A DNA stretch of 64,000 bases from positions 62,001 to 126,000 of the forward strand of contig NZ_FWXY01000004.1 in the NCBI RefSeq assembly GCF_900176365.1, written 5' to 3'. A model generated the notes under the pieces. It saw only the letters and a list, made by a program, of their open reading frames with translations. It was not told the DNA's origin and searched no databases. The position numbers and the translations under genes are program-made. Positions 1 through 64,000 of this stretch are shown here, one piece after another (position 1 is the first letter of the stretch; the number at the start of each line of letters is the position of its first letter). The stretch comes from Desulfocicer vacuolatum DSM 3385 (GTDB taxonomy: Bacteria; Desulfobacterota; Desulfobacteria; Desulfobacterales; Desulfobacteraceae).

Positions 1-16
1 ATAAGGACTATCGCGG

Positions 17-703
17 ATGATAGGAAATATTGCAAATGCCGTGGCCATCATTGCAGGTGCCCTTGTGGGGCTTTTATGCCGGGGGGGAATTCCGGAGAAG
101 TATAATAAAACCGTGGTGCATGCCATCAGTCTGGCTGTTCTGGTCATCGGCATCCGGGGGGCCATGAAATCCGATGCCCTGCTGGTGATCATTCTCAGTC
201 TGGCCCTGGGAAGTCTTTTGGGTGAAATGCTTAAAATTGAAGATCGGCTGGTGATGTTGGGAAAGCTTTTGGAAAAACGATTTGCCGGTGATGACGAGGG
301 TTTTTACAAAGGCTTTGTTACGGCAACCCTGCTTTTTTGTGTGGGCTCCATGGGCATCGTGGGAGCCCTGGAAAGCGGGCTTGCCAATGATCATCATACC
401 CTTTTTGCAAAGTCCGCCCTGGATGGTATTTTTTCCATCATCTTGGGGTCTTCCATGGGGCTTGGCGTGTTGTTTTCAGCCTTTCCCGTGTTGCTATACC
501 AGGGTACAATTACCCTGGCAGCCGTGGTGATAAAACCCTATCTCCAGCCTGATGTGGTGGCCCAGATGTCCGCTGTGGGCGGGGTGTTGATCATGGCCAT
601 CGGGTTTAACTTTGTGGCTGATTCAAAGATTCGCATCGGCAGCATGATCCCGGCGGTTTTTCTGCCCCTGGTGTGGTATATGCTCCTGGAACTTGTGGGG
701 TGA
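17..703 (+). CDS. DUF554 family membrane protein
   Basis: A 228-residue hydrophobic protein matching the DUF554 (YdfK/YqgA-like) inner-membrane family in length and in its glycine-rich start (GNIANAVAIIAGALVG). It has about six to seven membrane segments, including residues near 5-20, 30-60, 98-118, 138-170 and 185-225. A weak AAGGA ribosome site lies just upstream of ATG 17. The family is thought to be a transporter, but no substrate is established. It stands alone at the window edge and converges with the regulator at 747. Function is inferred from family resemblance only. Confidence 0.8.
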   Translation: MIGNIANAVAIIAGALVGLLCRGGIPEKYNKTVVHAISLAVLVIGIRGAMKSDALLVIILSLALGSLLGEMLKIEDRLVMLGKLLEKRFAGDDEGFYKGFVTATLLFCVGSMGIVGALESGLANDHHTLFAKSALDGIFSIILGSSMGLGVLFSAFPVLLYQGTITLAAVVIKPYLQPDVVAQMSAVGGVLIMAIGFNFVADSKIRIGSMIPAVFLPLVWYMLLELVG

Positions 704-746
704 AAAATTACGGGGGTTCTGCTCAAATTATTTCATCTGCGGTTCC

Positions 747-1343
747 CTAAGTGCCGGGCAAAAGAATGAACAGCGCCGTTGCCGTTGCAGGGCTTGCTTT
801 TTTAAACACATGGGGTGTCTGGGAGTAAAAATGAAGGGAATCTCCGGGCATTAGACGAATGGTCTTATCATGGGTGATAAAGTCGATTTCACCCTTAAGA
901 CAAAAACAAAATTCCTCTCCGGAATGGGCCACGGGCAGGGGGGCAATCCCCGGGCTTTCATTGAACTGGGCCAGAAATGTTTCCATTTTTTTGTCCTTTA
1001 GCCGATAGGACAGAGCCTGGTAATCATAGTGGGCATCCCCATGATCTGAATGTGATTTTTTCTTCACTGTTATCCTGTCATTTACCCGGGTCAGTTCCAT
1101 GGTGTCCATGGGCGCTTTTTTGGTGAAAAAGAAATCCATCCCTACATTCAGTGCCTTGGAAATATTGGCCAGGGTGACAAGCCCCGGGGGAATTTGGCCT
1201 GTTTCAATCTGGGACATGACCCTGGAGGATATTTGTGCTTTGGCTGCCAGTGAGGACAGCGGCATATTCCTGGATTCCCTGAGTTTATTTATTTTTTCTC
1301 CAATACCCAATTGCCCACGGTCACTTTTTTTGGATTGGTTCAT
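747..1343 (-). CDS. XRE-family regulator with C-terminal cupin domain
   Basis: A 198-residue cytoplasmic transcription factor. Residues about 15-75 form a helix-turn-helix of the XRE type (IGEKINKLRESRNMPLSSLA, then MSQIETGQIPP). Residues about 120-195 form a cupin barrel (HSGEEFCFCLKGEIDF, then LMPGDSLHFYSQTPH) that normally senses a small molecule. This architecture is typical of PuuR/SutR-like regulators of amine, amino-acid or sulfur metabolism. The start at 1343 is preceded by AGGAGGG. Its target cannot be told from the window: the neighbouring DUF554 gene converges with it and is not an obvious partner. Confidence 0.88.
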   Translation of the reverse strand: MNQSKKSDRGQLGIGEKINKLRESRNMPLSSLAAKAQISSRVMSQIETGQIPPGLVTLANISKALNVGMDFFFTKKAPMDTMELTRVNDRITVKKKSHSDHGDAHYDYQALSYRLKDKKMETFLAQFNESPGIAPLPVAHSGEEFCFCLKGEIDFITHDKTIRLMPGDSLHFYSQTPHVFKKASPATATALFILLPGT

Positions 1344-1528
1344 AACACCCCTCCTTTTATTAGCTTAAAGCAGATCAAGCCATTGGCGGATAAGACTATA
1401 CCGGGATGCCCAAAAGCTTATTCGTATTCAAGGCGGTTTTTCCCATGCACGGCAGTTTTATGTATGAAAAGATCAATGTAGAAAACGGATAAAAAAGCAG
1501 GCCTGTCTGTTTTTTGACAAAGACAGTC

Positions 1529-1984
1529 TTACCTTGCCGTGGCTGAAATATTAAACAGAAGATAGCCTTTTTTAAATCCTGGGCCGCCAATGGTTATGCT
1601 GCGGTTGTTTTTTAATAAAATTTCAGTGTTAAAAACGGATCTGTTCTGTTTTAAAATATTAATTTTGAATTTTATTCGTCCTTTTTTAAATCCTGTGGGG
1701 GAAATTTCCAGGGTCCTGTTTCCGGGAAGGGATATATGGGCCACTTGACGGTGCTTCACATTCAAGGGTTTTCTGTTTAAAAGGCGATAGGATGTGTATT
1801 TAAACACCGTTTGAAGCTCATGTGCAAGGTCCCCCAGTGCCGGGTCCATGTGGGCAGGGCCCGATGAGGCATGGATGATCCGCACATCCCCCAGAACACC
1901 TTTGGCGGCAAAGGCCTGTGCTGTGCAGGTGAGATAAAGCACAGCAATGATTACGGTTAAAAGGTATGTGTATTTTATTTTCAT
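1529..1984 (-). CDS. Small secreted protein of unknown function
   Basis: A protein of about 151 residues if started at the ATG at 1984, which opens directly with a signal peptide (MKIKYTYLLTVIIAVLYLTC, cleavage near AQAFA). A longer reading from 1999 adds five residues. The mature part has two similar glycine-phenylalanine-lysine-lysine-glycine stretches, ISPTGFKKGRIKF and IGGPGFKKGYLLF, suggesting a short internal repeat of a beta-sandwich. I do not recognise the family. It follows the anti-sigma gene on the same strand after about 40 bases, so it may be co-transcribed with that envelope-stress cassette. Confidence 0.6.
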   Translation of the reverse strand: MKIKYTYLLTVIIAVLYLTCTAQAFAAKGVLGDVRIIHASSGPAHMDPALGDLAHELQTVFKYTSYRLLNRKPLNVKHRQVAHISLPGNRTLEISPTGFKKGRIKFKINILKQNRSVFNTEILLKNNRSITIGGPGFKKGYLLFNISATAR

Positions 1985-2026
1985 AATTATCTGCCCCAAA
2001 TTTAAGTTTCTTTTGCTTTGTTTTAT

Positions 2027-2515
2027 TCAGGATTCTTTGTACCAGATGATTGTGTGACGCCGGTCCGGGGTTTCCAGAATCATCACCGATGCCATCTCTC
2101 CGTCTATGGAATTCACAATGGCACTGGGGGTGTGAAATGCAGGTCTTTGATCCTGCAAAAATGCCATACTTAATAAGAGTATTGCAGCAAAAGAAGCCAT
2201 CTGCAAGTAAATTTTCTTTACTTTTATAAAATCAATAAAACCGTTTAAATAAGAGAAATTCCATTTCTTTTTGGCATTTTCTTTCCTGATTTTAATGAGT
2301 AAGTTTTTTTCAATCTCTGTATCATTCATCCGGTTGCTATGGCGTTGGATACCGTTTACCACCTGATTGGTGATGTTTTGGTATTTTTTCACTGTTTGCT
2401 GACAGGCTGGGCAGGACGTGAGGTGCTCTTCCAGTGTTCTTGTGATTTGAGAAGGAAGGGCATTATCCACAAATTGGCTGAGCATTTTGGGGGTGTATTT
2501 ATTGCAGGATTTCAT
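2027..2515 (-). CDS. Membrane anti-sigma factor with zinc-finger ZAS motif
   Basis: A 162-residue protein with an N-terminal anti-sigma zinc-finger motif (His31, Cys35, Cys38 in HLTSCPACQQ), one membrane segment at about residues 102-120, and a short C-terminal part outside the membrane. This layout is that of ZAS-type anti-sigma factors that hold an ECF sigma factor at the inner membrane. It overlaps the end of the sigma gene by four bases (ATGA overlap at 2512-2515), the usual arrangement for translationally coupled sigma/anti-sigma pairs. The signal it responds to is unknown. Confidence 0.85.
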   Translation of the reverse strand: MKSCNKYTPKMLSQFVDNALPSQITRTLEEHLTSCPACQQTVKKYQNITNQVVNGIQRHSNRMNDTEIEKNLLIKIRKENAKKKWNFSYLNGFIDFIKVKKIYLQMASFAAILLLSMAFLQDQRPAFHTPSAIVNSIDGEMASVMILETPDRRHTIIWYKES

Positions 2516-3084
2516 GATGCCTCCCTTTTAAGGGCACCGGCCAGGCTTTTTCGGGCATGGTAAAGCCTGGAACTTACAGTGCCGGGTTTGATGTTTAGCA
2601 TTTGGGCAATGGCTTCGTAGGACATATCTTCCACTGTTTTTAAAATAAAAACGGTGCGTATTTTTTCTGGAAGCCTGGCCACATGTGCCATGATATTTTT
2701 CTCCATTTCCAGGTTCAGATAGTGTGATTCCGGGGAGGCATTTTCTTCTTTTGAAGACAATGTGTCCCCGGAATCCAGGGAGACATGGTGCCACTTGAAC
2801 CGTCTTTTCCATCGCCGTTTCCAGTTAAGGCACAGGTTGACGGTGATTTTTCTCATCCAGGTCATCAAACCGGCATCCCCTCGAAATTCATTGATATTGC
2901 GATACACATTAAAAAAAACATCTTGAACGATTTCAAGGCTTTCTTCGTGGTCCAGGGTGATACCCCAGGCAATGGCCATGAGTCTTGACTGGTATTGTTT
3001 CACCAGTATCTGAAAGGCTGCCTCCTGGCCCTGCTGAAGCCTTTTGATCAAATTGTTTTCCTCGCGGCGGTTTATTTTCATCAC
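2512..3084 (-). CDS. ECF RNA polymerase sigma factor (RpoE-like)
   Basis: A 190-residue sigma-70 family protein of the ECF class. Region 2 is at about residues 20-90 (YQSRLMAIAWGIT, DHEESLEIVQDVFFNVYRN, FRGDAGLMTWMRKITVNLC). Region 4 is at about 130-185 (LPEKIRTVFILKTVEDMSYE, then IAQMLNIKPGTVSSRLYHAR). The GTG at 3084 is followed at once by ATG at 3081; either could start translation. It forms an operon with the overlapping anti-sigma gene and probably the small secreted protein at 1529. Its promoter targets cannot be identified here; an envelope-stress role is inferred from its partner. Confidence 0.92.
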   Translation of the reverse strand: MMKINRREENNLIKRLQQGQEAAFQILVKQYQSRLMAIAWGITLDHEESLEIVQDVFFNVYRNINEFRGDAGLMTWMRKITVNLCLNWKRRWKRRFKWHHVSLDSGDTLSSKEENASPESHYLNLEMEKNIMAHVARLPEKIRTVFILKTVEDMSYEAIAQMLNIKPGTVSSRLYHARKSLAGALKREAS

Positions 3085-3128
3085 CTCTGGTATTCTATTT
3101 GACGATGGGGTTTACAGAATTGGTGTTT

Positions 3129-3361
3129 TATATGAAATACTCCGCAAACCGGGGATGTATTTCAAGCTTTGTTGTGGGCAGAGCCGGATCAGAATACGGC
3201 CCGCCCGTGGCGGTTATATGAAATACTCCGCAAATCAGGGATGTATTTCAATCTTCGTTGTGGCCAGACCGAGTTCAGAATAAGGTCTGCCCATGGCAGT
3301 TATTCAAAAACTAACTGTCATGGGCAAAACCGTATTTTGATCCGGCCCTGCCCACAACAAA
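3129..3361. repeat. Repeat B: two tandem units plus an inverted half unit
   Basis: Two direct copies of a unit of about 86-88 bases begin at 3129 and 3215, each opening with TATATGAAATACTCCGCAAA and ending in a CCCGTGGCGGTTAT-like tail. A third, inverted partial unit follows at about 3308-3361. Each unit has a small hairpin (GAAATAC paired with GTATTTC). Similar units recur at 4137, 8366, 14131, 18135, 20789, 52672, 54100 and as fragments elsewhere. No protein is evident; short open frames through it are read-throughs of the repeat. Confidence 0.85.
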
Positions 3362-3373
3362 TATGAAAAATGC

Positions 3374-3470
3374 TATCATGCCGCCTCCCGGGGGACAATG
3401 GTCCCGGCCTGAACCGTAGACAGCTCAATCGGCCGGTTCCTATTGCCCATGGGAGGGGCTCTGCCTTAGG
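3374..3470. repeat. Repeat A copy, degenerate
   Basis: A diverged copy of repeat A: outer arms CCGCCTCCCGGGGGACAATG and CATTGCC-like sequence no longer match perfectly, but the central segment around GTAGACAGCTCAAT is kept. It lies directly beside the tandem repeat B units, as in the other composite copies. Confidence 0.75.
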
Positions 3471-3518
3471 TAAGCATGGAGACTGTTTTTTTATATGACA
3501 AGTGAAATCCTGTAAGGA

Positions 3519-3980
3519 TTATCGATCACTCCGTGCCCACACCTGTCTTTTTTCCCAATATCCTTCCCGGATGAGGATTTGTTTGTAGTGCCCTTTAACC
3601 CATCTGCCCCGTCTGTTATAATGGCCCGGTTTCCATTTGTTTCTATAAACGGGTCCCACCCAGACTTTTTCCATGACCATGTGTCCCCTTTTTTTATGTT
3701 TGTTCCAGCCACGGTGTTTTCGGCAATGGCTCGGATGTCTTTCCCGGTGTCTGGAATGTTTGGAGTATTTCCGTTGATTATTATAGCTATTATGGGCATA
3801 AGCATGTTTTTTATTATTGTGGTGCACCTCATGAATTAATGCCGTGCCCAGAATGGCCACACCTGTTCCGATGATCACTGTTTCCAGCAAATGTTTATTC
3901 CTGGAGCCCGCCCATGCCGGGGAAAAAAGAAATGGGATCAGCACCGCTGTAATGAGGAGTATGTTCAATATTTTTTTCAT
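3519..3980 (-). CDS. Secreted basic, histidine-rich protein
   Basis: About 153 residues from the ATG at 3980, which opens with a clear signal peptide (MKKILNILLITAVLIPFLFS, cleavage after PAWA). A hydrophobic stretch at about 33-48 follows. The rest is rich in His, Lys, Arg and Tyr, ending with tryptophan- and glycine-spaced motifs (KVWVGPVYRNKWKPGHYNRR, then VKGHYKQILIREGYW) like small envelope proteins of the YXWGXW/RcnB-like type. An upstream in-frame start at 4028 would put a charged tail before the signal peptide and is less likely. Function unknown; a metal-binding or envelope-stress role is only a guess. Confidence 0.6.
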   Translation of the reverse strand: MKKILNILLITAVLIPFLFSPAWAGSRNKHLLETVIIGTGVAILGTALIHEVHHNNKKHAYAHNSYNNQRKYSKHSRHRERHPSHCRKHRGWNKHKKRGHMVMEKVWVGPVYRNKWKPGHYNRRGRWVKGHYKQILIREGYWEKRQVWARSDR

Positions 3981-4136
3981 AATCGTTCTCCTTACCTTAG
4001 GATAAAGGGTTGTGAACAAAAATACCATTTTTTTGTTCTTCTGTATGTCATTGACACCGTGAAAAAGAATTTGTTCAAAAAAAATGAAAAAAATTTAAAA
4101 AGCGGTATAATCCACTTAAATGAAAGCCGTTTTCCA

Positions 4137-4222
4137 TAACTGCCACGGACAGATCGTACTTTGGCCCGGTACTGCCCACAACAAAACTTGAAATACACCC
4201 CTGATGTGCTGAGTATTTCATA
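4137..4222. repeat. Repeat B, inverted copy
   Basis: An inverted unit reading from CATAACTGCCACGG through CCCACAACAAAACTTGAAATA to GAGTATTTCATATAAC, the reverse complement of the tandem units at 3129. Confidence 0.8.
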
Positions 4223-4334
4223 TAACGGCCATGATGCGCTGCATCACAACAAATAATGAAAGTCTATTATAAAAATATCCGAATGGTTCTACCGTTCTGT
4301 ATGTGTCTGAAATTATGATATTTAAAATTACTTT

Positions 4335-4384
4335 CTTATAAACATACATGGCTGTAGCCACCAGCCACAACGAACAATGAAAAA
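4335..4384. repeat. Repeat C, partial copy
   Basis: Contains ACATACATGGCTGTAGCCAC followed by CAGCCACAACGAACAATGAA. The same sequence recurs at 14196-14272 and, inverted, at 46107-46184 inside island 2. It sits in the roughly 690-base gap between the secreted protein and speD, which otherwise holds repeats A and B and no gene. Confidence 0.75.
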
Positions 4385-4424
4385 GTAGTTGCTGAGAGCA
4401 CCCAGCACCTGTTTTTCATATAAA

Positions 4425-4612
4425 CGGGCATGTCCTGTGGGACACAACAAATATAGGGTCGTAGACGCGGAGCCAAATGGTATTATACCGCCGCCCCCCG
4501 ACGGGCAATGGTCCCGGACCGGAACTGTAGACAGCTCAATTGTCCGGTTCCTATTGCCCGTCGGGGGGGCGGCTCTGCTGAGGTTGTCTTGAAGGCTGCC
4601 TTTTCATATAAA
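4425..4612. repeat. Repeat A composite copy with perfect stem (4490-4573)
   Basis: An inverted repeat of about 84 bases, arms GCCGCCCCCCGACGGGCAAT and ATTGCCCGTCGGGG with the GGCGGC end. The central part contains CCGGAACTGTAGACAGCTCA. It is flanked by a linker with GGGACACAACAAATATAGGG on one side and AGGCTGCCTTTTCATATAAA on the other. The whole composite lies just upstream of speD and may serve as a terminator-like or processing structure. Confidence 0.85.
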
Positions 4613-4674
4613 AAAAATACCTTATGCTCAACCACAGAAATGAAGATGTTATCCATTGGAGAGAGTGAATTAAG

Positions 4675-5070
4675 ATGTCACACAGCCGGAAAAAATTAAA
4701 AGAAAGGCATGCTGCCGGGGGATTGACCCTGGGCAGGCAGCTGACCATTGACTATTATAATTGTCGAAAAGAGGCCCTTGGCGATTGTGATGCCCTGGAA
4801 AAAGCCTTTGTTGATGCTGCCCGGAGCAGTGGTGCCACTGTTATCAGTTCTTCTTTTCATGCCTTTAATCCCCAGGGGGTCAGTGGGGTGGTGATCATTG
4901 CAGAATCTCATTTTACAGTGCATGTCTGGCCCGAACACCGGTACGCAGCAGTGGATATTTTCAGCTGTGGAGAGCACATCGACATGGAAAGGGCCAAAAA
5001 AACCTTGCAGGAATTTCTGGGGGCCGGAAAGGTGGTGGTGTCTTCGGACATGGGACGGGGTATCTTTTGA
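4675..5070 (+). CDS. speD: S-adenosylmethionine decarboxylase proenzyme
   Basis: A 131-residue class 1 (prokaryotic) AdoMet decarboxylase, which makes the aminopropyl donor for spermidine synthesis. The proenzyme cleaves itself between Glu77 and Ser78 in AESHFTVHVWPEHRYAAVDI; Ser78 becomes the pyruvoyl group. The catalytic His83 and Cys98 (FSCGEH) are in the expected positions. Length is normal for the family, with a slightly longer basic N-terminus. ATG 4675 is preceded by GGAGAG. No spermidine synthase gene is next to it, so the partner enzyme must be elsewhere. Confidence 0.95.
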   Translation: MSHSRKKLKERHAAGGLTLGRQLTIDYYNCRKEALGDCDALEKAFVDAARSSGATVISSSFHAFNPQGVSGVVIIAESHFTVHVWPEHRYAAVDIFSCGEHIDMERAKKTLQEFLGAGKVVVSSDMGRGIF

Positions 5071-5429
5071 GTATTACTTAAATTTTTGCCATGGCAGTGT
5101 TGACCTGTGAATCCATTGGTTTAAAAATTTCATGGGTTCGAACTTCTCATCTTTCATATCACATGGTGTGTTTTTGATTTTGAAGAAGCACATTATGTGG
5201 TTGCGGGTTGGGAAATTTATGAGTGAGGAGTAAAAACAGATATTTTGAAAATACCATTCTTGCCATCTGGTACGGAATTATGATGGACAAAATTTAATGT
5301 TCGGTTTACCCTACAGCTTTTTTGTTGATTTCTGGATGATTTGAGAAGAAAAAAACAGTTTCCCGGGGCTGACTTGTGGGTGCCCGGGATATGAAGATCC
5401 ACACATGACATGATAAGTGCAGGGTAGAA
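5071..5429. other. Intergenic region without a recognised gene
   Basis: About 360 bases between speD and the dehydrogenase gene. I see no convincing coding frame, RNA gene or repeat A/B unit. The promoter of the downstream dehydrogenase is presumably in its right half. Confidence 0.4.
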
Positions 5430-6455
5430 ATGGCATATAAAATTGCAATTAACGGGTATGGGCGTATCGGCAGATCAGTGCTCCGGGCACTGTATGAATC
5501 CCACCATTACAGAAATCTTGAGGTGGTGGGCATCAATGAACCGGCAGAGGCAAAAACCATTGCCCATTTGACAAAGTATGACACCACCCACGGGCGGTTT
5601 TCAGGGGATGTTGAACTGTGCGGTAAAGATTTTTTTGTGAACAACAACTACATTAAACTGACCCATGAACGACAGATGGACCGGCTGCCCTGGGCAGATC
5701 TCGGTGTGGATGTGGTCATGGAGTGCAGCGGAGCCTATTCAGAAAGAAACATTGCGGAGCAGCATTTAAAAAGTGGGGCTAAAAGGGTTATTTTTTCCCA
5801 TCCTGCTGAAGATGATGTGGATGCCACCATTGTTTTTGGGATCAATGAAGAGACGTTAAGGCCGGAGCACACCGTCATTTCCAATGCCTCCTGCACCACA
5901 AACTGCAGTATTCCCATATTAAGGGTTCTCCACGATGCCCTGGGCATTGAATCTGGAATTATCACCACCATCCATTCCACCATGAACGATCAGCCGGTGA
6001 TTGATGCCTACCATCACCATGATCTGCGCAGAACCCGGTGTGCAGGACAGTCCATTATTCCGGTGGATACAGAACTTGCCCGGGGGATTGACCGTATTTT
6101 GCCGGAACTTTGTGGTCGATTTCAGGCCGTTTCCATGCGGGTGCCCACCATTAATGTGTCTGCCTTGGATATCACCATGGTACTTGGACAGAAAACCAGT
6201 GTTAAAGAGGTGAATCACATTTTAAAACTGGCCACCAAAGGACGTCTGGAGGGGATTTTGGGGTATACAGAAGAGCCCCTTGCCTCCTGTGATTTTAATC
6301 ATGATGCCCGATCTTCGGTGGTGGATGGCAATCAAACCCGGGTCAGTGGTAACAATCTTGTGAAAATTCTTGCCTGGTTTGACAATGAATGGGCCTTTGC
6401 CAATAGAATGCTGGATACCACGGCGGCCTGGATGAAAAAAGTCCATGGGATTTAA
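5430..6455 (+). CDS. Type I glyceraldehyde-3-phosphate dehydrogenase, Epd-like
   Basis: A 341-residue NAD-dependent dehydrogenase with Rossmann motif INGYGRIGRSVLRAL at residues 7-21, catalytic Cys155 in SNASCTTNC and catalytic His in TTIHSTMNDQ. The sequence looks closer to erythrose-4-phosphate dehydrogenase (Epd) than to ordinary GapA: INEPAE after the second strand where GapA has a NDL-type motif, and PVIDAYHHHDLRRTR and AGQSIIPVDTELARGI in the middle. It could therefore act in glycolysis or gluconeogenesis, in vitamin B6 synthesis, or both. The start at 5430 follows a weak AGGG ribosome site. It is a single gene with no pathway neighbours. Confidence 0.9.
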   Translation: MAYKIAINGYGRIGRSVLRALYESHHYRNLEVVGINEPAEAKTIAHLTKYDTTHGRFSGDVELCGKDFFVNNNYIKLTHERQMDRLPWADLGVDVVMECSGAYSERNIAEQHLKSGAKRVIFSHPAEDDVDATIVFGINEETLRPEHTVISNASCTTNCSIPILRVLHDALGIESGIITTIHSTMNDQPVIDAYHHHDLRRTRCAGQSIIPVDTELARGIDRILPELCGRFQAVSMRVPTINVSALDITMVLGQKTSVKEVNHILKLATKGRLEGILGYTEEPLASCDFNHDARSSVVDGNQTRVSGNNLVKILAWFDNEWAFANRMLDTTAAWMKKVHGI

Positions 6456-6493
6456 GTTTTTCAACTTATTTTATTCGCGCTTCTAACGCTTGT

Positions 6494-7426
6494 TTACGTT
6501 TTTTCAGAAAAGGCAGAGTCCTGTACCGGAGATGGGGGCTGGGCCGTATTTTTTTTCAGTCTGGCCAGCATCACCCCGCTGCCCATGATAATGATACCAC
6601 CCACCCAGAAACGCCAGGGAGCAGGATCATGGAGAAAGATAATGCCTGCCACGGCTGTGAAGATCACCTCACTGGACATGAAAACGCCTCCTTCCCATCC
6701 CCGGCAGTGGAAAAAACCCTGGTTCATGATAATCTGGGCAAAAATGGAAGTGAGAATTATGCCGGTGATAAGGAAAAAATCTCTCATGGTTAAAGAGATA
6801 CCCGGGCTTTGAATGAACATGGGAAGGGTGATCAATGCCCCCATGGCACAAAAATAGAGGTAGATCACAGCAGGGCCGTTGTGCAGACGCAGGGATCTGA
6901 TCAAGGTGACGGTGAGACCGGCAAGGGCCGCTGATATCACAGCCATGCTCTGGCCGAGAACGCCTCCTGCCAGATGGAAATCAAACAAAATGGCCACTCC
7001 GGCAATGACGCTGAAAATGGACCCCAATTCTCCCATGCCCAATGTTTCCCGGTAGAGGATAAAGGCAAAAAGGGCCGCAAAGGCAGGGTATGAGTAAAAA
7101 ATCACAACGGCTGTGGACAGGGGCAGTATTTTGATGGCCGTGACCAGGCAGCAGAACGCCACGCTTCCCACGAATCCCCTGATCATGAGCAGGGAAATAT
7201 TATCTCCTTTAAAGGGGTTTTGCCCATGGCGACCCATGAGTAAGCTCAAGAGCACCATGCCCCCAAAACAGCGGTAAAAGACAATATGCCAAACGGTGTA
7301 CTCCGGACTGAGCAATTTGATTAAGAAGTTGAGAAGGGTAAACAAAATGGCCGCCCCCAGCATGAGAAAGGGACCTGTAGCCTGGGCCATTTGGGGTTGA
7401 TATTTCCTGATTATTTCATGAACCAT
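6494..7426 (-). CDS. EamA/DMT-family transporter
   Basis: A 310-residue integral membrane protein with ten predicted membrane segments in two EamA halves (about residues 15-145 and 160-290), the classic drug/metabolite transporter layout. Typical motifs include HIVFYRCFGGMVLL and FYSYPAFAALFAFILYRE in the first half and VIFTAVAGIIFLHD in the second. It overlaps the preceding zinc-ribbon gene by 16 bases, so the two are co-transcribed. The substrate cannot be read from sequence; relatives move amino acids, nucleotides-related metabolites or drugs out of the cell. Confidence 0.88.
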   Translation of the reverse strand: MVHEIIRKYQPQMAQATGPFLMLGAAILFTLLNFLIKLLSPEYTVWHIVFYRCFGGMVLLSLLMGRHGQNPFKGDNISLLMIRGFVGSVAFCCLVTAIKILPLSTAVVIFYSYPAFAALFAFILYRETLGMGELGSIFSVIAGVAILFDFHLAGGVLGQSMAVISAALAGLTVTLIRSLRLHNGPAVIYLYFCAMGALITLPMFIQSPGISLTMRDFFLITGIILTSIFAQIIMNQGFFHCRGWEGGVFMSSEVIFTAVAGIIFLHDPAPWRFWVGGIIIMGSGVMLARLKKNTAQPPSPVQDSAFSEKT

Positions 7427-8094
7427 CGAACCACCCCCTGAACAACCTGGAACAGATCCGTGTCTCCCGGGGCAAATTCATTATCATAAATATGCAGTCC
7501 CCCTGTGTGGAGGGGGGCGTCTTTTTTTGTGGTCGCCATTTGTTCTTTTTCCTTTTTGCGTATCTGTTTTTCCCTGGCCTCCTGATCAAGGATCTCACCG
7601 CCGGCTTTCATCCATTCAAACAGATGCCGAAGTTCACCGCCGTCCAGCCATACACCGTGTTCGGTGCATCTGTCAACAATGACACCGCTTCTGGAACCAA
7701 AGTTCATCCGGTTCATTATCTTGTGGCATTCAGGACATTTGACATAATTCACCGATGGGCTTTTTTTTGCCATGGTGGCATTAATCCGGTCCAGCTTTTT
7801 ACGATTGATGTGAAATACGTTTTTCACAGATGCTTTGAGCAGCACCTCCAGTTCTCCGGGATCAAAAAAAAGCCCCATGCACTGCTGACATCGTTCAATA
7901 TAAAATTTACCGTTGAGTTTAAGATCAATGGTTTTCATGGCCAGATTACATCTGGGACAGGTCCTTGCGGATTCCAGCTCATGGGTGGTGTAGGTGTGTA
8001 TTCCTGCAAGGTCCGTGTCATTTCTGGTGCCGCAATATTCGCACACAATGGCGTTGGGGGGCAACGGTGCAGAACAGCTTATGCATTTTGACAT
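7411..8094 (-). CDS. Zinc-ribbon protein with two TFIIB-type zinc fingers
   Basis: About 227 residues from ATG 8094. It begins with a zinc ribbon (CISCSAPLPPNAIVCEYCG), then has two zf-TFIIB units, CPRCNLAMK...CQQCMGLFFDPGEL at about residues 37-70 and CPECHKIMN...CTEHGVWLDGGELRHL at about 118-160. The C-terminus is charged and ends with a short hydrophobic stretch. The longer open frame up to 8217 runs through a repeat B fragment and is unlikely to be translated. zf-TFIIB proteins are common in Desulfobacterota but poorly characterised. It is co-transcribed with the overlapping EamA gene. Confidence 0.8.
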   Translation of the reverse strand: MSKCISCSAPLPPNAIVCEYCGTRNDTDLAGIHTYTTHELESARTCPRCNLAMKTIDLKLNGKFYIERCQQCMGLFFDPGELEVLLKASVKNVFHINRKKLDRINATMAKKSPSVNYVKCPECHKIMNRMNFGSRSGVIVDRCTEHGVWLDGGELRHLFEWMKAGGEILDQEAREKQIRKKEKEQMATTKKDAPLHTGGLHIYDNEFAPGDTDLFQVVQGVVRWFMK

Positions 8095-8162
8095 GGCAGT
8101 GTCCTTTTTATAAAAAAATTTTGGTAAAATTGATGGTTTTTTATGCTTTTTTTTGTGGGCAT

Positions 8163-8455
8163 AATCTGATTGAAATAAGGTCGGCCCGTGGCAGTTTATA
8201 TTCAATGCAGCCTCCAAGGCAAGCTAAGGCAGAGCCGCCCCCCGATGGGCAATAGGAACCGGACAATTGAGCTGTCTACAGTTTCGGTCCGGGCCCATTG
8301 CCCATCGGGGGGCGGCGGTATAAATACCATTTTATATTTGTTGTGTCCCACAGGAGATGCCCGTTTATATGAAATACGCCGCAAACCCGGGGTGTATTTC
8401 AAGCGTTGTTGTGGGCAGAGCCGGATTAGAATACGGTCTGGCGGTTATATAAAAA
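8163..8455. repeat. Composite repeat: B fragment, repeat A (8233-8316), linker, repeat B
   Basis: A composite of about 290 bases. It has a B tail at 8163-8190, the sequence CAGCCTCCAAGGCAAGCTAA, a nearly perfect repeat A stem (GCCGCCCCCCGATGGGCAAT with its complement ending at 8316), a linker with ATATTTGTTGTGTCCCACAG, and a full repeat B at 8366-8453. The same order occurs at 17945-18224 and 20600-20872, showing that A and B move or evolve as one unit. Confidence 0.88.
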
Positions 8456-8464
8456 GTTATGGAG

Positions 8465-9589
8465 TTAATTCCCGGGCAACGGCGGCGGGGTTGTATTAAA
8501 CAGAGCAATTAATTCATGGATTTCTCCGGCCCTCTGCCATGTTTTAAGTCCCTGGCGCCACATGAGCATTTCAGGCTTTATTTTTCCGATTTTAATATTG
8601 TGGATAATTTTATTTTGGCCCAAAGGACCCAGTTGCTTGCCTTTAACGGCAAGGTAGTACACAATTTCCGGGGATTGTTCCGGAAGGGGAGGCGGTGTGC
8701 CTGCAGGGGAAGGGAGATCAAAACCCTTTTGTCCGGGCATCATGGCCTGCCCCATCTGGTTGGCCATGGCAAACCCCATGCCCATGCCCACCCCGGCAGA
8801 AGCCTCCCCTCCGGGATTTTCCGCAGCCGCAGCCATGGCATTGGCAGACTGAAATTTAAAGTAATCATCCAGGTTGCCCACAATGCCCATGCTGCTTTTT
8901 TTATCCAGGGCTTCTTCAACACTCACAGGCAAAGAGATGTTTTCCACCAGAAGTTTTGTGATTTCAAGACCATATTCAAGGAATTCCGGGGCAATGATGC
9001 GGGTGAGAACGGCTGACAGTTCATCATAGCTGGCAGTAAGATCCAGCACCGGGATTTTTCGTTCTCCCAGGAGATCGGAAAATCGAGAAACAATGAGGTT
9101 TCTCAGTTGTTCCACAACGCCATCCAGGGAAAAATGTCCCCGGGTGCCGGTGATCTCTTTGATGAATTTTTCTGGATCAACTATTTTAACCACATAGGTG
9201 CCAAAGGATCTCAGACGCACCGGCCCGAATTCCGGATCTCTTAAGATGACAGGGTTTTTGGTGCCCCACTTGAGATTGGTGAAATTCTGGAGACTGACAA
9301 AATAAACTTCAGCTTTAAAGGGGCTGTGAAATCCATGTTTCCATCCCATCAGTGTGGAGAGGACGGGCAGGTTCCGCGTGGTGAGACTGTATTGTCCCGG
9401 AGAAAATACGTCTGCCACTTTTCCTCGATTGACAAACACGGCGGCCTGGGATTGTCTTACCACCAGCTGGGCATTGTATTTTATTTCATTGTCATACCGT
9501 GGAAATCGGTAAACCATGGTGTCTGGAGTGTCATCGGTCCACTGGATGATGTCAATGAATTCGCCTTTTACCTTTTCCCATAATGTCAC
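8465..9589 (-). CDS. SPFH/Band 7 protein with C-terminal GYF_2 domain
   Basis: A 374-residue protein of the YdjI/virion-core-like SPFH group. Residues about 20-260 form the SPFH domain (QLVVRQSQAAVFVNRGKVAD, FGTYVVKIVDPEKFIKEITG), followed by a glycine/methionine/proline-rich linker (GVGMGMGFAMANQMGQAMM). Residues about 312-370 form a GYF_2 domain (YYLAVKGKQLGPLGQNKI, PEMLMWRQGLKTWQ). It starts at a GTG with GGGGG upstream. Such proteins form membrane-associated oligomeric scaffolds. Relatives often sit near zinc-ribbon proteins, as here, although a composite repeat separates this gene from the zinc-ribbon gene. Confidence 0.87.
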   Translation of the reverse strand: MTLWEKVKGEFIDIIQWTDDTPDTMVYRFPRYDNEIKYNAQLVVRQSQAAVFVNRGKVADVFSPGQYSLTTRNLPVLSTLMGWKHGFHSPFKAEVYFVSLQNFTNLKWGTKNPVILRDPEFGPVRLRSFGTYVVKIVDPEKFIKEITGTRGHFSLDGVVEQLRNLIVSRFSDLLGERKIPVLDLTASYDELSAVLTRIIAPEFLEYGLEITKLLVENISLPVSVEEALDKKSSMGIVGNLDDYFKFQSANAMAAAAENPGGEASAGVGMGMGFAMANQMGQAMMPGQKGFDLPSPAGTPPPLPEQSPEIVYYLAVKGKQLGPLGQNKIIHNIKIGKIKPEMLMWRQGLKTWQRAGEIHELIALFNTTPPPLPGN

Positions 9590-9730
9590 GGTTTACCCCC
9601 TTGGGTTACTGTTTTTTGATAATGGGTTGGCGCTTTATGTATCTGTCCTTTGGGCCAAGCCGGGTCGGTTGGGTAAGTATTTATTTTTATCATAATCCAT
9701 CCCGGGGTATGAACTCAAATTATTTTTTTC

Positions 9731-9760
9731 TTGACACCTGTATCTGTGCAACAATACAAT
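9731..9760 (+). promoter_or_regulatory. Sigma-70-type promoter of aroB
   Basis: TTGACA at 9731-9736 and TACAAT at 9755-9760 with an 18-base spacer. It lies about 45 bases upstream of the aroB start and is the best consensus promoter seen in this part of the window. Confidence 0.65.
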
Positions 9761-9805
9761 TTTTGTTAAAATTAACGCCAAACATGGCATTACAGGAGTA
9801 TTTGC

Positions 9806-10822
9806 GTGAAAACTATTCAAGTTGAAGGTGCCAACGGTATTTCCAGAATACATGTGGGAGAGCATCTGAAAAATGTGGGGCAATACCTGCCCCGGAAAAA
9901 GGTAGTTATTGTCACCGACCACAATGTAAAGGCTGCCTGGGGTCAGGATTTCCCCCCGGCACCGGTGATTACCATTGGCATGGGTGAGACCATTAAAACC
10001 CTTGCCACTGTGGAGAAAATATACAAAGAGCTCATAGCGCTTAAAGCCGATCGTTCCACTTTTATACTGGGGGTGGGGGGCGGCATTGTTTGTGATATTA
10101 CGGGATTTGTTGCCTCCACCTACATGCGGGGCCTTGCATTTGGCTTTGTTTCCACCACCTTGCTTTCCCAGGTGGATGCCAGTGTGGGGGGAAAAAACGG
10201 TGTGAATCTTGATGCCTATAAAAACATGGTGGGGGTGTTTTGCCAGCCGGAATTTGTCATCTGTGATACCTCTCTTTTAAAAAGTCTGCCCCGGGAAGAG
10301 ATCTCCAACGGCTTTGGTGAAATCGTGAAACATGCCCTGATTGCCGATGCCGTCATGCTGGATTACATTGAAGAAAATTGCGAAAAAGCCCTGGCCCTGG
10401 ACAGTGATGTGATCAACCGCCTGGTGCTTGATTCTGTGAAACTCAAGGCCGGGGTGGTGCAGCGGGACGAGCGGGAGGCGGGAGAACGTAAAAAACTCAA
10501 TTTCGGCCATACCCTTGCCCATGCCCTGGAAAAAATAACCGGTATGGGCCATGGCCGGGCCGTGGCTGTGGGAATGGTTGCCGCAGCTCGGTTTTCCTTT
10601 AAAAAAGGATTGTTATCCCAGGAAGAGTGCCGTAGAATTTCCCGGGTGCTCACCCGGTTGGATCTTCCCACGTCTTTTTCCGTTGATGCCGGGGAGGTTC
10701 TGGATGCCATGACCCGGGATAAGAAAAAGGAAGAGGATGCCATTGCGTTTGTTTTTTTAAACGGCATTGGAAATGCCGTTGTGGAGAAAATCAACATGGA
10801 AACCTTGGGGCAATTGCTGTGA
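9806..10822 (+). CDS. aroB: 3-dehydroquinate synthase
   Basis: A 338-residue NAD-dependent, metal-dependent enzyme that converts DAHP to 3-dehydroquinate in the shikimate pathway. Characteristic stretches are LGVGGGIVCDITGFVASTYM at about residues 86-105, STTLLSQVDASVGGKNGVN at about 116-134, and the metal-binding FGEIVKHALI and NFGHTLAHALE motifs. The start is a GTG at 9806 with CAGGAG seven bases upstream. Length is a little shorter than many AroB proteins but all core motifs are present. The SAM-dependent methyltransferase gene follows and may be co-transcribed. Confidence 0.95.
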   Translation: MKTIQVEGANGISRIHVGEHLKNVGQYLPRKKVVIVTDHNVKAAWGQDFPPAPVITIGMGETIKTLATVEKIYKELIALKADRSTFILGVGGGIVCDITGFVASTYMRGLAFGFVSTTLLSQVDASVGGKNGVNLDAYKNMVGVFCQPEFVICDTSLLKSLPREEISNGFGEIVKHALIADAVMLDYIEENCEKALALDSDVINRLVLDSVKLKAGVVQRDEREAGERKKLNFGHTLAHALEKITGMGHGRAVAVGMVAAARFSFKKGLLSQEECRRISRVLTRLDLPTSFSVDAGEVLDAMTRDKKKEEDAIAFVFLNGIGNAVVEKINMETLGQLL

Positions 10823-10875
10823 CGTTTCTATTTGTTGTGTAATAGAGAGCCCGGAAAGGGAGGTGCCCTAAAACC

Positions 10876-11451
10876 GTGGATTATTACCATAAAGAGTTTC
10901 AGTCTTATTTTAACGCTACCGTTCATGTGGACCCGGCCCCTTTTCTGCTACCTGTGATAACCCATCTGCCTGTTGGTGGGGAAGTATGGGATGTGGGGTG
11001 TGGTTCTGGCCGGGATCTATTATGGCTGAAACAAAAGGGCTTTAAGGCAGTGGGGCTGGAACGATCCCAAGGACTTGCCAGTCTGGCTGCAAAGTATTCG
11101 GGATGCCGGGTGATACAGGGGGATTTTAACACCTTTGATTTTTCCCGGCTGGCCGTGGATGCCATTTTTCTCACCGGTGCCCTTGTTCATGTGCCCCACC
11201 GGGCATTTCTTCCTCTTTTGCGCAATATCATTGCAGGTCTGAAACCCGGGGGGGTATTGTTTCTTTCTTTAAAAGAGGGACACGGTGTCCGACAAGATGA
11301 AAAAGGCAGACGGTTTTATCTGTGGCAGGAGGATGATCTGGTACCGTTGTTACAACAAAATTTTCTTAAAATATTAAATAGTTCAAAAGATAGTTCTCTC
11401 CTGGCAACGGGGGAAAACTGGCTTGCCCATGTGTTAAAAAAAGCGCTTTAG
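10876..11451 (+). CDS. SAM-dependent class I methyltransferase
   Basis: A 191-residue cytoplasmic methyltransferase. Motif I is VWDVGCGSGRDLLWLKQKGF (residues about 38-57), followed by an acidic strand end (AVGLERSQGL) and the motif II/III region VIQGDFNTFDFS and AIFLTGALVHVPH. The substrate is unknown; relatives annotated as methyltransferase domain 11/25 act on small molecules or proteins. The start is a GTG at 10876 with GGGAGGTG upstream. It follows aroB by about 50 bases, so an operon is plausible. Confidence 0.85.
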   Translation: MDYYHKEFQSYFNATVHVDPAPFLLPVITHLPVGGEVWDVGCGSGRDLLWLKQKGFKAVGLERSQGLASLAAKYSGCRVIQGDFNTFDFSRLAVDAIFLTGALVHVPHRAFLPLLRNIIAGLKPGGVLFLSLKEGHGVRQDEKGRRFYLWQEDDLVPLLQQNFLKILNSSKDSSLLATGENWLAHVLKKAL

Positions 11452-11657
11452 TTTCAGAATGTTTTGGGTCTTGGGCCTCCTTTGGCATTTGTTTCAGGGT
11501 GGGCGGTGCAATCACATATGCCCTTGGCGTTCACCATGACCTTTTCCGGGTGGCGGTTGTGTGAGAAGTTCATTGCCATTTATTTCCAAGTCTGATAGCA
11601 AAGACAGTGGAATTTATATCTAAATGTTGCATTATATTAATTTACAGGAGGCGTCCC

Positions 11658-12365
11658 GTGATCGGTTTGAAAAAAATGGCTGTATTGTCTGTCTTTGCAT
11701 TGGTTCTGTGCCCTGGCTGGCATGATATCAACGCTGGTGAAACCAAAAAAGCAGTCACAACGGAAGATGAAAAAATAAGCTATTCCCTGGGGTACAATAT
11801 CGGCCAGAATCTTAAGCGGGATTTTGATGTCAATGTGGCGTCTTTTTTCCAGGGGTTTAAGGAGAGTCAAGAACAAGGAGAACCCACCCTGACCCAGGAA
11901 GAGATGAAAGAGGCCATGACTGTATTTCAAAATAAAATGCGGGAAAAACAGATGGCCCAGATGAAAGCAGCAGCCCAGGACAACAAAGCCAAGGGCGATG
12001 AATTCCTTGCTGCCAATAAGGGAAAAGAGGGGGTTGTGACCCTGGAGAGCGGTCTTCAGTACCGGGTAATCACTGCGGGTGACGGTGCCACTCCCAAAGC
12101 TTCAGATACGGTTGAATGCCACTACAGAGGTACCACCATTGACGGTAAGGAGTTTGACTCTTCATATAAAAGAGGAAAACCTGCATCTTTTCAGGTGGGT
12201 GGCGTGATCAAAGGATGGACCGAAGCCCTTCAGCTCATGAAGGTGGGTTCCAAGTGGGAGTTGTTTATTCCTTCGGATCTTGCCTATGGTGACAGAGGTG
12301 CAGGCAATGCCATTGCACCGGGTTCCACATTGCTTTTTGAGGTGGAGTTGCTGGGCATTAAATAA
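11658..12365 (+). CDS. FKBP-type peptidyl-prolyl isomerase, exported
   Basis: About 235 residues from the GTG at 11658, chosen because AGGAGG lies six bases upstream at 11646-11651. A signal peptide (KKMAVLSVFALVLCPGWHD) is followed by a helical FKBP_N dimerisation domain (ISYSLGYNIGQNLKRDFDVN to about residue 125). The C-terminal FKBP catalytic domain (VECHYRGTTIDGKEFDSSYK, GWTEALQLMKVGSKWELFIP, DLAYGDRGAG) ends in LLFEVELLGIK. This is the FkpA/Mip architecture of periplasmic chaperone-isomerases that assist folding of secreted proteins. The neighbouring downstream reductase has no obvious link. Confidence 0.93.
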   Translation: MIGLKKMAVLSVFALVLCPGWHDINAGETKKAVTTEDEKISYSLGYNIGQNLKRDFDVNVASFFQGFKESQEQGEPTLTQEEMKEAMTVFQNKMREKQMAQMKAAAQDNKAKGDEFLAANKGKEGVVTLESGLQYRVITAGDGATPKASDTVECHYRGTTIDGKEFDSSYKRGKPASFQVGGVIKGWTEALQLMKVGSKWELFIPSDLAYGDRGAGNAIAPGSTLLFEVELLGIK

Positions 12366-12399
12366 TATTTCCGGGTAACGTCAATCAAGGAGGCAATCC

Positions 12400-13362
12400 A
12401 TGTTTGTTCTCGGTTTGAATGGAAGTCCCCGGCGCAAGGGGAATAACGATTATCTTTTGTCTCTTTTCATGGATGAAGCAGAAAAAAGAGGATGCGCCAC
12501 CCACACGATTGCGGCTGCCTTTGAGTCCTATGAACCGTGCATCGGGTGTGGGTACTGTGAAAAAAAAGGCCTGTGTTCCATTAAAGATGATATGGCCCGG
12601 GATCTTTTTTCACTCATGCGAAAAGCAGATGTCATTGTGTTGGCCAGTCCGGTTTATTTCTATGGCGTTCCGGCACGCATTAAGGGCATTATTGATCGCA
12701 TTCAAACCCTTTGGTCCAGGAAATACCGCTTTAATTTAAAGGATCCCGGGGCAGAATATCGAAAGGGGATTCTTTTGTCTGTGGGAGCCACCCATGGAAA
12801 AAATCTGTTTGACGGTATCCGGCTCACCACCCGTTATTTTTTTGATGCAATGGATTGTACCTATGACCGGGAGCTGTGTTACCCCGGCATTGATGACCGG
12901 GGTGCCATTGCCGCTCATCCCGGGGTGAAGGATGATGTGAAGCGTCTGGCAGACAAGGTGTTGACACCGTTTCAACAGAGAAAACGAATTTTATTTGCCT
13001 GCCGTGAAAATGCAGGCAGAAGTCAAATGGCTGCTGGGTTTGCGCGGCAGCTGGCCGGAGATGCATATGACGTGATCAGTGCCGGCAGCAGTCCGGCCCA
13101 AACAATCAATCCCCTGGCCGTTGAAGCCATGGCCCGGAAGGGTATTGATATTGCATTTAATCAGCCCTGTTCCATGGATGATGCCCTGGCCCTGGGAAAC
13201 GTGGAGATTATTGTCACCATGGGGTGCGGAGAGGCGTGTCCCATAATTCCCGGGTGTAAGGTGGTGGAGTGGGATCTTCCCGATCCGGCAGAAAAACCCC
13301 TTGAAGCGGTGTGTGACATCAGGGATGAGATTTTGGAACGGGTCAAGTCCCTGCTTTGTTGA
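12400..13362 (+). CDS. Flavodoxin-like reductase fused to ArsC-type LMW phosphatase domain
   Basis: A 320-residue two-domain protein. Residues 1-185 are an NAD(P)H/FMN-dependent oxidoreductase of the iron-sulfur flavoprotein kind, with GSPRRKGNNDYLL at the flavin site and Cys47, Cys50, Cys53 and Cys59 in PCIGCGYCEKKGLCSI. Residues 197-320 match thioredoxin-coupled arsenate reductase/low-molecular-weight phosphatase: P-loop ILFACRENAGRSQM (Cys201) and the later VTMGCGEACPIIPG (Cys276, Cys280). The fusion suggests that flavin-borne electrons might feed the reductase domain. AAGGAGG precedes ATG 12400. Arsenate as substrate is an inference; there is no ars operon nearby. Confidence 0.88.
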   Translation: MFVLGLNGSPRRKGNNDYLLSLFMDEAEKRGCATHTIAAAFESYEPCIGCGYCEKKGLCSIKDDMARDLFSLMRKADVIVLASPVYFYGVPARIKGIIDRIQTLWSRKYRFNLKDPGAEYRKGILLSVGATHGKNLFDGIRLTTRYFFDAMDCTYDRELCYPGIDDRGAIAAHPGVKDDVKRLADKVLTPFQQRKRILFACRENAGRSQMAAGFARQLAGDAYDVISAGSSPAQTINPLAVEAMARKGIDIAFNQPCSMDDALALGNVEIIVTMGCGEACPIIPGCKVVEWDLPDPAEKPLEAVCDIRDEILERVKSLLC

Positions 13363-13363
13363 A

Positions 13364-13840
13364 TTACCATTTCTGGAAGGGATGGGTCGCCAGACAGGCA
13401 TTGCAGTACCGGGGATCAGATGTGACCTCCCTGCCCAGCCATGGCGGTTTATCAAAATATTCATCCGGTGTGCTTAATTCTATTTCCGCCACAACCAATC
13501 CTTGGTTTTTCCCTGAAAATTGATCTATTTCCCACCTAAATCCTTTATAATCCATGCAATATCGTTTTTTTTCAATGATGGCGTCCTGGCAGAGAGCAAG
13601 CATTTCAATGGCCTCTGCCAGGGCGATTTCGTATTCAAACTCTTTTCTGCTGGCATTTTTTGTTGGTCCCTTTACAGTGATATAACCGGTCTCATCTGAA
13701 GTTCGAATTCTCACTGTGACGTCTTTGCTGTTTTTTAGATATCCCTGGCGTAGTGTTAATGGGATAAGGCCACTGCGTTGCCATGGCATAAGGCCTGATA
13801 TCGATTTTACCAGAAATTTTCGTTCTATTTCAATTCCCAT
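13364..13840 (-). CDS. CYTH-domain protein
   Basis: A 158-residue single-domain CYTH protein opening with the signature MGIEIERKFLVKS. Further charged strands that line the tunnel follow (LRQGYLKNSKDVTVRIRTSD, YITVKGPTKNASRKEFEYEI, RYCMDYKGFRWEIDQFSG). Proteins of this length (YgiF N-domain, NeuTTM, AC2-type) act on triphosphorylated substrates, usually as inorganic triphosphatase and sometimes as class IV adenylate cyclase. It converges with the reductase-ArsC fusion, leaving one base between the stops. Short CYTH proteins like this are often inorganic triphosphatases, but activity cannot be assigned from sequence. Confidence 0.9.
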   Translation of the reverse strand: MGIEIERKFLVKSISGLMPWQRSGLIPLTLRQGYLKNSKDVTVRIRTSDETGYITVKGPTKNASRKEFEYEIALAEAIEMLALCQDAIIEKKRYCMDYKGFRWEIDQFSGKNQGLVVAEIELSTPDEYFDKPPWLGREVTSDPRYCNACLATHPFQKW

Positions 13841-13949
13841 TTTCAGCGTTTTCCTCTTTTTTGTATTATTTTTGCATGAATCTCTCCAGAATTATGGTTT
13901 TACACAGTGCCAGAATGGAATCAGGAACGCAACCCGGATTTCTATGGCC

Positions 13950-14272
13950 ATATAGTGGGCATGTCCTGCTGAGCACAGCGAATATAGGGTCGTAGACGTG
14001 TTATACCGCCGCCCCCCCGATGGGCAATGGTCCCGGACCGGAACTGTAGACAGCTCAATTGTCCGGTTCCTATTACCCATCGGAGGGGCGGCTCTGCTGA
14101 GGTTGCCTTGGAGGCTGCCTTTTCATATATTGGGATTTGACCTGTCCACAACAAAGCTTGAAATACGCCTTAAATTTTCGGAGTATTTCATATAAAAACA
14201 TACATGGCTGTAACCACCAGCCACAACGAAAAATAAAACTCTCATGATTCCAGACCTTTGGACGGAGTTTAT
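13950..14272. repeat. Composite repeat: A (stem 14008-14092), inverted partial B, then C
   Basis: Linker with GCATGTCCTGCTGAGCACAG and AATATAGGGTCGTAGACGTG, repeat A stem (GCCGCCCCCCCGATGGGCAA with partner ending at 14092), AGGCTGCCTTTTCATATA, a partial inverted repeat B at 14131-14195, and repeat C at 14196-14272 containing ACATACATGGCTGTAACCAC. A further short hairpin-like piece with CTGCCACTGGCAG follows to about 14330. Confidence 0.85.
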
Positions 14273-14371
14273 TATAAACTGCCACTGGCAGACTGTGTTC
14301 TGACATCGGTCTTGCCGTGGCAGTTAGCGAGAATTGACGAAGCTGGCAGCGGTACCGGCACAATGCATGGG

Positions 14372-15661
14372 TTAGAAATAGAAACGGACACCGGCATAGA
14401 TCATATTGGAATAAAGACCGAATTCTGAATGGGGTATCACCACCGGACCATACATGTCCGGGCGTTTTCCCAAGGCCCAAAACCCCCCTGCCTCCAGGAA
14501 AATATCCTGTTTTAAACTATATTCCAGAGAAATTCCCATATATGTGGAGAGGTCTGTCAGGTTTATCAGACTGTGCATGGTACCGGAACATAGCGGCGTA
14601 AATTCATAGGTTACCCCGGGAATTAGATAGTGTCTCCCCAATAAGTATGTCCCACCATCCGCATAGGCGGTTTTTAATGCAGTGTCGGCGCCGGTCGGGT
14701 TTCCGGTGCCAATGGTGTTGGAAATATATTTTTCCTTTGTGTTTGTTCCTGCGGAGTTGTAATGATATTCCACAAAGATATATGTGTTATCAAAAAAGCT
14801 GAAATCAATGCCGCTGACCAGACGAAAATAGTCCTCCTCTTTAAGATGATTCTCAAACCGACCGGCAAATACCCGGGCCGCCTCCAGCCAGAACCCCGCC
14901 TCTGATATGGATCGTGTCATATCAAATCCCAGCATTAGATTGTTCTTAAAGTCCATGGCCATGAGGGAAATATCTGTGTTGTAAAAATGGAGGCGTGTGC
15001 GTAGAAAAATCGCATTGTTTTTCATTTTACCGTTCTTTCCAAAGACCAGCCCCAGGTCAATTTCACTGAAATCACCGGTGGAAAAGGTTAAGCGCAGGGC
15101 ATCCACCCCTATCTTGTTTTCCTTGTTAAGATCCTGGAAAAGAAAGGGGGAAAAAATATCTGTGGGATTAATAAATTTGCCACTGCCAAAGGAAATGGCC
15201 TGTCGGCCTAAATAAAGGTCGGCAGATGGAAATAAAATATTGATATTTAATCGGTCCAGATTGTGGAACAAGGAGAGATCCCTGGGGGGGGTGTCCAGAA
15301 CGGTTTCATTAAAGTCATGTATGCGATAGCTGTTTTCCCGGGGAGAGATGAAACCCTGGGAAGCAAGGAGGTGGGGATTTGCTGCCGTGGGGGAGATGGC
15401 ATAGCTGGTTTCAAAGGCGCAAAAATCAGATGGTTCATGGAACAATCGCATCCGTAGTTGACTCTGAATCATGACATATTGGGTATCATCTTCCAGGGGA
15501 GGCTGGGTCATGTTGGGTGTAAATTTTTGTACCGTTACAGTGGATTTGAGATAACCGCTTAAAAACACCGGGGACGTCTCACCATGGGTCGTAAACCATG
15601 GGTATATAATCAACGCACATAATATCAGGCCAAGTTGAGATGTTTTTATCCGCCCTGGCAT
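14372..15661 (-). CDS. Outer-membrane beta-barrel protein of the ABC export operon
   Basis: A 429-residue protein with a signal sequence (residues about 1-27, SQLGLILCALIIYPWFTTHG). The mature chain alternates short amphipathic strands and turns and ends in aromatic phenylalanine (YAGVRFYF), the usual BAM recognition end of outer-membrane barrels. I cannot name a specific porin family. It is the last gene of a five-gene operon and overlaps the ATPase gene by 16 bases, so its function is probably tied to that ABC exporter, for example as its outer-membrane component or cargo. Confidence 0.75.
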   Translation of the reverse strand: MPGRIKTSQLGLILCALIIYPWFTTHGETSPVFLSGYLKSTVTVQKFTPNMTQPPLEDDTQYVMIQSQLRMRLFHEPSDFCAFETSYAISPTAANPHLLASQGFISPRENSYRIHDFNETVLDTPPRDLSLFHNLDRLNINILFPSADLYLGRQAISFGSGKFINPTDIFSPFLFQDLNKENKIGVDALRLTFSTGDFSEIDLGLVFGKNGKMKNNAIFLRTRLHFYNTDISLMAMDFKNNLMLGFDMTRSISEAGFWLEAARVFAGRFENHLKEEDYFRLVSGIDFSFFDNTYIFVEYHYNSAGTNTKEKYISNTIGTGNPTGADTALKTAYADGGTYLLGRHYLIPGVTYEFTPLCSGTMHSLINLTDLSTYMGISLEYSLKQDIFLEAGGFWALGKRPDMYGPVVIPHSEFGLYSNMIYAGVRFYF

Positions 15662-16356
15662 GGCTGCTCCCGCACTTCATCCTTTTCAATTTGTCCGTCG
15701 TGTATCCATACCAGACGTCTGGCATGGGACATGATCATGTGATCGTGGGTGGAAAAAACAAAGGTGATACCCAATTTTTGGTTTAATGTCTGCATTATTT
15801 GAAGAAGTTCACGACCTGTTTTGGAGTCCAGGTTGGCTGTGGGTTCGTCGGCCAGAATAATGTTCGGCCTGCTGACAATGGCCCGGGCAATGGCCACCCG
15901 CTGCTGCTGACCACCGGAAAGTTCAATGGGTTTTCTGTTTCCCGTACCCTCAAGGCCAACTTCGCTAAGGATTTTTTTTACCCGACGGTGGCGTTCATTT
16001 TTTTTTATACCTTGGAGCAGCATGATATATTCAATGTTTTCTGTGACCGTTAAAACAGGGATCAAATTATAGGACTGGAAGATAAAACCGATGTGGTCCC
16101 GTCGAAAATCCCCCAGTTCAGCCCCGCTCATACTGCTGATCTCTTTTTGATTTAATTGCACCGTTCCCGAAGTGGGAGTGTCAAGGCCGCTGATCAGGTT
16201 CAAGAGGGTGGTTTTGCCTGATCCGGATGGCCCGGCCACTGCTGTAAATTCTTTCTGCCTGACTTGAAAATCCACCCCGTTAAGGGCATTGACTTCCACC
16301 ATTCCGGTTTTATAGGTCTTTTTGAGAGATTGTGCATTGATGATGATGTTTGACAT
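15646..16356 (-). CDS. LolD/MacB-type ABC transporter ATP-binding protein
   Basis: About 236 residues from ATG 16356; an in-frame start at 16458 would add a basic leader of 34 residues. Walker A is GPSGSGKTT, the Q-loop IGFIFQSYNLIP, the ABC signature LSGGQQQRVAIARAI, Walker B ILADEPTANLD and the switch histidine STHDH. The pattern is that of ATPases that pair with FtsX/MacB-type permeases for lipoprotein or peptide export. It lies between two such permeases upstream and an outer-membrane protein downstream. Its C-terminal end overlaps the outer-membrane gene. Confidence 0.93.
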   Translation of the reverse strand: MSNIIINAQSLKKTYKTGMVEVNALNGVDFQVRQKEFTAVAGPSGSGKTTLLNLISGLDTPTSGTVQLNQKEISSMSGAELGDFRRDHIGFIFQSYNLIPVLTVTENIEYIMLLQGIKKNERHRRVKKILSEVGLEGTGNRKPIELSGGQQQRVAIARAIVSRPNIILADEPTANLDSKTGRELLQIMQTLNQKLGITFVFSTHDHMIMSHARRLVWIHDGQIEKDEVREQPCQGG

Positions 16357-16492
16357 TTTTTGCCTTGTTTTTTTTGAGTTCTGTTTTTGGGCACTCTTTA
16401 ATTTTAAATTTGCCATTGTTGTAGAAAAAATATCTCTGTTTGGGGGAAAATTTTTCAAAAATACAAAGTTTTATGGGATGATATGAGTGGTG

Positions 16493-17827
16493 TTATTTTT
16501 TCATGGCCTTTGCAGGTGTTATTTTTGCTGCATGGATGGCCGGATAAAGGCCTATCACCATGGTAAACAAAATTAGAGAAAGGGGGTAAATCATAAATTG
16601 ATGGGATGCCATGACCGGATAAATTCGATCAATGATGGCCACATTAACAAATTCCGTATCACTGTAGTCCAGGCCCTCTTTGCTGAAAATATAAACCAGA
16701 ATAGCCCCCATGACTGAACCTGCCACGGCACTGATCACTGCCAGGGAACCGGCTTCAAGAACAATCAAAAACGCCAGATTCCCCGGACGGGTACCCACGG
16801 CCCGGAGGACCCCGAATTCAAACATGCGTTCATATAAAGACATGAACAGCGTATTTACAATGCCAGCGGCCACAATGCCAAAAAGAATAATGGTCATGAT
16901 GAGCATACTCACATTGAGCCAACTCAGCATGGCTTTTAATTCCGGCATCAGTTCAAGCCAGCTGAGGGTCTCTATATCTGAATACCCAAGAAGGCTCCAC
17001 ACCGGGTGATTCACCTGGGTGGAAAGCGTTATATCTTTAAAGGTAAAGGCAATCTCATGTACGTCTTTGTTAATTCCAAGGAGCTTCTGGGATTGATGCA
17101 GGTCTATAAATGCCATGGAGGTATCCATCTCTCTAACTTTGAATTCAAATATACCCCCAATGCGAAACATCTCCTGGGCTGTGTTGCCTGTTTTGGCCTG
17201 GGCCACGGTGAGGGTTACCTTATCCCCCGGCGTCACCTCCAGAATTTCTGCCAGCTTTTTTCCAATGAGCATTTTGTTGTGGCCGTTATTTTTTCCCGAA
17301 AAATTTCCTTTAATAATGGCCTCATCCAGTTTTGACATGTTTTTTTCCGTTTCCGGGTCAATGCCGTTGATGATAATGCTTTGCACATTTCCGGGGCTTG
17401 CAATCATGCCAAAGCTTCTGGTCCGGCAGGTAATCTGCTGAATATCAGGGTTGGATTTGAGTTTGTTTATTTTTTTTCCGGGGTGATCAATGGTTTTATC
17501 CACCTCAAGGGTTTCCAGAAATCCTTTATGATGCACCTGCCCCTGGCCCATGAAGGTGGCAGTGGCTGTGTGGATCATATTATCTTTCCAGCCGATGAGC
17601 AGGGCATCCACAAAAATAAGGGCAGCTATTCCCACCCCGATGGCCAGCACAGACAAAAGGGTTCTACGTTTATTTCTAAAGAGATTTCGCCACGCAAGTT
17701 TTATGTAAACGGCCACGGGTGGAGCGTATTTTGATTTGTTCTCAACAATGCTTGAAAATTTAGTCGGTTTACAGGGCTTTTTATATAAAATCATGGTTCT
17801 TTTCCATAAAGAGTAATGCATAGTCAA
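16493..17827 (-). CDS. FtsX/MacB-family ABC permease (second of the pair)
   Basis: A 444-residue reading frame. Four membrane segments frame a large periplasmic domain: about residues 58-78 (LLSVLAIGVGIAALIFVD) and then three at about 320-430 (MLIMTIILFGIVAAGIVNTL onward). The FtsX-type ending (VFELGVLRAVG-like FEFGVLRAVGTRPGNLAFLI) is clear. The first 40 residues look non-native: bases 17702-17757 align with repeat B, and the true conserved start is around IKLAWRNLFRNKRRTLL. A GTG at that point could be the start. It is co-transcribed with the ATPase about 140 bases downstream. Confidence 0.87.
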   Translation of the reverse strand: MTMHYSLWKRTMILYKKPCKPTKFSSIVENKSKYAPPVAVYIKLAWRNLFRNKRRTLLSVLAIGVGIAALIFVDALLIGWKDNMIHTATATFMGQGQVHHKGFLETLEVDKTIDHPGKKINKLKSNPDIQQITCRTRSFGMIASPGNVQSIIINGIDPETEKNMSKLDEAIIKGNFSGKNNGHNKMLIGKKLAEILEVTPGDKVTLTVAQAKTGNTAQEMFRIGGIFEFKVREMDTSMAFIDLHQSQKLLGINKDVHEIAFTFKDITLSTQVNHPVWSLLGYSDIETLSWLELMPELKAMLSWLNVSMLIMTIILFGIVAAGIVNTLFMSLYERMFEFGVLRAVGTRPGNLAFLIVLEAGSLAVISAVAGSVMGAILVYIFSKEGLDYSDTEFVNVAIIDRIYPVMASHQFMIYPLSLILFTMVIGLYPAIHAAKITPAKAMKK

Positions 17828-17944
17828 GGCTAAGATTTAGGATGATACATCTTCCAGACCGGTGTGGCTCCGGCCTGTTCAGAAGCAGTTATCCTAAAAT
17901 TAAGATTTGACGTTGCAGTAGGGCCTTTCAAGCATTTTTGTTTT

Positions 17945-18224
17945 TTTTATATGAAAAGGCAGCCTCCAAGGGTATCTCAGCAGAGCCGTCCCCCCGACGG
18001 GCAATAGGAACCGGACAATTGAGCTGTCTACAGTTCCGGTCCGGGCCCATTGCCCGTCGGGGGGACGGCGGTATAATACTGGCTCCGCATCTACGACCCT
18101 ATATTTGTTGTGTCCCACAGGAGATGCCCGTTTATATGAAATACTCCGCAAATCCGGGGAATATTTCGACCTTTGTTGTGGGCGGAACGGGATCAGAATA
18201 CGGTCCGCCCGTGGCGGTTATAAA
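17945..18224. repeat. Composite repeat A+B between two permease genes
   Basis: Repeat A with a perfect 21-bp stem (left arm GCCGTCCCCCCGACGGGCAA at 17994, right arm ending GGGGGGACGGC at 18069). A linker (TTTGTTGTGTCCCACAGGAG) and a full repeat B (18135-18222) follow. It fills the 443-base gap between the two permeases of one operon and must be transcribed through unless an internal promoter exists. Confidence 0.88.
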
Positions 18225-18270
18225 AAACGGCAAGAATCCCTGACGGTTTCATTCAGGGGATAATTGACGT

Positions 18271-19509
18271 TTAATGGGTTTTCATGGCATCCACCGGTTT
18301 TACCCGGGACGCATGGATGGCTGGAAAAACACTGACCAGTGTGGCTGTGATCACAATAACCAGAAATGGGATAATGAATGCCCCGGGCACAAACCCGGCT
18401 TTGAAGGTGCTGATCTCAATGCCGCCAATGGTAATTGGTTGTTCCATGGGAATGCCGTATATCACAAAGGGCCAGAGAATGGGACCTGCGCATAATGCTC
18501 CCACAGTAGTGGCCATGAACGAGAGTCCCAGGGTTTCCAGAACAATTTGCAGAAAAATATGGGAGGGTCGGGTTCCCACGGCCCGCATTACCCCGAATTC
18601 CCGGGTTCGCTCCAGAATGGACATCAGCACTGTATTGAGAACGCCCAGTGCCACAATAAGTCCGATGATGAATAAAAAAATCCAGTTTCCTTTTTTATCT
18701 GCGCTCATGGATCGATAAAAGAGTTCTTCAATTTTTTCCCAGGGATGGACTTCGTATTCCGTCAAGTTTGCTTGTTTAAGTTGTTTTTTGATTGTTTTTG
18801 TAATTTGTCTTGATTTTTTGTGGCTGGTAAGAATCACTGCCACCTCATGAATATTGCTACCCATGGCCAGAAATTCCTGGGCTTTATAAATGTGAATATA
18901 GGCGTTGTTGCGATTTGTTCCATCCACCTCCTTTTTTAATATACCCACCACCTTGAACAGATCATTGGCAATGGAACCGTCTGCCCCCTGGGAAACCAGG
19001 GCAATATCACTGCCAATGGATGCTTTGAGAATGCGTGCAAGACCGTTGCCGATGATAATCTGGTTGTGGGGGGCCTCTGCCGGGGTGATGTCCAGAAATT
19101 GCCCCTGTCCCACCTTATCCGCCAGGGTGGAAAGCTGTTTTTCTTTCAGGGGGGCCACTCCTGTGAGGCGGGTAGCTGTGGTTTTTTTGTCAATAAAGGC
19201 AAGGGTGCCGCAATGGATACGGGGGGCCTGGGCCTGGATTTGTGGAATATTTTTTAACAACGTTTGAAGCTGTCGGGTATATTGGAAATTTTTATAGAGA
19301 TTGGGCCGTTCCAGATATCCCGGGCTGTGAATTTGAATGTGCCCGGTGCTGGAATGGGTGAACATTTCAATGATGTGCCCATATCCCCCCTCTCCAAAAC
19401 CAAAGGAGACGGCAAGGAGGATAAACCCGATGATCATGGACAGGGCCGTGAAAAGGGAACGCCGCTGTTGCCGAAAAATGTTTCTAAACGCAATTCTCAT
19501 AATTATCAT
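18271..19509 (-). CDS. FtsX/MacB-family ABC permease (first of the pair)
   Basis: A 412-residue permease. The N-terminal segment RIAFRNIFRQQRRSLFTALS precedes membrane helix 1 (about residues 20-40). A periplasmic domain of about 220 residues follows, then three helices from about residue 275 (WIFLFIIGLIVALGVLNTVL, TREFGVMRAVGTRPSHIFLQ). The C-terminal helix ends in VSVFPAIHASRVKPVDAMK, typical of LolC/LolE and MacB-like permeases. With its paralogue at 16493 it would form a heterodimeric channel energised by the ATPase at 15646. It follows the LolA-like gene by about 65 bases. Confidence 0.9.
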   Translation of the reverse strand: MIIMRIAFRNIFRQQRRSLFTALSMIIGFILLAVSFGFGEGGYGHIIEMFTHSSTGHIQIHSPGYLERPNLYKNFQYTRQLQTLLKNIPQIQAQAPRIHCGTLAFIDKKTTATRLTGVAPLKEKQLSTLADKVGQGQFLDITPAEAPHNQIIIGNGLARILKASIGSDIALVSQGADGSIANDLFKVVGILKKEVDGTNRNNAYIHIYKAQEFLAMGSNIHEVAVILTSHKKSRQITKTIKKQLKQANLTEYEVHPWEKIEELFYRSMSADKKGNWIFLFIIGLIVALGVLNTVLMSILERTREFGVMRAVGTRPSHIFLQIVLETLGLSFMATTVGALCAGPILWPFVIYGIPMEQPITIGGIEISTFKAGFVPGAFIIPFLVIVITATLVSVFPAIHASRVKPVDAMKTH

Positions 19510-19573
19510 TGTGGGCTCCCGGGGTCATAAAATTTGAGTTTTGCGTTCTTCTGGATTCATAGTATCAATGCAT

Positions 19574-20479
19574 TCATCGTCTTTTTTTTTTCAAATTTCG
19601 AAGCGTAAAGGTCTTTTTGTCAATGGGTTCATCAAATTTTGCAGAAGTATAATGAATAATTGTTTTATGATTTTTCTTGGTGGTTGGGATTAATTCCATC
19701 ACCGCCGGAATGGTTTTATTGCCAAAGGTGGTCACTTTTTTAAAATAAAGTTCCCGTATTTTTTGATTTTTCTCATCATAAAAGATTTCACTGACAGGCA
19801 ACAGGCTTTTTTTATCGATTTCAGAGACGATTTTTCCCCACAGGGACACTGTTTCTTTATGGGGAACAAATTCTATATAGTAATTGTCCCGGTTTTCACC
19901 CTGGATCAGCTTTGCATAATAATTTGCCATGCGGGTGCTTTCTTTAACCAGATCGTCATTGGTAAAGTCTGAACCCATCCAGCTGCCCATCATCATGCTG
20001 GGGGGGATTTTCATGGTTTTGTTAATTTTGGGAAAAAAATTCCACATTTCATTGCCCTTGCGCAGGGTGGAGATTCCCTTTTCCCGGGGGGGAGATTCAA
20101 TGACGATAAAGGTTTTGTCCAGCCCTTTGCTCCAGGTTTTCATGGTCAGGGTTCGTTTCCAGTGGGGTGTCTGGATGGTCATTTCCATTTCAGCATAGGC
20201 CGTGTCACTGCGATAAAGAGTATCCAAACGGTTTATGATGGTTTCAAGGGATATCTTTGGTGTGGTTTGAGCTGTCTGCGTCTTATTTGTGGAAGGAGAG
20301 TTAGATATTGTTGCCGTGTTGCCCATTGCCTGTGGTGATGGAAAAATTATTATCCAAGTAAGCAAAAAGATAATAAGTATCTGAATGTTGAACTTTGTTC
20401 GGTTGAATTTAAAAAACAGAACCCTGTTTTTTTTCAGGGAGGAATCATTGTGGAATGTGGTTGTACATTTATGAAGCAA
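19574..20479 (-). CDS. Outer-membrane lipoprotein-sorting (LolA-like) protein
   Basis: A 301-residue protein with a hydrophobic export segment at about residues 30-50 (FNIQILIIFLLTWIIIFPSP) preceded by an unusually long N-terminus; a start inside that leader is possible. The mature part matches the outer-membrane lipoprotein-sorting family: AYAEMEMTIQTPHWKRTLTM, FIVIESPPREKGISTLRKGN, EMWNFFPKINKTMKIPPSMM and SWMGSDFTNDDLVKES. Such proteins act as periplasmic carriers and are regularly coupled to FtsX-type permeases, as here. It is the first gene of the five-gene minus-strand operon. Confidence 0.9.
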   Translation of the reverse strand: MLHKCTTTFHNDSSLKKNRVLFFKFNRTKFNIQILIIFLLTWIIIFPSPQAMGNTATISNSPSTNKTQTAQTTPKISLETIINRLDTLYRSDTAYAEMEMTIQTPHWKRTLTMKTWSKGLDKTFIVIESPPREKGISTLRKGNEMWNFFPKINKTMKIPPSMMMGSWMGSDFTNDDLVKESTRMANYYAKLIQGENRDNYYIEFVPHKETVSLWGKIVSEIDKKSLLPVSEIFYDEKNQKIRELYFKKVTTFGNKTIPAVMELIPTTKKNHKTIIHYTSAKFDEPIDKKTFTLRNLKKKRR

Positions 20480-20599
20480 TGTTTTATCCCTTTTTTTATG
20501 AGAAAGTGCTTTTAAATGTCATAATTTCAGATACATAAAGAATGGTAAAATTGTTCAGATATTTTTATAATAAAATTTCATTATTTGTTGTGATGCAGC

Positions 20600-20872
20600 G
20601 CATCATGGCTGTTTTATATGAGAAGGTAGCCTCCAAGGCAAGCTAAGGCAGAGCCGTCCCCCCGATGGGCAATAGGAACCGGACAATTGAGCTGTCTACA
20701 GTTCCGGTCCGGGCCCATTGCCCATCGGGGGGGCGGCGGCATAATACCATTTTCAATATGCGTTGTGTCCACCAGGAAATGCCCGGTTTATATGAAACGC
20801 TCCACAGATATGAGGCGTATTTCAAGTTTTGTTGTGGGCAGGATCGGGTCAGAATACGGTCCGCCCGTATCA
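20600..20872. repeat. Composite repeat A (stem 20653-20738) + linker + B
   Basis: GCCTCCAAGGCAAGCTAAGG, then the repeat A stem (GCCGTCCCCCCGATGGGCAA with complementary arm ending GGGGGGGCGGC), then TGTGTCCACCAGGAAATGCC and a diverged repeat B to 20872. It lies between the divergently placed operon head at 20479 and the transporter end at 20896. Confidence 0.87.
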
Positions 20873-20895
20873 GCGATCTGGAGCAGTTCAACTGC

Positions 20896-22095
20896 TCAGA
20901 TTGACATTTTTTCGGATGTCAGTATCCAGTGAATGATAATACCCACCATGAATCCCGCAGCCAGGTTGGATGCAAGGGTGATGCCCATGATAATCATGGG
21001 CACAAAGAGTTCTTTTCTTTCCTTTAAATCCATGATGGTCAAGGCCAGCTGACCACCGGCAAATATTAAAAGTACCCCCAGTATGGACATGGGGATGAGA
21101 TGGAGAATTAAGATGAGGCCGGGCCCCAGAAAAAGGGTTAAAATTACAAAAACGCCACCAATGATAAGATTGGAACCCGGGCTCCTGGCACCAAAACGGT
21201 AATGGGCTGCAAGGCCTCCGGCACCGTGGCACAGAGGGATGCCCCCCATGAAAAATGACATGAAATTGGCAAGGGCCATGGAAATACAGGCAGCTTTATG
21301 GGTTACTTTTTTGGACTTTTCACCAAAATAATCCTGGGAGAGATCTGCATAGGCAATGACTGCGTTCCCAAGGGTCATGGGAATCTGGGGCAGAACAAGG
21401 GCCATGAGGGCAAAGGTGAAATCCACCTGGGAAGGGAATCCTGCAGGTAAAAAGGAAGGCAGATGAAATCCCGGTGACAGGGAGTCTGATATGTTTATAT
21501 TTTTCAGCATCAACCCCACCAGCAGCCCCCCCATGATCACCAGCAGACCTGCGGGCAATTTTTTGTTTTCCAGAAACAGCAGGGTGAGAATACCCCCGGC
21601 AAGTCCCAGGATAATCCCGATGGGAATGGGGCCAAGGTGTTGAATGCTCAGCCAGGGTTCTGCACTGGCTTTTAATATCTGAAATTTTGAGGTGCCCACC
21701 ATGAACCGCACCCCTTCTGCCATGAGAAGAATGCCCGTGGATAGCTGAACCCCTCGGACCACGGGCTTGGCAATATATTTTCCCATGCGTGTAATGGTGC
21801 TGGTGCCGCCGATGATGAGCAGAAAACAGCCCACCAGAAAAGCTGATGCAGAAATCTGGGTGGCGGTCATACCCGTGGCAATGGCATAGGCCCCAATGAC
21901 TTTCATAGGTTGGACCGGCACCGTGACTTTATAGTAAATTCCTGAAAAAATATAAAAAAGACCGATGCTCAGAAATGTCCCGGTGGGATCCAGACCATTG
22001 GCAAGTATCATTCCAAGGGAGATGGGTAAAAGTGTTCCCAGGTCCCCCAGAGAACCTGCAACTTCCATGCGGTTAAATTGCCAGATTTTGTTCAT
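20896..22095 (-). CDS. MOT1-type molybdate/sulfate transporter
   Basis: A 399-residue protein with ten or more membrane helices. It carries the MOT1 signatures GDLGTLLPISLGM near the N-terminus and PVQPMKVIGAYAIATGMT at about residues 60-78. Later motifs are PQIPMTLGNAVIAYADLSQ and PLCHGAGGLAAHYRFGARS. MOT1 proteins, related to SulP carriers but lacking the STAS domain as here, take up molybdate and possibly sulfate. That would suit a sulfate reducer needing molybdenum enzymes. It is a single gene, ending just inside a repeat-bordered gap. Confidence 0.9.
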   Translation of the reverse strand: MNKIWQFNRMEVAGSLGDLGTLLPISLGMILANGLDPTGTFLSIGLFYIFSGIYYKVTVPVQPMKVIGAYAIATGMTATQISASAFLVGCFLLIIGGTSTITRMGKYIAKPVVRGVQLSTGILLMAEGVRFMVGTSKFQILKASAEPWLSIQHLGPIPIGIILGLAGGILTLLFLENKKLPAGLLVIMGGLLVGLMLKNINISDSLSPGFHLPSFLPAGFPSQVDFTFALMALVLPQIPMTLGNAVIAYADLSQDYFGEKSKKVTHKAACISMALANFMSFFMGGIPLCHGAGGLAAHYRFGARSPGSNLIIGGVFVILTLFLGPGLILILHLIPMSILGVLLIFAGGQLALTIMDLKERKELFVPMIIMGITLASNLAAGFMVGIIIHWILTSEKMSI

Positions 22096-22224
22096 TCAAA
22101 TGTTCTCCTGAAATAACAAATTTATCATTTCTGCCACATGCCAAGAATGGGCTGCGCCATTTTTGCGGATAAATCTATCTATGGGAACGATGACAAGGGA
22201 TCCATTACATAAAGGCAGTTAGTC

Positions 22225-22334
22225 TCACGGTAAGGGAGTCAGACCTTATTAATTTACCATTTAATACTCGATGGTTGTTATTTTTCGTGAATGAGACCCT
22301 GAATAAATGGTAGATTAAAAATTACTGACTCCCT
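22225..22334. repeat. Long imperfect inverted repeat near the island border
   Basis: Arms of about 34 bases: the left begins AGGGAGTCAGACC and runs through TTATTAATTTACCATTTA. The right runs through TAAATGGTAGATTAA to ACTGACTCCCT. The loop is about 40 bases. It could be a small non-autonomous insertion element or the ends of a decayed one; no coding capacity. Confidence 0.7.
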
Positions 22335-22434
22335 AAGTTTTTTCAATGATTCGCAAAATTAAAAATTAACAATTATCCTAAAATCCAGAGATGGGATTGT
22401 TCCAGGTAAATCACATTGAATTTTTGCTCTTGAA

Positions 22435-22857
22435 TTAAAGATAAAATTCTACTGCCGCTTCCATTGCCATTTCTGGGGTGTCAAAAAATTTTCCATTGGG
22501 AAATGCGGATGTCTCATATTTGTTGTGGGCGTAGCTGTAAAAGGCAAGGCCCCATTCGTCGTCATTCCCAAAATAACGAAGTCGACATAGATGTATGGGC
22601 GTATTTCTCATACGTTCCATATGCTCTTCCCTTGTTTCGGGAAAATCAGGCGGCCATTCTTTGATTACAGGTTCTTCCGGTTCAACGTAAGCATCCACAT
22701 AGCAAAATTTATCACGAAATCGAATATCCAGTTTTGTATATTTACCGGCAAGATTTGCCTCTGCAAACTTCATAATGCGTTTTTCTACATGGGATTTTAT
22801 ATTGTCATTGATTTGTATCCCGCCATTATCCGGGTCTTGTGGGTATCTATCCGACAT
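22435..22857 (-). CDS. Hypothetical protein, 140 residues
   Basis: A soluble, acidic protein with no signal peptide or membrane segment. It begins MSDRYPQDPDNGGIQINDNI and contains the conserved-looking blocks LDIRFRDKFCYVDAYVEPEE, PDFPETREEHMERMRNTP and the C-terminal FPNGKFFDTPEMAMEAAVEF. Codon use and a preceding AAGGA ribosome site support it as a real gene. I do not recognise the family; relatives appear as short hypothetical proteins on mobile DNA. It is the last gene before the island. Confidence 0.65.
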   Translation of the reverse strand: MSDRYPQDPDNGGIQINDNIKSHVEKRIMKFAEANLAGKYTKLDIRFRDKFCYVDAYVEPEEPVIKEWPPDFPETREEHMERMRNTPIHLCRLRYFGNDDEWGLAFYSYAHNKYETSAFPNGKFFDTPEMAMEAAVEFYL

Positions 22858-23061
22858 TTTAAATCCTTTTCTTATGTGGTATTTTTTATTGTGCTAATTT
22901 ATCCAATAATTGTTAATTTCGCAAGACATTAATCTTTTGACGTTTGATTTGCCGGAGTATTTAATGTGGAAAGCATTTTGGCATTGCATGGGAAAGGTAA
23001 CTTTCCAAAATTGATGTATTTGTGGGGGGATAGAGTGGAGGACTGTGCTTTTCATCTAATA

Positions 23062-23112
23062 AAAAAAAGGGCTCAGCAATTAAGCTAAACCCTTGAATTT
23101 ATTAATTGGTGA
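23062..23112. repeat. Left attachment-like copy: tRNA-Glu tail plus terminator
   Basis: Bases AAAAAAAAGGGCTCAGCAAT, then TTAAGCTAAACCCTTGAATT and TATTAATTGGTGAC match the segment at 41599-41650 almost base for base. On the minus strand this reads as the last seven bases of a tRNA-Glu gene (GTCACCA) followed by its rho-independent terminator. The tRNA match stops at GGTGAC. It marks the left border of island 1. Confidence 0.75.
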
Positions 23113-23130
23113 CTTTGGAATGAATACCGT

Positions 23131-24003
23131 ATGAACAGGAAAGCCGGCAAAAGTCTTGACACTGACACTGGGCGATACAACAAATATGTGAAACCTGTTT
23201 TTGGTGACAAAGAGCCTAAGGCTATTATCAAACTGGATGTGGACCGGGTACGCCTCAAATTGTTAAAAAAACTTTCCCCTCAAAGTGTTAAGCACGTTCT
23301 CAATCTATTTACATGGATAGTTAATTACGGCACAAAGAATAATCTCTGCCAGGGAGTTTCCTTTCATATCCAAAAACCTTCAGTAAATAATGAAAAGACC
23401 GAGGATCTTACCCCGGAAGAGCTTGAACGTTTGTTGTTATCCATAGAAGAGGATAGCAATATTGATGTGGGAAGGATTATGAAGGTGGCTCTGTTTACCG
23501 GGATGCGTCGAATGGAAATTTTAAGATTAAAATGGAAAGATTTAAATTTTGAGGCAGGTTTTATTTCCATCAGAGGTCCTAAAGGTGGAGAGGATCAAAA
23601 GATTCCCATGAACGAAACTGCCAGGGAAATTTTTAAAAGTGTTGTGAAGACCGGGAGTGAATATATTTTTCCTGGGAGAGGGGGAGGACAGAGGACCACA
23701 ATAGGCAGGATTGGGCAGCGGATTACAAAGCGGGCAGGGCTACCAAAAGGGTTTCGACCACTTCATGGATTACGTCATGTCTATGCTTCCATGCTGGCCA
23801 GTTCAGGAAAAGTTGATATGTATGTACTTCAAAGATTGATGACTCACAAATCCCCAAAGATGACACAGCGGTATGCCCATTTGAGGGATGAGGCATTGAA
23901 GGATGGGGCCGGTCAGATTGATGAGATTATGAAACAGTCGAGTGCACGGTTGTCCCCAATAACCAATCATTCAGTTTGTGGCTCGCAGAATAACCATAAT
24001 TGA
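23131..24003 (+). CDS. Tyrosine recombinase (integrase), N-terminally truncated
   Basis: 290 residues covering part of the core-binding domain and the whole catalytic domain. Active-site residues are visible: Arg in FTGMRRMEILRLKW, His-x-x-Arg in HGLRHVYASM, His/Lys region MTHKSPKM and the nucleophile Tyr in TQRYAHL. Phage-type integrases are usually 350-420 residues, so the first 60-100 residues (arm-type DNA-binding part) are missing. The gene begins 19 bases from the attachment-like sequence. The 5' end was probably lost by a recombination at the site. Activity is doubtful. Confidence 0.82.
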   Translation: MNRKAGKSLDTDTGRYNKYVKPVFGDKEPKAIIKLDVDRVRLKLLKKLSPQSVKHVLNLFTWIVNYGTKNNLCQGVSFHIQKPSVNNEKTEDLTPEELERLLLSIEEDSNIDVGRIMKVALFTGMRRMEILRLKWKDLNFEAGFISIRGPKGGEDQKIPMNETAREIFKSVVKTGSEYIFPGRGGGQRTTIGRIGQRITKRAGLPKGFRPLHGLRHVYASMLASSGKVDMYVLQRLMTHKSPKMTQRYAHLRDEALKDGAGQIDEIMKQSSARLSPITNHSVCGSQNNHN

Positions 24004-24066
24004 TTTTGTGGCGCATGAAAGACTGTTTTGTGCGCCACAAAGTTGTTTTTGGCTCGTTCATGCGCA

Positions 24067-24313
24067 TCAAAAGCCCTCGTGGCCTTCGGCAATATTGAGC
24101 AAGGACAGAAAACTCAGGACGGCTGAACGCTGCCCACTGGCTTCCACAAAGGTTTTCAGCACGGCAAGTCGGACCAGCAAATCTACTGTTTCCTTATGGA
24201 GACTTCTCCCAGGTGCCCATGGCCTCGGGCAGTTTGTCTGCTCCTATGGGAATAAAACTGGCCTGTTCCATGCTGCAGCCGGCAGGAGCAATCCAGTTGG
24301 GAATCCTCCGGTA
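24067..24313 (-). pseudogene. Fic-family protein remnant
   Basis: Reading the minus strand from 24313 gives YRRIPNWIAPAGCSMEQASF then IPIGADKLPEAMGTWEK. After a one-base shift it continues LHKETVDLLVRLAVLKTFVE. This pattern (NWI, FIP, LPEAM, WEKxLH, LVRLA) is that of the region before the catalytic HPFxDGN motif of Fic AMP-transferases. The frame is broken, has no proper start and ends before the catalytic motif, so it is non-functional debris of a toxin or effector gene. Confidence 0.6.
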
Positions 24314-24356
24314 CTCTTAAGTAAAGTGTCCCTGAAATTGGGGGAAGATTGCGGAA

Positions 24357-24659
24357 TCAACAAGCTTGCCTTGATTCTAACCATCGTTTGAAAGAATTCT
24401 GACTCTCCCCTGAAGGTGTCCCGGAAATTATACCTTGGACGCTGATATCCTCATCGATATCTCTCCAGTGCATCCCTTGCCCACCCCCAATAAGCCGCCA
24501 ATTATTTCTTTCACCCACAGAAGCCTCTTGGAGCCGTGGATACCACGCAAGGGGAACGCTTATGGTTCGTCCGTCGTCAAGTTCAACGGTAAGAGTGTCC
24601 TCTGTTACGTTTAAATTGTTTGCCTTTGGAATATTGATTTTAACCGCTAAAGTAGTCAT
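24357..24659 (-). CDS. DUF2442 domain protein
   Basis: A 100-residue protein with the DUF2442 pattern: NVTEDTLTVELDDGRTISVP, LAWYPRLQEAS, then NWRLIGGGQGMHWRDIDEDI and a short tail. DUF2442 proteins often lie directly downstream of a DUF4160 gene, as here, where the two overlap by 20 bases (24640-24659). The pair resembles a toxin-antitoxin module in size and layout, but activity of such pairs is not well established. The module sits in the decayed left part of island 1. Confidence 0.88.
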   Translation of the reverse strand: MTTLAVKINIPKANNLNVTEDTLTVELDDGRTISVPLAWYPRLQEASVGERNNWRLIGGGQGMHWRDIDEDISVQGIISGTPSGESQNSFKRWLESRQAC

Positions 24660-24876
24660 TCCATGCCCCCATTATTTCCACCTGATGTTTTTCAACAATG
24701 GATAAAACTTTTTTTATTTCAGATCTGTTAAACCCGCCACTACTTTGGAGCCTTACCGGGTCCACCCAGACCTTTGCAAGGTTGTTTTCACGTTCAACAT
24801 GAACATGGATGGGCTCTCCATAGTCACCGGAATAAAAAAAGAACCGATAAGGCCCTATCCGTAATATCGTTGGCAT
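24640..24876 (-). CDS. DUF4160 domain protein
   Basis: A 78-residue protein of the DUF4160 family: MPTILRIGPYRFFFYSGDYG, EPIHVHVERENNLAKVWVDP and a C-terminal helix (IKKVLSIVEKHQVEIMGAWN). It overlaps the DUF2442 gene and must be co-translated with it. This two-gene cassette is common on bacterial chromosomes and mobile DNA. A toxin-antitoxin role is often proposed for such a layout, but I see nothing that proves it. Confidence 0.9.
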   Translation of the reverse strand: MPTILRIGPYRFFFYSGDYGEPIHVHVERENNLAKVWVDPVRLQSSGGFNRSEIKKVLSIVEKHQVEIMGAWNDYFSG

Positions 24877-24918
24877 ATATCAAAACCTCCATGTGTGATC
24901 ATTTATCAAGTATAAAAC

Positions 24919-25116
24919 ATGGACGTAGAAATGAAAACAAAATTCATGGATTGTGGTTTAAACTTTTGGGGATCAGGTTGGGCGGTAATGGGACTGAAAA
25001 AAAGACTTATGACGCATAAATCCCCGATGATGACACAGTGGGATGCTTATTTGAGGCATGGGGTATTTCAGGTGGCAGGTACCGGGCAGGATAATGAAGA
25101 CTTCTCAAATGTTTAA
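24919..25116 (+). pseudogene. Integrase C-terminal fragment
   Basis: The translated stretch LKKRLMTHKSPMMTQWDAYL and the following residues copy the end of the integrase at 23131 (MTHKSPKMTQRYAHLRDEAL), with the nucleophile tyrosine changed (TQWDAYL for TQRYAHL). Upstream catalytic residues are missing. It looks like the tail of a second, inactivated integrase, suggesting an older element or a duplication at this border. Confidence 0.6.
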
Positions 25117-25207
25117 AAAAACATTGCCTCAAGTATTTTTTCCTTTTAGGTATGTATTGTCTGAAATACACATTAAAGGGCTTGGTCATAAGCTGGGCCA
25201 CTTAACT

Positions 25208-25585
25208 CTAAGCGGCTATTTTTGTTCCATTTCTCGGCCGTGGCACTTGACTCATATTGCCGAGTAACCATTTAAACATATCAATCGGACGGTTCTCATA
25301 AAATCGTTCTGCCGCAGTGGTCCCGTCAGGTCTTTTCAAATAATAGTTGTGTACCACGGTCAGCGCTCTCAATTTTTGATCACTCAGGCGGTGTATGCCA
25401 TGATGGCGAAGAGAAAGTTGTGCATTACGCCCCTCAACACAAGAACTCGATCTTTGAAAAATTCCTGCAAATTCTCTGGCTTTTTGCTTCATGTGGTAAA
25501 TATCAGATTCACTGCAATCCGCAAGCGGGCCGTTCCTACCGGATAACACGGAAAGTAATTCTTCTGACTTATAAAGAAGGGCCAA
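25208..25585 (-). pseudogene. Transposase C-terminal fragment (DUF6399-type)
   Basis: 125 residues with SSCVEGRNAQLSLRHHGIHR, LSDQKLRALTVVHNYYLKRP and DGTTAAERFYENRP, the C-terminal block of a transposase group annotated with DUF6399. The N-terminal catalytic part is absent. Its right edge at about 25560-25585 abuts the middle of the replication-like gene on the plus strand, so the insertion removed that gene's 5' end. No intact inverted ends or target duplication were seen. Confidence 0.7.
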
Positions 25586-25911
25586 GTGCCATAAGGACCG
25601 CCATTAATGAGCTGATTGATTCTGGATATATTCACCGGGATGTGGTCCGGGACAAGTCAGGGAGGATCAGGGGCACCCGGCATGTTATCTTTGACCATCG
25701 GGTATCCCCGGAAGCAGCACGCAAGATAACACAGCAGGAACCGAGCATCACTCCCCTGGATGTCACCCCAAATCTGGAGGAATTTTTGATACAGGAAGCG
25801 GTACCGGAACAGCCACCCACCAGCCAGGTTAAACCCCGGAACAGGATACTGCACCCAATGCAATTAACCGTATGCGGAAAATTCAAATCAGGAAAATTGA
25901 CCCCGTATTAA
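25559..25911 (+). pseudogene. Replication-like HTH protein, 5'-truncated part
   Basis: The frame gives TYKEGPSAIRTAINELIDSG, then YIHRDVVRDKSGRIRGTRHV, the winged-helix end of a plasmid or phage replication-initiator type protein. The N-terminus was replaced by the transposase fragment. The frame ends at 25911 while the next frame (from 25872, open further upstream through PNAINRM) continues the same type of protein, so a frameshift near 25850 is likely. Confidence 0.55.
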
Positions 25912-26399
25912 AGAATAAGGGTATTAACAAATCAGAGGTAGTAACAACGACTACTACGCCGGAGCAGGAATTGACCCCAGTGGTTGAGGTTCTGGAAGAA
26001 GTGCCGCCGTCGTACCCAGCCACAGAAGATATAAATTCTCTTTTGGATCTTATTCCGGAACAGCACAGCCAGCCCATGGTCAAGGCCCTTGTTAATCAGG
26101 CCGTGAAGAAATACACCCTCCTGGAAGTGGAGGAGGCCATTGTGTATTCCACTGCCAATGTGAAAGGCGGGTGGATGCAGTACAAGGCCTACCTGGACAA
26201 GACCTTGAAGAACAAGTGGGCTGCCGGGTATCTGGACACCATAAGCACCACTGCCCCTGCCGTGTTTTCCCTTGGGGGCTTTGCCGGGGCAATGCCTGCC
26301 GGGAGGTACCCAAATGGCACTGTGACCGGTTCTCCCCGGATGGATAGCAATTATCAAGCTGCCTCTCAATTTATGGCTGAAATGGGTGTGGAGGTGTAG
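25872..26399 (+). CDS. C-terminal part of the replication-like protein
   Basis: 175 residues: a low-complexity threonine/proline/glutamate linker (VVTTTTTPEQELTPVVEVLE) and a helical block (LLDLIPEQHSQPMVKALVNQ, then YTLLEVEEAIVYSTANVKGG). The helical block resembles C-terminal regions of replication-associated HTH proteins of integrative elements. It overlaps the preceding frame, so it is either the 3' half of a frameshifted gene or is translated from ATG 25872. It is followed three bases later by another gene in the same direction. Confidence 0.5.
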   Translation: MRKIQIRKIDPVLKNKGINKSEVVTTTTTPEQELTPVVEVLEEVPPSYPATEDINSLLDLIPEQHSQPMVKALVNQAVKKYTLLEVEEAIVYSTANVKGGWMQYKAYLDKTLKNKWAAGYLDTISTTAPAVFSLGGFAGAMPAGRYPNGTVTGSPRMDSNYQAASQFMAEMGVEV

Positions 26400-26401
26400 G
26401 C

Positions 26402-26938
26402 ATGGAAAAACAGGATATCAAGCAATTTACGGAAGTCATGATGGGGCTTGCCGAGAATTACCCTGGGGCAGTCCTCACCAGCAACGGCTTGAAGCTCAGG
26501 TTTGCCGCCCTGAAAGAATTCTCCATTGATCAGGTGGCCAAGGCCGCCATGGAGCTTGTCAGAACCCACAAATATAATTCAATGCCCACCGTTGGCGACA
26601 TAATCAACGTCATGGACGGTGTGGTCAGGATTAACACAGAGCAGCGGGCGGAGATCGAGGCCGGGAAGGTGTTGGACCACCTGCATTATTTTGGAAGTCA
26701 GGTTGCCCCATCTTTTGATGATCCCATCACCAAACACCTGATGTGCCACCGGTGGCGCTATCACTCCTGGGCATCCAGGGTGAAGGAAGATGATTTAAAA
26801 TGGTGGTCACGGGATTTTGTCCGTGCTTACAAGGCACATTCCGTTGCAGCAAATGCCGGGTTCTACCTTCCAGCAAACCCGGTGGTCCGGCGGGTGACCC
26901 ATTCAATCGGTGAACCAAGTTCTGTTGAATTGTACTGA
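26402..26938 (+). CDS. Phage/element replication-associated hypothetical protein
   Basis: A 178-residue soluble protein. The N-terminal half (DIKQFTEVMMGLAENYPGAV, then FAALKEFSIDQVAKAAMELV and MPTVGDIINVMDG) resembles phage helicase-loader or replisome-organiser proteins that sit after a HTH initiator protein. The C-terminal half carries WRYHSWASRVKEDDLKWWSR. Position directly after the initiator-like gene, with three bases between, supports a replication role. The specific family is not certain. Confidence 0.55.
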   Translation: MEKQDIKQFTEVMMGLAENYPGAVLTSNGLKLRFAALKEFSIDQVAKAAMELVRTHKYNSMPTVGDIINVMDGVVRINTEQRAEIEAGKVLDHLHYFGSQVAPSFDDPITKHLMCHRWRYHSWASRVKEDDLKWWSRDFVRAYKAHSVAANAGFYLPANPVVRRVTHSIGEPSSVELY

Positions 26939-26990
26939 TTTTAAATTACCTTGGGAAGATTTGCTTTCTGGGGCGATCAAGGGGGATATC

Positions 26991-27230
26991 ATGGGAAAAT
27001 TAACGAAAAAAGAATTGCAGGAATCATCAACAAGTTACGGTGCGAAAACAACGAGACTTTTGCTTACTACAAATGAGGCTGCGGAATATCTCAGATTAAA
27101 ACGACAGACCTTGGCAACGTGGAGGCACACCCGGAAAGGCCCTGATTACATCAAAATGGGGCGTTATGTCATGTATGAAAAGAAAGCTCTGGATAAATTA
27201 ATTTCAGAAAATCGTGTTATCATTAATTGA
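26991..27230 (+). CDS. Excisionase-like helix-turn-helix protein
   Basis: 79 residues from ATG 26991, preceded by AAGGGGG; a longer frame from 26910 is less likely. The C-terminal domain is a MerR/excisionase-type HTH: LLTTNEAAEYLRLKRQTLAT, then WRHTRKGPDYIKMGRYVMYE and KALDKLISE. Such proteins bind element ends and steer integrases toward excision or act as regulators. It is the last plus-strand gene of island 1 before the convergent defence-like operon. Confidence 0.85.
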   Translation: MGKLTKKELQESSTSYGAKTTRLLLTTNEAAEYLRLKRQTLATWRHTRKGPDYIKMGRYVMYEKKALDKLISENRVIIN

Positions 27231-27560
27231 TCATTTCGGGCTTGGTTCTAACTTCGCCCAGTGGTTATGTATCAAATGATTAATTGTTGAATATTATTTT
27301 AATTTTCAATTATTTATCGAATACCACCTAATGGGTTCTGCCCAAAGTGGACCAACTTAGAACCAAGCCCATCATTTCCATCTGGGGGACCCCGGGGCTT
27401 GTATGAATTTTTCCTTTACCTGGAAAGTGACGATAGCACCAAGACCTGGGGAGAATACCCCAAACGGACAGAGGCCAATGTGGTTGACAGTGACTTGGGA
27501 TAAACTTTATTAACTTGGATGGATATAACGAGGACGTAATGAACGGATTACCTGTCCTTA
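27231..27560. other. Gap with a 14-bp inverted repeat
   Basis: About 330 bases between convergent genes. GGGCTTGGTTCTAA at 27238-27251 is perfectly complementary to TTAGAACCAAGCCC at 27357-27370, with an AT-rich loop of 105 bases. The right half reads as protein-like in one frame (LYEFFLYLESDDSTKTWGEY) without a start, so a gene remnant is possible. The inverted repeat may be a remnant of a mobile element or the bidirectional transcription end of the two operons. Confidence 0.45.
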
Positions 27561-30323
27561 TCAAGCCAATTCTACCCATGCCAACAGCTCACTTGAATAT
27601 CCTTTTTCCGGTGTGGCAATGGCACGATGCCTCAACTCTTTTTGCAACGTCGGCTCTATATGATCATTTAAAATGGATAATCTGTTTTTAGCTGAAAAGG
27701 ATAATTTTCCAGGGGATGTGAAAAAACATGACCGGTACTGCTTCTCAACCGACGGAATTCGTTTACCGTCACTATTGACTGCAATGGGAATCACATGACT
27801 TACCGCCTCTTTTCCCTTGCCAAAGGATTGTATCAGCCAGACTGTCAGAACTGCGGGATATCCAAGCCCCATATCCGCAGTTGCCCCCAGAATCGTGGCA
27901 GGATAATCTTTGCACTGTTGAATCAATTGATTCATGATCGGATGATCCAGCCCCATCAACTCCAAGGTATCGTCTTCCTGGATTAATTCCCGGTCAAGGG
28001 TGCAGATAACAGGAGATTCGTTCTCTCTGACAAGCATTTTGAATCGTTTATCATCCATGTGAATCAGTTTTCCTTTGTTTTTTTGTGCGACCTGTTCCAA
28101 AAAACGGATAATGCGGGATTTACTGTCATCAATATTGGCAAGGGGTTTGTATTCATCAAGGCTGAAGCTGTCCAGCTCTTGAAATAACTCAAATACCACC
28201 TTTCTTGCTTCATTGGCATTGGACATGGCCTCTTCAAGTTCCTGTTGGGTTCTTTGAAGTGTGGGATCTTCCAGTGCATCCCGATACAGCTGATCATAGC
28301 TGAGCCGGTCATTCAACTGCCCCAATATCTGACCCCGAAGATCCTCGGTTACATTGCCCTGCTCATCCACTTTTCCCAATGTACGGGCAATTTCGTTGAG
28401 CTTATCCATCAAAAGTAAAAAGATCTTTCCTTCAATGGTGTCGGATAATACCAGATTGTAGACCTGGGCCGTGTACTGCTGACCATACCGATGGATTCGC
28501 CCAATCCGCTGCTCCACATCCATGGGGTTCCAGGGTAGATCAAAATTAAACAAAATGCGACTGAACTGAAGATTGATCCCCTCCCGACCGGCTGCGGTGC
28601 AGACCATCACCCGTGGTCCATCCGTTTTTCTGAACCGTCTTTCCGCAGCCAGCTTGCTGCTGTGGTCTCCGCCCCTCAATACGACCACCCCTTGACCCGG
28701 ATAGGAGGTATCAATGGCCCGGGACAGCAGATCCACGGTGGATAGATAGGTGGCAAAAATCACCACCTTTTCATTGGGATTCTGGTTCCACAATGTCCCA
28801 AGGGCACGGATCAGCTTTTCAATTTTGGTTTCCTGTTCATCAGGATACACGGCAAGCAATTCTTTAATGCGCAGACGCTCTTCAGGCAGGCACATGGCAA
28901 TGGCGGTGGCAGCCAGATTTTCGCCCTCAGCCACAACCACTTCAGATGATTCTGAAGAGGCGGCAACGGCAAGCTCCTCTTCATCCATTTTTTTGATCAC
29001 CTTGAGTTTTAAATCCGAAAGCATCTGATCCACTTCAATACGGCCCACCTGATCACGGGGCAGGTTATGGTCGGTGTGGATCATCTCCCTGGCTTCATTC
29101 ATCAATGCCAGGTGTCCGTCAATATCCAAGGCCTGATCCTTTAATATGGCCTCATGGATGGTCAGGCTGAGCTGACGTCGACGCAGGGTACTTCTGACAG
29201 CGGCAAAGCTGGATGCGGCAATTTTCTGGAAAATGGTCATCACAAATCCCAGGGCCCGGCCCTTGTTTCCCTGCTGTTTGGCCAGATTGAACCCATCAAG
29301 CAGGTATTCACGAAGCTTGGCGTAAAACGCATTTTCCCTGCCGGACATGGTAAAGGCTTCCGTATGGACCCATCGCCGGGTGAAAAGAGGGGAGCCGTCC
29401 GGGGTACAGGCATCGGCTTTGGTTCGCCGATAGACCACGGCATTGAGGCGGTGGCGTTTGTCCACCATATCATCCGGCCCTTTGAAAAGTGTGGGATTCA
29501 ACAGCTGTATCAGCATCCAGAAACGAAAATGATCTCCCTGATGGGGAGTTGCAGAAAGTAACAGCAGATCACGGGCATGGTCCCGCAAGGCCTCGGCCAG
29601 CTTGTAATTTTCGGTTTTCCGTACCTTGCGGCCCGATTTGTATGCCGACAGATGATGGGCTTCGTCAAACACCACCAGATCCCAGGGCGGGGCCTCTTTC
29701 AGTCTTTTTACCCGGGCCCGCCGTTTCAGGGTATCCACACTGGCGATCAGGCGGTCATGCTTTGCAAAGGCATTGCTTCGGCGGTCGGTGACATCCCCCT
29801 GGGCACCAAATACCTCAAAATCAAGATTGAATACCTCGTTCAGTTCCCTGTGCCAGTTGTTCACCAGACCCGCAGGCACCACCATCAAGGCCCGATTCAA
29901 CTCTCCCCGGCTGGTCATTTCCCGGAGAATCAGGGCGGTTTCAATGGTTTTACCCAGGCCCACTTCATCTGCTATCAGAAACCGTCTGGGTGATGCGGTG
30001 GCCACCCTGTGGGTCAGGACCACCTGATGGGGCAATAGATCAATCCTGGCCGCAGTCATGGCTGCGGCATTGTCCATCAACGGCAATGCATGGGCTTCCA
30101 CATAAAGCCATGCATTTCTCAGACGATCCTTGCCCCCTGACACATCGGCGAGCATCTGTTCCGTTGGGGTCTGGAGGGGGGAAATGGCATCCTGAAATAC
30201 CTGTCTCTCCCCAATGGGAAAAAAGACCCTTACATATCCGTCCGCTGTGCTGCTGACGACAATTCCCTCTCCAAATTCAGGGTGACGCACCCGTTGGCCT
30301 GCTTCAAATTTGATGTCAGACAT
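27561..30323 (-). CDS. SNF2-type helicase (HepA/RapA-like, BrxHII-like)
   Basis: About 920 residues from ATG 30323. An N-terminal small beta domain (VRHPEFGEGIVV) as in RapA is followed by helicase lobe 1 with Walker A ADEVGLGKTIETAL, DEAH box VVFDEAHH and SAT motif LLSATPHQGD. Lobe 2 has VMVCTAAGREGINLQFS and the arginine-finger motif QRIGRIHRYGQ. The SNF2 helicase of type 3 BREX (BrxHII) is of this COG0553 kind. Its start codon overlaps the stop of the preceding gene (TGATG), so the two are coupled. It is the last gene of the eight-gene operon. Confidence 0.9.
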   Translation of the reverse strand: MSDIKFEAGQRVRHPEFGEGIVVSSTADGYVRVFFPIGERQVFQDAISPLQTPTEQMLADVSGGKDRLRNAWLYVEAHALPLMDNAAAMTAARIDLLPHQVVLTHRVATASPRRFLIADEVGLGKTIETALILREMTSRGELNRALMVVPAGLVNNWHRELNEVFNLDFEVFGAQGDVTDRRSNAFAKHDRLIASVDTLKRRARVKRLKEAPPWDLVVFDEAHHLSAYKSGRKVRKTENYKLAEALRDHARDLLLLSATPHQGDHFRFWMLIQLLNPTLFKGPDDMVDKRHRLNAVVYRRTKADACTPDGSPLFTRRWVHTEAFTMSGRENAFYAKLREYLLDGFNLAKQQGNKGRALGFVMTIFQKIAASSFAAVRSTLRRRQLSLTIHEAILKDQALDIDGHLALMNEAREMIHTDHNLPRDQVGRIEVDQMLSDLKLKVIKKMDEEELAVAASSESSEVVVAEGENLAATAIAMCLPEERLRIKELLAVYPDEQETKIEKLIRALGTLWNQNPNEKVVIFATYLSTVDLLSRAIDTSYPGQGVVVLRGGDHSSKLAAERRFRKTDGPRVMVCTAAGREGINLQFSRILFNFDLPWNPMDVEQRIGRIHRYGQQYTAQVYNLVLSDTIEGKIFLLLMDKLNEIARTLGKVDEQGNVTEDLRGQILGQLNDRLSYDQLYRDALEDPTLQRTQQELEEAMSNANEARKVVFELFQELDSFSLDEYKPLANIDDSKSRIIRFLEQVAQKNKGKLIHMDDKRFKMLVRENESPVICTLDRELIQEDDTLELMGLDHPIMNQLIQQCKDYPATILGATADMGLGYPAVLTVWLIQSFGKGKEAVSHVIPIAVNSDGKRIPSVEKQYRSCFFTSPGKLSFSAKNRLSILNDHIEPTLQKELRHRAIATPEKGYSSELLAWVELA

Positions 30324-30844
30324 CAACTGATCCTTGGGTGATACAGCCCGGCCCACTCTTTACCGTCGTAATCGGCCTGGTTGTCGTCGGTGTCCATGAT
30401 CCGTTCAATCTCTTTTTCCGCACCGGAAAAAAGCAGTCGCCCCATGGGCAGGCCATCCCCACCGGTGGGTTTGTGCTTCCAGAAATAGTGTTCGCTGGCG
30501 CCTTTCATCATAATCCGAGCCCGGCCGCTGGGGACCCAGAAGATGAGTCCGGCCTGCCCTTGATAGAAATCCTGAAATGAGAGCATGGCCTCTTTAAGAT
30601 CCCTTTCAATCCATTCTTCCGCATCCTTTGTATTCAATAGATCAATGGTGCCCTCAAAACCCGAGACCACCATGGTGTCTCCATCCAGGGACGGCAGCTC
30701 TTCGGGCCAATCATCCACCTGGGAAAAGAATTGTCTCATGGAGAGCACTGCGCCCGGGTCAATCAATTGGGTCAGGATGTCACCGCTCCAGAGAAATGCC
30801 AGACCACGGCGGGGCCATCCACGGTTAAAACGTGTGTGAACCAT
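30323..30844 (-). CDS. Unknown protein of the BREX-like operon
   Basis: A 173-residue soluble protein without recognised motif. Noticeable parts are TRFNRGWPRRGLAFLWSGDI at the start, EWIERDLKEAMLSFQDFYQG, QAGLIFWVPSGRARIMMKGA and a charged tail. It lies between the methyltransferase gene (61-base gap) and the helicase gene (TGATG overlap). A conserved position in related clusters would make it a dedicated helicase or methylase partner; this is inference. It does not resemble BrxA, BrxB or BrxF as far as I can judge. Confidence 0.7.
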   Translation of the reverse strand: MVHTRFNRGWPRRGLAFLWSGDILTQLIDPGAVLSMRQFFSQVDDWPEELPSLDGDTMVVSGFEGTIDLLNTKDAEEWIERDLKEAMLSFQDFYQGQAGLIFWVPSGRARIMMKGASEHYFWKHKPTGGDGLPMGRLLFSGAEKEIERIMDTDDNQADYDGKEWAGLYHPRIS

Positions 30845-30905
30845 TACATTTCCTCATCGTAAGTATTCGGTTTGGTATTGTAAATGTTTGGTCAGTTCCC
30901 CATAT

Positions 30906-33900
30906 TTACTCCCCATCATCTGGATTACCAAATATATCCAGCTGTTTTAGGGGTTGTTTTTTCGCTGAAATTTGTTCATACAGACGGGAAGCGGTGATGG
31001 CCGCATTGCGAATCTGTGGGGTGCCGCCATGATTTCCCAGCCATTTTAAAATCTCTCCAAGGGCGGGATGGGCCGTGAACTTGGGATTGTTCAACGTATC
31101 TGCGGCATTGATACCGCTTCCCTCAAAACAGGCCCCGGTAAAGAACATGGCCTGATCATAATCGCTGTTCATATTTTTTTTCTGTTTTCCCACCCAGGAT
31201 TTGGCCATGTCCAGGGGAGGGGTGAGATGAAAGATTTTTTTATCCACATACACCCATCCCCGTTCCACATAATCCGATGGGGCCGATCCGGTACCTCTTA
31301 AAAATTTATGGATCTGATCCCTGGGAAGTTCGTTCACCCCATGAAAGAGGCGGAGCAACATGCGGGTAAAGGGCTCTGCATTGTAGGGAGGGGGTTCCTT
31401 GATATCTTCGGCTTCTTCATCCAGTAATTGATTGATTCCCACCAACGCCTCCAGAACAGATATTGGCGTGTCTTGATCCTTGTACACCTTGCCGTAATGG
31501 CGGGAAAAATATTCCAATGCTTTCCCCCGTCGGATCACCTGAAGATCAGCTTCCATCAAGCCTGCTTCCTGGTGATGTTCCAGCAATTCTTGAAGATCCC
31601 GTACATCCCGGAGAATTTGTCTTCTGAGCTTTGCCCAGGAAATGGGTTTTGAGTCTTCATTGCGTTTGCGGCACACATGGATGATGTCATATTCAATTTT
31701 TCGAGATCCAAATTCCCCTGACCCTTTGGTTTCATCACTACGAATCGGGTATGTTGCTTGAAGGTAAAAACCGGCATTGAAGAGAGATTCAAGAACCGAT
31801 ACCCACGGGGCATCTTCACTGTGGTGAAAAGTAAAAGCAAGCATACCACCGGGTTTGAGAATGCGGTGAGCCTCTTTCCAGCTTGACGTCAACAACCGCT
31901 GATAGAAAATATCAGCGTTATCTTTTCCAGTTAAATGATCTTTTCCTGGGTTACGCCCACGATTAGCAATACTTTCCAATATCTTTGGGGTGTAATGGTG
32001 TGAAAAATAATCGCGGTGTTGGTCTTTTAAAGCGATTCGTAACCAAGGATAAAAAAAATCTGACAGGTCAGAATAGTGTATAAGAGAACCAAATGGTGGA
32101 TCTGTCACAACAAAATCATAGAATGAATTTTTCTGTACTTTTAGTTCTGTAGCTGAACCACACTCTAATATAGGATGATTAAATAATTGATCTCCTGGAA
32201 AGACTTTTTCACTTTTTCCTGTTAAATGTCCACTCAACTCTTGTTTAATTTGAGTAATGATGTCATTTCGTATTATTTCCCATGGATTTTTTGACCATGA
32301 AAGTGAAACAAGTAAATTTTTTATACAAGATTGGAAATTCCCTCTACCTAAATTTGGAAACACGCAATTTTCTACAAAATTGTTTTTAGGATGATAATTA
32401 TTATTACTCATATGTGGCGCCATACAATCCCTACTAATATCCCAAAAGCAGTATATGTTCTGATTGCGCAAATATTGCTGAATACCTCCTATAACAAACA
32501 TTTTAACATCATGATTATAATCTTTTTTTGTTTCTTTAAGTGCCTTAAGAAGAGAAGTATGTACAATCATTTGCCTTGGGTTGAACATTTTCCACCAATG
32601 TGTGAACCCATGGTCAGGTTGAATATATAATTTACTGTCATTACCATGCTCATATTTGAATAGAGATTCTTTTGGGTAATAACCATCTAAGTCTGAATTT
32701 TTTCGCGTTCCCCACTCTTTCAGAGAAGCATCCAATGTTCTACTGTCATCAACTGGTACAAAAAATCTCCCACCATAGGGCTGCCCTTCTTCATGACAAC
32801 AAGGACAATATCCTTGAATTGCATACATGGAAACTGGCCCTGTTTTCCCTGATGCTTTGACCGATTTCAGGACATCCTGAACAGTTCCGCACCCCCCGCA
32901 TGAAAAGTTGCTCCTTTTGGGGACAGTACCTCCTTCTTTGCCGGTATGGATGACAACACCAGTCTCCGGACAGACAATTTCCTCCGGCAGTTTCCCCCGA
33001 ACTTCAATCAATTTGCAACTCTCTGCACGGGCCTGGTTCCATGGGATAGTCTCTTCCACCGGGTCATCCGCACTACCGCCGTATGGTCTGCCATCTGGAT
33101 CAGTGCCGGCTTCCCCTTTTAGCCAATCCGGATGCACAAGAAGAGAGAGGGAGACCTTTTTGTTGGTACCGTTGGGAAATCTCCCAAAGGTTTCTTTTTC
33201 ACCGCAGAGGGGACACACGGCACTTTGGGGTTTTTGTGTCAATTCGTCCAGTGATGCCACAACAAAAGGATATTCCGTATCCGCCACCACCAGGGGAACC
33301 CCGGGAGCCATGCGGGCATCCCGTGCTTCAAGGTCGTATTCTCCTTTGCAGTGTTTGCATCTTCGTTTCCAATGCTTTACGGAAAGGGTTTTAACAGCCA
33401 TCACCGGGGTGGACATGATGGGGGTTCGATGACCGCAACCGGTGACCTGACAGGGGCCATGTTTTGCCCAGAACACGTAAATGATCTCCGGGCCTTGGTA
33501 AGTGTACCCCTTTCTTTGTTCCGCTGACAGGGCAAAGGGATCAAAATCCTCTCCCATGATTTCCCCGGTGCTGACCTGGGTCCATTGGCCTTTATGCCCC
33601 CGTGGGCAATCACAGGTGTAAAAGGGCATGATCTGGGGTTTTACCTCGGCTTCGATCTCCGCCAGCAGTGATTCCACCTCTTCCTTGTCCACCTTGGCCA
33701 TCTCATTTTTAACGATGAACCACGCCACCGGGTTAAGGTCATTGCCGTACATCTGCATGCCAAGGCGGGAGCCCTCCACAATGGTGGTCCCGCCCCCCAT
33801 GAAGATGTCCGCCACCTTGAGATCTTTGAACGCTCCCTTTTGTTGGTGGTTGCCGTAATAGGCATTCCAGACCAGACGGGCCGCTTCCGAAGGATCGTCC

Positions 33901-34196
33901 GGTGCCTTGATGGCCGATGCCAGCAACATGGCCCGGAAAACACTGCTGCGCCGCCGTGCCCACCATTTGGACATCTGGTAGATGGGTTTTCCGGCATTGC
34001 CCTCAATGGCGGCAATCTGATTGATGGGAATGATGGGGAAATCCACCTCAATGCAGGTGAGAGGACGATGGGGATCAGAAAAATCAACGGTTTCACATTC
34101 CCACGGTTTGCCTGCGCCAACGGCCTTTGCCACCTCTTCCGCCAGCCAGTCCGCTTTTTTCATTCCCTTATCTTTCCAGGGTTGTGCTTTAGCCAT
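30906..34196 (-). CDS. DUF1156 adenine-specific DNA methyltransferase (PglXI-like)
   Basis: About 1096 residues from ATG 34196, one base after the stop of the PglZ-like gene. The DUF1156 N-terminus reads VDFPIIPINQIAAIEGNAGK and KWWARRRSSVFRAMLLAS. SAM-binding motif I is DIFMGGGTTIVEG at about residue 131 and the catalytic motif TDPPFGSLIHYSDLSDFF at about 697. Several CxxC zinc ribbons (CKHCKGEYD, CPLCGEKE, CGGCGTV, CPCCHEE) lie between. This COG1743 family replaces PglX in type 3 BREX. A segment at about 31.95-32.75 kb is clearly AT-richer than the rest of the gene. Confidence 0.9.
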   Translation of the reverse strand: MAKAQPWKDKGMKKADWLAEEVAKAVGAGKPWECETVDFSDPHRPLTCIEVDFPIIPINQIAAIEGNAGKPIYQMSKWWARRRSSVFRAMLLASAIKAPDDPSEAARLVWNAYYGNHQQKGAFKDLKVADIFMGGGTTIVEGSRLGMQMYGNDLNPVAWFIVKNEMAKVDKEEVESLLAEIEAEVKPQIMPFYTCDCPRGHKGQWTQVSTGEIMGEDFDPFALSAEQRKGYTYQGPEIIYVFWAKHGPCQVTGCGHRTPIMSTPVMAVKTLSVKHWKRRCKHCKGEYDLEARDARMAPGVPLVVADTEYPFVVASLDELTQKPQSAVCPLCGEKETFGRFPNGTNKKVSLSLLVHPDWLKGEAGTDPDGRPYGGSADDPVEETIPWNQARAESCKLIEVRGKLPEEIVCPETGVVIHTGKEGGTVPKRSNFSCGGCGTVQDVLKSVKASGKTGPVSMYAIQGYCPCCHEEGQPYGGRFFVPVDDSRTLDASLKEWGTRKNSDLDGYYPKESLFKYEHGNDSKLYIQPDHGFTHWWKMFNPRQMIVHTSLLKALKETKKDYNHDVKMFVIGGIQQYLRNQNIYCFWDISRDCMAPHMSNNNYHPKNNFVENCVFPNLGRGNFQSCIKNLLVSLSWSKNPWEIIRNDIITQIKQELSGHLTGKSEKVFPGDQLFNHPILECGSATELKVQKNSFYDFVVTDPPFGSLIHYSDLSDFFYPWLRIALKDQHRDYFSHHYTPKILESIANRGRNPGKDHLTGKDNADIFYQRLLTSSWKEAHRILKPGGMLAFTFHHSEDAPWVSVLESLFNAGFYLQATYPIRSDETKGSGEFGSRKIEYDIIHVCRKRNEDSKPISWAKLRRQILRDVRDLQELLEHHQEAGLMEADLQVIRRGKALEYFSRHYGKVYKDQDTPISVLEALVGINQLLDEEAEDIKEPPPYNAEPFTRMLLRLFHGVNELPRDQIHKFLRGTGSAPSDYVERGWVYVDKKIFHLTPPLDMAKSWVGKQKKNMNSDYDQAMFFTGACFEGSGINAADTLNNPKFTAHPALGEILKWLGNHGGTPQIRNAAITASRLYEQISAKKQPLKQLDIFGNPDDGE

Positions 34197-34197
34197 G

Positions 34198-35196
34198 TTA
34201 GTTGCTCCTGCTGATTTCGATATAGGGAACGGCAATTTCAAGCACCGTCAATCCGCCATGGGTCAGGGTGGGATATCCACCGGCGCTTTTCCATTTTCTT
34301 CGGCCGTTAACATAGCCGTATGCGCCATGCCTGCTTTCAATCTCCAGATCAATGGGGGGGACCCACCATGATCCGGTATCCATTTCATTATTGTGCCACC
34401 TGCCGCTTTTGAACTGTTTTTTCAAATAATCACTCTGCTGCTTATTGGCATCGGGGAACAATCCGCTGGCGGCATAACCGTGATCCGAAGTGATAATGAC
34501 CCGACGTCCCTGGGTCAAGCGATGAATCAACGACCAGAAACTGTCACCGGTAAAATGGAATTTTATTTCATCAACAAGGGAAGAAATTCCCTTGCCGGCT
34601 GCGTCATGGTGGTGAAGCCGATGATCCGGAAAATGGTGCCAGAATACCCAATCCGGCTCAGAACCGATCAAATCGGCGCAGGCGCTCCATTCCATATCCG
34701 TGGATTCCGTCACGGCTCCGGGTAAATGGTGGGCACTGCCGCCCCCATTGTTGGCAAGAGAGGAGCGCTGGTTAAAGCCCAATGCTTTGGCAAAGGGTGT
34801 GGTGTCTGCGGGCAGTTCCGCACAGACAGGCCCGGCCTTGTGGATGGTAAACCCTCTTTCTTTTGCCTGCTGGAGCAGCCAGGGGACTTCCCGGAGTGAG
34901 AAGGCATCAAGGATAAGAACGCCTCGACCTGTATCATGATCATTCCACCAATTGATCAGGGCGTTGGATGTCTGCGGCACAGATTGTTCATAAGTTGACC
35001 AAAGATCCCATCCGGCAGTGGCAAGATAATGGTCAATATTTCCCACTGCCCGGTCTCTTTTAATGATTTCAGAAGCCGGGTTGGTCCTGGAAACGGGTTG
35101 GGAGCAGAAGTTCCAGGCATAAGACAGAATGGAGTGCCATGCATCCTTTGAAGACTCATTTTGTATTTTCCGGACAAACTCAAGGGAACTCGTCAT
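34198..35196 (-). CDS. Compact PglZ-like protein
   Basis: A 332-residue protein that I read as a short PglZ (alkaline-phosphatase fold). A strand and metal site appears in GRGVLILDAFSLREVPWLLQ (residues 90-109), a second metal motif in VIITSDHGYAASGLFPD (233-249), and the family ending LTHGGLTVLEIAVPYIE (311-327). BREX PglZ proteins are usually 600-900 residues, so the N-terminal extension is missing. The motifs for metal binding look intact. It lies 12 bases after the RelE-like gene and one base before the methyltransferase gene, as expected for a core member of the system. Confidence 0.78.
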   Translation of the reverse strand: MTSSLEFVRKIQNESSKDAWHSILSYAWNFCSQPVSRTNPASEIIKRDRAVGNIDHYLATAGWDLWSTYEQSVPQTSNALINWWNDHDTGRGVLILDAFSLREVPWLLQQAKERGFTIHKAGPVCAELPADTTPFAKALGFNQRSSLANNGGGSAHHLPGAVTESTDMEWSACADLIGSEPDWVFWHHFPDHRLHHHDAAGKGISSLVDEIKFHFTGDSFWSLIHRLTQGRRVIITSDHGYAASGLFPDANKQQSDYLKKQFKSGRWHNNEMDTGSWWVPPIDLEIESRHGAYGYVNGRRKWKSAGGYPTLTHGGLTVLEIAVPYIEISRSN

Positions 35197-35208
35197 GGGC
35201 TGCTTTCC

Positions 35209-36111
35209 TTATTGTTTTGAGAGATTCGTCCAAAGTAATTGGGCACGTTGCATGTTCTCTTTGTATCCTTCTTTGTTGCTTTTTTTAATAAATCCCACAA
35301 GAATGGCTTGGCCATCGCCCGGAAGAGCACCAAACAGGACACGGATGGCACCTCCGGGATAGGCAGAAAATCGCAATTCTCGCATGCCGTCTCCATCTCC
35401 CAGATTTTTAAACAAAGGCTCTCCGCCTGAGAATCGTCTTTGTGCAGCCAATTGAATCTTTTTATATACCCGGTGGCGGTTGGTTTCATTCAACCCCTTG
35501 TACCATTCCCGGAATTCTTGCGTGTATATGCACTGGGAGCAGATATCGTCTATGGTGCGCTCCGTCAGGGTTTTTATCTCGTTGTGGAGTTCAATGCCGT
35601 TTTCCACCCCGGAAATATTATTGATGAAATACCGCTCTTCCCTTTTTTCATCATCATTCCATCTGGAGATGGATACCTTGCTTTTTTCCCAATGGTCATG
35701 GGTAAGAAGACTTAAAAGCGTACCATCCACCAGCCATGCAATGCCAAGGATATCCATTACTTCATTCAATCCGGAAGCCGTCAGATAGAATTGAAATGAG
35801 GCAAGTTCATCAAAGGCTTCAAGGGTTATATGGTCCAGGGCCGGACTTTTATCTTCGGCCTCCTGCAACATTAACAGTAAATCAATGAGTTGATTGGCTT
35901 CAAGTTCGTCTAAAAAATCATTGTATGTATAATTTTCAGCAAGTTGACATTCGTAGATTGTTTTATTCCTGTCATCAAAATATAGAGCGAATCGATCATT
36001 TCCGGTATTCAACTCCAGCATTCCATAACAAGCTTCAAGCATCAAATTGTAGGCGGATTTTTCATCATCGGCAGGCAGACTGAGCGTATTCAGACAAATG
36101 GCATGTTCCAT
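35209..36111 (-). CDS. Unknown N-terminal domain fused to a RelE-like C-terminal domain
   Basis: A 300-residue protein. Residues 1-185 are acidic and not recognised (FALYFDDRNKTIYECQLAEN, AFDELASFQFYLTASGLNEV). Residues about 190-300 resemble a RelE/HigB-type toxin domain: YTQEFREWYKGLNETNRHRV, FKNLGDGDGMRELRFSAYPG, IRVLFGALPGDGQAILVGFI and KKSNK. Such toxins are normally stand-alone and about 100 residues with a separate antitoxin. Here the fused N-terminal part might act as its control domain. It is tightly packed between an ATPase gene (4-base gap) and the PglZ-like gene. Confidence 0.7.
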   Translation of the reverse strand: MEHAICLNTLSLPADDEKSAYNLMLEACYGMLELNTGNDRFALYFDDRNKTIYECQLAENYTYNDFLDELEANQLIDLLLMLQEAEDKSPALDHITLEAFDELASFQFYLTASGLNEVMDILGIAWLVDGTLLSLLTHDHWEKSKVSISRWNDDEKREERYFINNISGVENGIELHNEIKTLTERTIDDICSQCIYTQEFREWYKGLNETNRHRVYKKIQLAAQRRFSGGEPLFKNLGDGDGMRELRFSAYPGGAIRVLFGALPGDGQAILVGFIKKSNKEGYKENMQRAQLLWTNLSKQ

Positions 36112-36115
36112 GGAA

Positions 36116-37204
36116 CTACCTCCGACCGGCTAATTTGGCTCTATTTATAAGGGTTTGATCAAAAAAACCTTCCGGCCAGAAATCCAGTTTCCCACTTTTG
36201 TGCAATTTCGGGGTTTCCACAACGGTCTCATATTGACTGATTTTATCCTTAACCACCCGTTGATTTTTAAAATAGTGGAAGATGGTTTTTTCACTGGATA
36301 GTTTGCCGTCTTTAACTGCCAGCCGAATGCCGTCCATCACATGTTCACTATGTGTTTCAACAATAATTTGGACCCCGGTGGATGCTGCGGATGCGATCAA
36401 GCCTCCAATGGCGGTTTGGCCCTGGGGATGCAGGTGTGCTTCCGGGTTTTCCAGTAGTATCAGAACCCCGCGATTTTCTTTTTCCTGTTTTTCATCTTCA
36501 TTTATCCAGTCTGCGGTCATGCCCAGTAACAGCACAATCACGGACAGAGTGTAACTTAATCCGAATCCGGCATTTGGGGGCCTGAATCCATTCATGGTGG
36601 CGAATGACGAGTCTCTTTTTCGTTCCACCATATGCTTGAAATCAACCCCGGGTGCCACTTCGGCAAGCCATCCCCGGACATTCCACTCCAGGGTGTCGCC
36701 TTCGGCTTGGGGATGTTTGAGCCTTGAGTCAATAGTGTCCAGTTCATGTCTGGCCAAAAAATCAATCACATACTCTCCGTATTCGCCGACATTGGATAAT
36801 TCTTCCATATATTCATAGGTCGGCAAATACACCCTTGGCCCCCACCGCTCTGCGCTTAAATAACAAACCAAAGGAAATTGGGACAGAGATTTGTCGAATG
36901 GATCCATGACAGGCCTATTTTTTTCATTGAAATTTATTTTTAAACCAATGGGAGCCCCTGAATTTTCCACTACAATTTCCATGGGGGCTTTTTTTGAGGC
37001 ATTGATATTTTTCATTTCTTGAATGGAACCGTGTTGCGGCAGGGTGGGATCACCGGTTTTGGTCCAGTTGTCCACCATTCGTATGGCCTGAATCAAAGAG
37101 CTCTTGCCTGAATTATTCAGGCCGGATAACAGGGTTAAATTTGATAATGGTATCTGTAAATTTGAAAACGATTTAAAATTGGACAGTTTGATTTGATTAA
37201 ACAT
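36116..37204 (-). CDS. AAA/ABC-class ATPase, DUF3696 type
   Basis: A 362-residue ATPase: FKSFSNLQIPLSNLTLLSGL then Walker A LNNSGKSSLIQAIR at about residues 29-43. The ABC-like region is FGLSYTLSVIVLLLG, Walker B is LILLENPEAHLHPQGQ at about 245, and the conserved ETHSEHVMDGIRLAVKDG at about 280 with a DUF3696-type tail. These proteins are related to OLD/RecF-like ATPases and often pair with DUF262 proteins or nucleases in defence loci, as here: the DUF262 gene lies 8 bases upstream. Confidence 0.85.
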   Translation of the reverse strand: MFNQIKLSNFKSFSNLQIPLSNLTLLSGLNNSGKSSLIQAIRMVDNWTKTGDPTLPQHGSIQEMKNINASKKAPMEIVVENSGAPIGLKINFNEKNRPVMDPFDKSLSQFPLVCYLSAERWGPRVYLPTYEYMEELSNVGEYGEYVIDFLARHELDTIDSRLKHPQAEGDTLEWNVRGWLAEVAPGVDFKHMVERKRDSSFATMNGFRPPNAGFGLSYTLSVIVLLLGMTADWINEDEKQEKENRGVLILLENPEAHLHPQGQTAIGGLIASAASTGVQIIVETHSEHVMDGIRLAVKDGKLSSEKTIFHYFKNQRVVKDKISQYETVVETPKLHKSGKLDFWPEGFFDQTLINRAKLAGRR

Positions 37205-37212
37205 ATTGCCCC

Positions 37213-38460
37213 TTAAATATATTTTTTCAAAATTGTGGAGAATTTTTCATACCGGTCCTTTACGCCCGAATATTTAGAACTATGTCGTGAAATCATATTG
37301 GCAGCTTCATGGGTACCAAGTAAGGAATGGTATTCATGAAGAAAATCCTTGGAATGGGATAACAACGTTTTGAATTGATCATCACTCAGCTCGGCCAAGA
37401 GATTTCCCCAGACCTCAAACAATGTCTTATTGATGGGTGCTCTGTTATTCTCTCCATGTGACTTACGGAAGGTATGAACACCAAAAAGGTCATGGGCTCT
37501 ACTCATTGCTTTTGAAAAACGTTTTTTGAGTTGTTCAATCGTAGTGATTTTCAACACCGGAATTGGCGTGTCACTGTTGTGGAAAATTTTTACGAGTTCT
37601 TTTTTCGGTAATTCCGGCATTAAATTGATAATCCGCATGGTGTCACTTAAAAATGCATCCATGTCCGGTTTTTTTTGGTATTCAGTGTATTCACGGATTG
37701 AAAAGGAGAGAAATCTTAAAATCAATTCTCTTCCGGCCATACGGCTATCCTTGACAGATGATGTTGTGGCTGTTTTATATTCAGTGGATTTGACCAAGTC
37801 AGCCAGCAATTCCGATGATTTTCCCTGGTAAAGTGCGTGCCGGATTTCTTGGGATGTCAGGGGCATTCCACCGGTATTAATTCGCTTAAAAACATTGCGT
37901 TTTACCTCTTCCGGGGTTCCTGGATTGATAATTGTAAATTGGAATTGCGTTTCCAAGATCCGATTCACCATGGTAGGTTCAGGTAAGTCATTTAATTTTG
38001 AGAAGGTAAATCCATCAAATTTATCTCCCCAGAATTCCAGCCCCGTTAATTTGAGGCCTTTTCCCTTTATTTTTTCATCTCTTGTTGCAAAATATTCGTT
38101 GCCGAGAACAAATTCTTTTATGGTGATCAACCTTTGAAGGCCATCCACAACATCCCAATTGCCTTTTTCATCGGATGCCACATAAAACATGGGAATGGGT
38201 ATTTTTAGCATCAAGGATTCAATGAGTTGACTTTTTCGCTCGTCGTTCCAGACCTCGCTACGCTGAAAAGCCGGTGCCAGGCGGATAGAGCCCTGGAGTA
38301 AACGCCGAATGACAGCATCCATGGCTATCACTTTCGGGTCCATGGATATTTTTTCTGGGTCAAATGGATCCTGCTCGTCCCTTGCAGCATCCTCGGATTC
38401 AACACCAGAGAGGCTACCGTCCGCAGCTAAATCTTCATTATATTTTTCATCGGTCTGCAT
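37213..38460 (-). CDS. DUF262 (ParB/Srx-fold) protein
   Basis: A 415-residue protein. After an acidic N-terminal stretch (residues 1-45), the DUF262 core shows IRLAPAFQRSEVWNDERKSQ, LIESLMLKIPIPMFYVA and the hallmark VVDGLQRLITIKEFVLG at about 105-121, then NVFKRINTGGMPLTSQEIRH. DUF262 is the N-terminal domain of GmrD/GmrSD-type type IV restriction enzymes; the nuclease DUF1524 domain (HNH-like) is not visible here. It may sense or hydrolyse nucleotides. It starts 46 bases after the DUF499 gene. Confidence 0.88.
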   Translation of the reverse strand: MQTDEKYNEDLAADGSLSGVESEDAARDEQDPFDPEKISMDPKVIAMDAVIRRLLQGSIRLAPAFQRSEVWNDERKSQLIESLMLKIPIPMFYVASDEKGNWDVVDGLQRLITIKEFVLGNEYFATRDEKIKGKGLKLTGLEFWGDKFDGFTFSKLNDLPEPTMVNRILETQFQFTIINPGTPEEVKRNVFKRINTGGMPLTSQEIRHALYQGKSSELLADLVKSTEYKTATTSSVKDSRMAGRELILRFLSFSIREYTEYQKKPDMDAFLSDTMRIINLMPELPKKELVKIFHNSDTPIPVLKITTIEQLKKRFSKAMSRAHDLFGVHTFRKSHGENNRAPINKTLFEVWGNLLAELSDDQFKTLLSHSKDFLHEYHSLLGTHEAANMISRHSSKYSGVKDRYEKFSTILKKYI

Positions 38461-38506
38461 GCTTTGTTCCTCTTATGGCGCACCTGCTGCCTGGGCAAAT
38501 ATGGGG

Positions 38507-41350
38507 TTATGCGTTGTTCTCTTTTTCAAGCTCCAGTTCATACACCATACCATCCGGTAATTTTCGGATCAATTCCTGAAGTTGCGCTCCGGTGAGATGG
38601 CTGATTTTTAATTCCATGGAGCGTATCTGGGTGCCGGTACCAACACCCCAGTTTTCGATTTTTCCAAGCAGATTAAGGGCAGAGGTTGCGGGTTCTGAAT
38701 GTGTGGTATAGCTGTTGCCGCCGCCAAATATCCCACCGGGTCCAGGATTGCTGCTGCCACCTAAGCCATCCCCTGAGTCCGTTCCATGGTTGCCGGGTAT
38801 ACTTGGATCTTGAATCTTACCCCCTGCTGATCCCGCGTCGCCATTGGCACTGTCTTTCCATGACTGTCCCCCTGTGGAGTCCGTTCCTGCCGGTTTATCT
38901 GGATCAGAAGAAGCGCCCCCGGTAGTGGGAACATTTTGAGGTAAAAGGATATGGGTTTCATCAAGATGCTTACCTGTTCCCAGCTTGCCCCGCATTCGTT
39001 TCCAGGCTTTGTCTTCTGTTTCACCATCTTCTTGCTGTAAATACTCCATCCCTCTTAAGTTGATGGCGATCTTTCCTTGTGCGCAAAGGTGGATGATGTT
39101 TTCTTTGACCACGGTTTCACCCAGCCAGGGGATACAATCTTTGCCACCTGGACGGGGCTCTTTCAATTCGTTGATCAGTTTACCAACGGATTCGTTATTG
39201 GGTGCCGCTTCCATGATGAAATCTTCAAAATCTTCCGGTATAAATAGATCTTCCCTGGTAATGCTATCAATGGCATCCGGGATTTTGTTCCCTTCTGCTT
39301 TGTGATTTTCTATGAGGAATTGACAGTTTTCAGGATGCTGAAAATTCCAACTTGAGATGATGGCAAACCGGTCAAATCGAGATTTTAATATTCCCCTTAA
39401 TTCTTTTTGATACTTGGTTTCCAGTCGTCTGTATTCTGGATTTTGTGATTTCCATTTTTGGGCAAGGAAGACACAGCGTGCCAGGACAATGAGATCTCGA
39501 TCAGAAAACAGGTTTGTTGATTCTTGGCGGGGGAGTAGAAACCTGACGATATTCCGATGGGTTTGCACATTTTTGCACAACCATGTTCCCAGTTGAGTCT
39601 CAAGATCCTTTTTCTTTTCAGGGGTCTGGGGCAGTATCAGCAATGGAATACGATCACCCCAGTGGTCAGGATGGTCTTTTTCATCCATTTTGTGCCAGGG
39701 ATCGGTTTGCCAGGCCTGGGGAAGCACAATAACACGAAACCGGGTCGCCACATCGGTATCACCACCAATAACATAGCGGATCTCTTTGGTGAGATGATCA
39801 ATATCTTCCTCATCTTTAAACATTCGATCATTTCTGGCACTGGCAATGAGTTTTGCCTGGGGATTCTCTTCTTCTCTGAAAATGTACCGATTGCCATCCT
39901 CATGGATATTGAAGCTGTTCTCCACAATGGTCGTCAGTTCAACCTGGAATGCATTATCATCAATGGGTATATCACAAGTGATGTCAACGTGCAGGGTGGA
40001 TTGATCCGCCCCGGCTTGATTGATTGCCGCCAGGGACCGCAGCCAAAGCGCACTGAGAATTCTTTCAAGATTCGGCAGCTCCTGACGGGTACCGGCAGCG
40101 GCATCCCTTACGGCTTCAAGGTTCCGAAGCGCTTTTTCTCTAAGCTTTGCATGGTACTGGTTTGCCACAGAATCCAATAACGCAGTAATCCCACTGGTAT
40201 CATCATCGAGCCTGAAATGTCCAGCCGTGATAATGGAGGCTTTCTGCCCATTTTTTTTATAAAGGGCTGCCAGCACCCGTATCAAATCACGGGTTTCCTG
40301 GGCTTGGGTTGCCATCAATACCTGATCTTCAAGAAGCTTCATCAAATGGGGGGCAAAGGGCCATGCCTCAATAAATTCCGTGCGCAGTCGATCTTGTTCC
40401 ACCGGTGGCGTGTCATGGAGCCTGAAGAATTCAGAGATATGAATGTTAATCAGTTTTTCAATCTGATCATCGTTAACCTGAATACGATTTTCAAAAAGCC
40501 GATGCAACAAAAGACGCAAACGGTCATGCTTTGCTGAAGGGCCTTTGAAATCGACAATCACCGGGTTGACCCTTTGAATCTGCTGGAATGCATCGGTGTT
40601 GCCTTCACGGACGGACACCACAAGAACCAGGTACTCCGGATGCTCTTTGGCAATTTCAGAAAGAATTTGAATGAAGTTGAATGTCCAGTTTTTCCAGGGG
40701 TATTGTTTTGTGTTAGTCAACCCGTCGTACCATGTTTGATATTCATCAAGAATCAGTGCGGTGGGGGTATGTTTGAACAACTCAAGCAGAATTTCATCGC
40801 TGGGGATATCTGTTTTTTTATCCCCCTGACCTTCCCATTGACCTCTGCAGTAGCTCCCATGGGGGTGATTGTCAAAAATCAAATCCCATAAAAATTTATA
40901 GCGCTGTTTATGCAGGCTTGCGCTGATTACATGGAGTCCGTCACGGAGCTGGAGAGCTTTGATAGCTTTCTCTCCCAACAGGTCGGACCAGTTTTCAAGC
41001 CATTTACGGGTTGCTGTTTGATCATTGAAGGCATGATACAGCATTCCCATTAAATGAGATTTACCTTGTCCTCTATCACCTATAATGGTTACGGGTCGGC
41101 CCTGTGATGGCCCGGATGCTTCTATTGTTTTCAACACATCATGGGAGGGATAGGTGATTCGAAGAAAATCCTCAGCCGGTATCTGGGTGGCACCGGTGTT
41201 GTTTTTGTTTGTCAGCTCAATGGCAGTGCCCTTCAGGCGCCGTCCTTTGAATTCTTGTCGAAGCTTCAGACCGAGCATATGTTCCTCCGAATTTGCCGTA
41301 CTCCTGAATACACCTTTCATACTAACGATACGTTTAGTTTTGTTTATCAT
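38507..41350 (-). CDS. DUF499 ATPase (BrxC/PglY-like)
   Basis: A 947-residue P-loop protein: Walker A TIIGDRGQGKSHLMGML at about residues 88-104, a Walker B-like LILDEYQTWYDG at about 199-210, sensor-type VLVVSVREGNTDAFQQIQRV. A long helical region and a glycine/serine-rich linker (about 835-905) come before the C-terminal domain. This COG1483 family is the BrxC/PglY-type ATPase of BREX and Pgl systems, though 250 residues shorter than many. It heads the operon. ATG 41350 or 41320 could be the start, and neither has a strong ribosome site. Confidence 0.87.
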   Translation of the reverse strand: MINKTKRIVSMKGVFRSTANSEEHMLGLKLRQEFKGRRLKGTAIELTNKNNTGATQIPAEDFLRITYPSHDVLKTIEASGPSQGRPVTIIGDRGQGKSHLMGMLYHAFNDQTATRKWLENWSDLLGEKAIKALQLRDGLHVISASLHKQRYKFLWDLIFDNHPHGSYCRGQWEGQGDKKTDIPSDEILLELFKHTPTALILDEYQTWYDGLTNTKQYPWKNWTFNFIQILSEIAKEHPEYLVLVVSVREGNTDAFQQIQRVNPVIVDFKGPSAKHDRLRLLLHRLFENRIQVNDDQIEKLINIHISEFFRLHDTPPVEQDRLRTEFIEAWPFAPHLMKLLEDQVLMATQAQETRDLIRVLAALYKKNGQKASIITAGHFRLDDDTSGITALLDSVANQYHAKLREKALRNLEAVRDAAAGTRQELPNLERILSALWLRSLAAINQAGADQSTLHVDITCDIPIDDNAFQVELTTIVENSFNIHEDGNRYIFREEENPQAKLIASARNDRMFKDEEDIDHLTKEIRYVIGGDTDVATRFRVIVLPQAWQTDPWHKMDEKDHPDHWGDRIPLLILPQTPEKKKDLETQLGTWLCKNVQTHRNIVRFLLPRQESTNLFSDRDLIVLARCVFLAQKWKSQNPEYRRLETKYQKELRGILKSRFDRFAIISSWNFQHPENCQFLIENHKAEGNKIPDAIDSITREDLFIPEDFEDFIMEAAPNNESVGKLINELKEPRPGGKDCIPWLGETVVKENIIHLCAQGKIAINLRGMEYLQQEDGETEDKAWKRMRGKLGTGKHLDETHILLPQNVPTTGGASSDPDKPAGTDSTGGQSWKDSANGDAGSAGGKIQDPSIPGNHGTDSGDGLGGSSNPGPGGIFGGGNSYTTHSEPATSALNLLGKIENWGVGTGTQIRSMELKISHLTGAQLQELIRKLPDGMVYELELEKENNA

Positions 41351-41598
41351 CAGGTTATTTCACAATAGCTGCCTTATTGCAAGAATCATTGAGTAATCGC
41401 AATATTATGATTAAATGAAACCCATGAATTTGAAAACAGGTGTGCTTTATTGCGTGATTATTGAATCGTTGGGAATCGGGGCTGTGGCAGGTGTTGTCAG
41501 AATCTCGAAGAAAAAAATCACAGATAGATGCCATCTTAAAACACCTGTATATTCTATCCAGGGGGGTGAAATAGAGGGTGAAACGACTTTTTTACCCA

Positions 41599-41694
41599 AT
41601 AAAAAAAGGGTTCAGCATTTAAGCTAAACCCTTGAATTTATTAATTGGTGACCCCACGGGGAATCGAACCCCGGCTTCCGGCGTGAGAGGCCAG
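41599..41694. repeat. Middle attachment site: 3' 49 bases of tRNA-Glu plus terminator
   Basis: Bases 41646-41694 are identical to 51958-52006, the 3' 49 bases of the tRNA-Glu gene read on the minus strand, after which the match ends (AGTAAAG against AGCGTCCT). Next to it, 41599-41645 carries the terminator hairpin AAGGGTTCAGCATTTAAGCT with the partner AAACCCTT, shared with 23062-23112. It is the right border of island 1 and left border of island 2. As a tRNA it is incomplete, without the 5' half. Confidence 0.85.
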
Positions 41695-41967
41695 TAAAGT
41701 AAAAGTTGTTTCAGGGCGATGAGTTTCTCCAAAACCCTTGTATGGCCTGCATTTTAAACGTTCTAACACCCAACTCATAGTCTCCCTCAGACACAGGGTG
41801 TGTAAATAGTGTGTACTGAGTTGATTCAAGTGAGTTCCCTTCAGGATACGGGTTAATATTTTAGTTGTTGATGCGGTTGTCTTTTACAATGGTATTTTAT
41901 TATGAGTAGAAAATAGGGTAAGCCTCAACCGAAATGGCCAAGGCTTAGTATACATTATTGATGTCGA

Positions 41968-42102
41968 CTATTTGGTTCTTTTTTTTATAGTCTCAACTAC
42001 AGCGGTCTTCTTCCGGCGTTGTGCGTCTTTAACAGGTATGAATCTACCATTACCGGCGTCCCGCCCAACTTTGAACGTATTGGTTTTACGTTTACCAGCC
42101 AT
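41968..42102 (-). CDS. Small basic protein, 44 residues
   Basis: An ATG at 42102 preceded by GGAGGTG starts a 44-residue protein, MAGKRKTNTFKVGRDAGNGR, then FIPVKDAQRRKKTAVVETIK, ending KRTK. Strong ribosome site, and a recognisable pattern (KVGRDAxxGxFIPVxxAQ...TVETIK) seen in small proteins of mobile elements and elsewhere. Too short for common annotation cut-offs. Function unknown; its high charge suggests nucleic-acid binding. Confidence 0.75.
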   Translation of the reverse strand: MAGKRKTNTFKVGRDAGNGRFIPVKDAQRRKKTAVVETIKKRTK

Positions 42103-42247
42103 TATTTCACCTCCTTTTCTCGGCATGATTTAAAGCCGGTAACAACGTCTCCGATGCAGTGCCACTTTTTGATTGACAGCCAATGGCCGTATCCTCTAAA
42201 GTGAAACTTGATATGGTCGAGTCAGTTTGTTTTGGCTTTATACCGAA

Positions 42248-42287
42248 ACCCTTAGGTGCGTCAACATCTAAGGGTTTTTTTTGTTCT
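42248..42287 (+). terminator. Rho-independent terminator, plus strand
   Basis: AAACCCTTAG and CTAAGGGTTT form a 10-bp stem around a 12-base loop, followed by a run of eight T. The orientation is plus strand, although no annotated plus-strand gene precedes it; it could end a small RNA starting in 42100-42200 opposite the 44-residue gene. Confidence 0.6.
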
Positions 42288-42289
42288 TT

Positions 42290-42922
42290 TTACCTCGGCG
42301 GCCAGAGGTCTTCCCGTTCTATACGCCTTTCAATGACATAGTGTGAAACTCCAAATGGTTTACATAGTGCGGTGCTAATGTGGTTCAATGTCATAGAAGG
42401 GTCTTGAACGAGTAGATTTTCTAAGCCGTTGTCTTTTAATAAAACAAGACATTTTTTGAGTTCTGTTGCCAGTGCTTCTTTTGGAACTAATGCTCTTCCA
42501 GCAAATTCATTTGCTTGAAATTCAAAAAAACTATACTGTCTTTCTGAAAGCCGATCCATGAATGATTTCCATCCATTTAAATCAGTGATCCCGAATTTTT
42601 TATATGTGTCCTGATGCAAAAAAAAGTGACCAAGCTCATGTGCAAGGGAAAACCTTAGCCGGTTGGCAAATCGTTCATCCATATAGCGTGCATAGTCAAC
42701 GACAACGCCGGTAAGGTCAAATCTCAAATAAGCGTCGATGTCATACTCACTAAGGAGGTCATGTTCCGGTTCGATATACATTCCTAAGTCATCTTCAATG
42801 ACCTTTTCAATATCAATGGGCAGTTCATTTCCCTTGCAATATTTTTCCCTAAATCGTTCTGCTACCTTCCATATTTCTTTTTTGTCTATGTAGGGACACT
42901 TAAAATCCGAGATGGTTAGCAT
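42290..42922 (-). CDS. ImmA/IrrE-type zinc metallopeptidase
   Basis: A 210-residue protein with the zinc-peptidase motif RFSLAHELGHFFLHQDTYKK at about residues 88-107 and a second conserved part FFEFQANEFAGRALVPKEAL that includes the third zinc ligand. ImmA proteases cleave phage-type repressors to induce mobile elements such as ICEBs1. It overlaps the XRE gene by one base (42922), the classic ImmA/ImmR pair, so it most likely controls island 2. Confidence 0.92.
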   Translation of the reverse strand: MLTISDFKCPYIDKKEIWKVAERFREKYCKGNELPIDIEKVIEDDLGMYIEPEHDLLSEYDIDAYLRFDLTGVVVDYARYMDERFANRLRFSLAHELGHFFLHQDTYKKFGITDLNGWKSFMDRLSERQYSFFEFQANEFAGRALVPKEALATELKKCLVLLKDNGLENLLVQDPSMTLNHISTALCKPFGVSHYVIERRIEREDLWPPR

Positions 42923-43287
42923 TAACCTCCTTCTCCTCTAATTTTTTCTATAAGCATTTCTAATTCCTCATTAGTCGGCTTTTCATTTCTTACCGTCCTG
43001 AAGAACATTGGTAGCGCGCTTAGTGTTTCGTCGTTTGACAGGAGATCCTTGGGGATTATTCCTGCCGAAATAGCCGCTTTATCTTTCAATTCGTTGTACA
43101 GCTCAGAATCTCTTTTAATGCTCAATACTTCAGCAATACTGTTTAGTTTTTCTTCGTCTTGTGGTGGTGCTAAAAGTTCTCTTTCAATCTTGCTCCAGTT
43201 GCTTGCATCGTGTGATAGCCGACGGCAAAATTCCCTTAGGCCGATATCTCTCTCAATCCTGAGAGATTTGATGAATTTACCAAACAT
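42922..43287 (-). CDS. XRE-family repressor (ImmR-like)
   Basis: A 121-residue DNA-binding protein with an N-terminal HTH (FGKFIKSLRIERDIGLREFC, then RRLSHDASNWSKIERELLAP) and a helical C-terminal tail likely targeted by the ImmA-like protease encoded next. Paired with the palindromic site in front of it (43406-43424), it probably represses its own promoter and, directly or not, genes of island 2. The ATG at 43287 has AGGGAGGTG upstream, a strong ribosome site. Confidence 0.88.
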   Translation of the reverse strand: MFGKFIKSLRIERDIGLREFCRRLSHDASNWSKIERELLAPPQDEEKLNSIAEVLSIKRDSELYNELKDKAAISAGIIPKDLLSNDETLSALPMFFRTVRNEKPTNEELEMLIEKIRGEGG

Positions 43288-43405
43288 TTGAGCACCTCCC
43301 TTCCTGATTTTGCTTCCATTGTTTCCTCCTTGGTTAGTGGGTTTGTGTTTCCTCCTCCAACAAAATGTGCGTCTATAGAGAAGGGTGTGGTGTTTTTCTT
43401 ACCAC

Positions 43406-43424
43406 GTGGTTTAATATAAACCAC
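43406..43424. promoter_or_regulatory. Palindromic operator upstream of the XRE gene
   Basis: GTGGTTTAATATAAACCAC: two 7-base arms around a 5-base AT spacer. An overlapping ACCACGTGGT palindrome (43401-43410) extends it. It lies about 120 bases upstream of the repressor gene, covering a likely promoter, and is a good candidate for autoregulation. Confidence 0.6.
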
Positions 43425-43440
43425 ACCTTGGTTGGAGTCA

Positions 43441-43771
43441 AGCCTTTTTGTTTTCACGAATGAATAACAATTCCTTGCAGGGAAAGCCTACGTTGATGCA
43501 AACTTATTCGACTTTGGTTCCTTCATGGGGTAAAAATTCCGAGAAAGGTGTTTCTTTTCCTTGGATTCTGATATCCTCCCGTACTTGTTTGTTTGACACA
43601 AATGCTCAGGAGCCTTTATTTAAGTGGATTTAGCGATACAGATCAATCCTTACTCGATATCGATTGATTTGGTTGAACATATCACCAGAAATGATGAATT
43701 TTAAGAATTGAAAAATTCGGAGGCTGTTTATCTGGTATCAATGTAGGGAGCGCCTATTTTAAAAATATGTA
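43441..43771. other. Gap between the repressor operator and the reverse-transcriptase gene
   Basis: About 330 bases. A 61-codon plus-strand frame (43448-43633) exists but lacks a ribosome site and shows no recognisable protein; I do not call it. No clear terminator of the RT gene is seen. Confidence 0.35.
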
Positions 43772-45103
43772 CTAATAACCAAAATCCATTACATCTGTTA
43801 AAAGATCTCTTACCTGGCGGTCGATTCGCTTTTTGAATTCATATTCTATTTCTTGGTCAGTAAGGTGCTTGATGCTTTTGTTGAAATACTCAACAAGAAC
43901 TTTTTTCATCATTTTTAGATCATATTTATCAAAATTCGGAACATATTTAGTTCTGTATTTATGATGTTTGATTTGGAAATATGAGCGTACAAACTTTTTG
44001 GGTTGTATTGTTACTCTAAATCTTGTCATTAATATCACTACGTAATGATCTAATTCGTGAAGCAACGATTCATCGTTCATTTCAGAGAAAAAGAATAGCC
44101 AACCTTTGCTCTTGTTTTGAAAGATGCATCCAGTTATTCTAAGATTTAATCTCCACTCTAAAAACTTTTTACTTTTTATTTTTGAGTGTTTGTAACCTGA
44201 AAAAATGGAAACTATGGATTCTTTTAATTTAAGAACAGAATTTGTTCTTGCTGAGGTTAATGGTCCTTTAAACAAGTAACCTAAATAACTGAACTCATCA
44301 CCAATCTTCCCAACCACTGACTTTTCAGGCACTTTTTCAGGGTCATGAATAGTTAATCCTATTTTTTTAAAAAGCAGGATAACCTTTTGCGTGATCGTTT
44401 TAACGTCCCGTTCGTCACACAGGATAAGAATGTCATCAACATATCTAAAATATTTTACCTCACTCAATGCCGATAGTGTTTTGTCAATGTTGATCAGGTA
44501 AATCGCTGCTAAAATATTAGAAATAGATAATCCTTGAGGGATTCCCTCTGAATTCTCTTTATCGTGTTTAAAAGACTTTATAACCGTTGCTGTCTTTATC
44601 GCTTTTTCAATGAATTCTTTTATCTCAGGATTTCGAATTTTCCGGCCCAGTCTTAGTTTCAGTTCTTTATGTTTTATACTGGGATAATATGAGGCGACAT
44701 CAAGCTTTATGAAAGCATTGTACCTACCGCTCATGGTAGCATTTTTTAAATTCTTTATTAAGACTTGCGGAATATCAAAATGAATGGTTCCGTCGTAACG
44801 ATCAATCAGAAAGTTGCATAGTGCCTTTAGCGCAATACGATCTCTAATCGTTGGAATAGATATTTCTCGTGGTACTTTTCCTTTACCCTTACTGATTAGT
44901 TTCAGCTTGTATTTGGTAAACTTGTAGGTCCCATTCAGAGTTTTTCGAGATATAATCTCGATCTGATCATCAAGGATTTTGTTAAACTGCTTTTGATTAA
45001 GGTTATCTATTCCTTGAGCAGGTGAGTATACTATATGCTCGGTATAAATCTTTTTTAGATATATTTCTGATAGGAATTCCTCGAAATCTTGTCGAACAGT
45101 CAT
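43772..45103 (-). CDS. Reverse transcriptase, defence-type (UG/DRT-like)
   Basis: A 443-residue protein. The RT fingers begin near SPAQGIDNLNQKQFN, followed by ISIPTIRDRIALKALCNFLI, motif A AFIKLDVASYYPSI (Asp135), motif B GIPQGLSISNILAAIYL (187-203) and motif C YFRYVDDILILCDE (YVDD at 221-224). Residues after 270 are a basic, helical C-terminus without a maturase or endonuclease domain. No NAxxH or VTG retron signatures were found. It starts one base after the stop of the SLATT-like gene, so the two are coupled. Base composition is clearly AT-rich relative to its surroundings. A role in phage defence is inferred from context. Confidence 0.88.
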   Translation of the reverse strand: MTVRQDFEEFLSEIYLKKIYTEHIVYSPAQGIDNLNQKQFNKILDDQIEIISRKTLNGTYKFTKYKLKLISKGKGKVPREISIPTIRDRIALKALCNFLIDRYDGTIHFDIPQVLIKNLKNATMSGRYNAFIKLDVASYYPSIKHKELKLRLGRKIRNPEIKEFIEKAIKTATVIKSFKHDKENSEGIPQGLSISNILAAIYLINIDKTLSALSEVKYFRYVDDILILCDERDVKTITQKVILLFKKIGLTIHDPEKVPEKSVVGKIGDEFSYLGYLFKGPLTSARTNSVLKLKESIVSIFSGYKHSKIKSKKFLEWRLNLRITGCIFQNKSKGWLFFFSEMNDESLLHELDHYVVILMTRFRVTIQPKKFVRSYFQIKHHKYRTKYVPNFDKYDLKMMKKVLVEYFNKSIKHLTDQEIEYEFKKRIDRQVRDLLTDVMDFGY

Positions 45104-45104
45104 A

Positions 45105-45677
45105 TTACGTGAACTCCAAAAGATACATCACTATTATTGGGAAGAAATAAAAAAGTACCATGCTGAAGATTCGTTTTGAGTTGTAACAAAGACATAAAAA
45201 CCAAATATAAAAGGTCGGTGTTTTTGAGAGCTTATCTCTGTTTTTTTTGGGAGTAGTTAAGTATTCGAGGCAGAGAGCTTGGTGGTAGTCACAATCCAGA
45301 TGGTTTTCGCATAAATTCAAAATCTGTTTGTAATCGTCGTTGATACTTGAGTCTGACTGGCAAGATTTAGAAGTAACTGCTTTTTGGTGCAAAACATTTA
45401 GTTTTTCATAACAATCTTTTATTAAGCCAGCTCTCCTTTTGAAAGTGAAACCATTGATAAGTCCAGAAACACTTAGGACTAATCCTGAAAATATTATCCA
45501 TGCCACTCCTGAATGATCGCTTTGCTTACCAAATTTTAAATAATAAATCGATGCAGCAACAGAAACAAAAGAATACCAGAACAGTATAATATTGGTTTGT
45601 TTTGCATTAAAAAGGAGTCGCTTTTCAGTTTGAATACGCGCTTTTCTTGTCCACCAAATATTGTCTTGTAGAGACAT
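45105..45677 (-). CDS. SLATT-domain-like membrane protein
   Basis: 190 residues from ATG 45677, chosen because GGAGG lies five bases upstream; the frame opens four codons earlier. A basic N-terminus (NIWWTRKARIQTEKRLLFNA) precedes two membrane helices (about residues 25-45 and 56-76). A cytoplasmic helical, cysteine-containing region follows (YEKLNVLHQKAVTSKSCQSD, YKQILNLCENHLDCDYHQAL). A C-terminal helix (FSMVLFYFFPIIVMYLLEFT) ends the chain. This is the SLATT pattern, a predicted pore-forming effector. One SLATT family (SLATT_5) is known to pair with reverse transcriptases, as here. The exact family needs a profile search. Confidence 0.75.
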   Translation of the reverse strand: MSLQDNIWWTRKARIQTEKRLLFNAKQTNIILFWYSFVSVAASIYYLKFGKQSDHSGVAWIIFSGLVLSVSGLINGFTFKRRAGLIKDCYEKLNVLHQKAVTSKSCQSDSSINDDYKQILNLCENHLDCDYHQALCLEYLTTPKKNRDKLSKTPTFYIWFLCLCYNSKRIFSMVLFYFFPIIVMYLLEFT

Positions 45678-45696
45678 ACCAACCTCCAATGAAAAA

Positions 45697-45832
45697 TGTC
45701 CCGAGGTGTCATAGATAGTAAATGAGTAAAGCCCAGTAAAGGGCCAGCATTAATGCTAAGGGGATAAACCCTCCAATATTAGTAACATCCAGCTATGGAC
45801 GGTCAACCGAAAGGTTGGCACACCTCGGGACA
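45697..45832 (-). ncRNA. Structured non-coding RNA upstream of the SLATT-RT operon
   Basis: A 136-base element closed by a perfect 13-bp terminal stem, TGTCCCGAGGTGT at 45697-45709 and ACACCTCGGGACA at 45820-45832. Inside are four short hairpins: GCCC/GGGC, AGCATTAATGCT, TCCA/TGGA and CAACC/GGTTG around GAAA. On the minus strand the outer stem is followed by ATTTTT and then the ribosome site of the SLATT gene, so it could also end or attenuate transcription. The layout recalls retron and DRT RNAs. Strand is inferred from the operon; the GNRA-type GAAA loop would suit the plus strand. Confidence 0.7.
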
Positions 45833-45857
45833 ATTCAGAATAATCCGAGCCTCTACT

Positions 45858-45886
45858 CTCATATAGAAAGGAAGTTTCTAAAGCAA
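45858..45886 (-). promoter_or_regulatory. Putative promoter of the ncRNA-SLATT-RT unit
   Basis: On the minus strand TTGCTT (45881-45886) and TATATG or TATGAG (45858-45865) with 15-17 bases between, about 30 bases before the ncRNA terminal stem. The match to consensus is moderate. Confidence 0.4.
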
Positions 45887-46716
45887 GAAATATTTTAAAT
45901 AAAAATAATATGGGGAATTTATGTTAACTTCGATGGGGATTTATCCTCACACAGATTTGTTTTGTATAAAACACGAGCATAAGATAGAATATTTGTTAAC
46001 GCATCTTACGATATGCGGTCAATGCTCATGCTGCCTGGTTTCATTTGTAGATCTCTCCATCTTAGATTTTGAGCTACAGAATATTCTTTTTCTGCTTAAT
46101 CTATTTATATGAAACTCCGCCCAAAGGTCTGGAATCATGAGATTTTCAATTTTCGTTGTGGCTGGTGGTTACAGCCATGTATGTTATTGGAAACTTCCCT
46201 GTTTATCCAGAAAACTATACCTTCAACGATATTTTCTATTTTCCTGACGGTTCAAATATGCATTATTTGGTTCGCAAAAAAAATCGATATCAAATGGCCG
46301 ATGCCATTTTAAAGTGCTGCAAAAATATGAGGCCCTCATCGTTATCATTTATCCTTGGTTTCCCCCCCTCTCAGTACCTTACAGTCTATTCCTGTGGCCT
46401 GAATAGTGCCTGCAATGCGATTTGATTGCATCGTATCACTTTGAATAGATTCTCGGCCTGGTCTGGTTGATTCTCAATAGCTTGGTGGTATGTTGAGATA
46501 GGATTGTATCGGACATAATCAGTATCCAGGGAGCATGTCTGCTATTATTCAAAGGAAGTGTTAAATAGGGTTTACCCATATTAGACATCAAAACAGTGTA
46601 TATTTAGGGTGGTGAAATAGGTTGTTGACACTGATTCTAAAATGGTTTAGACCCTATCTTGCACTTTGGCCGTGACACCACCTGACTTGAACTTGAACCG
46701 GAAAGGAAACATCACC
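45887..46716. other. Gap before the serine recombinase, with a repeat C copy
   Basis: About 830 bases. Repeat C lies inverted at 46107-46184 (GTGGCTGGTGGTTACAGCCA). A plus-strand frame from the repeat to 46425 contains a protein-like stretch (GNFPVYPENYTFNDIFYFPD) but begins inside the repeat without a ribosome site; I regard it as a possible gene remnant. The rest shows no gene. Confidence 0.45.
46107..46184. repeat. Repeat C, inverted copy inside island 2
   Basis: Carries AAACTCCGCCCAAAGGTCTG, GAATCATGAGATTTTCAATT and GTGGCTGGTGGTTACAGCCA, the reverse complement of 14196-14272. It is the only one of the three core repeat types found inside the islands. Confidence 0.8.
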
Positions 46717-47283
46717 ATGAAAATCTACGGATACTGCAGAGTCTCGACATTGGATCAGAACCCTACCATGCAACAGGATGGAATTCTTAACCGATACCCG
46801 GATGCTAAGATTCTCACCGAAAAGAAATCTGGCACCACCACAAAAGGCCGGGAGAAACTGGACACTATCCTGAACATAATCGACCAGGGAGAGAAACTGG
46901 TGGTTTGGAAACTGGATAGGCTTGCCAGGAACATGATGGACCTGCTCAAGATCGTGGAGTTGCTAAAGGATCGGGGAGCATCCCTGGAGATCCTGGACCA
47001 GGCCATTGACACCAGCACTGCATCCGGTACAGCCTTCCTGCAGATGCTTGGAGTATTTGCTGAGTTTGAAACAAATCTTCGGCGTGAACGGCAGATGGCA
47101 GGTATCCAAAAAGCAAAGGCCAAGGGTGTCTATACAGGTCGTAAGCCGTCCTTGACATCGGATCAGTGCCGGGAGATCCTCCAGAAAAGAAATCAAGGTA
47201 TGAACCCTACACAGCTTGCCCGTGAATATGCGGTGAGCCGGGCCACTATTTATAATGTCCTGAAAAAAGAGGTGACTACATAG
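46717..47283 (+). CDS. Serine recombinase (resolvase/invertase type)
   Basis: 188 residues from ATG 46717. The catalytic domain begins MKIYGYCRVSTLDQNPTMQQ with the nucleophile Ser in CRVST. It continues with KSGTTTKGREKLDTILNIID, VVWKLDRLARNMMDLLKIVE and ASGTAFLQMLGVFAEFE, and ends in a C-terminal HTH (GMNPTQLAREYAVSRATIYN). This is a small resolvase/invertase, not a large serine integrase. It could resolve multimers of an excised island 2 or invert DNA. GGAAAGGAAA precedes the start. Confidence 0.94.
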   Translation: MKIYGYCRVSTLDQNPTMQQDGILNRYPDAKILTEKKSGTTTKGREKLDTILNIIDQGEKLVVWKLDRLARNMMDLLKIVELLKDRGASLEILDQAIDTSTASGTAFLQMLGVFAEFETNLRRERQMAGIQKAKAKGVYTGRKPSLTSDQCREILQKRNQGMNPTQLAREYAVSRATIYNVLKKEVTT

Positions 47284-47929
47284 CCAAGTAAACTCAAGGG
47301 ATTTTTGTAGCATTAAGTCGACCATATAGGAGGATAGAACGATTTTCCATAAATGGCGCTTTTACTTGCCTACCGGTGATGGATACCCCAGGAACTGGGA
47401 AAGTATGCAAGGAGCGTTGCCATTTTGATGGTGTCAACCCCAGAAGGTTACAAAATGGCCAAAACATGAACCTCCAACCTATTGTAATTCCATGCCAATA
47501 TGGTCGAACATATAGAAGGAAAAAATGGCTTTATTTTGTTCACCAACCAGCTTGCTCACTAAAGAGCAAAAGGCCTGAAATCATTGAAAACAATTCAGTC
47601 GACCATATAGAAGAGAAAAACGTCCTGATATAATGAGCAAATCACAACTACTCACTATGAAGGAAAATACAGTCCGGTTTCTCCGTGATTTATTGTGACG
47701 GTCTTGTCATGCCCTCTTCTCGTGGTGGTGGAGACTGGCTGTAGGTTCCCGACCGGGATCTGCAGTTGGTCACCATCTCCTTTTCTACACCTTATCCTCA
47801 CCCAGTAATCAACCTGAATTCAAACCTGCCTGTGTCTTTTTGCTTATACTCTTTTTCCAGTCCTTATCAGAGGGGAGGAGGAGCCGAGACAACCATTCAA
47901 GCAACCCTACAAACCATTGGAGGACCACT
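47284..47929. other. Gap with three copies of a GTCGACCATATAGRAG motif
   Basis: About 650 bases with no recognised gene. The motif GTCGACCATATAGGAGGATA occurs near 47318, as GGTCGAACATATAGAAGGAA near 47503 and as GTCGACCATATAGAAGAGAA near 47598, all in the same direction and next to the serine recombinase gene. They could be recombinase binding sites or iteron-like replication sites. Confidence 0.5.
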
Positions 47930-48340
47930 ATGTTTAACCACCTAAACAACCGGGCCAAGACCATCAGGCCCCTGAACGGCATCTACCAGTGCAATACCCG
48001 CATTGACCACCAGACCCATGAACGCCTGAAGTACCTTAAAGCCTACTATGACAAATCGACAGGTTTATCCACAAACACCGGTGTGGTCGTGCGCCGGGCC
48101 ATTGAACTTCTCATTGACCATATTGACAGTCAGATTTTAAAGGAGCGATCCGGTGCTATAACAAACCGGCAGGAACTCGCAAGCCTTGACCGGTGCGCCA
48201 AAGGATCTGAAGGCCAGCGTAGAAATCAATATCACGACCCTGGGGCTATGAAGGTGTTTCCTACATTCCGGGAACTTCAGAAGGTCGGGAAGAAACCCTA
48301 TGAGGCCTCTGATTATGAGGGGAAATCCATTAACCGGTAA
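47930..48340 (+). CDS. Small DNA-binding-like protein of island 2
   Basis: 136 residues from ATG 47930, preceded by TTGGAGGACCACT with a clear ribosome site. A short ribbon-helix-helix-like or coiled segment is suggested by YQCNTRIDHQTHERLKYLKA and GVVVRRAIELLIDHIDSQIL. The C-terminal part is charged and not conserved-looking. Size and location before a replication-like ATPase gene suggest a copy-control, mobilisation or partition accessory; this is inference. Confidence 0.6.
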   Translation: MFNHLNNRAKTIRPLNGIYQCNTRIDHQTHERLKYLKAYYDKSTGLSTNTGVVVRRAIELLIDHIDSQILKERSGAITNRQELASLDRCAKGSEGQRRNQYHDPGAMKVFPTFRELQKVGKKPYEASDYEGKSINR

Positions 48341-48498
48341 CCATGAGGAGAAGGAAGGGGGGGACACACCTTTATATTAACGAGGACAAGCTATTATGAT
48401 GACCTGCTGCACGTTGCGGCTACTTTTCTGCTGGCATGGATGATGTGGATTAACTGACCGGCACGACATTTTACTTTTATATTTAGACTTAACCACAA

Positions 48499-48538
48499 AC
48501 CGAAGGCCCTGGGGGAGAACTCCTGGGGCCTTTGCTAT
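48499..48538 (+). terminator. Rho-independent terminator
   Basis: AAGGCCCTGGGGGAGAACTC then CTGGGGCCTTTGCTATTTT forms a stem of GGCCC and GGAG against CTCC and GGGCC with a T-rich tail. It lies between the 136-residue gene and the ATPase gene. Confidence 0.6.
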
Positions 48539-48559
48539 TTTATGGGAGAGAAAGAAGAC

Positions 48560-49876
48560 ATGCTCATTAAAGTTATTGATGCTGTAATGGGAACGGGTAA
48601 ATCAACCTGGGCCATTCAGCAGCTTAAAGCAACAGGACAAAGAACCATTGTGGTGTTGCCGTACCGGGCAGAAATCAAACGGTATGCCGATGCTCTTCTG
48701 GAGGATACACCGGAATTGAATGTCACGGCCCTATATGATGACATTGAAGGTCAGAACAAGCAGGAACGGTTTGAAGATGCCCTGCAAGATGCCCATGTAA
48801 TCATCACCACCCATACATTGCTAAAAGATTTTCTCAAACTCCATTTATTTCAGTTGATTGAGGAGGGACATTGGCACCTTCTGATGGATGAAGCCATTGC
48901 CACGTTTGAACCGATCAAGAGTTTGTCCAAGACAATGCTGGATGGATGGTTGGTCAACGGTATTGTGGAAATCAGGCAGCTCAATGAAAGGCTTAGAAAG
49001 ATTGAGCCCGTATCCGGTGTCACGGAGATGTATACCAGGGCTGATAACTTCATGACCACTCCGGTTGAAAAGTACCTACTAAAAGGGCTGATGGTCAATG
49101 ACATGCTGGCAGTAAAAGATCAAAGCGCCAAAGGGTTCTTTACATTCTCATTGTCCGAGAGTCGGTTGAAGTCTTTTAAATCCATGACAGTTCTGACCTA
49201 TATGTTCCTGGGCAGTGATCTGGATTACTGGTGTCGGATGAAAGGCATCGGAGTGGCTCACCTGGAATTGACCAGGGATGCCGAGGACTTGTTTCATCTT
49301 GCTTCTCATTCCGGTCAGTACAGTGGTGCCATGTTCAAAAGTTTCATTGAAATACTGGATGTGAAGAGTTCTTTTGGGAATGAGCGGGGCCAGCTTTCCG
49401 CAACTTCATCCAGGGCATTGAAGAAAAAGTCTAAACGGAACATCACCATGATAAATGAGGTCCAGAAAGATCTTAAACGGCACTTCAGAAACCGAAAGAA
49501 AAACCAGGTCATTGAGCCCGAGGATTTTATGTATGCTTCCCTCAGTGACATCAGGGGCATCTGGAGCGGTAAAGACCTGCCGACAAAGTTCATCGGGGAA
49601 TCCACATGGGTGCCGTACAACAAGCGGGGGGTCAATGGGTATGCCCACAAGCATAACTTGGCGTTCCTGTACAATGTCTTTCAGCATCTTGCAGTCAAAC
49701 AAACGGTTAACTCTGTGATCAGTGAAGATAGCTGTTATTCTGAGGATACCCTTGCTTTGAGTACATTGCTGCAGTGGATCTGGCGGTCTGCGATCAGAAA
49801 GGGAGAAAAGGTCCGGGTCTATATTCCGTCCAAGCGGATGAGAGATTTGCTGATAAACTGGCTCGGCTGGTCCTGA
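48560..49876 (+). CDS. Helicase-like ATPase, probable replication protein of island 2
   Basis: 438 residues from ATG 48560, which has GGGAGAGAAAG just upstream (a second ATG at 48542 is in frame). Walker A is DAVMGTGKSTWAIQQL, motif Ia IVVLPYRAEIKRYADAL, the DEAD-like box HLLMDEAIATFEPIKSL and later NVFQHLAVKQTVNSVIS. The pattern resembles origin-binding or DEAD-type helicases of phages and plasmids, but the helicase C-terminal lobe is incomplete: the protein ends at PSKRMRDLLINWLGWS. It may be truncated by a frameshift near 49870. Confidence 0.7.
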   Translation: MLIKVIDAVMGTGKSTWAIQQLKATGQRTIVVLPYRAEIKRYADALLEDTPELNVTALYDDIEGQNKQERFEDALQDAHVIITTHTLLKDFLKLHLFQLIEEGHWHLLMDEAIATFEPIKSLSKTMLDGWLVNGIVEIRQLNERLRKIEPVSGVTEMYTRADNFMTTPVEKYLLKGLMVNDMLAVKDQSAKGFFTFSLSESRLKSFKSMTVLTYMFLGSDLDYWCRMKGIGVAHLELTRDAEDLFHLASHSGQYSGAMFKSFIEILDVKSSFGNERGQLSATSSRALKKKSKRNITMINEVQKDLKRHFRNRKKNQVIEPEDFMYASLSDIRGIWSGKDLPTKFIGESTWVPYNKRGVNGYAHKHNLAFLYNVFQHLAVKQTVNSVISEDSCYSEDTLALSTLLQWIWRSAIRKGEKVRVYIPSKRMRDLLINWLGWS

Positions 49877-50710
49877 GAGGTGCGCTGGCATCACTTACCC
49901 ATATGGTGGTGTTACCTGCCATTATCCTTCGGCTTGAGACTATGATTTTACGACCCTTGAAAAAAGGTACGTTTCTATTTGCGTACCGGGGGCTCAAGAG
50001 CCCTGTTAATAGGGCTTTTCAGAACACAGTCCTTAAAGGTAAGAAGAAACTGAAAGAGATACCAGATATTTAAGTATGGTCAGAAATGGTAAGATCAGAA
50101 GATTAAATCTGAGATATGCTTTCAGTGAAGTTAAGTTTAATTCAGGCATAAATAATCAGAGATGTGTATTCAGCGTAGCTGACCCGATCGGAGCATGGAA
50201 CGTAGTTCCGTGTGGAGGAGGGATAATGAATTAAGATCTTTTAACACCAGAGTAACAAAGACTGAAAGTCAGCTTACAGCCCAGGCTTAAAGCCAGACAC
50301 ACCCCCCAATAGAATAATTCATAATCCTGCCAAACATGAGAATTTCTATTGATTTTTGTGTGACATCTTTAAAGATGCTTGATTTGGGATATCCCTTCGG
50401 TCATCATCGTCTGCAGTTCACTTTACCAAGGCTTTAGGTCCCTGTGGTCCCTCTCTCAGGATAGCAATGTTCACAGGGATTTCAAAGTTTCTGGAAGGAT
50501 ATGGATTTGATGATTAGCCATACATCTAATAAGGTGAAATGGTTCGGACCATGCGGAATATTGCCATCACTTTGGCGGTAGCCGGAGGGGGTGCTCAGTT
50601 TTGAGCAGACCCCGTCAGAGGCTACTGAACCGTGGAGAAGGGGTATCCTCAGTTTTGAGGACACCTCTATGTATGTGATTAATAATTCTCAGTTTACGTT
50701 TGAGCTTCGG
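49877..50710. other. Gap between ATPase and integrase genes, with hairpins
   Basis: About 830 bases. Two hairpins share the core CTCAGTTTTGAG: GTGCTCAGTTTTGAGCAG near 50592-50609 and ATCCTCAGTTTTGAGGAC near 50647-50664. They lie just beyond the 3' end of the integrase gene. The left part contains a short open frame continuing the direction of the ATPase gene but without recognisable content. No clear protein gene is visible. Confidence 0.5.
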
Positions 50711-51820
50711 TTAAAAAACTTCATCGGCTACACAAGCCGCTTTCCGTAATGCTCCATTAATGAGGTGGGCATACCTTTGGGTCATGTTGATATCTGAATG
50801 CCCCAGGAGTTCTTTGAGGGTGTAAATATCAACTTTTCCGGAACTTGCAAGATAACTGGCGTAGGTATGTCTGAGATCGTGGAACCGGATATTTACTCCG
50901 GCTTTAGCTCTAATCCGCTTCCATATGGAATGGAAACCATTGGGGCTATAAGCCTTCCCTTTTCGTGATGAAAACACCGCATCGTTTTTGTTTAATTCCC
51001 TGGCAGTCAGAAGGATTTCATAAGCTTTGTTATTTATGGGAAGTGTCTGGCTTTTACCATTTTTGGTAGTCGAACCATGAAAAGTCATGAGGCGGTTCTC
51101 AAAGTCAATATCATTCCATTTGAGTGACAATACTTCCCCCCGGCGCTTACCTGTATACAATGCGAATTTTACTACCATGGCACCCCTCTGGTTTTCCCAG
51201 GAATCAAGAACCGATAAAAGTTTTTCCAGATCTTTTTTTGACAGTGTTTTGTTAATACGATTATCAAATTTAGGTGGCTTCACTTTAAGACAGGGGTTTT
51301 GACCATGGTAAAGATCTCTGCGGATCGCCCAGTTGAAAACACGTTTCATGAGGATGAGGACGTGCTTAACTGTCTGTGGTGCGTAGGGCTTTTTTTGTCT
51401 GTTATTGGTGCTATTCATTGCTTCAAGGACAGCCTCAATATCTCTTGCCGTTATTTTATCCATTGTCATGGCCTTGAGGTGTGATTTAACATGATGTGTC
51501 CAGCGCCCCTGATCTTCTGTCCAAGATTTTTTGTTGGCTTTTGCCCAGGTCAAATACTGGCTCCAGATGTCAGATAGGTTTGGGGACTTCTGGATATTGA
51601 ACATCCCATTTTCAACAGATTCTGTTTTTAACTTTGCCTCCAGCTTTTTGGCAAGGTTTAGAGAATTTACAACCTTGGATTTTCTTTTGCCGTTGGCTAA
51701 CTTCACAGCAACTCGATATTTTCGACCGTTGGGTGTGAATTTGAAACTACATTTCTTGCACTCCTTGCTTCCGATTTTCGCTCCAGACTTGCATTTGGGA
51801 CAGTGTAAGGTGATGGTCAT
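50711..51820 (-). CDS. Tyrosine integrase of island 2
   Basis: 369 residues from ATG 51820; the longer frame upstream runs through the tRNA and is not coding. An N-terminal zinc ribbon (CPKCKSGAKIGSKECKKC) precedes an arm-binding region and a SAM-like core-binding domain (about residues 85-170). The catalytic domain follows, with Arg in LYTGKRRGEVLSLKWND, His-x-x-Arg in RFHDLRHTYASYLASSG, His in LGHSDIN and Tyr in MTQRYAHL. All active residues are present, so it could be functional. It lies 140 bases from the tRNA-Glu gene, its probable target. Confidence 0.95.
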   Translation of the reverse strand: MTITLHCPKCKSGAKIGSKECKKCSFKFTPNGRKYRVAVKLANGKRKSKVVNSLNLAKKLEAKLKTESVENGMFNIQKSPNLSDIWSQYLTWAKANKKSWTEDQGRWTHHVKSHLKAMTMDKITARDIEAVLEAMNSTNNRQKKPYAPQTVKHVLILMKRVFNWAIRRDLYHGQNPCLKVKPPKFDNRINKTLSKKDLEKLLSVLDSWENQRGAMVVKFALYTGKRRGEVLSLKWNDIDFENRLMTFHGSTTKNGKSQTLPINNKAYEILLTARELNKNDAVFSSRKGKAYSPNGFHSIWKRIRAKAGVNIRFHDLRHTYASYLASSGKVDIYTLKELLGHSDINMTQRYAHLINGALRKAACVADEVF

Positions 51821-51904
51821 AAGATACCCTTTCTTTGGTTTGGGTATCCTGAAAGGTGTGTAAATAGTGTGTAAACAGGACGTTTTGGGGTGGGTTAAAA
51901 ATAC

Positions 51905-51936
51905 AAAAGGGCTATGCTCTTGATAAGCATAACCCC
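51905..51936 (-). terminator. Terminator downstream of tRNA-Glu
   Basis: On the minus strand GGGGTTATGCTTATCAAGAG then CATAGCCC forms a ten-pair stem followed by TTTTGTATTTTT. It ends tRNA transcription and differs from the terminators at 41.6 and 23.06 kb, showing it belongs to island 2. Confidence 0.7.
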
Positions 51937-51957
51937 TTATAATTTCATAGTTTTGTT

Positions 51958-52032
51958 TGGTGACCCCACGGGGAATCGAACCCCGGCTTCCGGCGTGAGA
52001 GGCCAGCGTCCTAACCGCTAGACGATGGGGCC
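51958..52032 (-). tRNA. tRNA-Glu (anticodon CUC)
   Basis: On the minus strand 75 bases from GGCCCCATCGTCTAGCGGTT to the encoded CCA. The acceptor arm GGCCCCA pairs with TGGGGTC, the D arm contains TAGCGGTTAGGA, the anticodon loop CTCTCAC gives CUC for Glu, and the T arm is GGGGTTCGATTCCCC. The discriminator is A. The 3' half serves as the attachment site of two islands. Confidence 0.96.
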
Positions 52033-52390
52033 ACAAAACCACTACTTTATATAGATAGATGGTGGTGTTGTCAATAAAAAATTGGAATGTTTTTTAAATC
52101 AATGCTGTTTCAGTGGTGCTCCCGGGTTAAATATTGAAGAATATAGAGTCCTTCTAAGTCATTAAGTTCTTCAGCTTGACACTTCACAATGTGTTCCTTT
52201 GAAATTGAACATATTCCATGTGGTCTGAGAAATGAGAACTTTGGACTTATGAGTAGACTCCAATTTACATCAAAGGGGCTTTTGCGTTGACAGAGCTTCA
52301 AGGTGTGATAATATTTTTATTAAAGCTTGTCCAAATAGTCATCCCGCAGTTTTTATCCGGGATCAACCCATTTTAAAATGGAGGAACAAC
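52033..52390. other. Gap upstream of tRNA-Glu
   Basis: About 357 bases with the tRNA promoter at its left end. A 63-codon minus-strand frame (52110-52301) contains FLRPHGICSISKEHIVKCQA but has no ribosome site; it may be a real small gene or not. Nothing else is seen. Confidence 0.4.
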
Positions 52391-52654
52391 ATGGACGCAA
52401 TTCTTGTGGAATATGATGCCAGAAAAAATACATTGGATTTTGCAAAAGGCGGATTGGTTGAGGATTGGGTAGCTGTTTGCAGGCGCTTTAACGATGATGT
52501 ACACCGCGTTCGTGACGTGGATGATGTTGAAAGCTATACAGCCCTTTATGAATGCTTTGATGAGAAAGATAAAAAGCATTACTACCTGGTAAAAGAGGAC
52601 GACTCTCTTTTTAAAATTCGCCGTAAAAATTTTTTAAAAAACATTGGCACATGA
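52391..52654 (+). CDS. Small hypothetical protein, 87 residues
   Basis: A soluble protein, MDAILVEYDARKNTLDFAKG, containing DDVHRVRDVDDVESYTALYE and ending KIRRKNFLKNIGT. ATG 52391 is preceded by GGAGGAACAAC, a strong ribosome site, so it is probably a true gene. Family unknown; about 60 bases of repeat B lie just downstream. Confidence 0.6.
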   Translation: MDAILVEYDARKNTLDFAKGGLVEDWVAVCRRFNDDVHRVRDVDDVESYTALYECFDEKDKKHYYLVKEDDSLFKIRRKNFLKNIGT

Positions 52655-52671
52655 GGAAATCCAGAGCATTT

Positions 52672-52740
52672 ACCTCACTGCCATGGGCAGACCTCCGCCT
52701 GCACCTGGGTTTGCCCACAACAAAGCATGAAAGTGATGTC
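52672..52740. repeat. Repeat B, partial inverted copy
   Basis: CACTGCCATGGGCAGACCTC followed by TTTGCCCACAACAAAGCATG and GAAAGT, matching the inverted 3' half of repeat B. Confidence 0.65.
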
Positions 52741-52789
52741 AGGTCTGCTTGTATTTTTTAATAAATGCCCGTGAATCTATAAACTTTGG

Positions 52790-53005
52790 TCAGGAATCAG
52801 CCTTTATATTTTTTTTTCGGATGCCTTTTTTGGCACCTGCCACGGCATAGATCAGCCAGCCAATAAAGGGTACCAAGGAGACCGCTCCCCACAACGCTTT
52901 GGTTTTAATGGAACCAAAGTCCTTTAAAATGATATCCACCATGGCCAGCATGGTTAATCCCCAGAAAATAACACCAATGCCGGCAATCACTACAAATGTA
53001 TCCAT
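52790..53005 (-). CDS. PLDc_N-type small membrane protein
   Basis: 71 residues with two membrane helices (about residues 3-25 and 38-57), joined by a loop with DIILKDFGSIKTKALWGAVS and ending in basic residues. This is the phospholipase D N-terminal (PLDc_N) pattern seen alone in many small inner-membrane proteins. Function is unknown. It follows the MltB gene by 12 bases on the same strand, so the two are probably co-transcribed. Confidence 0.8.
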   Translation of the reverse strand: MDTFVVIAGIGVIFWGLTMLAMVDIILKDFGSIKTKALWGAVSLVPFIGWLIYAVAGAKKGIRKKNIKADS

Positions 53006-53017
53006 TCAATCCCCTGA

Positions 53018-53917
53018 TTATTTCTTTAATTTATCTGAAATTTTAAGCAATGTGTCCACATAATAATTACTGTGGTTATACTTGTAAAGGATCTTGTGAG
53101 CCCTTTGGCGGCTCACCGTGGGCTTCCAGCCATATCGTTTCAGATAGTTTGCAATGCTGTGGATGGCGTCCGGGTGTTCAAACAGATTCACTTTACCATC
53201 TCCATTGCCGTCCTTTCCCAGGGTAAGGGCATTGCTTGGCATGAACTGAGAGATCCCCATGGCCCCGGCATAGGAACCTTTAACAGCCACGGGGTCAATT
53301 TTTTCCCGTTGGGCAAATTTTAAGAAAGCTTGAAGTTCTGCATAGGCCCATTGGGATTTTTTAAGGACTTTTTTATCAAATTTTTTCCTTGTAAAACGTT
53401 TGGATGTTGCCAAAGACGCCCACAGCGCCTCTTTATTTTTCTTTTCTGACAGAGCAGCCATGGTGGCAAGTGTGTTGATAACACGTCTATTGCCAAGGTA
53501 GGTCCCCAATCGTGTTTCCACAAGAATAATGGCGGTTATGATGGTTTTATCCACCCCATAAAGATCTTGGGCCGCCTGGAGATCTTTTTGGTGGGCTGTC
53601 ATGTATTTTAACGCATTGGCAATGGATTTTTTTGATATAAACTGGTCATAGTTAAGGCTTGATTCAGAGTGGACAAAAAATAGAGAAACCCCCTTGAGTG
53701 CAAAAGCTGCACCTGGAGTTGTGAATGTTTTTTCAATATAATCCCGGGAAAAACCATCTTTTAAAAGGCGATTCTCCAAACGATTCAGTTCTTTGGGGCC
53801 TTTTATGTTATCCGCCGGAGCAGAGGTTGGAATGATAAAAAAGAGCATAAAAGCCAATGCGAAAATAGAAAAGAGGGATCGTCCGTGATTGGCGGTTGGT
53901 GAGGGGTTATGTGTCAT
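53018..53917 (-). CDS. Lytic murein transglycosylase, MltB family
   Basis: A 299-residue exported enzyme that cleaves peptidoglycan to 1,6-anhydro products. The signal peptide lies at about residues 12-35 (LFSIFALAFMLFFIIPTSAP). Catalytic Glu is in IITAIILVETRLGTYLGNRR. The family region with GSYAGAMGISQFMPSNALTL, KVNLFEHPDAIHSIANYLKR and GW follows. It lacks a lipobox cysteine, so it is probably periplasmic rather than anchored to the outer membrane. Co-transcribed with the PLDc_N gene. Confidence 0.93.
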   Translation of the reverse strand: MTHNPSPTANHGRSLFSIFALAFMLFFIIPTSAPADNIKGPKELNRLENRLLKDGFSRDYIEKTFTTPGAAFALKGVSLFFVHSESSLNYDQFISKKSIANALKYMTAHQKDLQAAQDLYGVDKTIITAIILVETRLGTYLGNRRVINTLATMAALSEKKNKEALWASLATSKRFTRKKFDKKVLKKSQWAYAELQAFLKFAQREKIDPVAVKGSYAGAMGISQFMPSNALTLGKDGNGDGKVNLFEHPDAIHSIANYLKRYGWKPTVSRQRAHKILYKYNHSNYYVDTLLKISDKLKK

Positions 53918-54327
53918 GATCGTGAATTCTCCTGTCAGGGTATCAGATTTTATTGAATTTTCATGTGATAACCAACCCCGTATGGTTGTTTTTTTCAGCC
54001 AGCCAGTCCTTTGGGGCGAGAGCCTTTCTTGATAGTCTGAAATTAAAATGATATAACAGCCACGCCTGAAGGGTAAAACATCACAATTTGTTTATAAAAG
54101 CCTCCATAAGAAGTGCTCCGCATGTCAGGGGCGTATTTCAAGCTTTGTTGTGGGTAGAGTCGGATCAGAATACGGTCCGCCTGTGGTAGTTCCTTGGATT
54201 GGGTTTTGCCCATAATAAAGTTGATAAATCAATGACTCGTTGTTGCATTTCTTTAGAAAATAAGATGAATACCCGGAAATCAAGGCCTGCCTTTACCATA
54301 TGAAAAATAATTACCTATTTTCATATA
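53918..54327. other. Gap before radA with a repeat B copy
   Basis: About 410 bases containing repeat B at 54100-54192. No other coding frame or RNA is seen; the radA promoter is likely in the AT-rich last 60 bases. Confidence 0.5.
54100..54192. repeat. Repeat B copy
   Basis: CATAAGAAGTGCTCCGCATG then CAGGGGCGTATTTCAAGCTT and TTGTTGTGGGTAGAGTCGGA, continuing to the CGCCTGTGGTAGTTCC tail. It has the same orientation as the 3129 unit. Confidence 0.78.
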
Positions 54328-54363
54328 TTGTTATACATGAAATGTATTCTGTGGGGAAACATT

Positions 54364-55725
54364 TTGAAAAAAAAAGAGCGATTGATTTTTCGGTGTCAAT
54401 CCTGTGGTCATGAGACCCATCAATGGATGGGAAAATGCCCTGGCTGTGGAGAGTGGGACACCTTGTCTGGAGAGAAACCCAAGGATGACACCACGCCGGG
54501 AGCACGATTTTCCAGAACCAGAACGGCTGCCGTCCCCATGGGAGCCATTGAATTTGATGAAGACCCGCGCATTGAAACCGGGATTCAGGAGTTTGATCGG
54601 GTTCTGGGGGGAGGCATTGTACCGGGAACCCTTGTGCTCATCGGGGGGGATCCTGGTGTGGGAAAATCAACCCTGATGCTCCAGGCTCTTTCCCGGCTTG
54701 CTGAATCAGGAAAAAAAACACTTTATGTGTCTGGCGAGGAGTCCATCCGTCAGATTAAAATGCGGGGGAATCGCCTTTCTTCCGGAGCTACCTCCATGCT
54801 GGTGGCCGCAGAAACCGATCTTGACTCCATCATTTCCATGGCAGAATCGGAAAAACCCCATGCCATGGTGGTGGATTCCATCCAGACGGTGTACAATCCC
54901 GAGATTGCCTCCACACCGGGCAGTGTCACCCAGATTCGGGAGGCTTCCATACGCTTGCTTAACATGGCAAAGCAGGCAGGGGTTCCCCTTTTTCTTGTGG
55001 GACATGTGACCAAAATAGGGGCCATTGCAGGTCCCAGAATCATGGAACACATGGTGGATACCGTGCTTTATTTTGAAGGAGACCGCAGCCATGTGTTCAG
55101 AATTTTAAGGGCTGTTAAAAATAGATTTGGCTCCACCAATGAAATCGGGGTGTTTGAAATGAAGGAAAAAGGGCTTGCCCAGGTACCCAATCCTTCTGAA
55201 ATATTTTTGGCAGAACGATCGGTGAATGCCCCGGGATCGGTGGTGACGGCCAGCATGGAGGGGACCCGTCCCATTTTAATTGAAGTCCAGGGACTTGCCT
55301 CCAGCTCCGGTCTGGGAAATCCCCGGCGCACCGTGTTGGGGCTGGACCCCAACCGAGTGGCACTCATTGCCGCAGTGATGGAAAAACGTCTTGGTATTAA
55401 TTTGTCTGGGCTGGATATTTTCATGAATGTGGCAGGGGGGGTAAAGGTTGTGGAGCCGGCTGCCGATCTGGCCATTGGAGTTGCCCTGGCATCCAGTTTT
55501 CTGGATATGGCTGTACCCGAGGGGGTCACTGTCATTGGTGAAATTGGGCTCACTGGTGAAATTAGGGCGGCAGGGCACGTAGAAGCAAGGGTGAAAGAGG
55601 CTGCCAAAATGGGTTTTACCCGTTGTCTCCTGCCCCAGAACAATATAAAACAGCTGCCGGATATACCGGGACTTGCCATTCAGGGGGTGACATCTTTAAA
55701 GCAGGTGGTGGAATTGCTTTTTTAA
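54364..55725 (+). CDS. radA: DNA repair protein RadA
   Basis: About 453 residues from the TTG at 54364, which has GGGGAAA upstream; ATG at 54328 is an alternative. An N-terminal zinc finger (CQSCGHETHQWMGKCPGCGE) is followed by a RecA-like ATPase domain with Walker A GGDPGVGKSTLMLQAL and the RadA-specific KNRFGSTNEIGVFEM. A C-terminal Lon-like domain ends with SGLDIFMNVAGGVKVVEPAA and GEIRAAGHVEAR. RadA promotes branch migration in recombination. Motifs are complete and length is normal. Confidence 0.95.
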   Translation: MKKKERLIFRCQSCGHETHQWMGKCPGCGEWDTLSGEKPKDDTTPGARFSRTRTAAVPMGAIEFDEDPRIETGIQEFDRVLGGGIVPGTLVLIGGDPGVGKSTLMLQALSRLAESGKKTLYVSGEESIRQIKMRGNRLSSGATSMLVAAETDLDSIISMAESEKPHAMVVDSIQTVYNPEIASTPGSVTQIREASIRLLNMAKQAGVPLFLVGHVTKIGAIAGPRIMEHMVDTVLYFEGDRSHVFRILRAVKNRFGSTNEIGVFEMKEKGLAQVPNPSEIFLAERSVNAPGSVVTASMEGTRPILIEVQGLASSSGLGNPRRTVLGLDPNRVALIAAVMEKRLGINLSGLDIFMNVAGGVKVVEPAADLAIGVALASSFLDMAVPEGVTVIGEIGLTGEIRAAGHVEARVKEAAKMGFTRCLLPQNNIKQLPDIPGLAIQGVTSLKQVVELLF

Positions 55726-55845
55726 CTGAAAAATTTTGTTTTTTGCGGTGTCTTCAACAGATATTGGTTAATTTTAAGTTTTTGTATATTTTGTATGAAT
55801 AGTTTGTTTGTGGAGTATTGCATAATAAAAAAAATAAAGGCAACA

Positions 55846-56457
55846 ATGGTGCGAAAAAAAAATAAAGCAAAAAAAGGCTCCCAGTGGGCAGATCATCTAA
55901 CCCAAAGGGCCAAAGCAGAAAATTATCCGGCTCGCTCTGTTTATAAATTGATGGAAATTCAGAAGAAATTTAAAGTGTTGAAAAAAGGGGGCATAGTGCT
56001 GGATTTGGGGTGTGCCCCGGGGTCTTGGCTCATATATGCGGCCAGAACAGTGGGTAACACCGGAAAAGCCCATGGCATTGATCTTAAAGCTGTTGAGGTT
56101 CCATTGCCTGAGAATGCCGTGGCCCATGTGGGGGATATTTTTGAGATGGATGAAAATATTGCTGCCCCGGATGGAAAAATGTACGATGCCGTGGTAAGTG
56201 ACATGGCGCCTGCCACCACAGGTCGAAAGGACATTGATGCCGCAAGATCCCAGGCCCTGTGTGAAGCGGCCCTGGCAAAGGCCCTGGAGTTACTGGGCCC
56301 GGGGGGGCATTTTGTCTGTAAAATATTCCAGGGTGGAGATTTTAAGGTTTTTGAAAAAGAGGTGCAGCAGCATTTTAAACAACATAAAATCTTTAAACCG
56401 GAAAGTTGCAGAAAAGCAAGTAAAGAGATATATATTATAGGTTTGAATAAAAAATAA
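55846..56457 (+). CDS. rlmE: 23S rRNA 2'-O-methyltransferase RlmE (RrmJ/FtsJ)
   Basis: About 203 residues from ATG 55846; an upstream in-frame ATG at 55795 would add residues not typical of the family. SAM motif I is [18 protein letters not shown] at about residues 51-68 and the catalytic residues lie in [30 protein letters not shown] and [11 protein letters not shown] (K-D-K). The enzyme methylates U2552 of 23S rRNA. It lies between radA and yebC in the same direction; spacing suggests separate or shared transcription. Confidence 0.93.
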
Positions 56458-56477
56458 CAGTTAAGGAGGATATAGTC

Positions 56478-57221
56478 ATGTCAGGACATAGTAAATGGTC
56501 GACCATTAAACATAAAAAAGGGGCCGCAGACGCCAAGCGCGGTAAGATTTTTACCAAGCTTATCAAAGAGATCACTGTGGCTGCCAGAATGGGGGGGGGG
56601 GATCCAGATTCAAACCCCCGGCTTAGAACTGCCATTGCCGCTGCCAAATCCCAAAATATGCCCAAGGACAATCTGGAGCGGGCCATTAAAAAAGGTACCG
56701 GCGAGTTGGAAGGGGTGGATTATGAAGAGATCCTCTATGAAGGTTATGGTCCGGGGGGCGTTGCCGTACTGGTGGAATGCCTCACAGATAATAGAAATCG
56801 CACCATTGCCGATGTTCGATATATTTTCAGCAAAGCAGGTGGAAACATTGGCACCGATGGATGCGTATCCTGGATGTTTGATAAAAAAGGGTTGATTTCC
56901 GTGGACAAATCCGATGCTGATGAAGATACCCTCATGGAAGTGGGGCTGGAAGCAGGTGCTGAAGATGTAAAAGATGAAGGGGATTGTTTTGAGATCATCA
57001 CGGAACCGGAAGATTTTGATGCGGTGAAAGAAGCTGTGGATGCCGCTGAAATTAAATACAATATGGCTGAAGTGACCATGATTCCCCAGACCCAGACAGC
57101 CTTGGAAGGAAAAGAAGCAGAACAGATGATTCGGTTCATGGAAGCCATGGATGATTGTGATGATATTCAGAAATTCTACACCAATGCCGATATCTCCGAT
57201 GATATCTTCAATGCCATGTAG
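56478..57221 (+). CDS. yebC: YebC/PmpR-family protein (TACO1-like)
   Basis: A 247-residue protein with the typical start [20 protein letters not shown], the conserved [20 protein letters not shown], the middle domain [20 protein letters not shown] and [18 protein letters not shown], and an acidic C-terminal domain. It was first called a transcription regulator and is now linked to translation of proline-rich stretches. AAGGAGGATATAGTC precedes ATG 56478. It starts 20 bases after rlmE and is likely co-transcribed. Confidence 0.95.
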
Positions 57222-57292
57222 CCATTTTTCAAGTTGTATCTGAAAAATGCATTCATAATTTTACTCAACTTTCGGTGTTCGCATTTCGTGGT

Positions 57293-57381
57293 GGGGTCAG
57301 GCTTTCGTTATTGACATTATCGAGGCTTTTTTCGTTAGCAAAGGCCTTGGTCGATAACATCAATAACAAAAGCCTGACCCC
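57293..57381. repeat. RAYT/REP-like palindromic element
   Basis: Arms of 31 bases: GGGGTCAGGCTTTCGTTATT continuing to ATTATCGA, and TCGATAACATCAATAACAAA continuing to GCCTGACCCC, with 28 of 31 matching. Next to it TGACCCCGTCGGCACA is repeated twice. GGGGTCAGGCTTT-type palindromes are known around REP-associated tyrosine transposase genes; none is in this window, so this would be a non-autonomous copy. Confidence 0.7.
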
Positions 57382-57509
57382 GTCGGCACATGACCCCGTC
57401 GGCACACTGAGCCCATGGGTACATTTAAAAATGCCGGCTTTGAAATGAAGCCCGAAAGTTGATTGATTTTATATATTTGAAATATATAAAACCATATCAA
57501 TGGTTTTAT

Positions 57510-57552
57510 TATATGAAATGCTCCACAAACCAGAGGCGTATTTTTAATTTCC
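57510..57552. repeat. Repeat B fragment
   Basis: TATATGAAATGCTCCACAAA then CCAGAGGCGTATTTTTAA matches the first half of repeat B. Confidence 0.65.
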
Positions 57553-57621
57553 TATGCTTTAAACACATAAGGCGTTAAAATTAAAATCCCCTTTTGAACC
57601 TGTTTTTTGCCAGGAGCACCT

Positions 57622-58290
57622 TTACTGCATATCAATAACATCCACTCCATCCGGCGTGATGAATTCAAATATTGACACATCTATTTTGTTAAATACAATA
57701 TTCCAGAAATCCAATGTGGTTGTATCACCGTAGGGATTGTGGGTGGTGACCTGCACAATGTGGTCATTTGCTTTTAAGATTCGAATATGAATGGATTCAA
57801 TATCTGGAGACGCTTTTTTGGGCTCCAGAATCAAGGTAATGTAATCGGTGTCAACCGGATTGGGTTTAATGCGGGCATTGTATCTTTTTTTCACAAGGGA
57901 AATATTGGATAAAAAGGCCCCTCCGGCCCCTGAGTTAAAAAAGGTTTGGGCACTCCCTTTGACCGCCTGGTTTTCATCGGGACGGTAAATCCAAAGGGTC
58001 CTTCCATTGGAGATAATCTGTTGCTGTGTGGGTACAAGGTATTCCCATCGCATTTTACCGGGATGGCTGAAAAAAACTTTTCCTGAAGCGGTTTCTGTTA
58101 TTTCCAGGGCCGTCAAGGTGGATATTTGATGAAAATCTGCAAAAAAATCCTTGCCCGCATATTTTTTTTCCATGCGATCCAGGATTTTTTGGCTTTCCGG
58201 TATTTCAGCCCGGGCATTTTCCAGGTGAAACCGGCCCATGCCAATGAAAAAAACAAGTAGCAGGATGGAAAAAAAAGAGATTTTTTTCAT
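57622..58290 (-). CDS. lolA: Outer-membrane lipoprotein carrier protein LolA
   Basis: About 222 residues from ATG 58290, which begins the signal peptide (KKISFFSILLLVFFIGMGRF). The mature half-barrel begins KILDRMEKKYAGKDFFADFH and continues QISTLTALEITETASGKVFF, HPGKMRWEYLVPTQQQIISN, with RTLWIYRPDENQAVKGSAQ. LolA carries lipoproteins across the periplasm. The open frame upstream to 58452 is not coding. It is a single gene; no lolCDE or lolB gene is adjacent, although the left operon has related parts. Confidence 0.92.
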   Translation of the reverse strand: MKKISFFSILLLVFFIGMGRFHLENARAEIPESQKILDRMEKKYAGKDFFADFHQISTLTALEITETASGKVFFSHPGKMRWEYLVPTQQQIISNGRTLWIYRPDENQAVKGSAQTFFNSGAGGAFLSNISLVKKRYNARIKPNPVDTDYITLILEPKKASPDIESIHIRILKANDHIVQVTTHNPYGDTTTLDFWNIVFNKIDVSIFEFITPDGVDVIDMQ

Positions 58291-58487
58291 GGATAGTTTT
58301 TGCCTCTTTCTGTGAGAATGGGTGATATTCTCCATTAATTGATTTGGGTGTACCCTTTTTAGAGTAACCCAGGGAAAAGATTTTGTCCAATAGCTCATTC
58401 CAGCGCTTTGATTCGGGTTTGATAAAAAGAGAATAAAACAAAAATGGTGCACTTGACGAATTCATCGCTTTGTTGGGGGGCGGACCA

Positions 58488-58521
58488 ATTTTAGAAATAG
58501 GTTCGCCCGTGGCGGTTGTAT
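58488..58521. repeat. Repeat B tail fragment
   Basis: TTAGAAATAGGTTCGCCCGT and GGCGGTTGTATG match the end of repeat B. Confidence 0.5.
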
Positions 58522-58574
58522 GGATGAAAGTGCAGCATAGAATTGACCGCAAAAGGCCACCCGACAGCTGTACG

Positions 58575-60164
58575 TCACCGGATCAATTTATTGATATCTT
58601 TTCGGGCATCCTTGGCATAGAGACGTCGGAGTTTGGGTTTTTCAATTTTACCCGTGGCATTTCTGGGCACCTCTGCAAAAATAATTTTTTTCAACCGTTT
58701 ATAGCGTGGCAGCCCCATTCCAAAGTTTTTGACTTCATGCTTTGTCAACTCCATATCCGGCTTTATGGCAATAATGCCCGCAGGAATTTCCCCCAGACGT
58801 TCATCTGGAATACCGATGACGCCAATGTCCTGGATTTTTTTATTTTGCATGAAAAAGTGTTCGATTTCAACGGGGAATATGTTTTCTCCACCGCAGATGA
58901 TCACATCTTTTTTCCGATCCACCAGAAAAATAAACCCATCTTTGTCCCGCCGGGCAATGTCACCGGTGTGGAGCCAGCCCTCTTTTATGGTATCTGCCGT
59001 GGCCTGGGGGTTTTTATAATAACATTTCATTACACCGGGGCCCCTGACAATGAGTTCGCCGCTTTCCCCCGGTGGCAATAGATTGCCAGAACCGTCCACA
59101 ATGCGTGCTTCCCAGTCAAATCCTGCCCTTCCAATGGCACCCACTTTGTGATCATTATCCATGCCAAGGTGAACACAACCGGGACCTGTGGATTCTGTGA
59201 GCCCATAGTTGGTGTCATAGCAATGGCCGGGGAAGTATTCTTTCCATTCTTTGATCAGGGACGGCGGAACCGGCTGGGCCCCAATGTGCATGAGACGCCA
59301 TTGGGCCAGGTGGTATTCTGAAAATTCAATGAGATTTCGTTCAAAGGACGTGAGGATATCATAGGCCCAGGGGACCAGCAGCCAGACAATGGTGGCCCTT
59401 TCTTCGGACACGGCCTCCAGTATCCATTCCGGACGAACCCCTTTTAAAATGATGGCTTTTCCCCCCACCAGGAAACTGCCGAACCAGTGCATTTTTGCCC
59501 CGGTGTGGTACAGGGGCGGGATGCATAGAAATACATCCTCCCGGGTTTGTTTGTGATGATTGTTTTCAATGTAACAGGCATGTTCCAGATTTCTGTGGGT
59601 CAGCAGAACCGCCTTGGGGGTTCCGGTGGTACCGGATGTAAAATAGAGGGCCGCATCATCTTCAATGGATATGGAAACCCGGGGGGGCGTGTCCGGGTTT
59701 GCAGATTTAATAAAGGTGGTATAGGGAATGGCGTAATCAGGGCATAACTCCATGGGGCCTGTGAAAATCCAGGTGTGCACGGTGGCCTCCAATAGGACCC
59801 GAATGCCTTCCAGGCGTTCAATGAACTCCTCACCAAAAATAAAGACCTTTGCCTCGGAAACTTCTGTGCACAGTCGTATCTTATCTGCTTCAAATCTGAA
59901 GTTTAAAGGAACAGCCCAGGCCCCGGTGTTGAGAATACCAAAATAGATGGGAAGCCATTCCAGACTGTTGGTCATGAGCTGTACAATGGCATCGCCCTTT
60001 TTAATGCCTTTTTTAACCAGGGCGTTACCCATGCGGTTGGCATCCCGGTAAAAATCATTCCAGGTGATTTCCCGGCGTATATTTTCCTGGGGCACCCTTT
60101 CAATCAGGGCAATGTCGTTTTTATAAAGTCGGCTGTTCCTTGCCAGGATTTCGGTGATGATCAT
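58575..60164 (-). CDS. AMP-forming acyl-CoA synthetase
   Basis: About 529 residues from ATG 60164 (an earlier ATG at 60227 is in frame). The P-loop-like AMP motif is ALYFTSGTTGTPKAVLLTHR at about residues 172-191. Others are NYGLTESTGPGCVHLG, the ANL hinge GWLHTGDIARRDKDGFIFLV and the C-terminal lysine region PRNATGKIEKPKLRR. It activates a carboxylic acid, probably fatty or aromatic, to its CoA thioester. Substrate cannot be told. No partner genes are adjacent. Confidence 0.92.
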   Translation of the reverse strand: MIITEILARNSRLYKNDIALIERVPQENIRREITWNDFYRDANRMGNALVKKGIKKGDAIVQLMTNSLEWLPIYFGILNTGAWAVPLNFRFEADKIRLCTEVSEAKVFIFGEEFIERLEGIRVLLEATVHTWIFTGPMELCPDYAIPYTTFIKSANPDTPPRVSISIEDDAALYFTSGTTGTPKAVLLTHRNLEHACYIENNHHKQTREDVFLCIPPLYHTGAKMHWFGSFLVGGKAIILKGVRPEWILEAVSEERATIVWLLVPWAYDILTSFERNLIEFSEYHLAQWRLMHIGAQPVPPSLIKEWKEYFPGHCYDTNYGLTESTGPGCVHLGMDNDHKVGAIGRAGFDWEARIVDGSGNLLPPGESGELIVRGPGVMKCYYKNPQATADTIKEGWLHTGDIARRDKDGFIFLVDRKKDVIICGGENIFPVEIEHFFMQNKKIQDIGVIGIPDERLGEIPAGIIAIKPDMELTKHEVKNFGMGLPRYKRLKKIIFAEVPRNATGKIEKPKLRRLYAKDARKDINKLIR

Positions 60165-60282
60165 GGTATTATTCCTGTTGCTTGTTATGGATTTTAAAAA
60201 CATCATCACAACCTCGGACTCGGACATTCAGGGAGCGGACAGGGGCGTTGCCGGGTGCTGTGGTTTTTGTATTTTTCAAGTG

Positions 60283-60331
60283 TACAGAACCCGGTGGAAA
60301 TAAGGTCTGCCCATGGCAGTTATGAAAAAAT
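60283..60331. repeat. Repeat B tail fragment
   Basis: ACAGAACCCGGTGGAAATAA then GGTCTGCCCATGGCAGTTAT matches the end of repeat B, as at 3276-3303. Confidence 0.55.
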
Positions 60332-60431
60332 AAGCCCCACCAATACAAAATCTGTCAGCCCCGGCCATTCACCAGAGGATGATGGCTGGCCGATGTTGTG
60401 AGCAATTCAGCTAAATCCAGAGAGTATATAT

Positions 60432-60472
60432 AAAAATCCCGCTGTGCACCAGATGCACAGCGGGATTTTTTT
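60432..60472 (-). terminator. Rho-independent terminator of grpE-dnaK
   Basis: AAAAATCCCGCTGTGCA and TGCACAGCGGGATTTTT form a 17-pair stem with a 7-base loop. The flanking A and T runs make it work on both strands. It lies about 100 bases past dnaK. Confidence 0.9.
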
Positions 60473-60575
60473 AAATAAAGTGTAGAGTGCTGAAAATACT
60501 TCCAATTTTTATTGCGGACAAATCTATTTTAGAACAAATCCGCCGTGGTGGAAATCAATTCAGCTGAAGCAGGAA

Positions 60576-62486
60576 TTACTTTTTGTCGTCCTTTACCTCT
60601 TCAAAATCGGCATCCATGACATCATCGTCCTGGGGGGCAGCACCGGCTTCTTGTTCTGCGCCGGGGGCCGCACCTTCCTGGGCTGCCTGCTGGTACATGG
60701 CTTCTGCCAGCTTGTGGGATGCCTGGGTCAAGGCTTCAATTTTTTCCTTGATGGCAGTGGCATCATCACTGTCTTTGACCTGTTTGAGTGCTTCCACACC
60801 TTCCTCAATGGATTTTTTGGTGGGCTCATCAATTTTGTCGCCATGCTCTTTCAGGGTTTTTTCCGTCTGATCTATGAGGGATTCTGCAGTGTTTTTGGCA
60901 TCCACCAGCTCACGTTTTTGTTTGTCTTCATCGGCGTGGAGCTCGGCATCCCGTACCATTTTTTCGATTTCCTCTTCGGAAAGACCGCTGGCAGCGGTAA
61001 TCTGAATGGATTGCTCTTTGCCTGTGGCTTTATCCTTGGCAGAAACGTGTACAATACCATTGGCATCAATGTCAAAGGTTACCTCAATCTGGGGAACGCC
61101 CCGGGGTGCCGGTGGAATTTCAGACAGCTCAAACTGGCCCAGGGTTTTGTTGCCTGCTGCCATCTCTCTTTCACCCTGGAGTACATGGATGGAAACCGCC
61201 GGCTGATTGTCGGCCGCCGTGGAAAAAACCTGGCTTTTCTTTGTGGGAATGGTAGTGTTCTTTTCAATGAGTTTGGTCATGACACCGCCCAGGGTTTCAA
61301 TACCCAGGGACAGCGGAGTGACATCCAGAAGTAGTACATCATGAACATCTCCCTGGAGAACACCAGCCTGGATGGCAGCACCCATGGCAACAACCTCATC
61401 GGGGTTTACACCTTTATGGGGTTTTTTACCGAAAATTTCTTCCACTCGTTTTTGAACGGCGGGCATACGGGTCATACCACCCACCAGCACCACCTCGTTG
61501 ATGTCTCCGGGGTTGAGTTTGGCATCTTTCAACGCCTGGCGACAGGGTTTTGCCAGGTTGTCCAGAAGATCTGCCACCAGAGATTCCAGTTTGGCCCGGG
61601 TGAGTTTCACATCCAAATGTTTGGGACCGCTGGCATCTGCTGTAATAAAAGGCAGGTTCACATCGGTTTCAACAGCTGTGGAAAGTTCCATTTTTGCTTT
61701 TTCTGCAGCTTCTTTCAGGCGTTGAAGGGCCATTTTGTCGTTGCGAATATCAATGCCCTGGTCTTTTTTAAATTCATCGGCAATGTAATCAATGACTCTC
61801 AGGTCAAAGTCTTCACCACCCAGATGGGTATCTCCATTGGTGGACTTTACCTCAAATACCCCATCTCCAATTTCAAGTATGGAGACATCAAAGGTACCCC
61901 CGCCAAGGTCAAAGACCGCAATCTTTTCTTCGCCTTTTTTATCCAGGCCATAGGCAAGGGAGGCGGCGGTGGGTTCATTGATAATACGTTTCACATCAAG
62001 GCCTGCAATTTTACCGGCATCCTTGGTGGCCTGACGCTGGCTGTCATTAAAGTATGCGGGCACGGTGATGACAGCTTCTGTCACTTCTTCTCCCAGATAC
62101 TCTTCAGCCGTTTTTTTGATGTTGGCAAGGATAAAAGAGGACACTTCCGCCGGGCTGTGCTGTTTTCCCCGGAGATTGATTCTTGTGTCTCCATTGGAGG
62201 CAGCTTCAATTTTATAGGGAAGCACATTGACGTCGCCCTGAACCTCTTTGGAATTAAATTTTCTACCCACCAGACGTTTTACGCCAAACACGGTGTTTTC
62301 AGGGTTGGTGATGGCCTGTCGTTTGGCGGTTTGACCCACCAGGCGGTCACTGTTTTCCGTGATACCCACAACAGACGGGGTGGTTCTTCCACCCTCGGGG
62401 TTTGTGATTACCTTTGGCTCACCTGCTTCCATGACGGCCACGCATGAGTTTGTTGTTCCCAAGTCAATTCCGATGATTTTACCCAT
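60576..62486 (-). CDS. dnaK: Chaperone DnaK (Hsp70)
   Basis: 636 residues: [20 protein letters not shown] at the start, [40 protein letters not shown] and [20 protein letters not shown] in the ATPase domain. The linker and substrate domain include [20 protein letters not shown], and the C-terminus is acidic ([12 protein letters not shown]). DnaK folds and protects proteins with GrpE and DnaJ. It follows grpE by 47 bases; dnaJ is not adjacent. Confidence 0.98.
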
Positions 62487-62533
62487 GTTCTATTCCTCCG
62501 AATATAATGTATATATATGATGTGTCTTAAATG

Positions 62534-63148
62534 TTAATTGTCTTGTTTTACCACTGCTTTAGAGACCACCACCATGGAAGGTCGCAATAGTCTGTCATGT
62601 AGCACATACCCTTTTTGAAGCTCGCTGATCACCGTGTTGTCAGGGTGTTCATCTGTTTCCTGCTGGGTGACAGCTTGATGAAATGCAGGGTCAAAGGGTA
62701 GATTCAAGGCTTCAATCGCCTTGATGTTAAAGGCTTCAAACAGTTTAATCAGTTCTTTGTGGGTTAACTGAATTCCTTCAAGTATCGAAGCCTGGTTGTT
62801 TTGCGTTTCTCCAGAATCAATGGCACGCTCAAGGTTATCCACCACGGTGAGCAATTTCTTGAAAACCGATTCATTGGCATATTTCCTGAAATCAGATATT
62901 TCCCTGGAAGAGCGCTTTTTGTAGTTTTCAAATTCCGCTGAAAGCCTTAGTGCTTTATCTTTTTCAGTCTTGAGTTCTGCCTGGAGGGTTGCAATGTCCG
63001 GTTTTTCTTCAGATGATTTGTCTTTACTACAGGACTCTTGTTCTTGTGTGGAATCCTCGACACTGGGGGATTGTGCAGACTTTGTGGTCTCATCTCCGGA
63101 TTTTTTGCCGGTTTCTTCTTTTAAAGGTTCATCTTTGTCAGCCAACAT
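62534..63148 (-). CDS. grpE: Nucleotide-exchange factor GrpE
   Basis: About 204 residues from ATG 63148, chosen because CAGGAG lies just upstream; the longer frame to 63205 has a non-typical leader. An acidic N-terminus rich in Glu, Ser and Lys is followed by a long helix (ETEKDKALRLSAEFENYKK-like, LRLSAEFENYKKRSSREISD) and the GrpE beta domain (FDPAFHQAVTQQETDEHPDN, GYVLHDRLLRPSMVVVSK). GrpE releases ADP from DnaK. No hrcA gene or CIRCE element is seen upstream. Confidence 0.95.
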   Translation of the reverse strand: MLADKDEPLKEETGKKSGDETTKSAQSPSVEDSTQEQESCSKDKSSEEKPDIATLQAELKTEKDKALRLSAEFENYKKRSSREISDFRKYANESVFKKLLTVVDNLERAIDSGETQNNQASILEGIQLTHKELIKLFEAFNIKAIEALNLPFDPAFHQAVTQQETDEHPDNTVISELQKGYVLHDRLLRPSMVVVSKAVVKQDN

Positions 63149-63321
63149 TTTCTCCTGATCCAAATATTTTGGTATATAACGTCTTAAAAAGTATATAATA
63201 AACATTGATTTAATTTTTAGGAGAAAATAAGACCGTTTGATGCCATGTCAAGAAATAAAAATGGAGGAGGGAGGGTAAAAAAAAAGACCCGGCTGACTGG
63301 TAAATCACCGGAGTATTGCAT

Positions 63322-63420
63322 GACCGGGATCAATCCACGACACAGATGATATCACTTATCGCTGCTTCCTTCCGGATCTGACGAGGTTCATGACCTTCTG
63401 TTACGCGGCGACCGATCAGA
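63322..63420 (-). ncRNA. ffs: Signal recognition particle RNA (4.5S, small bacterial type)
   Basis: On the minus strand the invariant apical part CAGATCCGGAAGGAAGCAGC is present, with GGTCATGAACCTCGT before it. Long-range pairing GATCGGTC with GATTGATC and ACAGA with TCTGT closes the rod. The ends given are approximate. It lies between grpE and the Omp85 gene, which are on the same strand. Confidence 0.88.
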
Positions 63421-63499
63421 ATACCCATGGGCAATTTGACACAGCACAGCCGGGAACCAAAATCTATACTTCAAATAAAAGGGTTTTACAAGGAAAAAA

Positions 63500-64000
63500 T
63501 TAAAATGTATATCCGATGGAAAAATGAATTTGCCCCGGACTTTCTCCATCTTCCGGGTCAAGCTTGTGGCCGTAAAGCAGTCCTATGGGACCAATGGGGG
63601 TATTGTAGCGAAGCCCCGTGCCAACGGCATACCTGAAATCATCAAGGACTTGTGCTTGATCGGTGTTATCAATTTTTCCGGTATCCATGAAAAAAGTCAG
63701 TTCAAAATTGGCTGGCAGGTCAATGCGCGCCTCCAAGCTGGCGGATATGGAGGTCCTTCCCCCCAGGGCCTCATGGGTATCTTCGGGATCGGTGAGGAGC
63801 ATATTTTCCTTGAACCCCCGGACATCGGAAATACCGCCCAGAAAAAAAAGTTGATCATCGGCAACGGTGTTGGATGACCCCAGCGGCTGGATGTATCCCA
63901 TGCGGCCTGCCATGGCAAATGTAAGGCCCTTGAAAGGTGATCGATAGTGTCTTAAATCTATTTGATATTTTAAAAATCGATCCAGATCACTGCCAAACCC
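63500..64000 (-). CDS. Omp85 (BamA/TamA-like) barrel, C-terminal part
   Basis: The frame is open to the window edge (167 codons, without a start); the protein continues beyond it. Visible are GGISDVRGFKENMLL (the Omp85 loop-6 VRGF motif), ISASLEARIDLPANFELTFF, MDTGKIDNTDQAQVLDDFRY and the terminal strand QIHFSIGYTF ending in phenylalanine. This identifies an outer-membrane assembly or translocation barrel; BamA or TamA cannot be told apart without the POTRA part. Confidence 0.87.
   Translation of the reverse strand, partial: GFGSDLDRFLKYQIDLRHYRSPFKGLTFAMAGRMGYIQPLGSSNTVADDQLFFLGGISDVRGFKENMLLTDPEDTHEALGGRTSISASLEARIDLPANFELTFFMDTGKIDNTDQAQVLDDFRYAVGTGLRYNTPIGPIGLLYGHKLDPEDGESPGQIHFSIGYTF

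Follow-up and report, generated by a model that had tools for sequence, protein, structure and literature searches.

The window, a stretch of DNA of 64,000 nucleotides, carries at 27561-41350 eight co-directional minus-strand ORFs, and their coordinates bear out the earlier note's description of an eight-gene, one-strand operon with gaps of 4-46 bases around three additional genes. The DUF499 gene is separated by 46 bases from NsnA, which is followed after 8 bases by NsnB, after a further 4 by NsnC and after a further 12 by PglZ; the junctions downstream of these are tight or overlapping. HMM searches assign to the proteins, in operon order, the domains DUF499, GmrSD_N/DUF262, AAA_15 with DUF3696, Gp49 (RelE-like), a weak PglZ, DUF1156 with N6_N4_Mtase, and SNF2. 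The features are as follows:

38507-41350, minus strand: DUF499 AAA+ ATPase, first core gene, 947 aa (PF04465, E 1.8e-9)
37213-38460, minus strand: NsnA of Menshen, DUF262/ParB-like NTPase, first cassette gene, 415 aa (PADLOC PDLC03877, E 2.9e-128)
36116-37204, minus strand: NsnB of Menshen, OLD-type ABC ATPase with DUF3696 tail, 362 aa (PADLOC PDLC03878, E 8.7e-95)
35209-36111, minus strand: NsnC of Menshen, C-terminal Gp49/RelE-like domain, 300 aa (PADLOC PDLC03894, E 1.6e-127)
34198-35196, minus strand: stand-alone PglZ, core nuclease/phosphatase candidate, 332 aa (PADLOC PglZ, E 2e-6, weak)
30906-34196, minus strand: DUF1156 adenine methylase, core, about 1096 aa from the ATG (PF01555, PF06634)
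30323-30844, minus strand: 173-aa core protein, candidate inactive NTPase, iSTAND-like (conservation, AlphaFold model)
27561-30323, minus strand: SNF2 helicase, core, about 920 aa from the ATG (PF00176, PF00271)
35197-38506, minus strand: cassette read as inserted, from the DUF499 stop to the PglZ start (junction bases, insert-free relatives)

The probable start codons are the ATG at 34196 for the methylase, whose ORF reaches 34241, and the ATG at 30323 for the helicase, whose ORF reaches 30356. From the gene spacing we infer a single transcript for core and cassette; a scan of the operon for promoters and terminators returned sites no more frequently than shuffled sequences did and is therefore of little weight. 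The cassette genes have a GC3 of 0.42-0.47 and the core genes one of 0.46-0.62, which is a weak signal. A reverse transcriptase gene is found among the genes flanking the operon.

The core proteins retain the motifs of their families. The DUF499 ATPase has a Walker A (GDRGQGKS) and a Walker B (ALILDE) motif, and its best segments are 36-72% identical in near relatives. The methylase contains DPPF, FMGGG and four CxxC motifs, and the helicase contains GLGKT, DEAH and QRIGRIHR; helicase and methylase match Hma models in PADLOC (HmaA 323 bits, HmaB 136 bits). Outside its helicase region the SNF2 protein gives no nuclease domain in Pfam or NCBIfam and no PD-ExK-like pattern. In PglZ, the residues D97, D191, D238, H239 and H313, which presumably serve in a metal site, are invariant in nine sequences including the window's own; its profile matches the solved PglZ 9nv3_C (E 0.003), and the viral contigs searched for PglZ gave no match. 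The earlier note had called the operon type 3-like BREX, a placement we abandon because its ATPase is hit by DUF499 but by none of the BrxC models of PADLOC (E<=0.1; no DUF6079 match in Pfam either), the same PADLOC library detecting BrxC in another locus, L164. That brxF is not visible holds in our HMM search, and brxA may likewise be missing: BrxA, BrxB and BrxF are absent among the matches listed for the eight operon proteins (E<=0.1) and for seven of the flanking proteins (E<=0.01), these being the best 25 PADLOC matches for the helicase, the methylase, NsnB and the flanking reverse transcriptase. The positive control covers BrxF, whose models detect BrxF in L174.

The 173-aa protein, an unknown in the earlier note, proves to be part of the core: of the core's near relatives 80 of 88 encode it, of three distant ones none, and the eight near relatives that lack it are short contigs or contig ends that also lack the helicase. 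By this recurrence it is a conserved core component. Searches of Pfam, PADLOC and NCBIfam (E<=0.1) and of PDB sequences gave no match for it, and a motif scan finds no Walker A; identification as BrxF or BrxA by sequence was rejected for want of a PADLOC or PDB match. Its AlphaFold model (pLDDT 88.7) matches RecA/P-loop folds at Z scores of up to 4.8 only, and a Foldseek search with this model gave no match at E<=0.001, the tenth-ranked entry being 9zll_E, a chain of a BrxC-BrxB-PglZ complex, at E 0.81 only. The protein is a candidate inactive, iSTAND-like NTPase.

The three genes between DUF499 and PglZ, which the earlier note described as an inserted DUF262/DUF3696/RelE-like module, are matched nearly full-length by the PADLOC models NsnA, NsnB and NsnC and are adjacent in Menshen order. 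We take the Nsn trio (NsnA-NsnB-NsnC) to be Menshen, and by these matches the three extra genes are one complete, already known Menshen module. NsnA carries VDGLQR and FKRINTGG; NsnB carries a Walker A (GLNNSGKS), GLSY and a Walker B-like VLILLENPE; and NsnC has a Gp49 domain (PF05973, E 7.6e-11) at residues 202-291, which makes it the probable, predicted RNase effector. Phages searched for NsnC gave no match. Menshen has been described as pairing DUF262 with a predicted OLD nuclease (PMC10952713), and the ptuXYZ trio, with a RelE-like ptuZ (PMC11980606, section 26), is apparently the same set of genes.

To place the cassette in context, core relatives were collected from the best 80 of 223 stretches. 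Among the 88 near relatives, all 80 with five core genes keep the same gene order, and because the five proteins recur in this order in 80 of 80 such relatives, the core is an operon far beyond chance. Inserts of 600 bp or more, the cut-off used, occur at none of 88 DUF499-PglZ junctions, at 19 of 83 PglZ-methylase, 6 of 80 methylase-173 and 10 of 80 173-SNF2 junctions; at least one insert is present in 29 of 80 operons and two in five. Many are whole defence modules, namely SIR2-HerA, IetAS and HEC-01, with identities drawn from tested representatives and blastp clusters. A Fisher test of DUF499-PglZ against the other three junctions together (0/88 vs 35/243) gives p = 2e-5, a weak result since relatedness is ignored. 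On a 71-row FastTree tree of the core, the fewest occupancy changes number 1 at DUF499-PglZ (the window itself), 11 at PglZ-methylase, 4 at methylase-173 and 9 at 173-SNF2; the tree is flagged for the letter make-up of the window and for the long branch of L041, and the fork uniting the window with its 12 nearest rows has a support of 91 only.

Several loci define the reading of these counts. In ten relatives, gaps of 333-396 bp at DUF499-PglZ were rejected as inserts and read as DUF499 C-terminus: eight of them form one blastp cluster that by eye repeats this C-terminus, L031 and L032 have a C-terminus-like motif in an open frame, and the motif check is positive also in L027 and L030 and negative in the remaining six members of the cluster. 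The larger gaps of the distant loci L017, L021 and L022 resemble DUF499 C-termini by eye, with a negative motif check, and these loci were left out of the slot counts. L042 and L072 were not counted, having no methylase in the 1.75 and 3.2 kb behind PglZ, so that any insert or loss at these two loci escapes the count. The idea of a general ATGA overlap at DUF499-PglZ was likewise discarded, as it occurs in only 15 of 69 loci tested. An exchange of modules is seen in L069 and L087, whose matched flanks are 89-95% identical in DNA and enclose SIR2-HerA in one and IetAS in the other; similarity ends and restarts within about 20 bases of the neighbouring genes, and homology resumes 14 nt ahead of the methylase gene. 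For the window's own cassette the insertion point cannot be placed exactly, because DNA similarity to relatives restarts only about 160 bp or more inside PglZ. Relatives that carry other whole systems at other joints suggest that systems are swapped like plug-ins. A stronger version, in which these operons are a chassis with clean exchange of abortive systems at fixed junctions and the nested system is also linked to it in function, serving as guard or as second stage, strikes us as rather improbable.

The module is equally found without this core. At 29 Menshen places elsewhere, the core is absent within the 7-20 kb seen, and the exact eight-gene order was seen in the window only, in none of the 88 near core relatives and at none of the 29 Menshen places. 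The survey proposed in the earlier note thus turned up no second example and, by that note's own refuting condition and within what was searched, the idea of a distinct BREX variant largely falls. One new, integrated eight-protein defence machine would agree with the single operon, the tight spacing and the intact motifs; with core relatives lacking the module and module relatives lacking this core, there is no sign of it, and given that the order is confined to the window we consider it very improbable.

In L180, the locus with the closest Menshen found (71-77% identical), the module is flanked by genes for an RND pump and an outer-membrane channel; in the pump operon of L186 these two genes have no Menshen between them. 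L181 and L182, also near relatives of the module, lie 202 and 398 bp behind the upstream ORF and are not clearly in an operon. Of 27 Menshen loci, 24 have an upstream ORF on the strand of the module, and in 14 it lies within 120 bp; the same count for the DUF499 gene in 72 near core relatives gives 40 and 18. Among the upstream neighbours at this short distance are a class I tRNA synthetase (L136), a transketolase (L140) and RND pumps (L161, L180). These figures favour pure operon-riding, in which Menshen settles behind any expressed gene for its promoter and the BREX-related host is accidental; this is a serious though somewhat doubtful explanation, which leaves the gathering of SIR2-HerA, IetAS and HEC-01 in this operon family unexplained. 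Since Menshen also stands inside a type-3 BREX-like operon of another genome (L164/L174), where NsnA overlaps PglXI by 4 bp, its landing beside methylation systems may not be mere chance, a point against independent layers.

The same nesting, together with the repeated nesting of defence modules in this core operon family, could indicate a wired guard, in which Menshen watches the core and fires if a phage inhibits or evades it. The analogy is PrrC, which is reported to be silenced by its linked restriction enzyme (type I) and activated by a phage anti-restriction factor (PMC2610378), and OLD-ABC modules have been proposed as BREX back-up (PMC12839542, section 35). However, among 14 Menshen loci with scanned or annotated neighbours, methylation systems adjoin only two (L137, L164) and a GmrSD-like gene adjoins one (L181), while several of the rest stand behind housekeeping genes, and no shared or interface-like domain was found; we judge a guard unlikely. 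A complementary specificity, in which the NsnA DUF262 domain would detect modified phage DNA beyond the reach of the core, as BrxU complements BREX, draws on the DUF262 domain common to NsnA, GmrSD and BrxU and on a BREX-embedded GmrSD that is reported to block T2 (PMC12373910). Yet NsnA has no DUF1524 nuclease by Pfam HMM, its VDGLQR departs from the published GmrS (I/V)DGQQR, and the literature consulted gave no signal sensed by Menshen; this reading too is fairly unlikely.

We favour, as rather probable, the insertion of a complete Menshen between the first and second genes of a Type-3 BREX-Related operon, where it forms an independent second defence layer; the observations behind this are domain content, intact motifs, the Menshen-free core order, Menshen outside the core and other modules at other junctions. 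One transcript would supply both systems. In the first layer, the methylase would mark host DNA, the DUF499 ATPase and the 173-aa protein would sense unmarked DNA, and the SNF2 helicase and PglZ would attack it. In the second, NsnA would sense a phage-related signal, the NsnB ATPase would relay it, and the RelE-like domain of NsnC would cut RNA and stop growth. Each predicted layer probably functions without the other, the benefit of nesting being a common promoter and inheritance as a unit; operon-riding is compatible with this. The earlier note's fusion of two defence modes thus stands in that one operon combines BREX-like genes of the methylation type with a probably abortive module, and gives way in that these are two known systems, nested; what survives of its claim is nesting as a recurrent habit. 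Defence islands are loose neighbourhoods, and here whole systems stand between the genes of one operon. L069 and L087 provide a natural experiment, the same chassis with a different plug-in, and whether nested systems guard, complement or ride along becomes testable. For annotators the warning is that extra genes in a BREX-like operon may mean two systems and not a new one.

Compared with known systems, the five core genes by their domain content fit a Type-3 BREX-Related system, a class of DUF499-centred operons with stand-alone PglZ (PMC12839542, section 33; Rakesh and Krishnan 2026), and not type 3 BREX as such, for which BrxC and BrxF matches are missing. Shared with that class are the DUF499 ATPase, DUF1156 methylase, nuclease-free SNF2 protein, stand-alone PglZ and perhaps the small inactive NTPase, for which the 173-aa protein is a candidate, and the four CxxC of the methylase recur in its published subset with two 4C fingers. 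A separate inactive STAND protein is present in 82% of the published systems; the 173-aa candidate here is conserved, lacks Walker A and gives RecA/P-loop-like fold matches at Z<=4.8 only. Unlike the published systems, the window's operon holds all of Menshen in the space from DUF499 to PglZ; in the main text of PMC12839542 the word Menshen appears in the reference list only. Membership in Hma (Type-1 BR), whose helicase and methylase are homologous to the window's, was rejected: Hma as published has no PglZ, no inactive NTPase and a helicase-nuclease fusion in 79%, whereas PglZ is present here and no fusion was seen. With Menshen/ptuXYZ (PMC11980606) the cassette shares all three genes, their order and the RelE-like third gene, and differs from known Menshen in being nested in another defence operon. 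BREX with embedded GmrSD/BrxU likewise holds a DUF262 protein inside a methylation-based operon, but BrxU is a single polypeptide that includes an HNH nuclease domain, and Menshen consists of three proteins with a RelE-like domain. The L164/L174 operon also combines methylase, SNF2 helicase and Menshen, but has BrxC and BrxF in place of DUF499 and the 173-aa protein, and its Menshen separates PglXI from the helicase; neither PglZ nor BrxA was matched there, the contig ending 1.6 kb behind the helicase. The window operon is a combination of known kinds, and the general nesting pattern matters more than this one operon.

The ORF map and junction sequences of the window resolve eight ORFs into one tight minus-strand operon (27561-41350). 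HMM scans characterize genes 1 to 4 as a DUF499 ATPase, a DUF262 protein, an OLD-type ATPase with DUF3696 and a Gp49/RelE-like protein, and genes 5 to 8 as PglZ (weak match), a DUF1156 methylase, a 173-aa protein with no match and an SNF2 helicase. These results bear out the earlier note, which had described a type 3 BREX-like operon with three inserted genes, gap sizes included. PADLOC assigned the three extra proteins to NsnA, NsnB and NsnC through near full-length matches (E 2.9e-128, 8.7e-95 and 1.6e-127), a trio that we take to be Menshen. Motifs are intact both in the core (Walker A and B of DUF499, DPPF and FMGGG of the methylase, the helicase motifs) and in the cassette (Walker A and signature of NsnB, VDGLQR of NsnA). 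PMC10952713 describes Menshen as combining a predicted OLD nuclease with a DUF262 gene, and ptuXYZ, whose third protein is given as PIN-like plus YoeB-like (PMC11980606), looks like the same trio. The operon fits two known systems: the Menshen trio and five genes fitting Type-3 BREX-Related. The features flanking it in the window are:

43772-45689, minus strand: UG17-class reverse transcriptase paired with an RT-associated SLATT protein (PADLOC RT_UG17 E 1.8e-160, RTasSLATT E 5.9e-54)
42290-43287, minus strand: pair of an HTH protein and an ImmA/M78-like peptidase, upstream of DUF499
41947-41919 and 41633-41606: two terminator-like stems between this pair and DUF499
23131-24003, plus strand: tyrosine integrase
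46666-47283, plus strand: resolvase
51958-52032, minus strand: tRNA-Glu gene

The integrase, resolvase and tRNA-Glu gene are arranged around the operon region as in a mobile island. The reverse transcriptase and SLATT protein constitute a further defence system just upstream of the operon.

To survey the core, a PglZ alignment was searched against genome contigs of 84,980 species, giving 223 related stretches, of which the best 80 were used; with 4 of 37 plasmid records and 7 further genome loci these form 91 core loci, or 88 near relatives once three distant loci (L017, L021, L022) are set apart. The order DUF499-PglZ-methylase-173-SNF2 is found in all 80 loci having all five genes. In 80 of the 88 near relatives the 173-aa gene separates the methylase gene from the helicase gene, the other eight being short contigs or contig ends in which the helicase is absent too; the protein was not found in the three distant loci. 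Its structural model, for which 41 sequences were used, has high confidence (pLDDT 88.7, pTM 0.86), and the structural matches listed are mostly RecA-like or other P-loop NTPase folds, Psy3-Csm2 and Shu1-Shu2 entries among them, at Z of at most 4.8, where values below 8 may reflect a mere common arrangement. Foldseek returned no match at E<=1e-3 (0.001), and a motif check found no Walker A. The protein may be an inactive NTPase, with which these matches and the missing Walker A agree without proving it.

Inserts of at least 600 bp are present in 29 of the 80 complete operons, five of which carry two. They occupy the PglZ-methylase junction in 19/83 loci, methylase-173 in 6/80 and 173-SNF2 in 10/80, and the DUF499-PglZ junction in 0/88; these counts exclude the incomplete loci L042 and L072, with 1.75 and 3.2 kb 3' of PglZ and no methylase match. 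On a FastTree phylogeny of methylase plus helicase (71 rows), the fewest occupancy changes were 11, 4 and 9 for these three junctions and 1 for DUF499-PglZ, namely the window, which sits among rows with that junction empty (top identity 71%, L012). No Nsn gene was found inside the core operon of any surveyed relative; one (L040) has an NsnA-like match (28%) downstream of the helicase, and NsnA-like matches (E<=1e-30) occur elsewhere in 2 of 49 core-bearing genomes searched whole.

Exchange at the junctions is visible in closely related pairs. L069 and L087 are 89%, 95% and 92% identical at the DNA level over three stretches, yet SIR2-HerA fills a junction of one operon that IetAS fills in the other; the similarity breaks off some 20 bases short of where the PglZ match ends and returns 14 nt ahead of the methylase match. 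Seven more pairs, 76-94% identical, show a filled versus an empty junction (L058/L094, L096/L074, L059/L075, L055/L085, L071/L083, L056/L100, L095/L098). On the DUF499 side of the window cassette, similarity persists up to 6-12 nt before the end of DUF499 in 3 of 5 compared relatives, and on the PglZ side it returns some 160 bp or more into that gene; the relatives are too divergent to place the insertion to the base.

Insertions were identified through representatives by PADLOC or Pfam and the rest by blastp clusters, which typed 20 of 35: SIR2-HerA in 4 operons, IetAS in 3, AAA plus DUF4276 (HEC-01) in 6 with both genes clustered and in 3 others where the AAA gene alone clustered, AAA with a PDC-M47B-like protein in 2, and PDC-M30A plus DUF5131 and a type IIG-like enzyme in 1 each. 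The remaining 15 are without assignment, small toxin-like genes (by eye), other single families, or not scanned. A recurrent 307-315 aa protein at the PglZ-methylase junction of L056, L059 and L074 is a candidate defence effector; its L056 copy has no Pfam or PADLOC match. The 426-aa cassette protein of L024 (11002-12282, plus strand) matches nothing in Pfam above cut-off or in PADLOC at E<=1e-5. One core operon with SIR2-HerA lies on a conjugative Citrobacter freundii plasmid that also carries a carbapenemase gene (L014, 11827-24429); its DUF499 match begins at residue 238, and PglZ matches equal in identity to its own are found on many Klebsiella plasmids.

Menshen relatives were examined in 29 places. 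In the window's own phylum (395 genomes), NsnA matched in 27 genomes at E<=1e-15, its own counted, and the best 8 of 32 further places were examined; in the phylum of the L028 genome (398 genomes), all 13 places in 10 genomes at E<=1e-50; and in the 49 core-bearing genomes, 2 of 3 places. NsnC gave five matches in other genomes of the window's order (340 genomes, E<=1e-12), all examined, one plasmid record, and none in phages. A window-type core was found at 0/29 places within 7-20 kb around each; individual matches are to DUF499 at L181 (22%, E 7e-4), to the helicase at L137 and L164, and to the methylase also at L164. Most places hold the NsnA-NsnB tandem, L165 and L166 NsnA alone, and the window's own genome has a second pair (L135, contig C29), 36% and 31% identical to the first. 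The third gene differs widely from locus to locus (in L133-L137 and L164 it shares 13-25% identity with that of the window, and in L134 it has a DUF4160 domain), as would fit an exchange of effector domains.

Menshen and the ORF upstream of it share a strand in 24 of 27 places (L183 and L184 excluded), with at most 120 bp between them in 14; counted likewise, the DUF499 gene of core relatives reaches 40/72 and 18/72. Large neighbours, scanned or annotated in 14 of the 29 places, include upstream genes for a class I tRNA synthetase (L136, 44 bp), a transketolase (L140, 24 bp) and RND pumps (L161, 77 bp; L180, 85 bp). Methylation genes stand beside Menshen in two places: L137, with PLD-like, SNF2 and type IIG-like genes followed by Menshen, and L164/L174 (G565 C27), a type-3 BREX-like operon containing WYL, BrxF, two PglXI, BrxC and BrxH, in which the second PglXI and the helicase enclose a complete Menshen. 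The closest module by tblastn, L180 (G975 C1, 2361-11971; NsnA 74%, NsnB 77%, NsnC 71% identical), is flanked by the genes of an RND pump and an outer-membrane channel, with TetR and HlyD genes ahead, whereas L186, whose pump and channel are 77% and 67% identical to these, has no Menshen between the two genes; the window's Menshen clade can therefore insert cleanly into operons of very different kinds. L181 (62-77%) and L182 (51-65%), which lie 202 and 398 bp 3' of the upstream ORF, in L182 a sarcosine-oxidase-like gene, speak against making this a general rule.

The most likely reading, which we hold to be reasonably probable, is that Menshen in the window acts as an autonomous second layer under a promoter common with the core. 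The two would be co-transcribed, with methylation by the core and cutting by PglZ, while NsnA would sense and NsnC would act as an RNase. Readings of Menshen as a guard, as a complement in specificity or as a passenger are compatible with an autonomous second layer, and since readings can overlap, their probabilities do not sum to one.

A literature search combining Menshen, BREX and DUF262 returned PMC10952713 alone, and no title or abstract found describes Menshen nested in a BREX-like operon; such nesting could already be in print, because Li et al. 2025 and supplements lay outside the search. The main text of PMC12839542 names Menshen in its reference list only, and SIR2, subtilase, IetA and DUF4276 are absent from it. 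Extra effectors embedded in BREX and BR operons are already published there, as is GmrSD embedded in a BREX operon (PMC12373910). Type-3 BREX-Related systems combine a DUF499 ATPase, kept apart from true BrxC (DUF6079), with a methylase, a nuclease-free helicase and a stand-alone PglZ, and 82% of cases also have an inactive STAND protein (PMC12839542); in its four CxxC the window methylase resembles a subset described there as having two 4C fingers.
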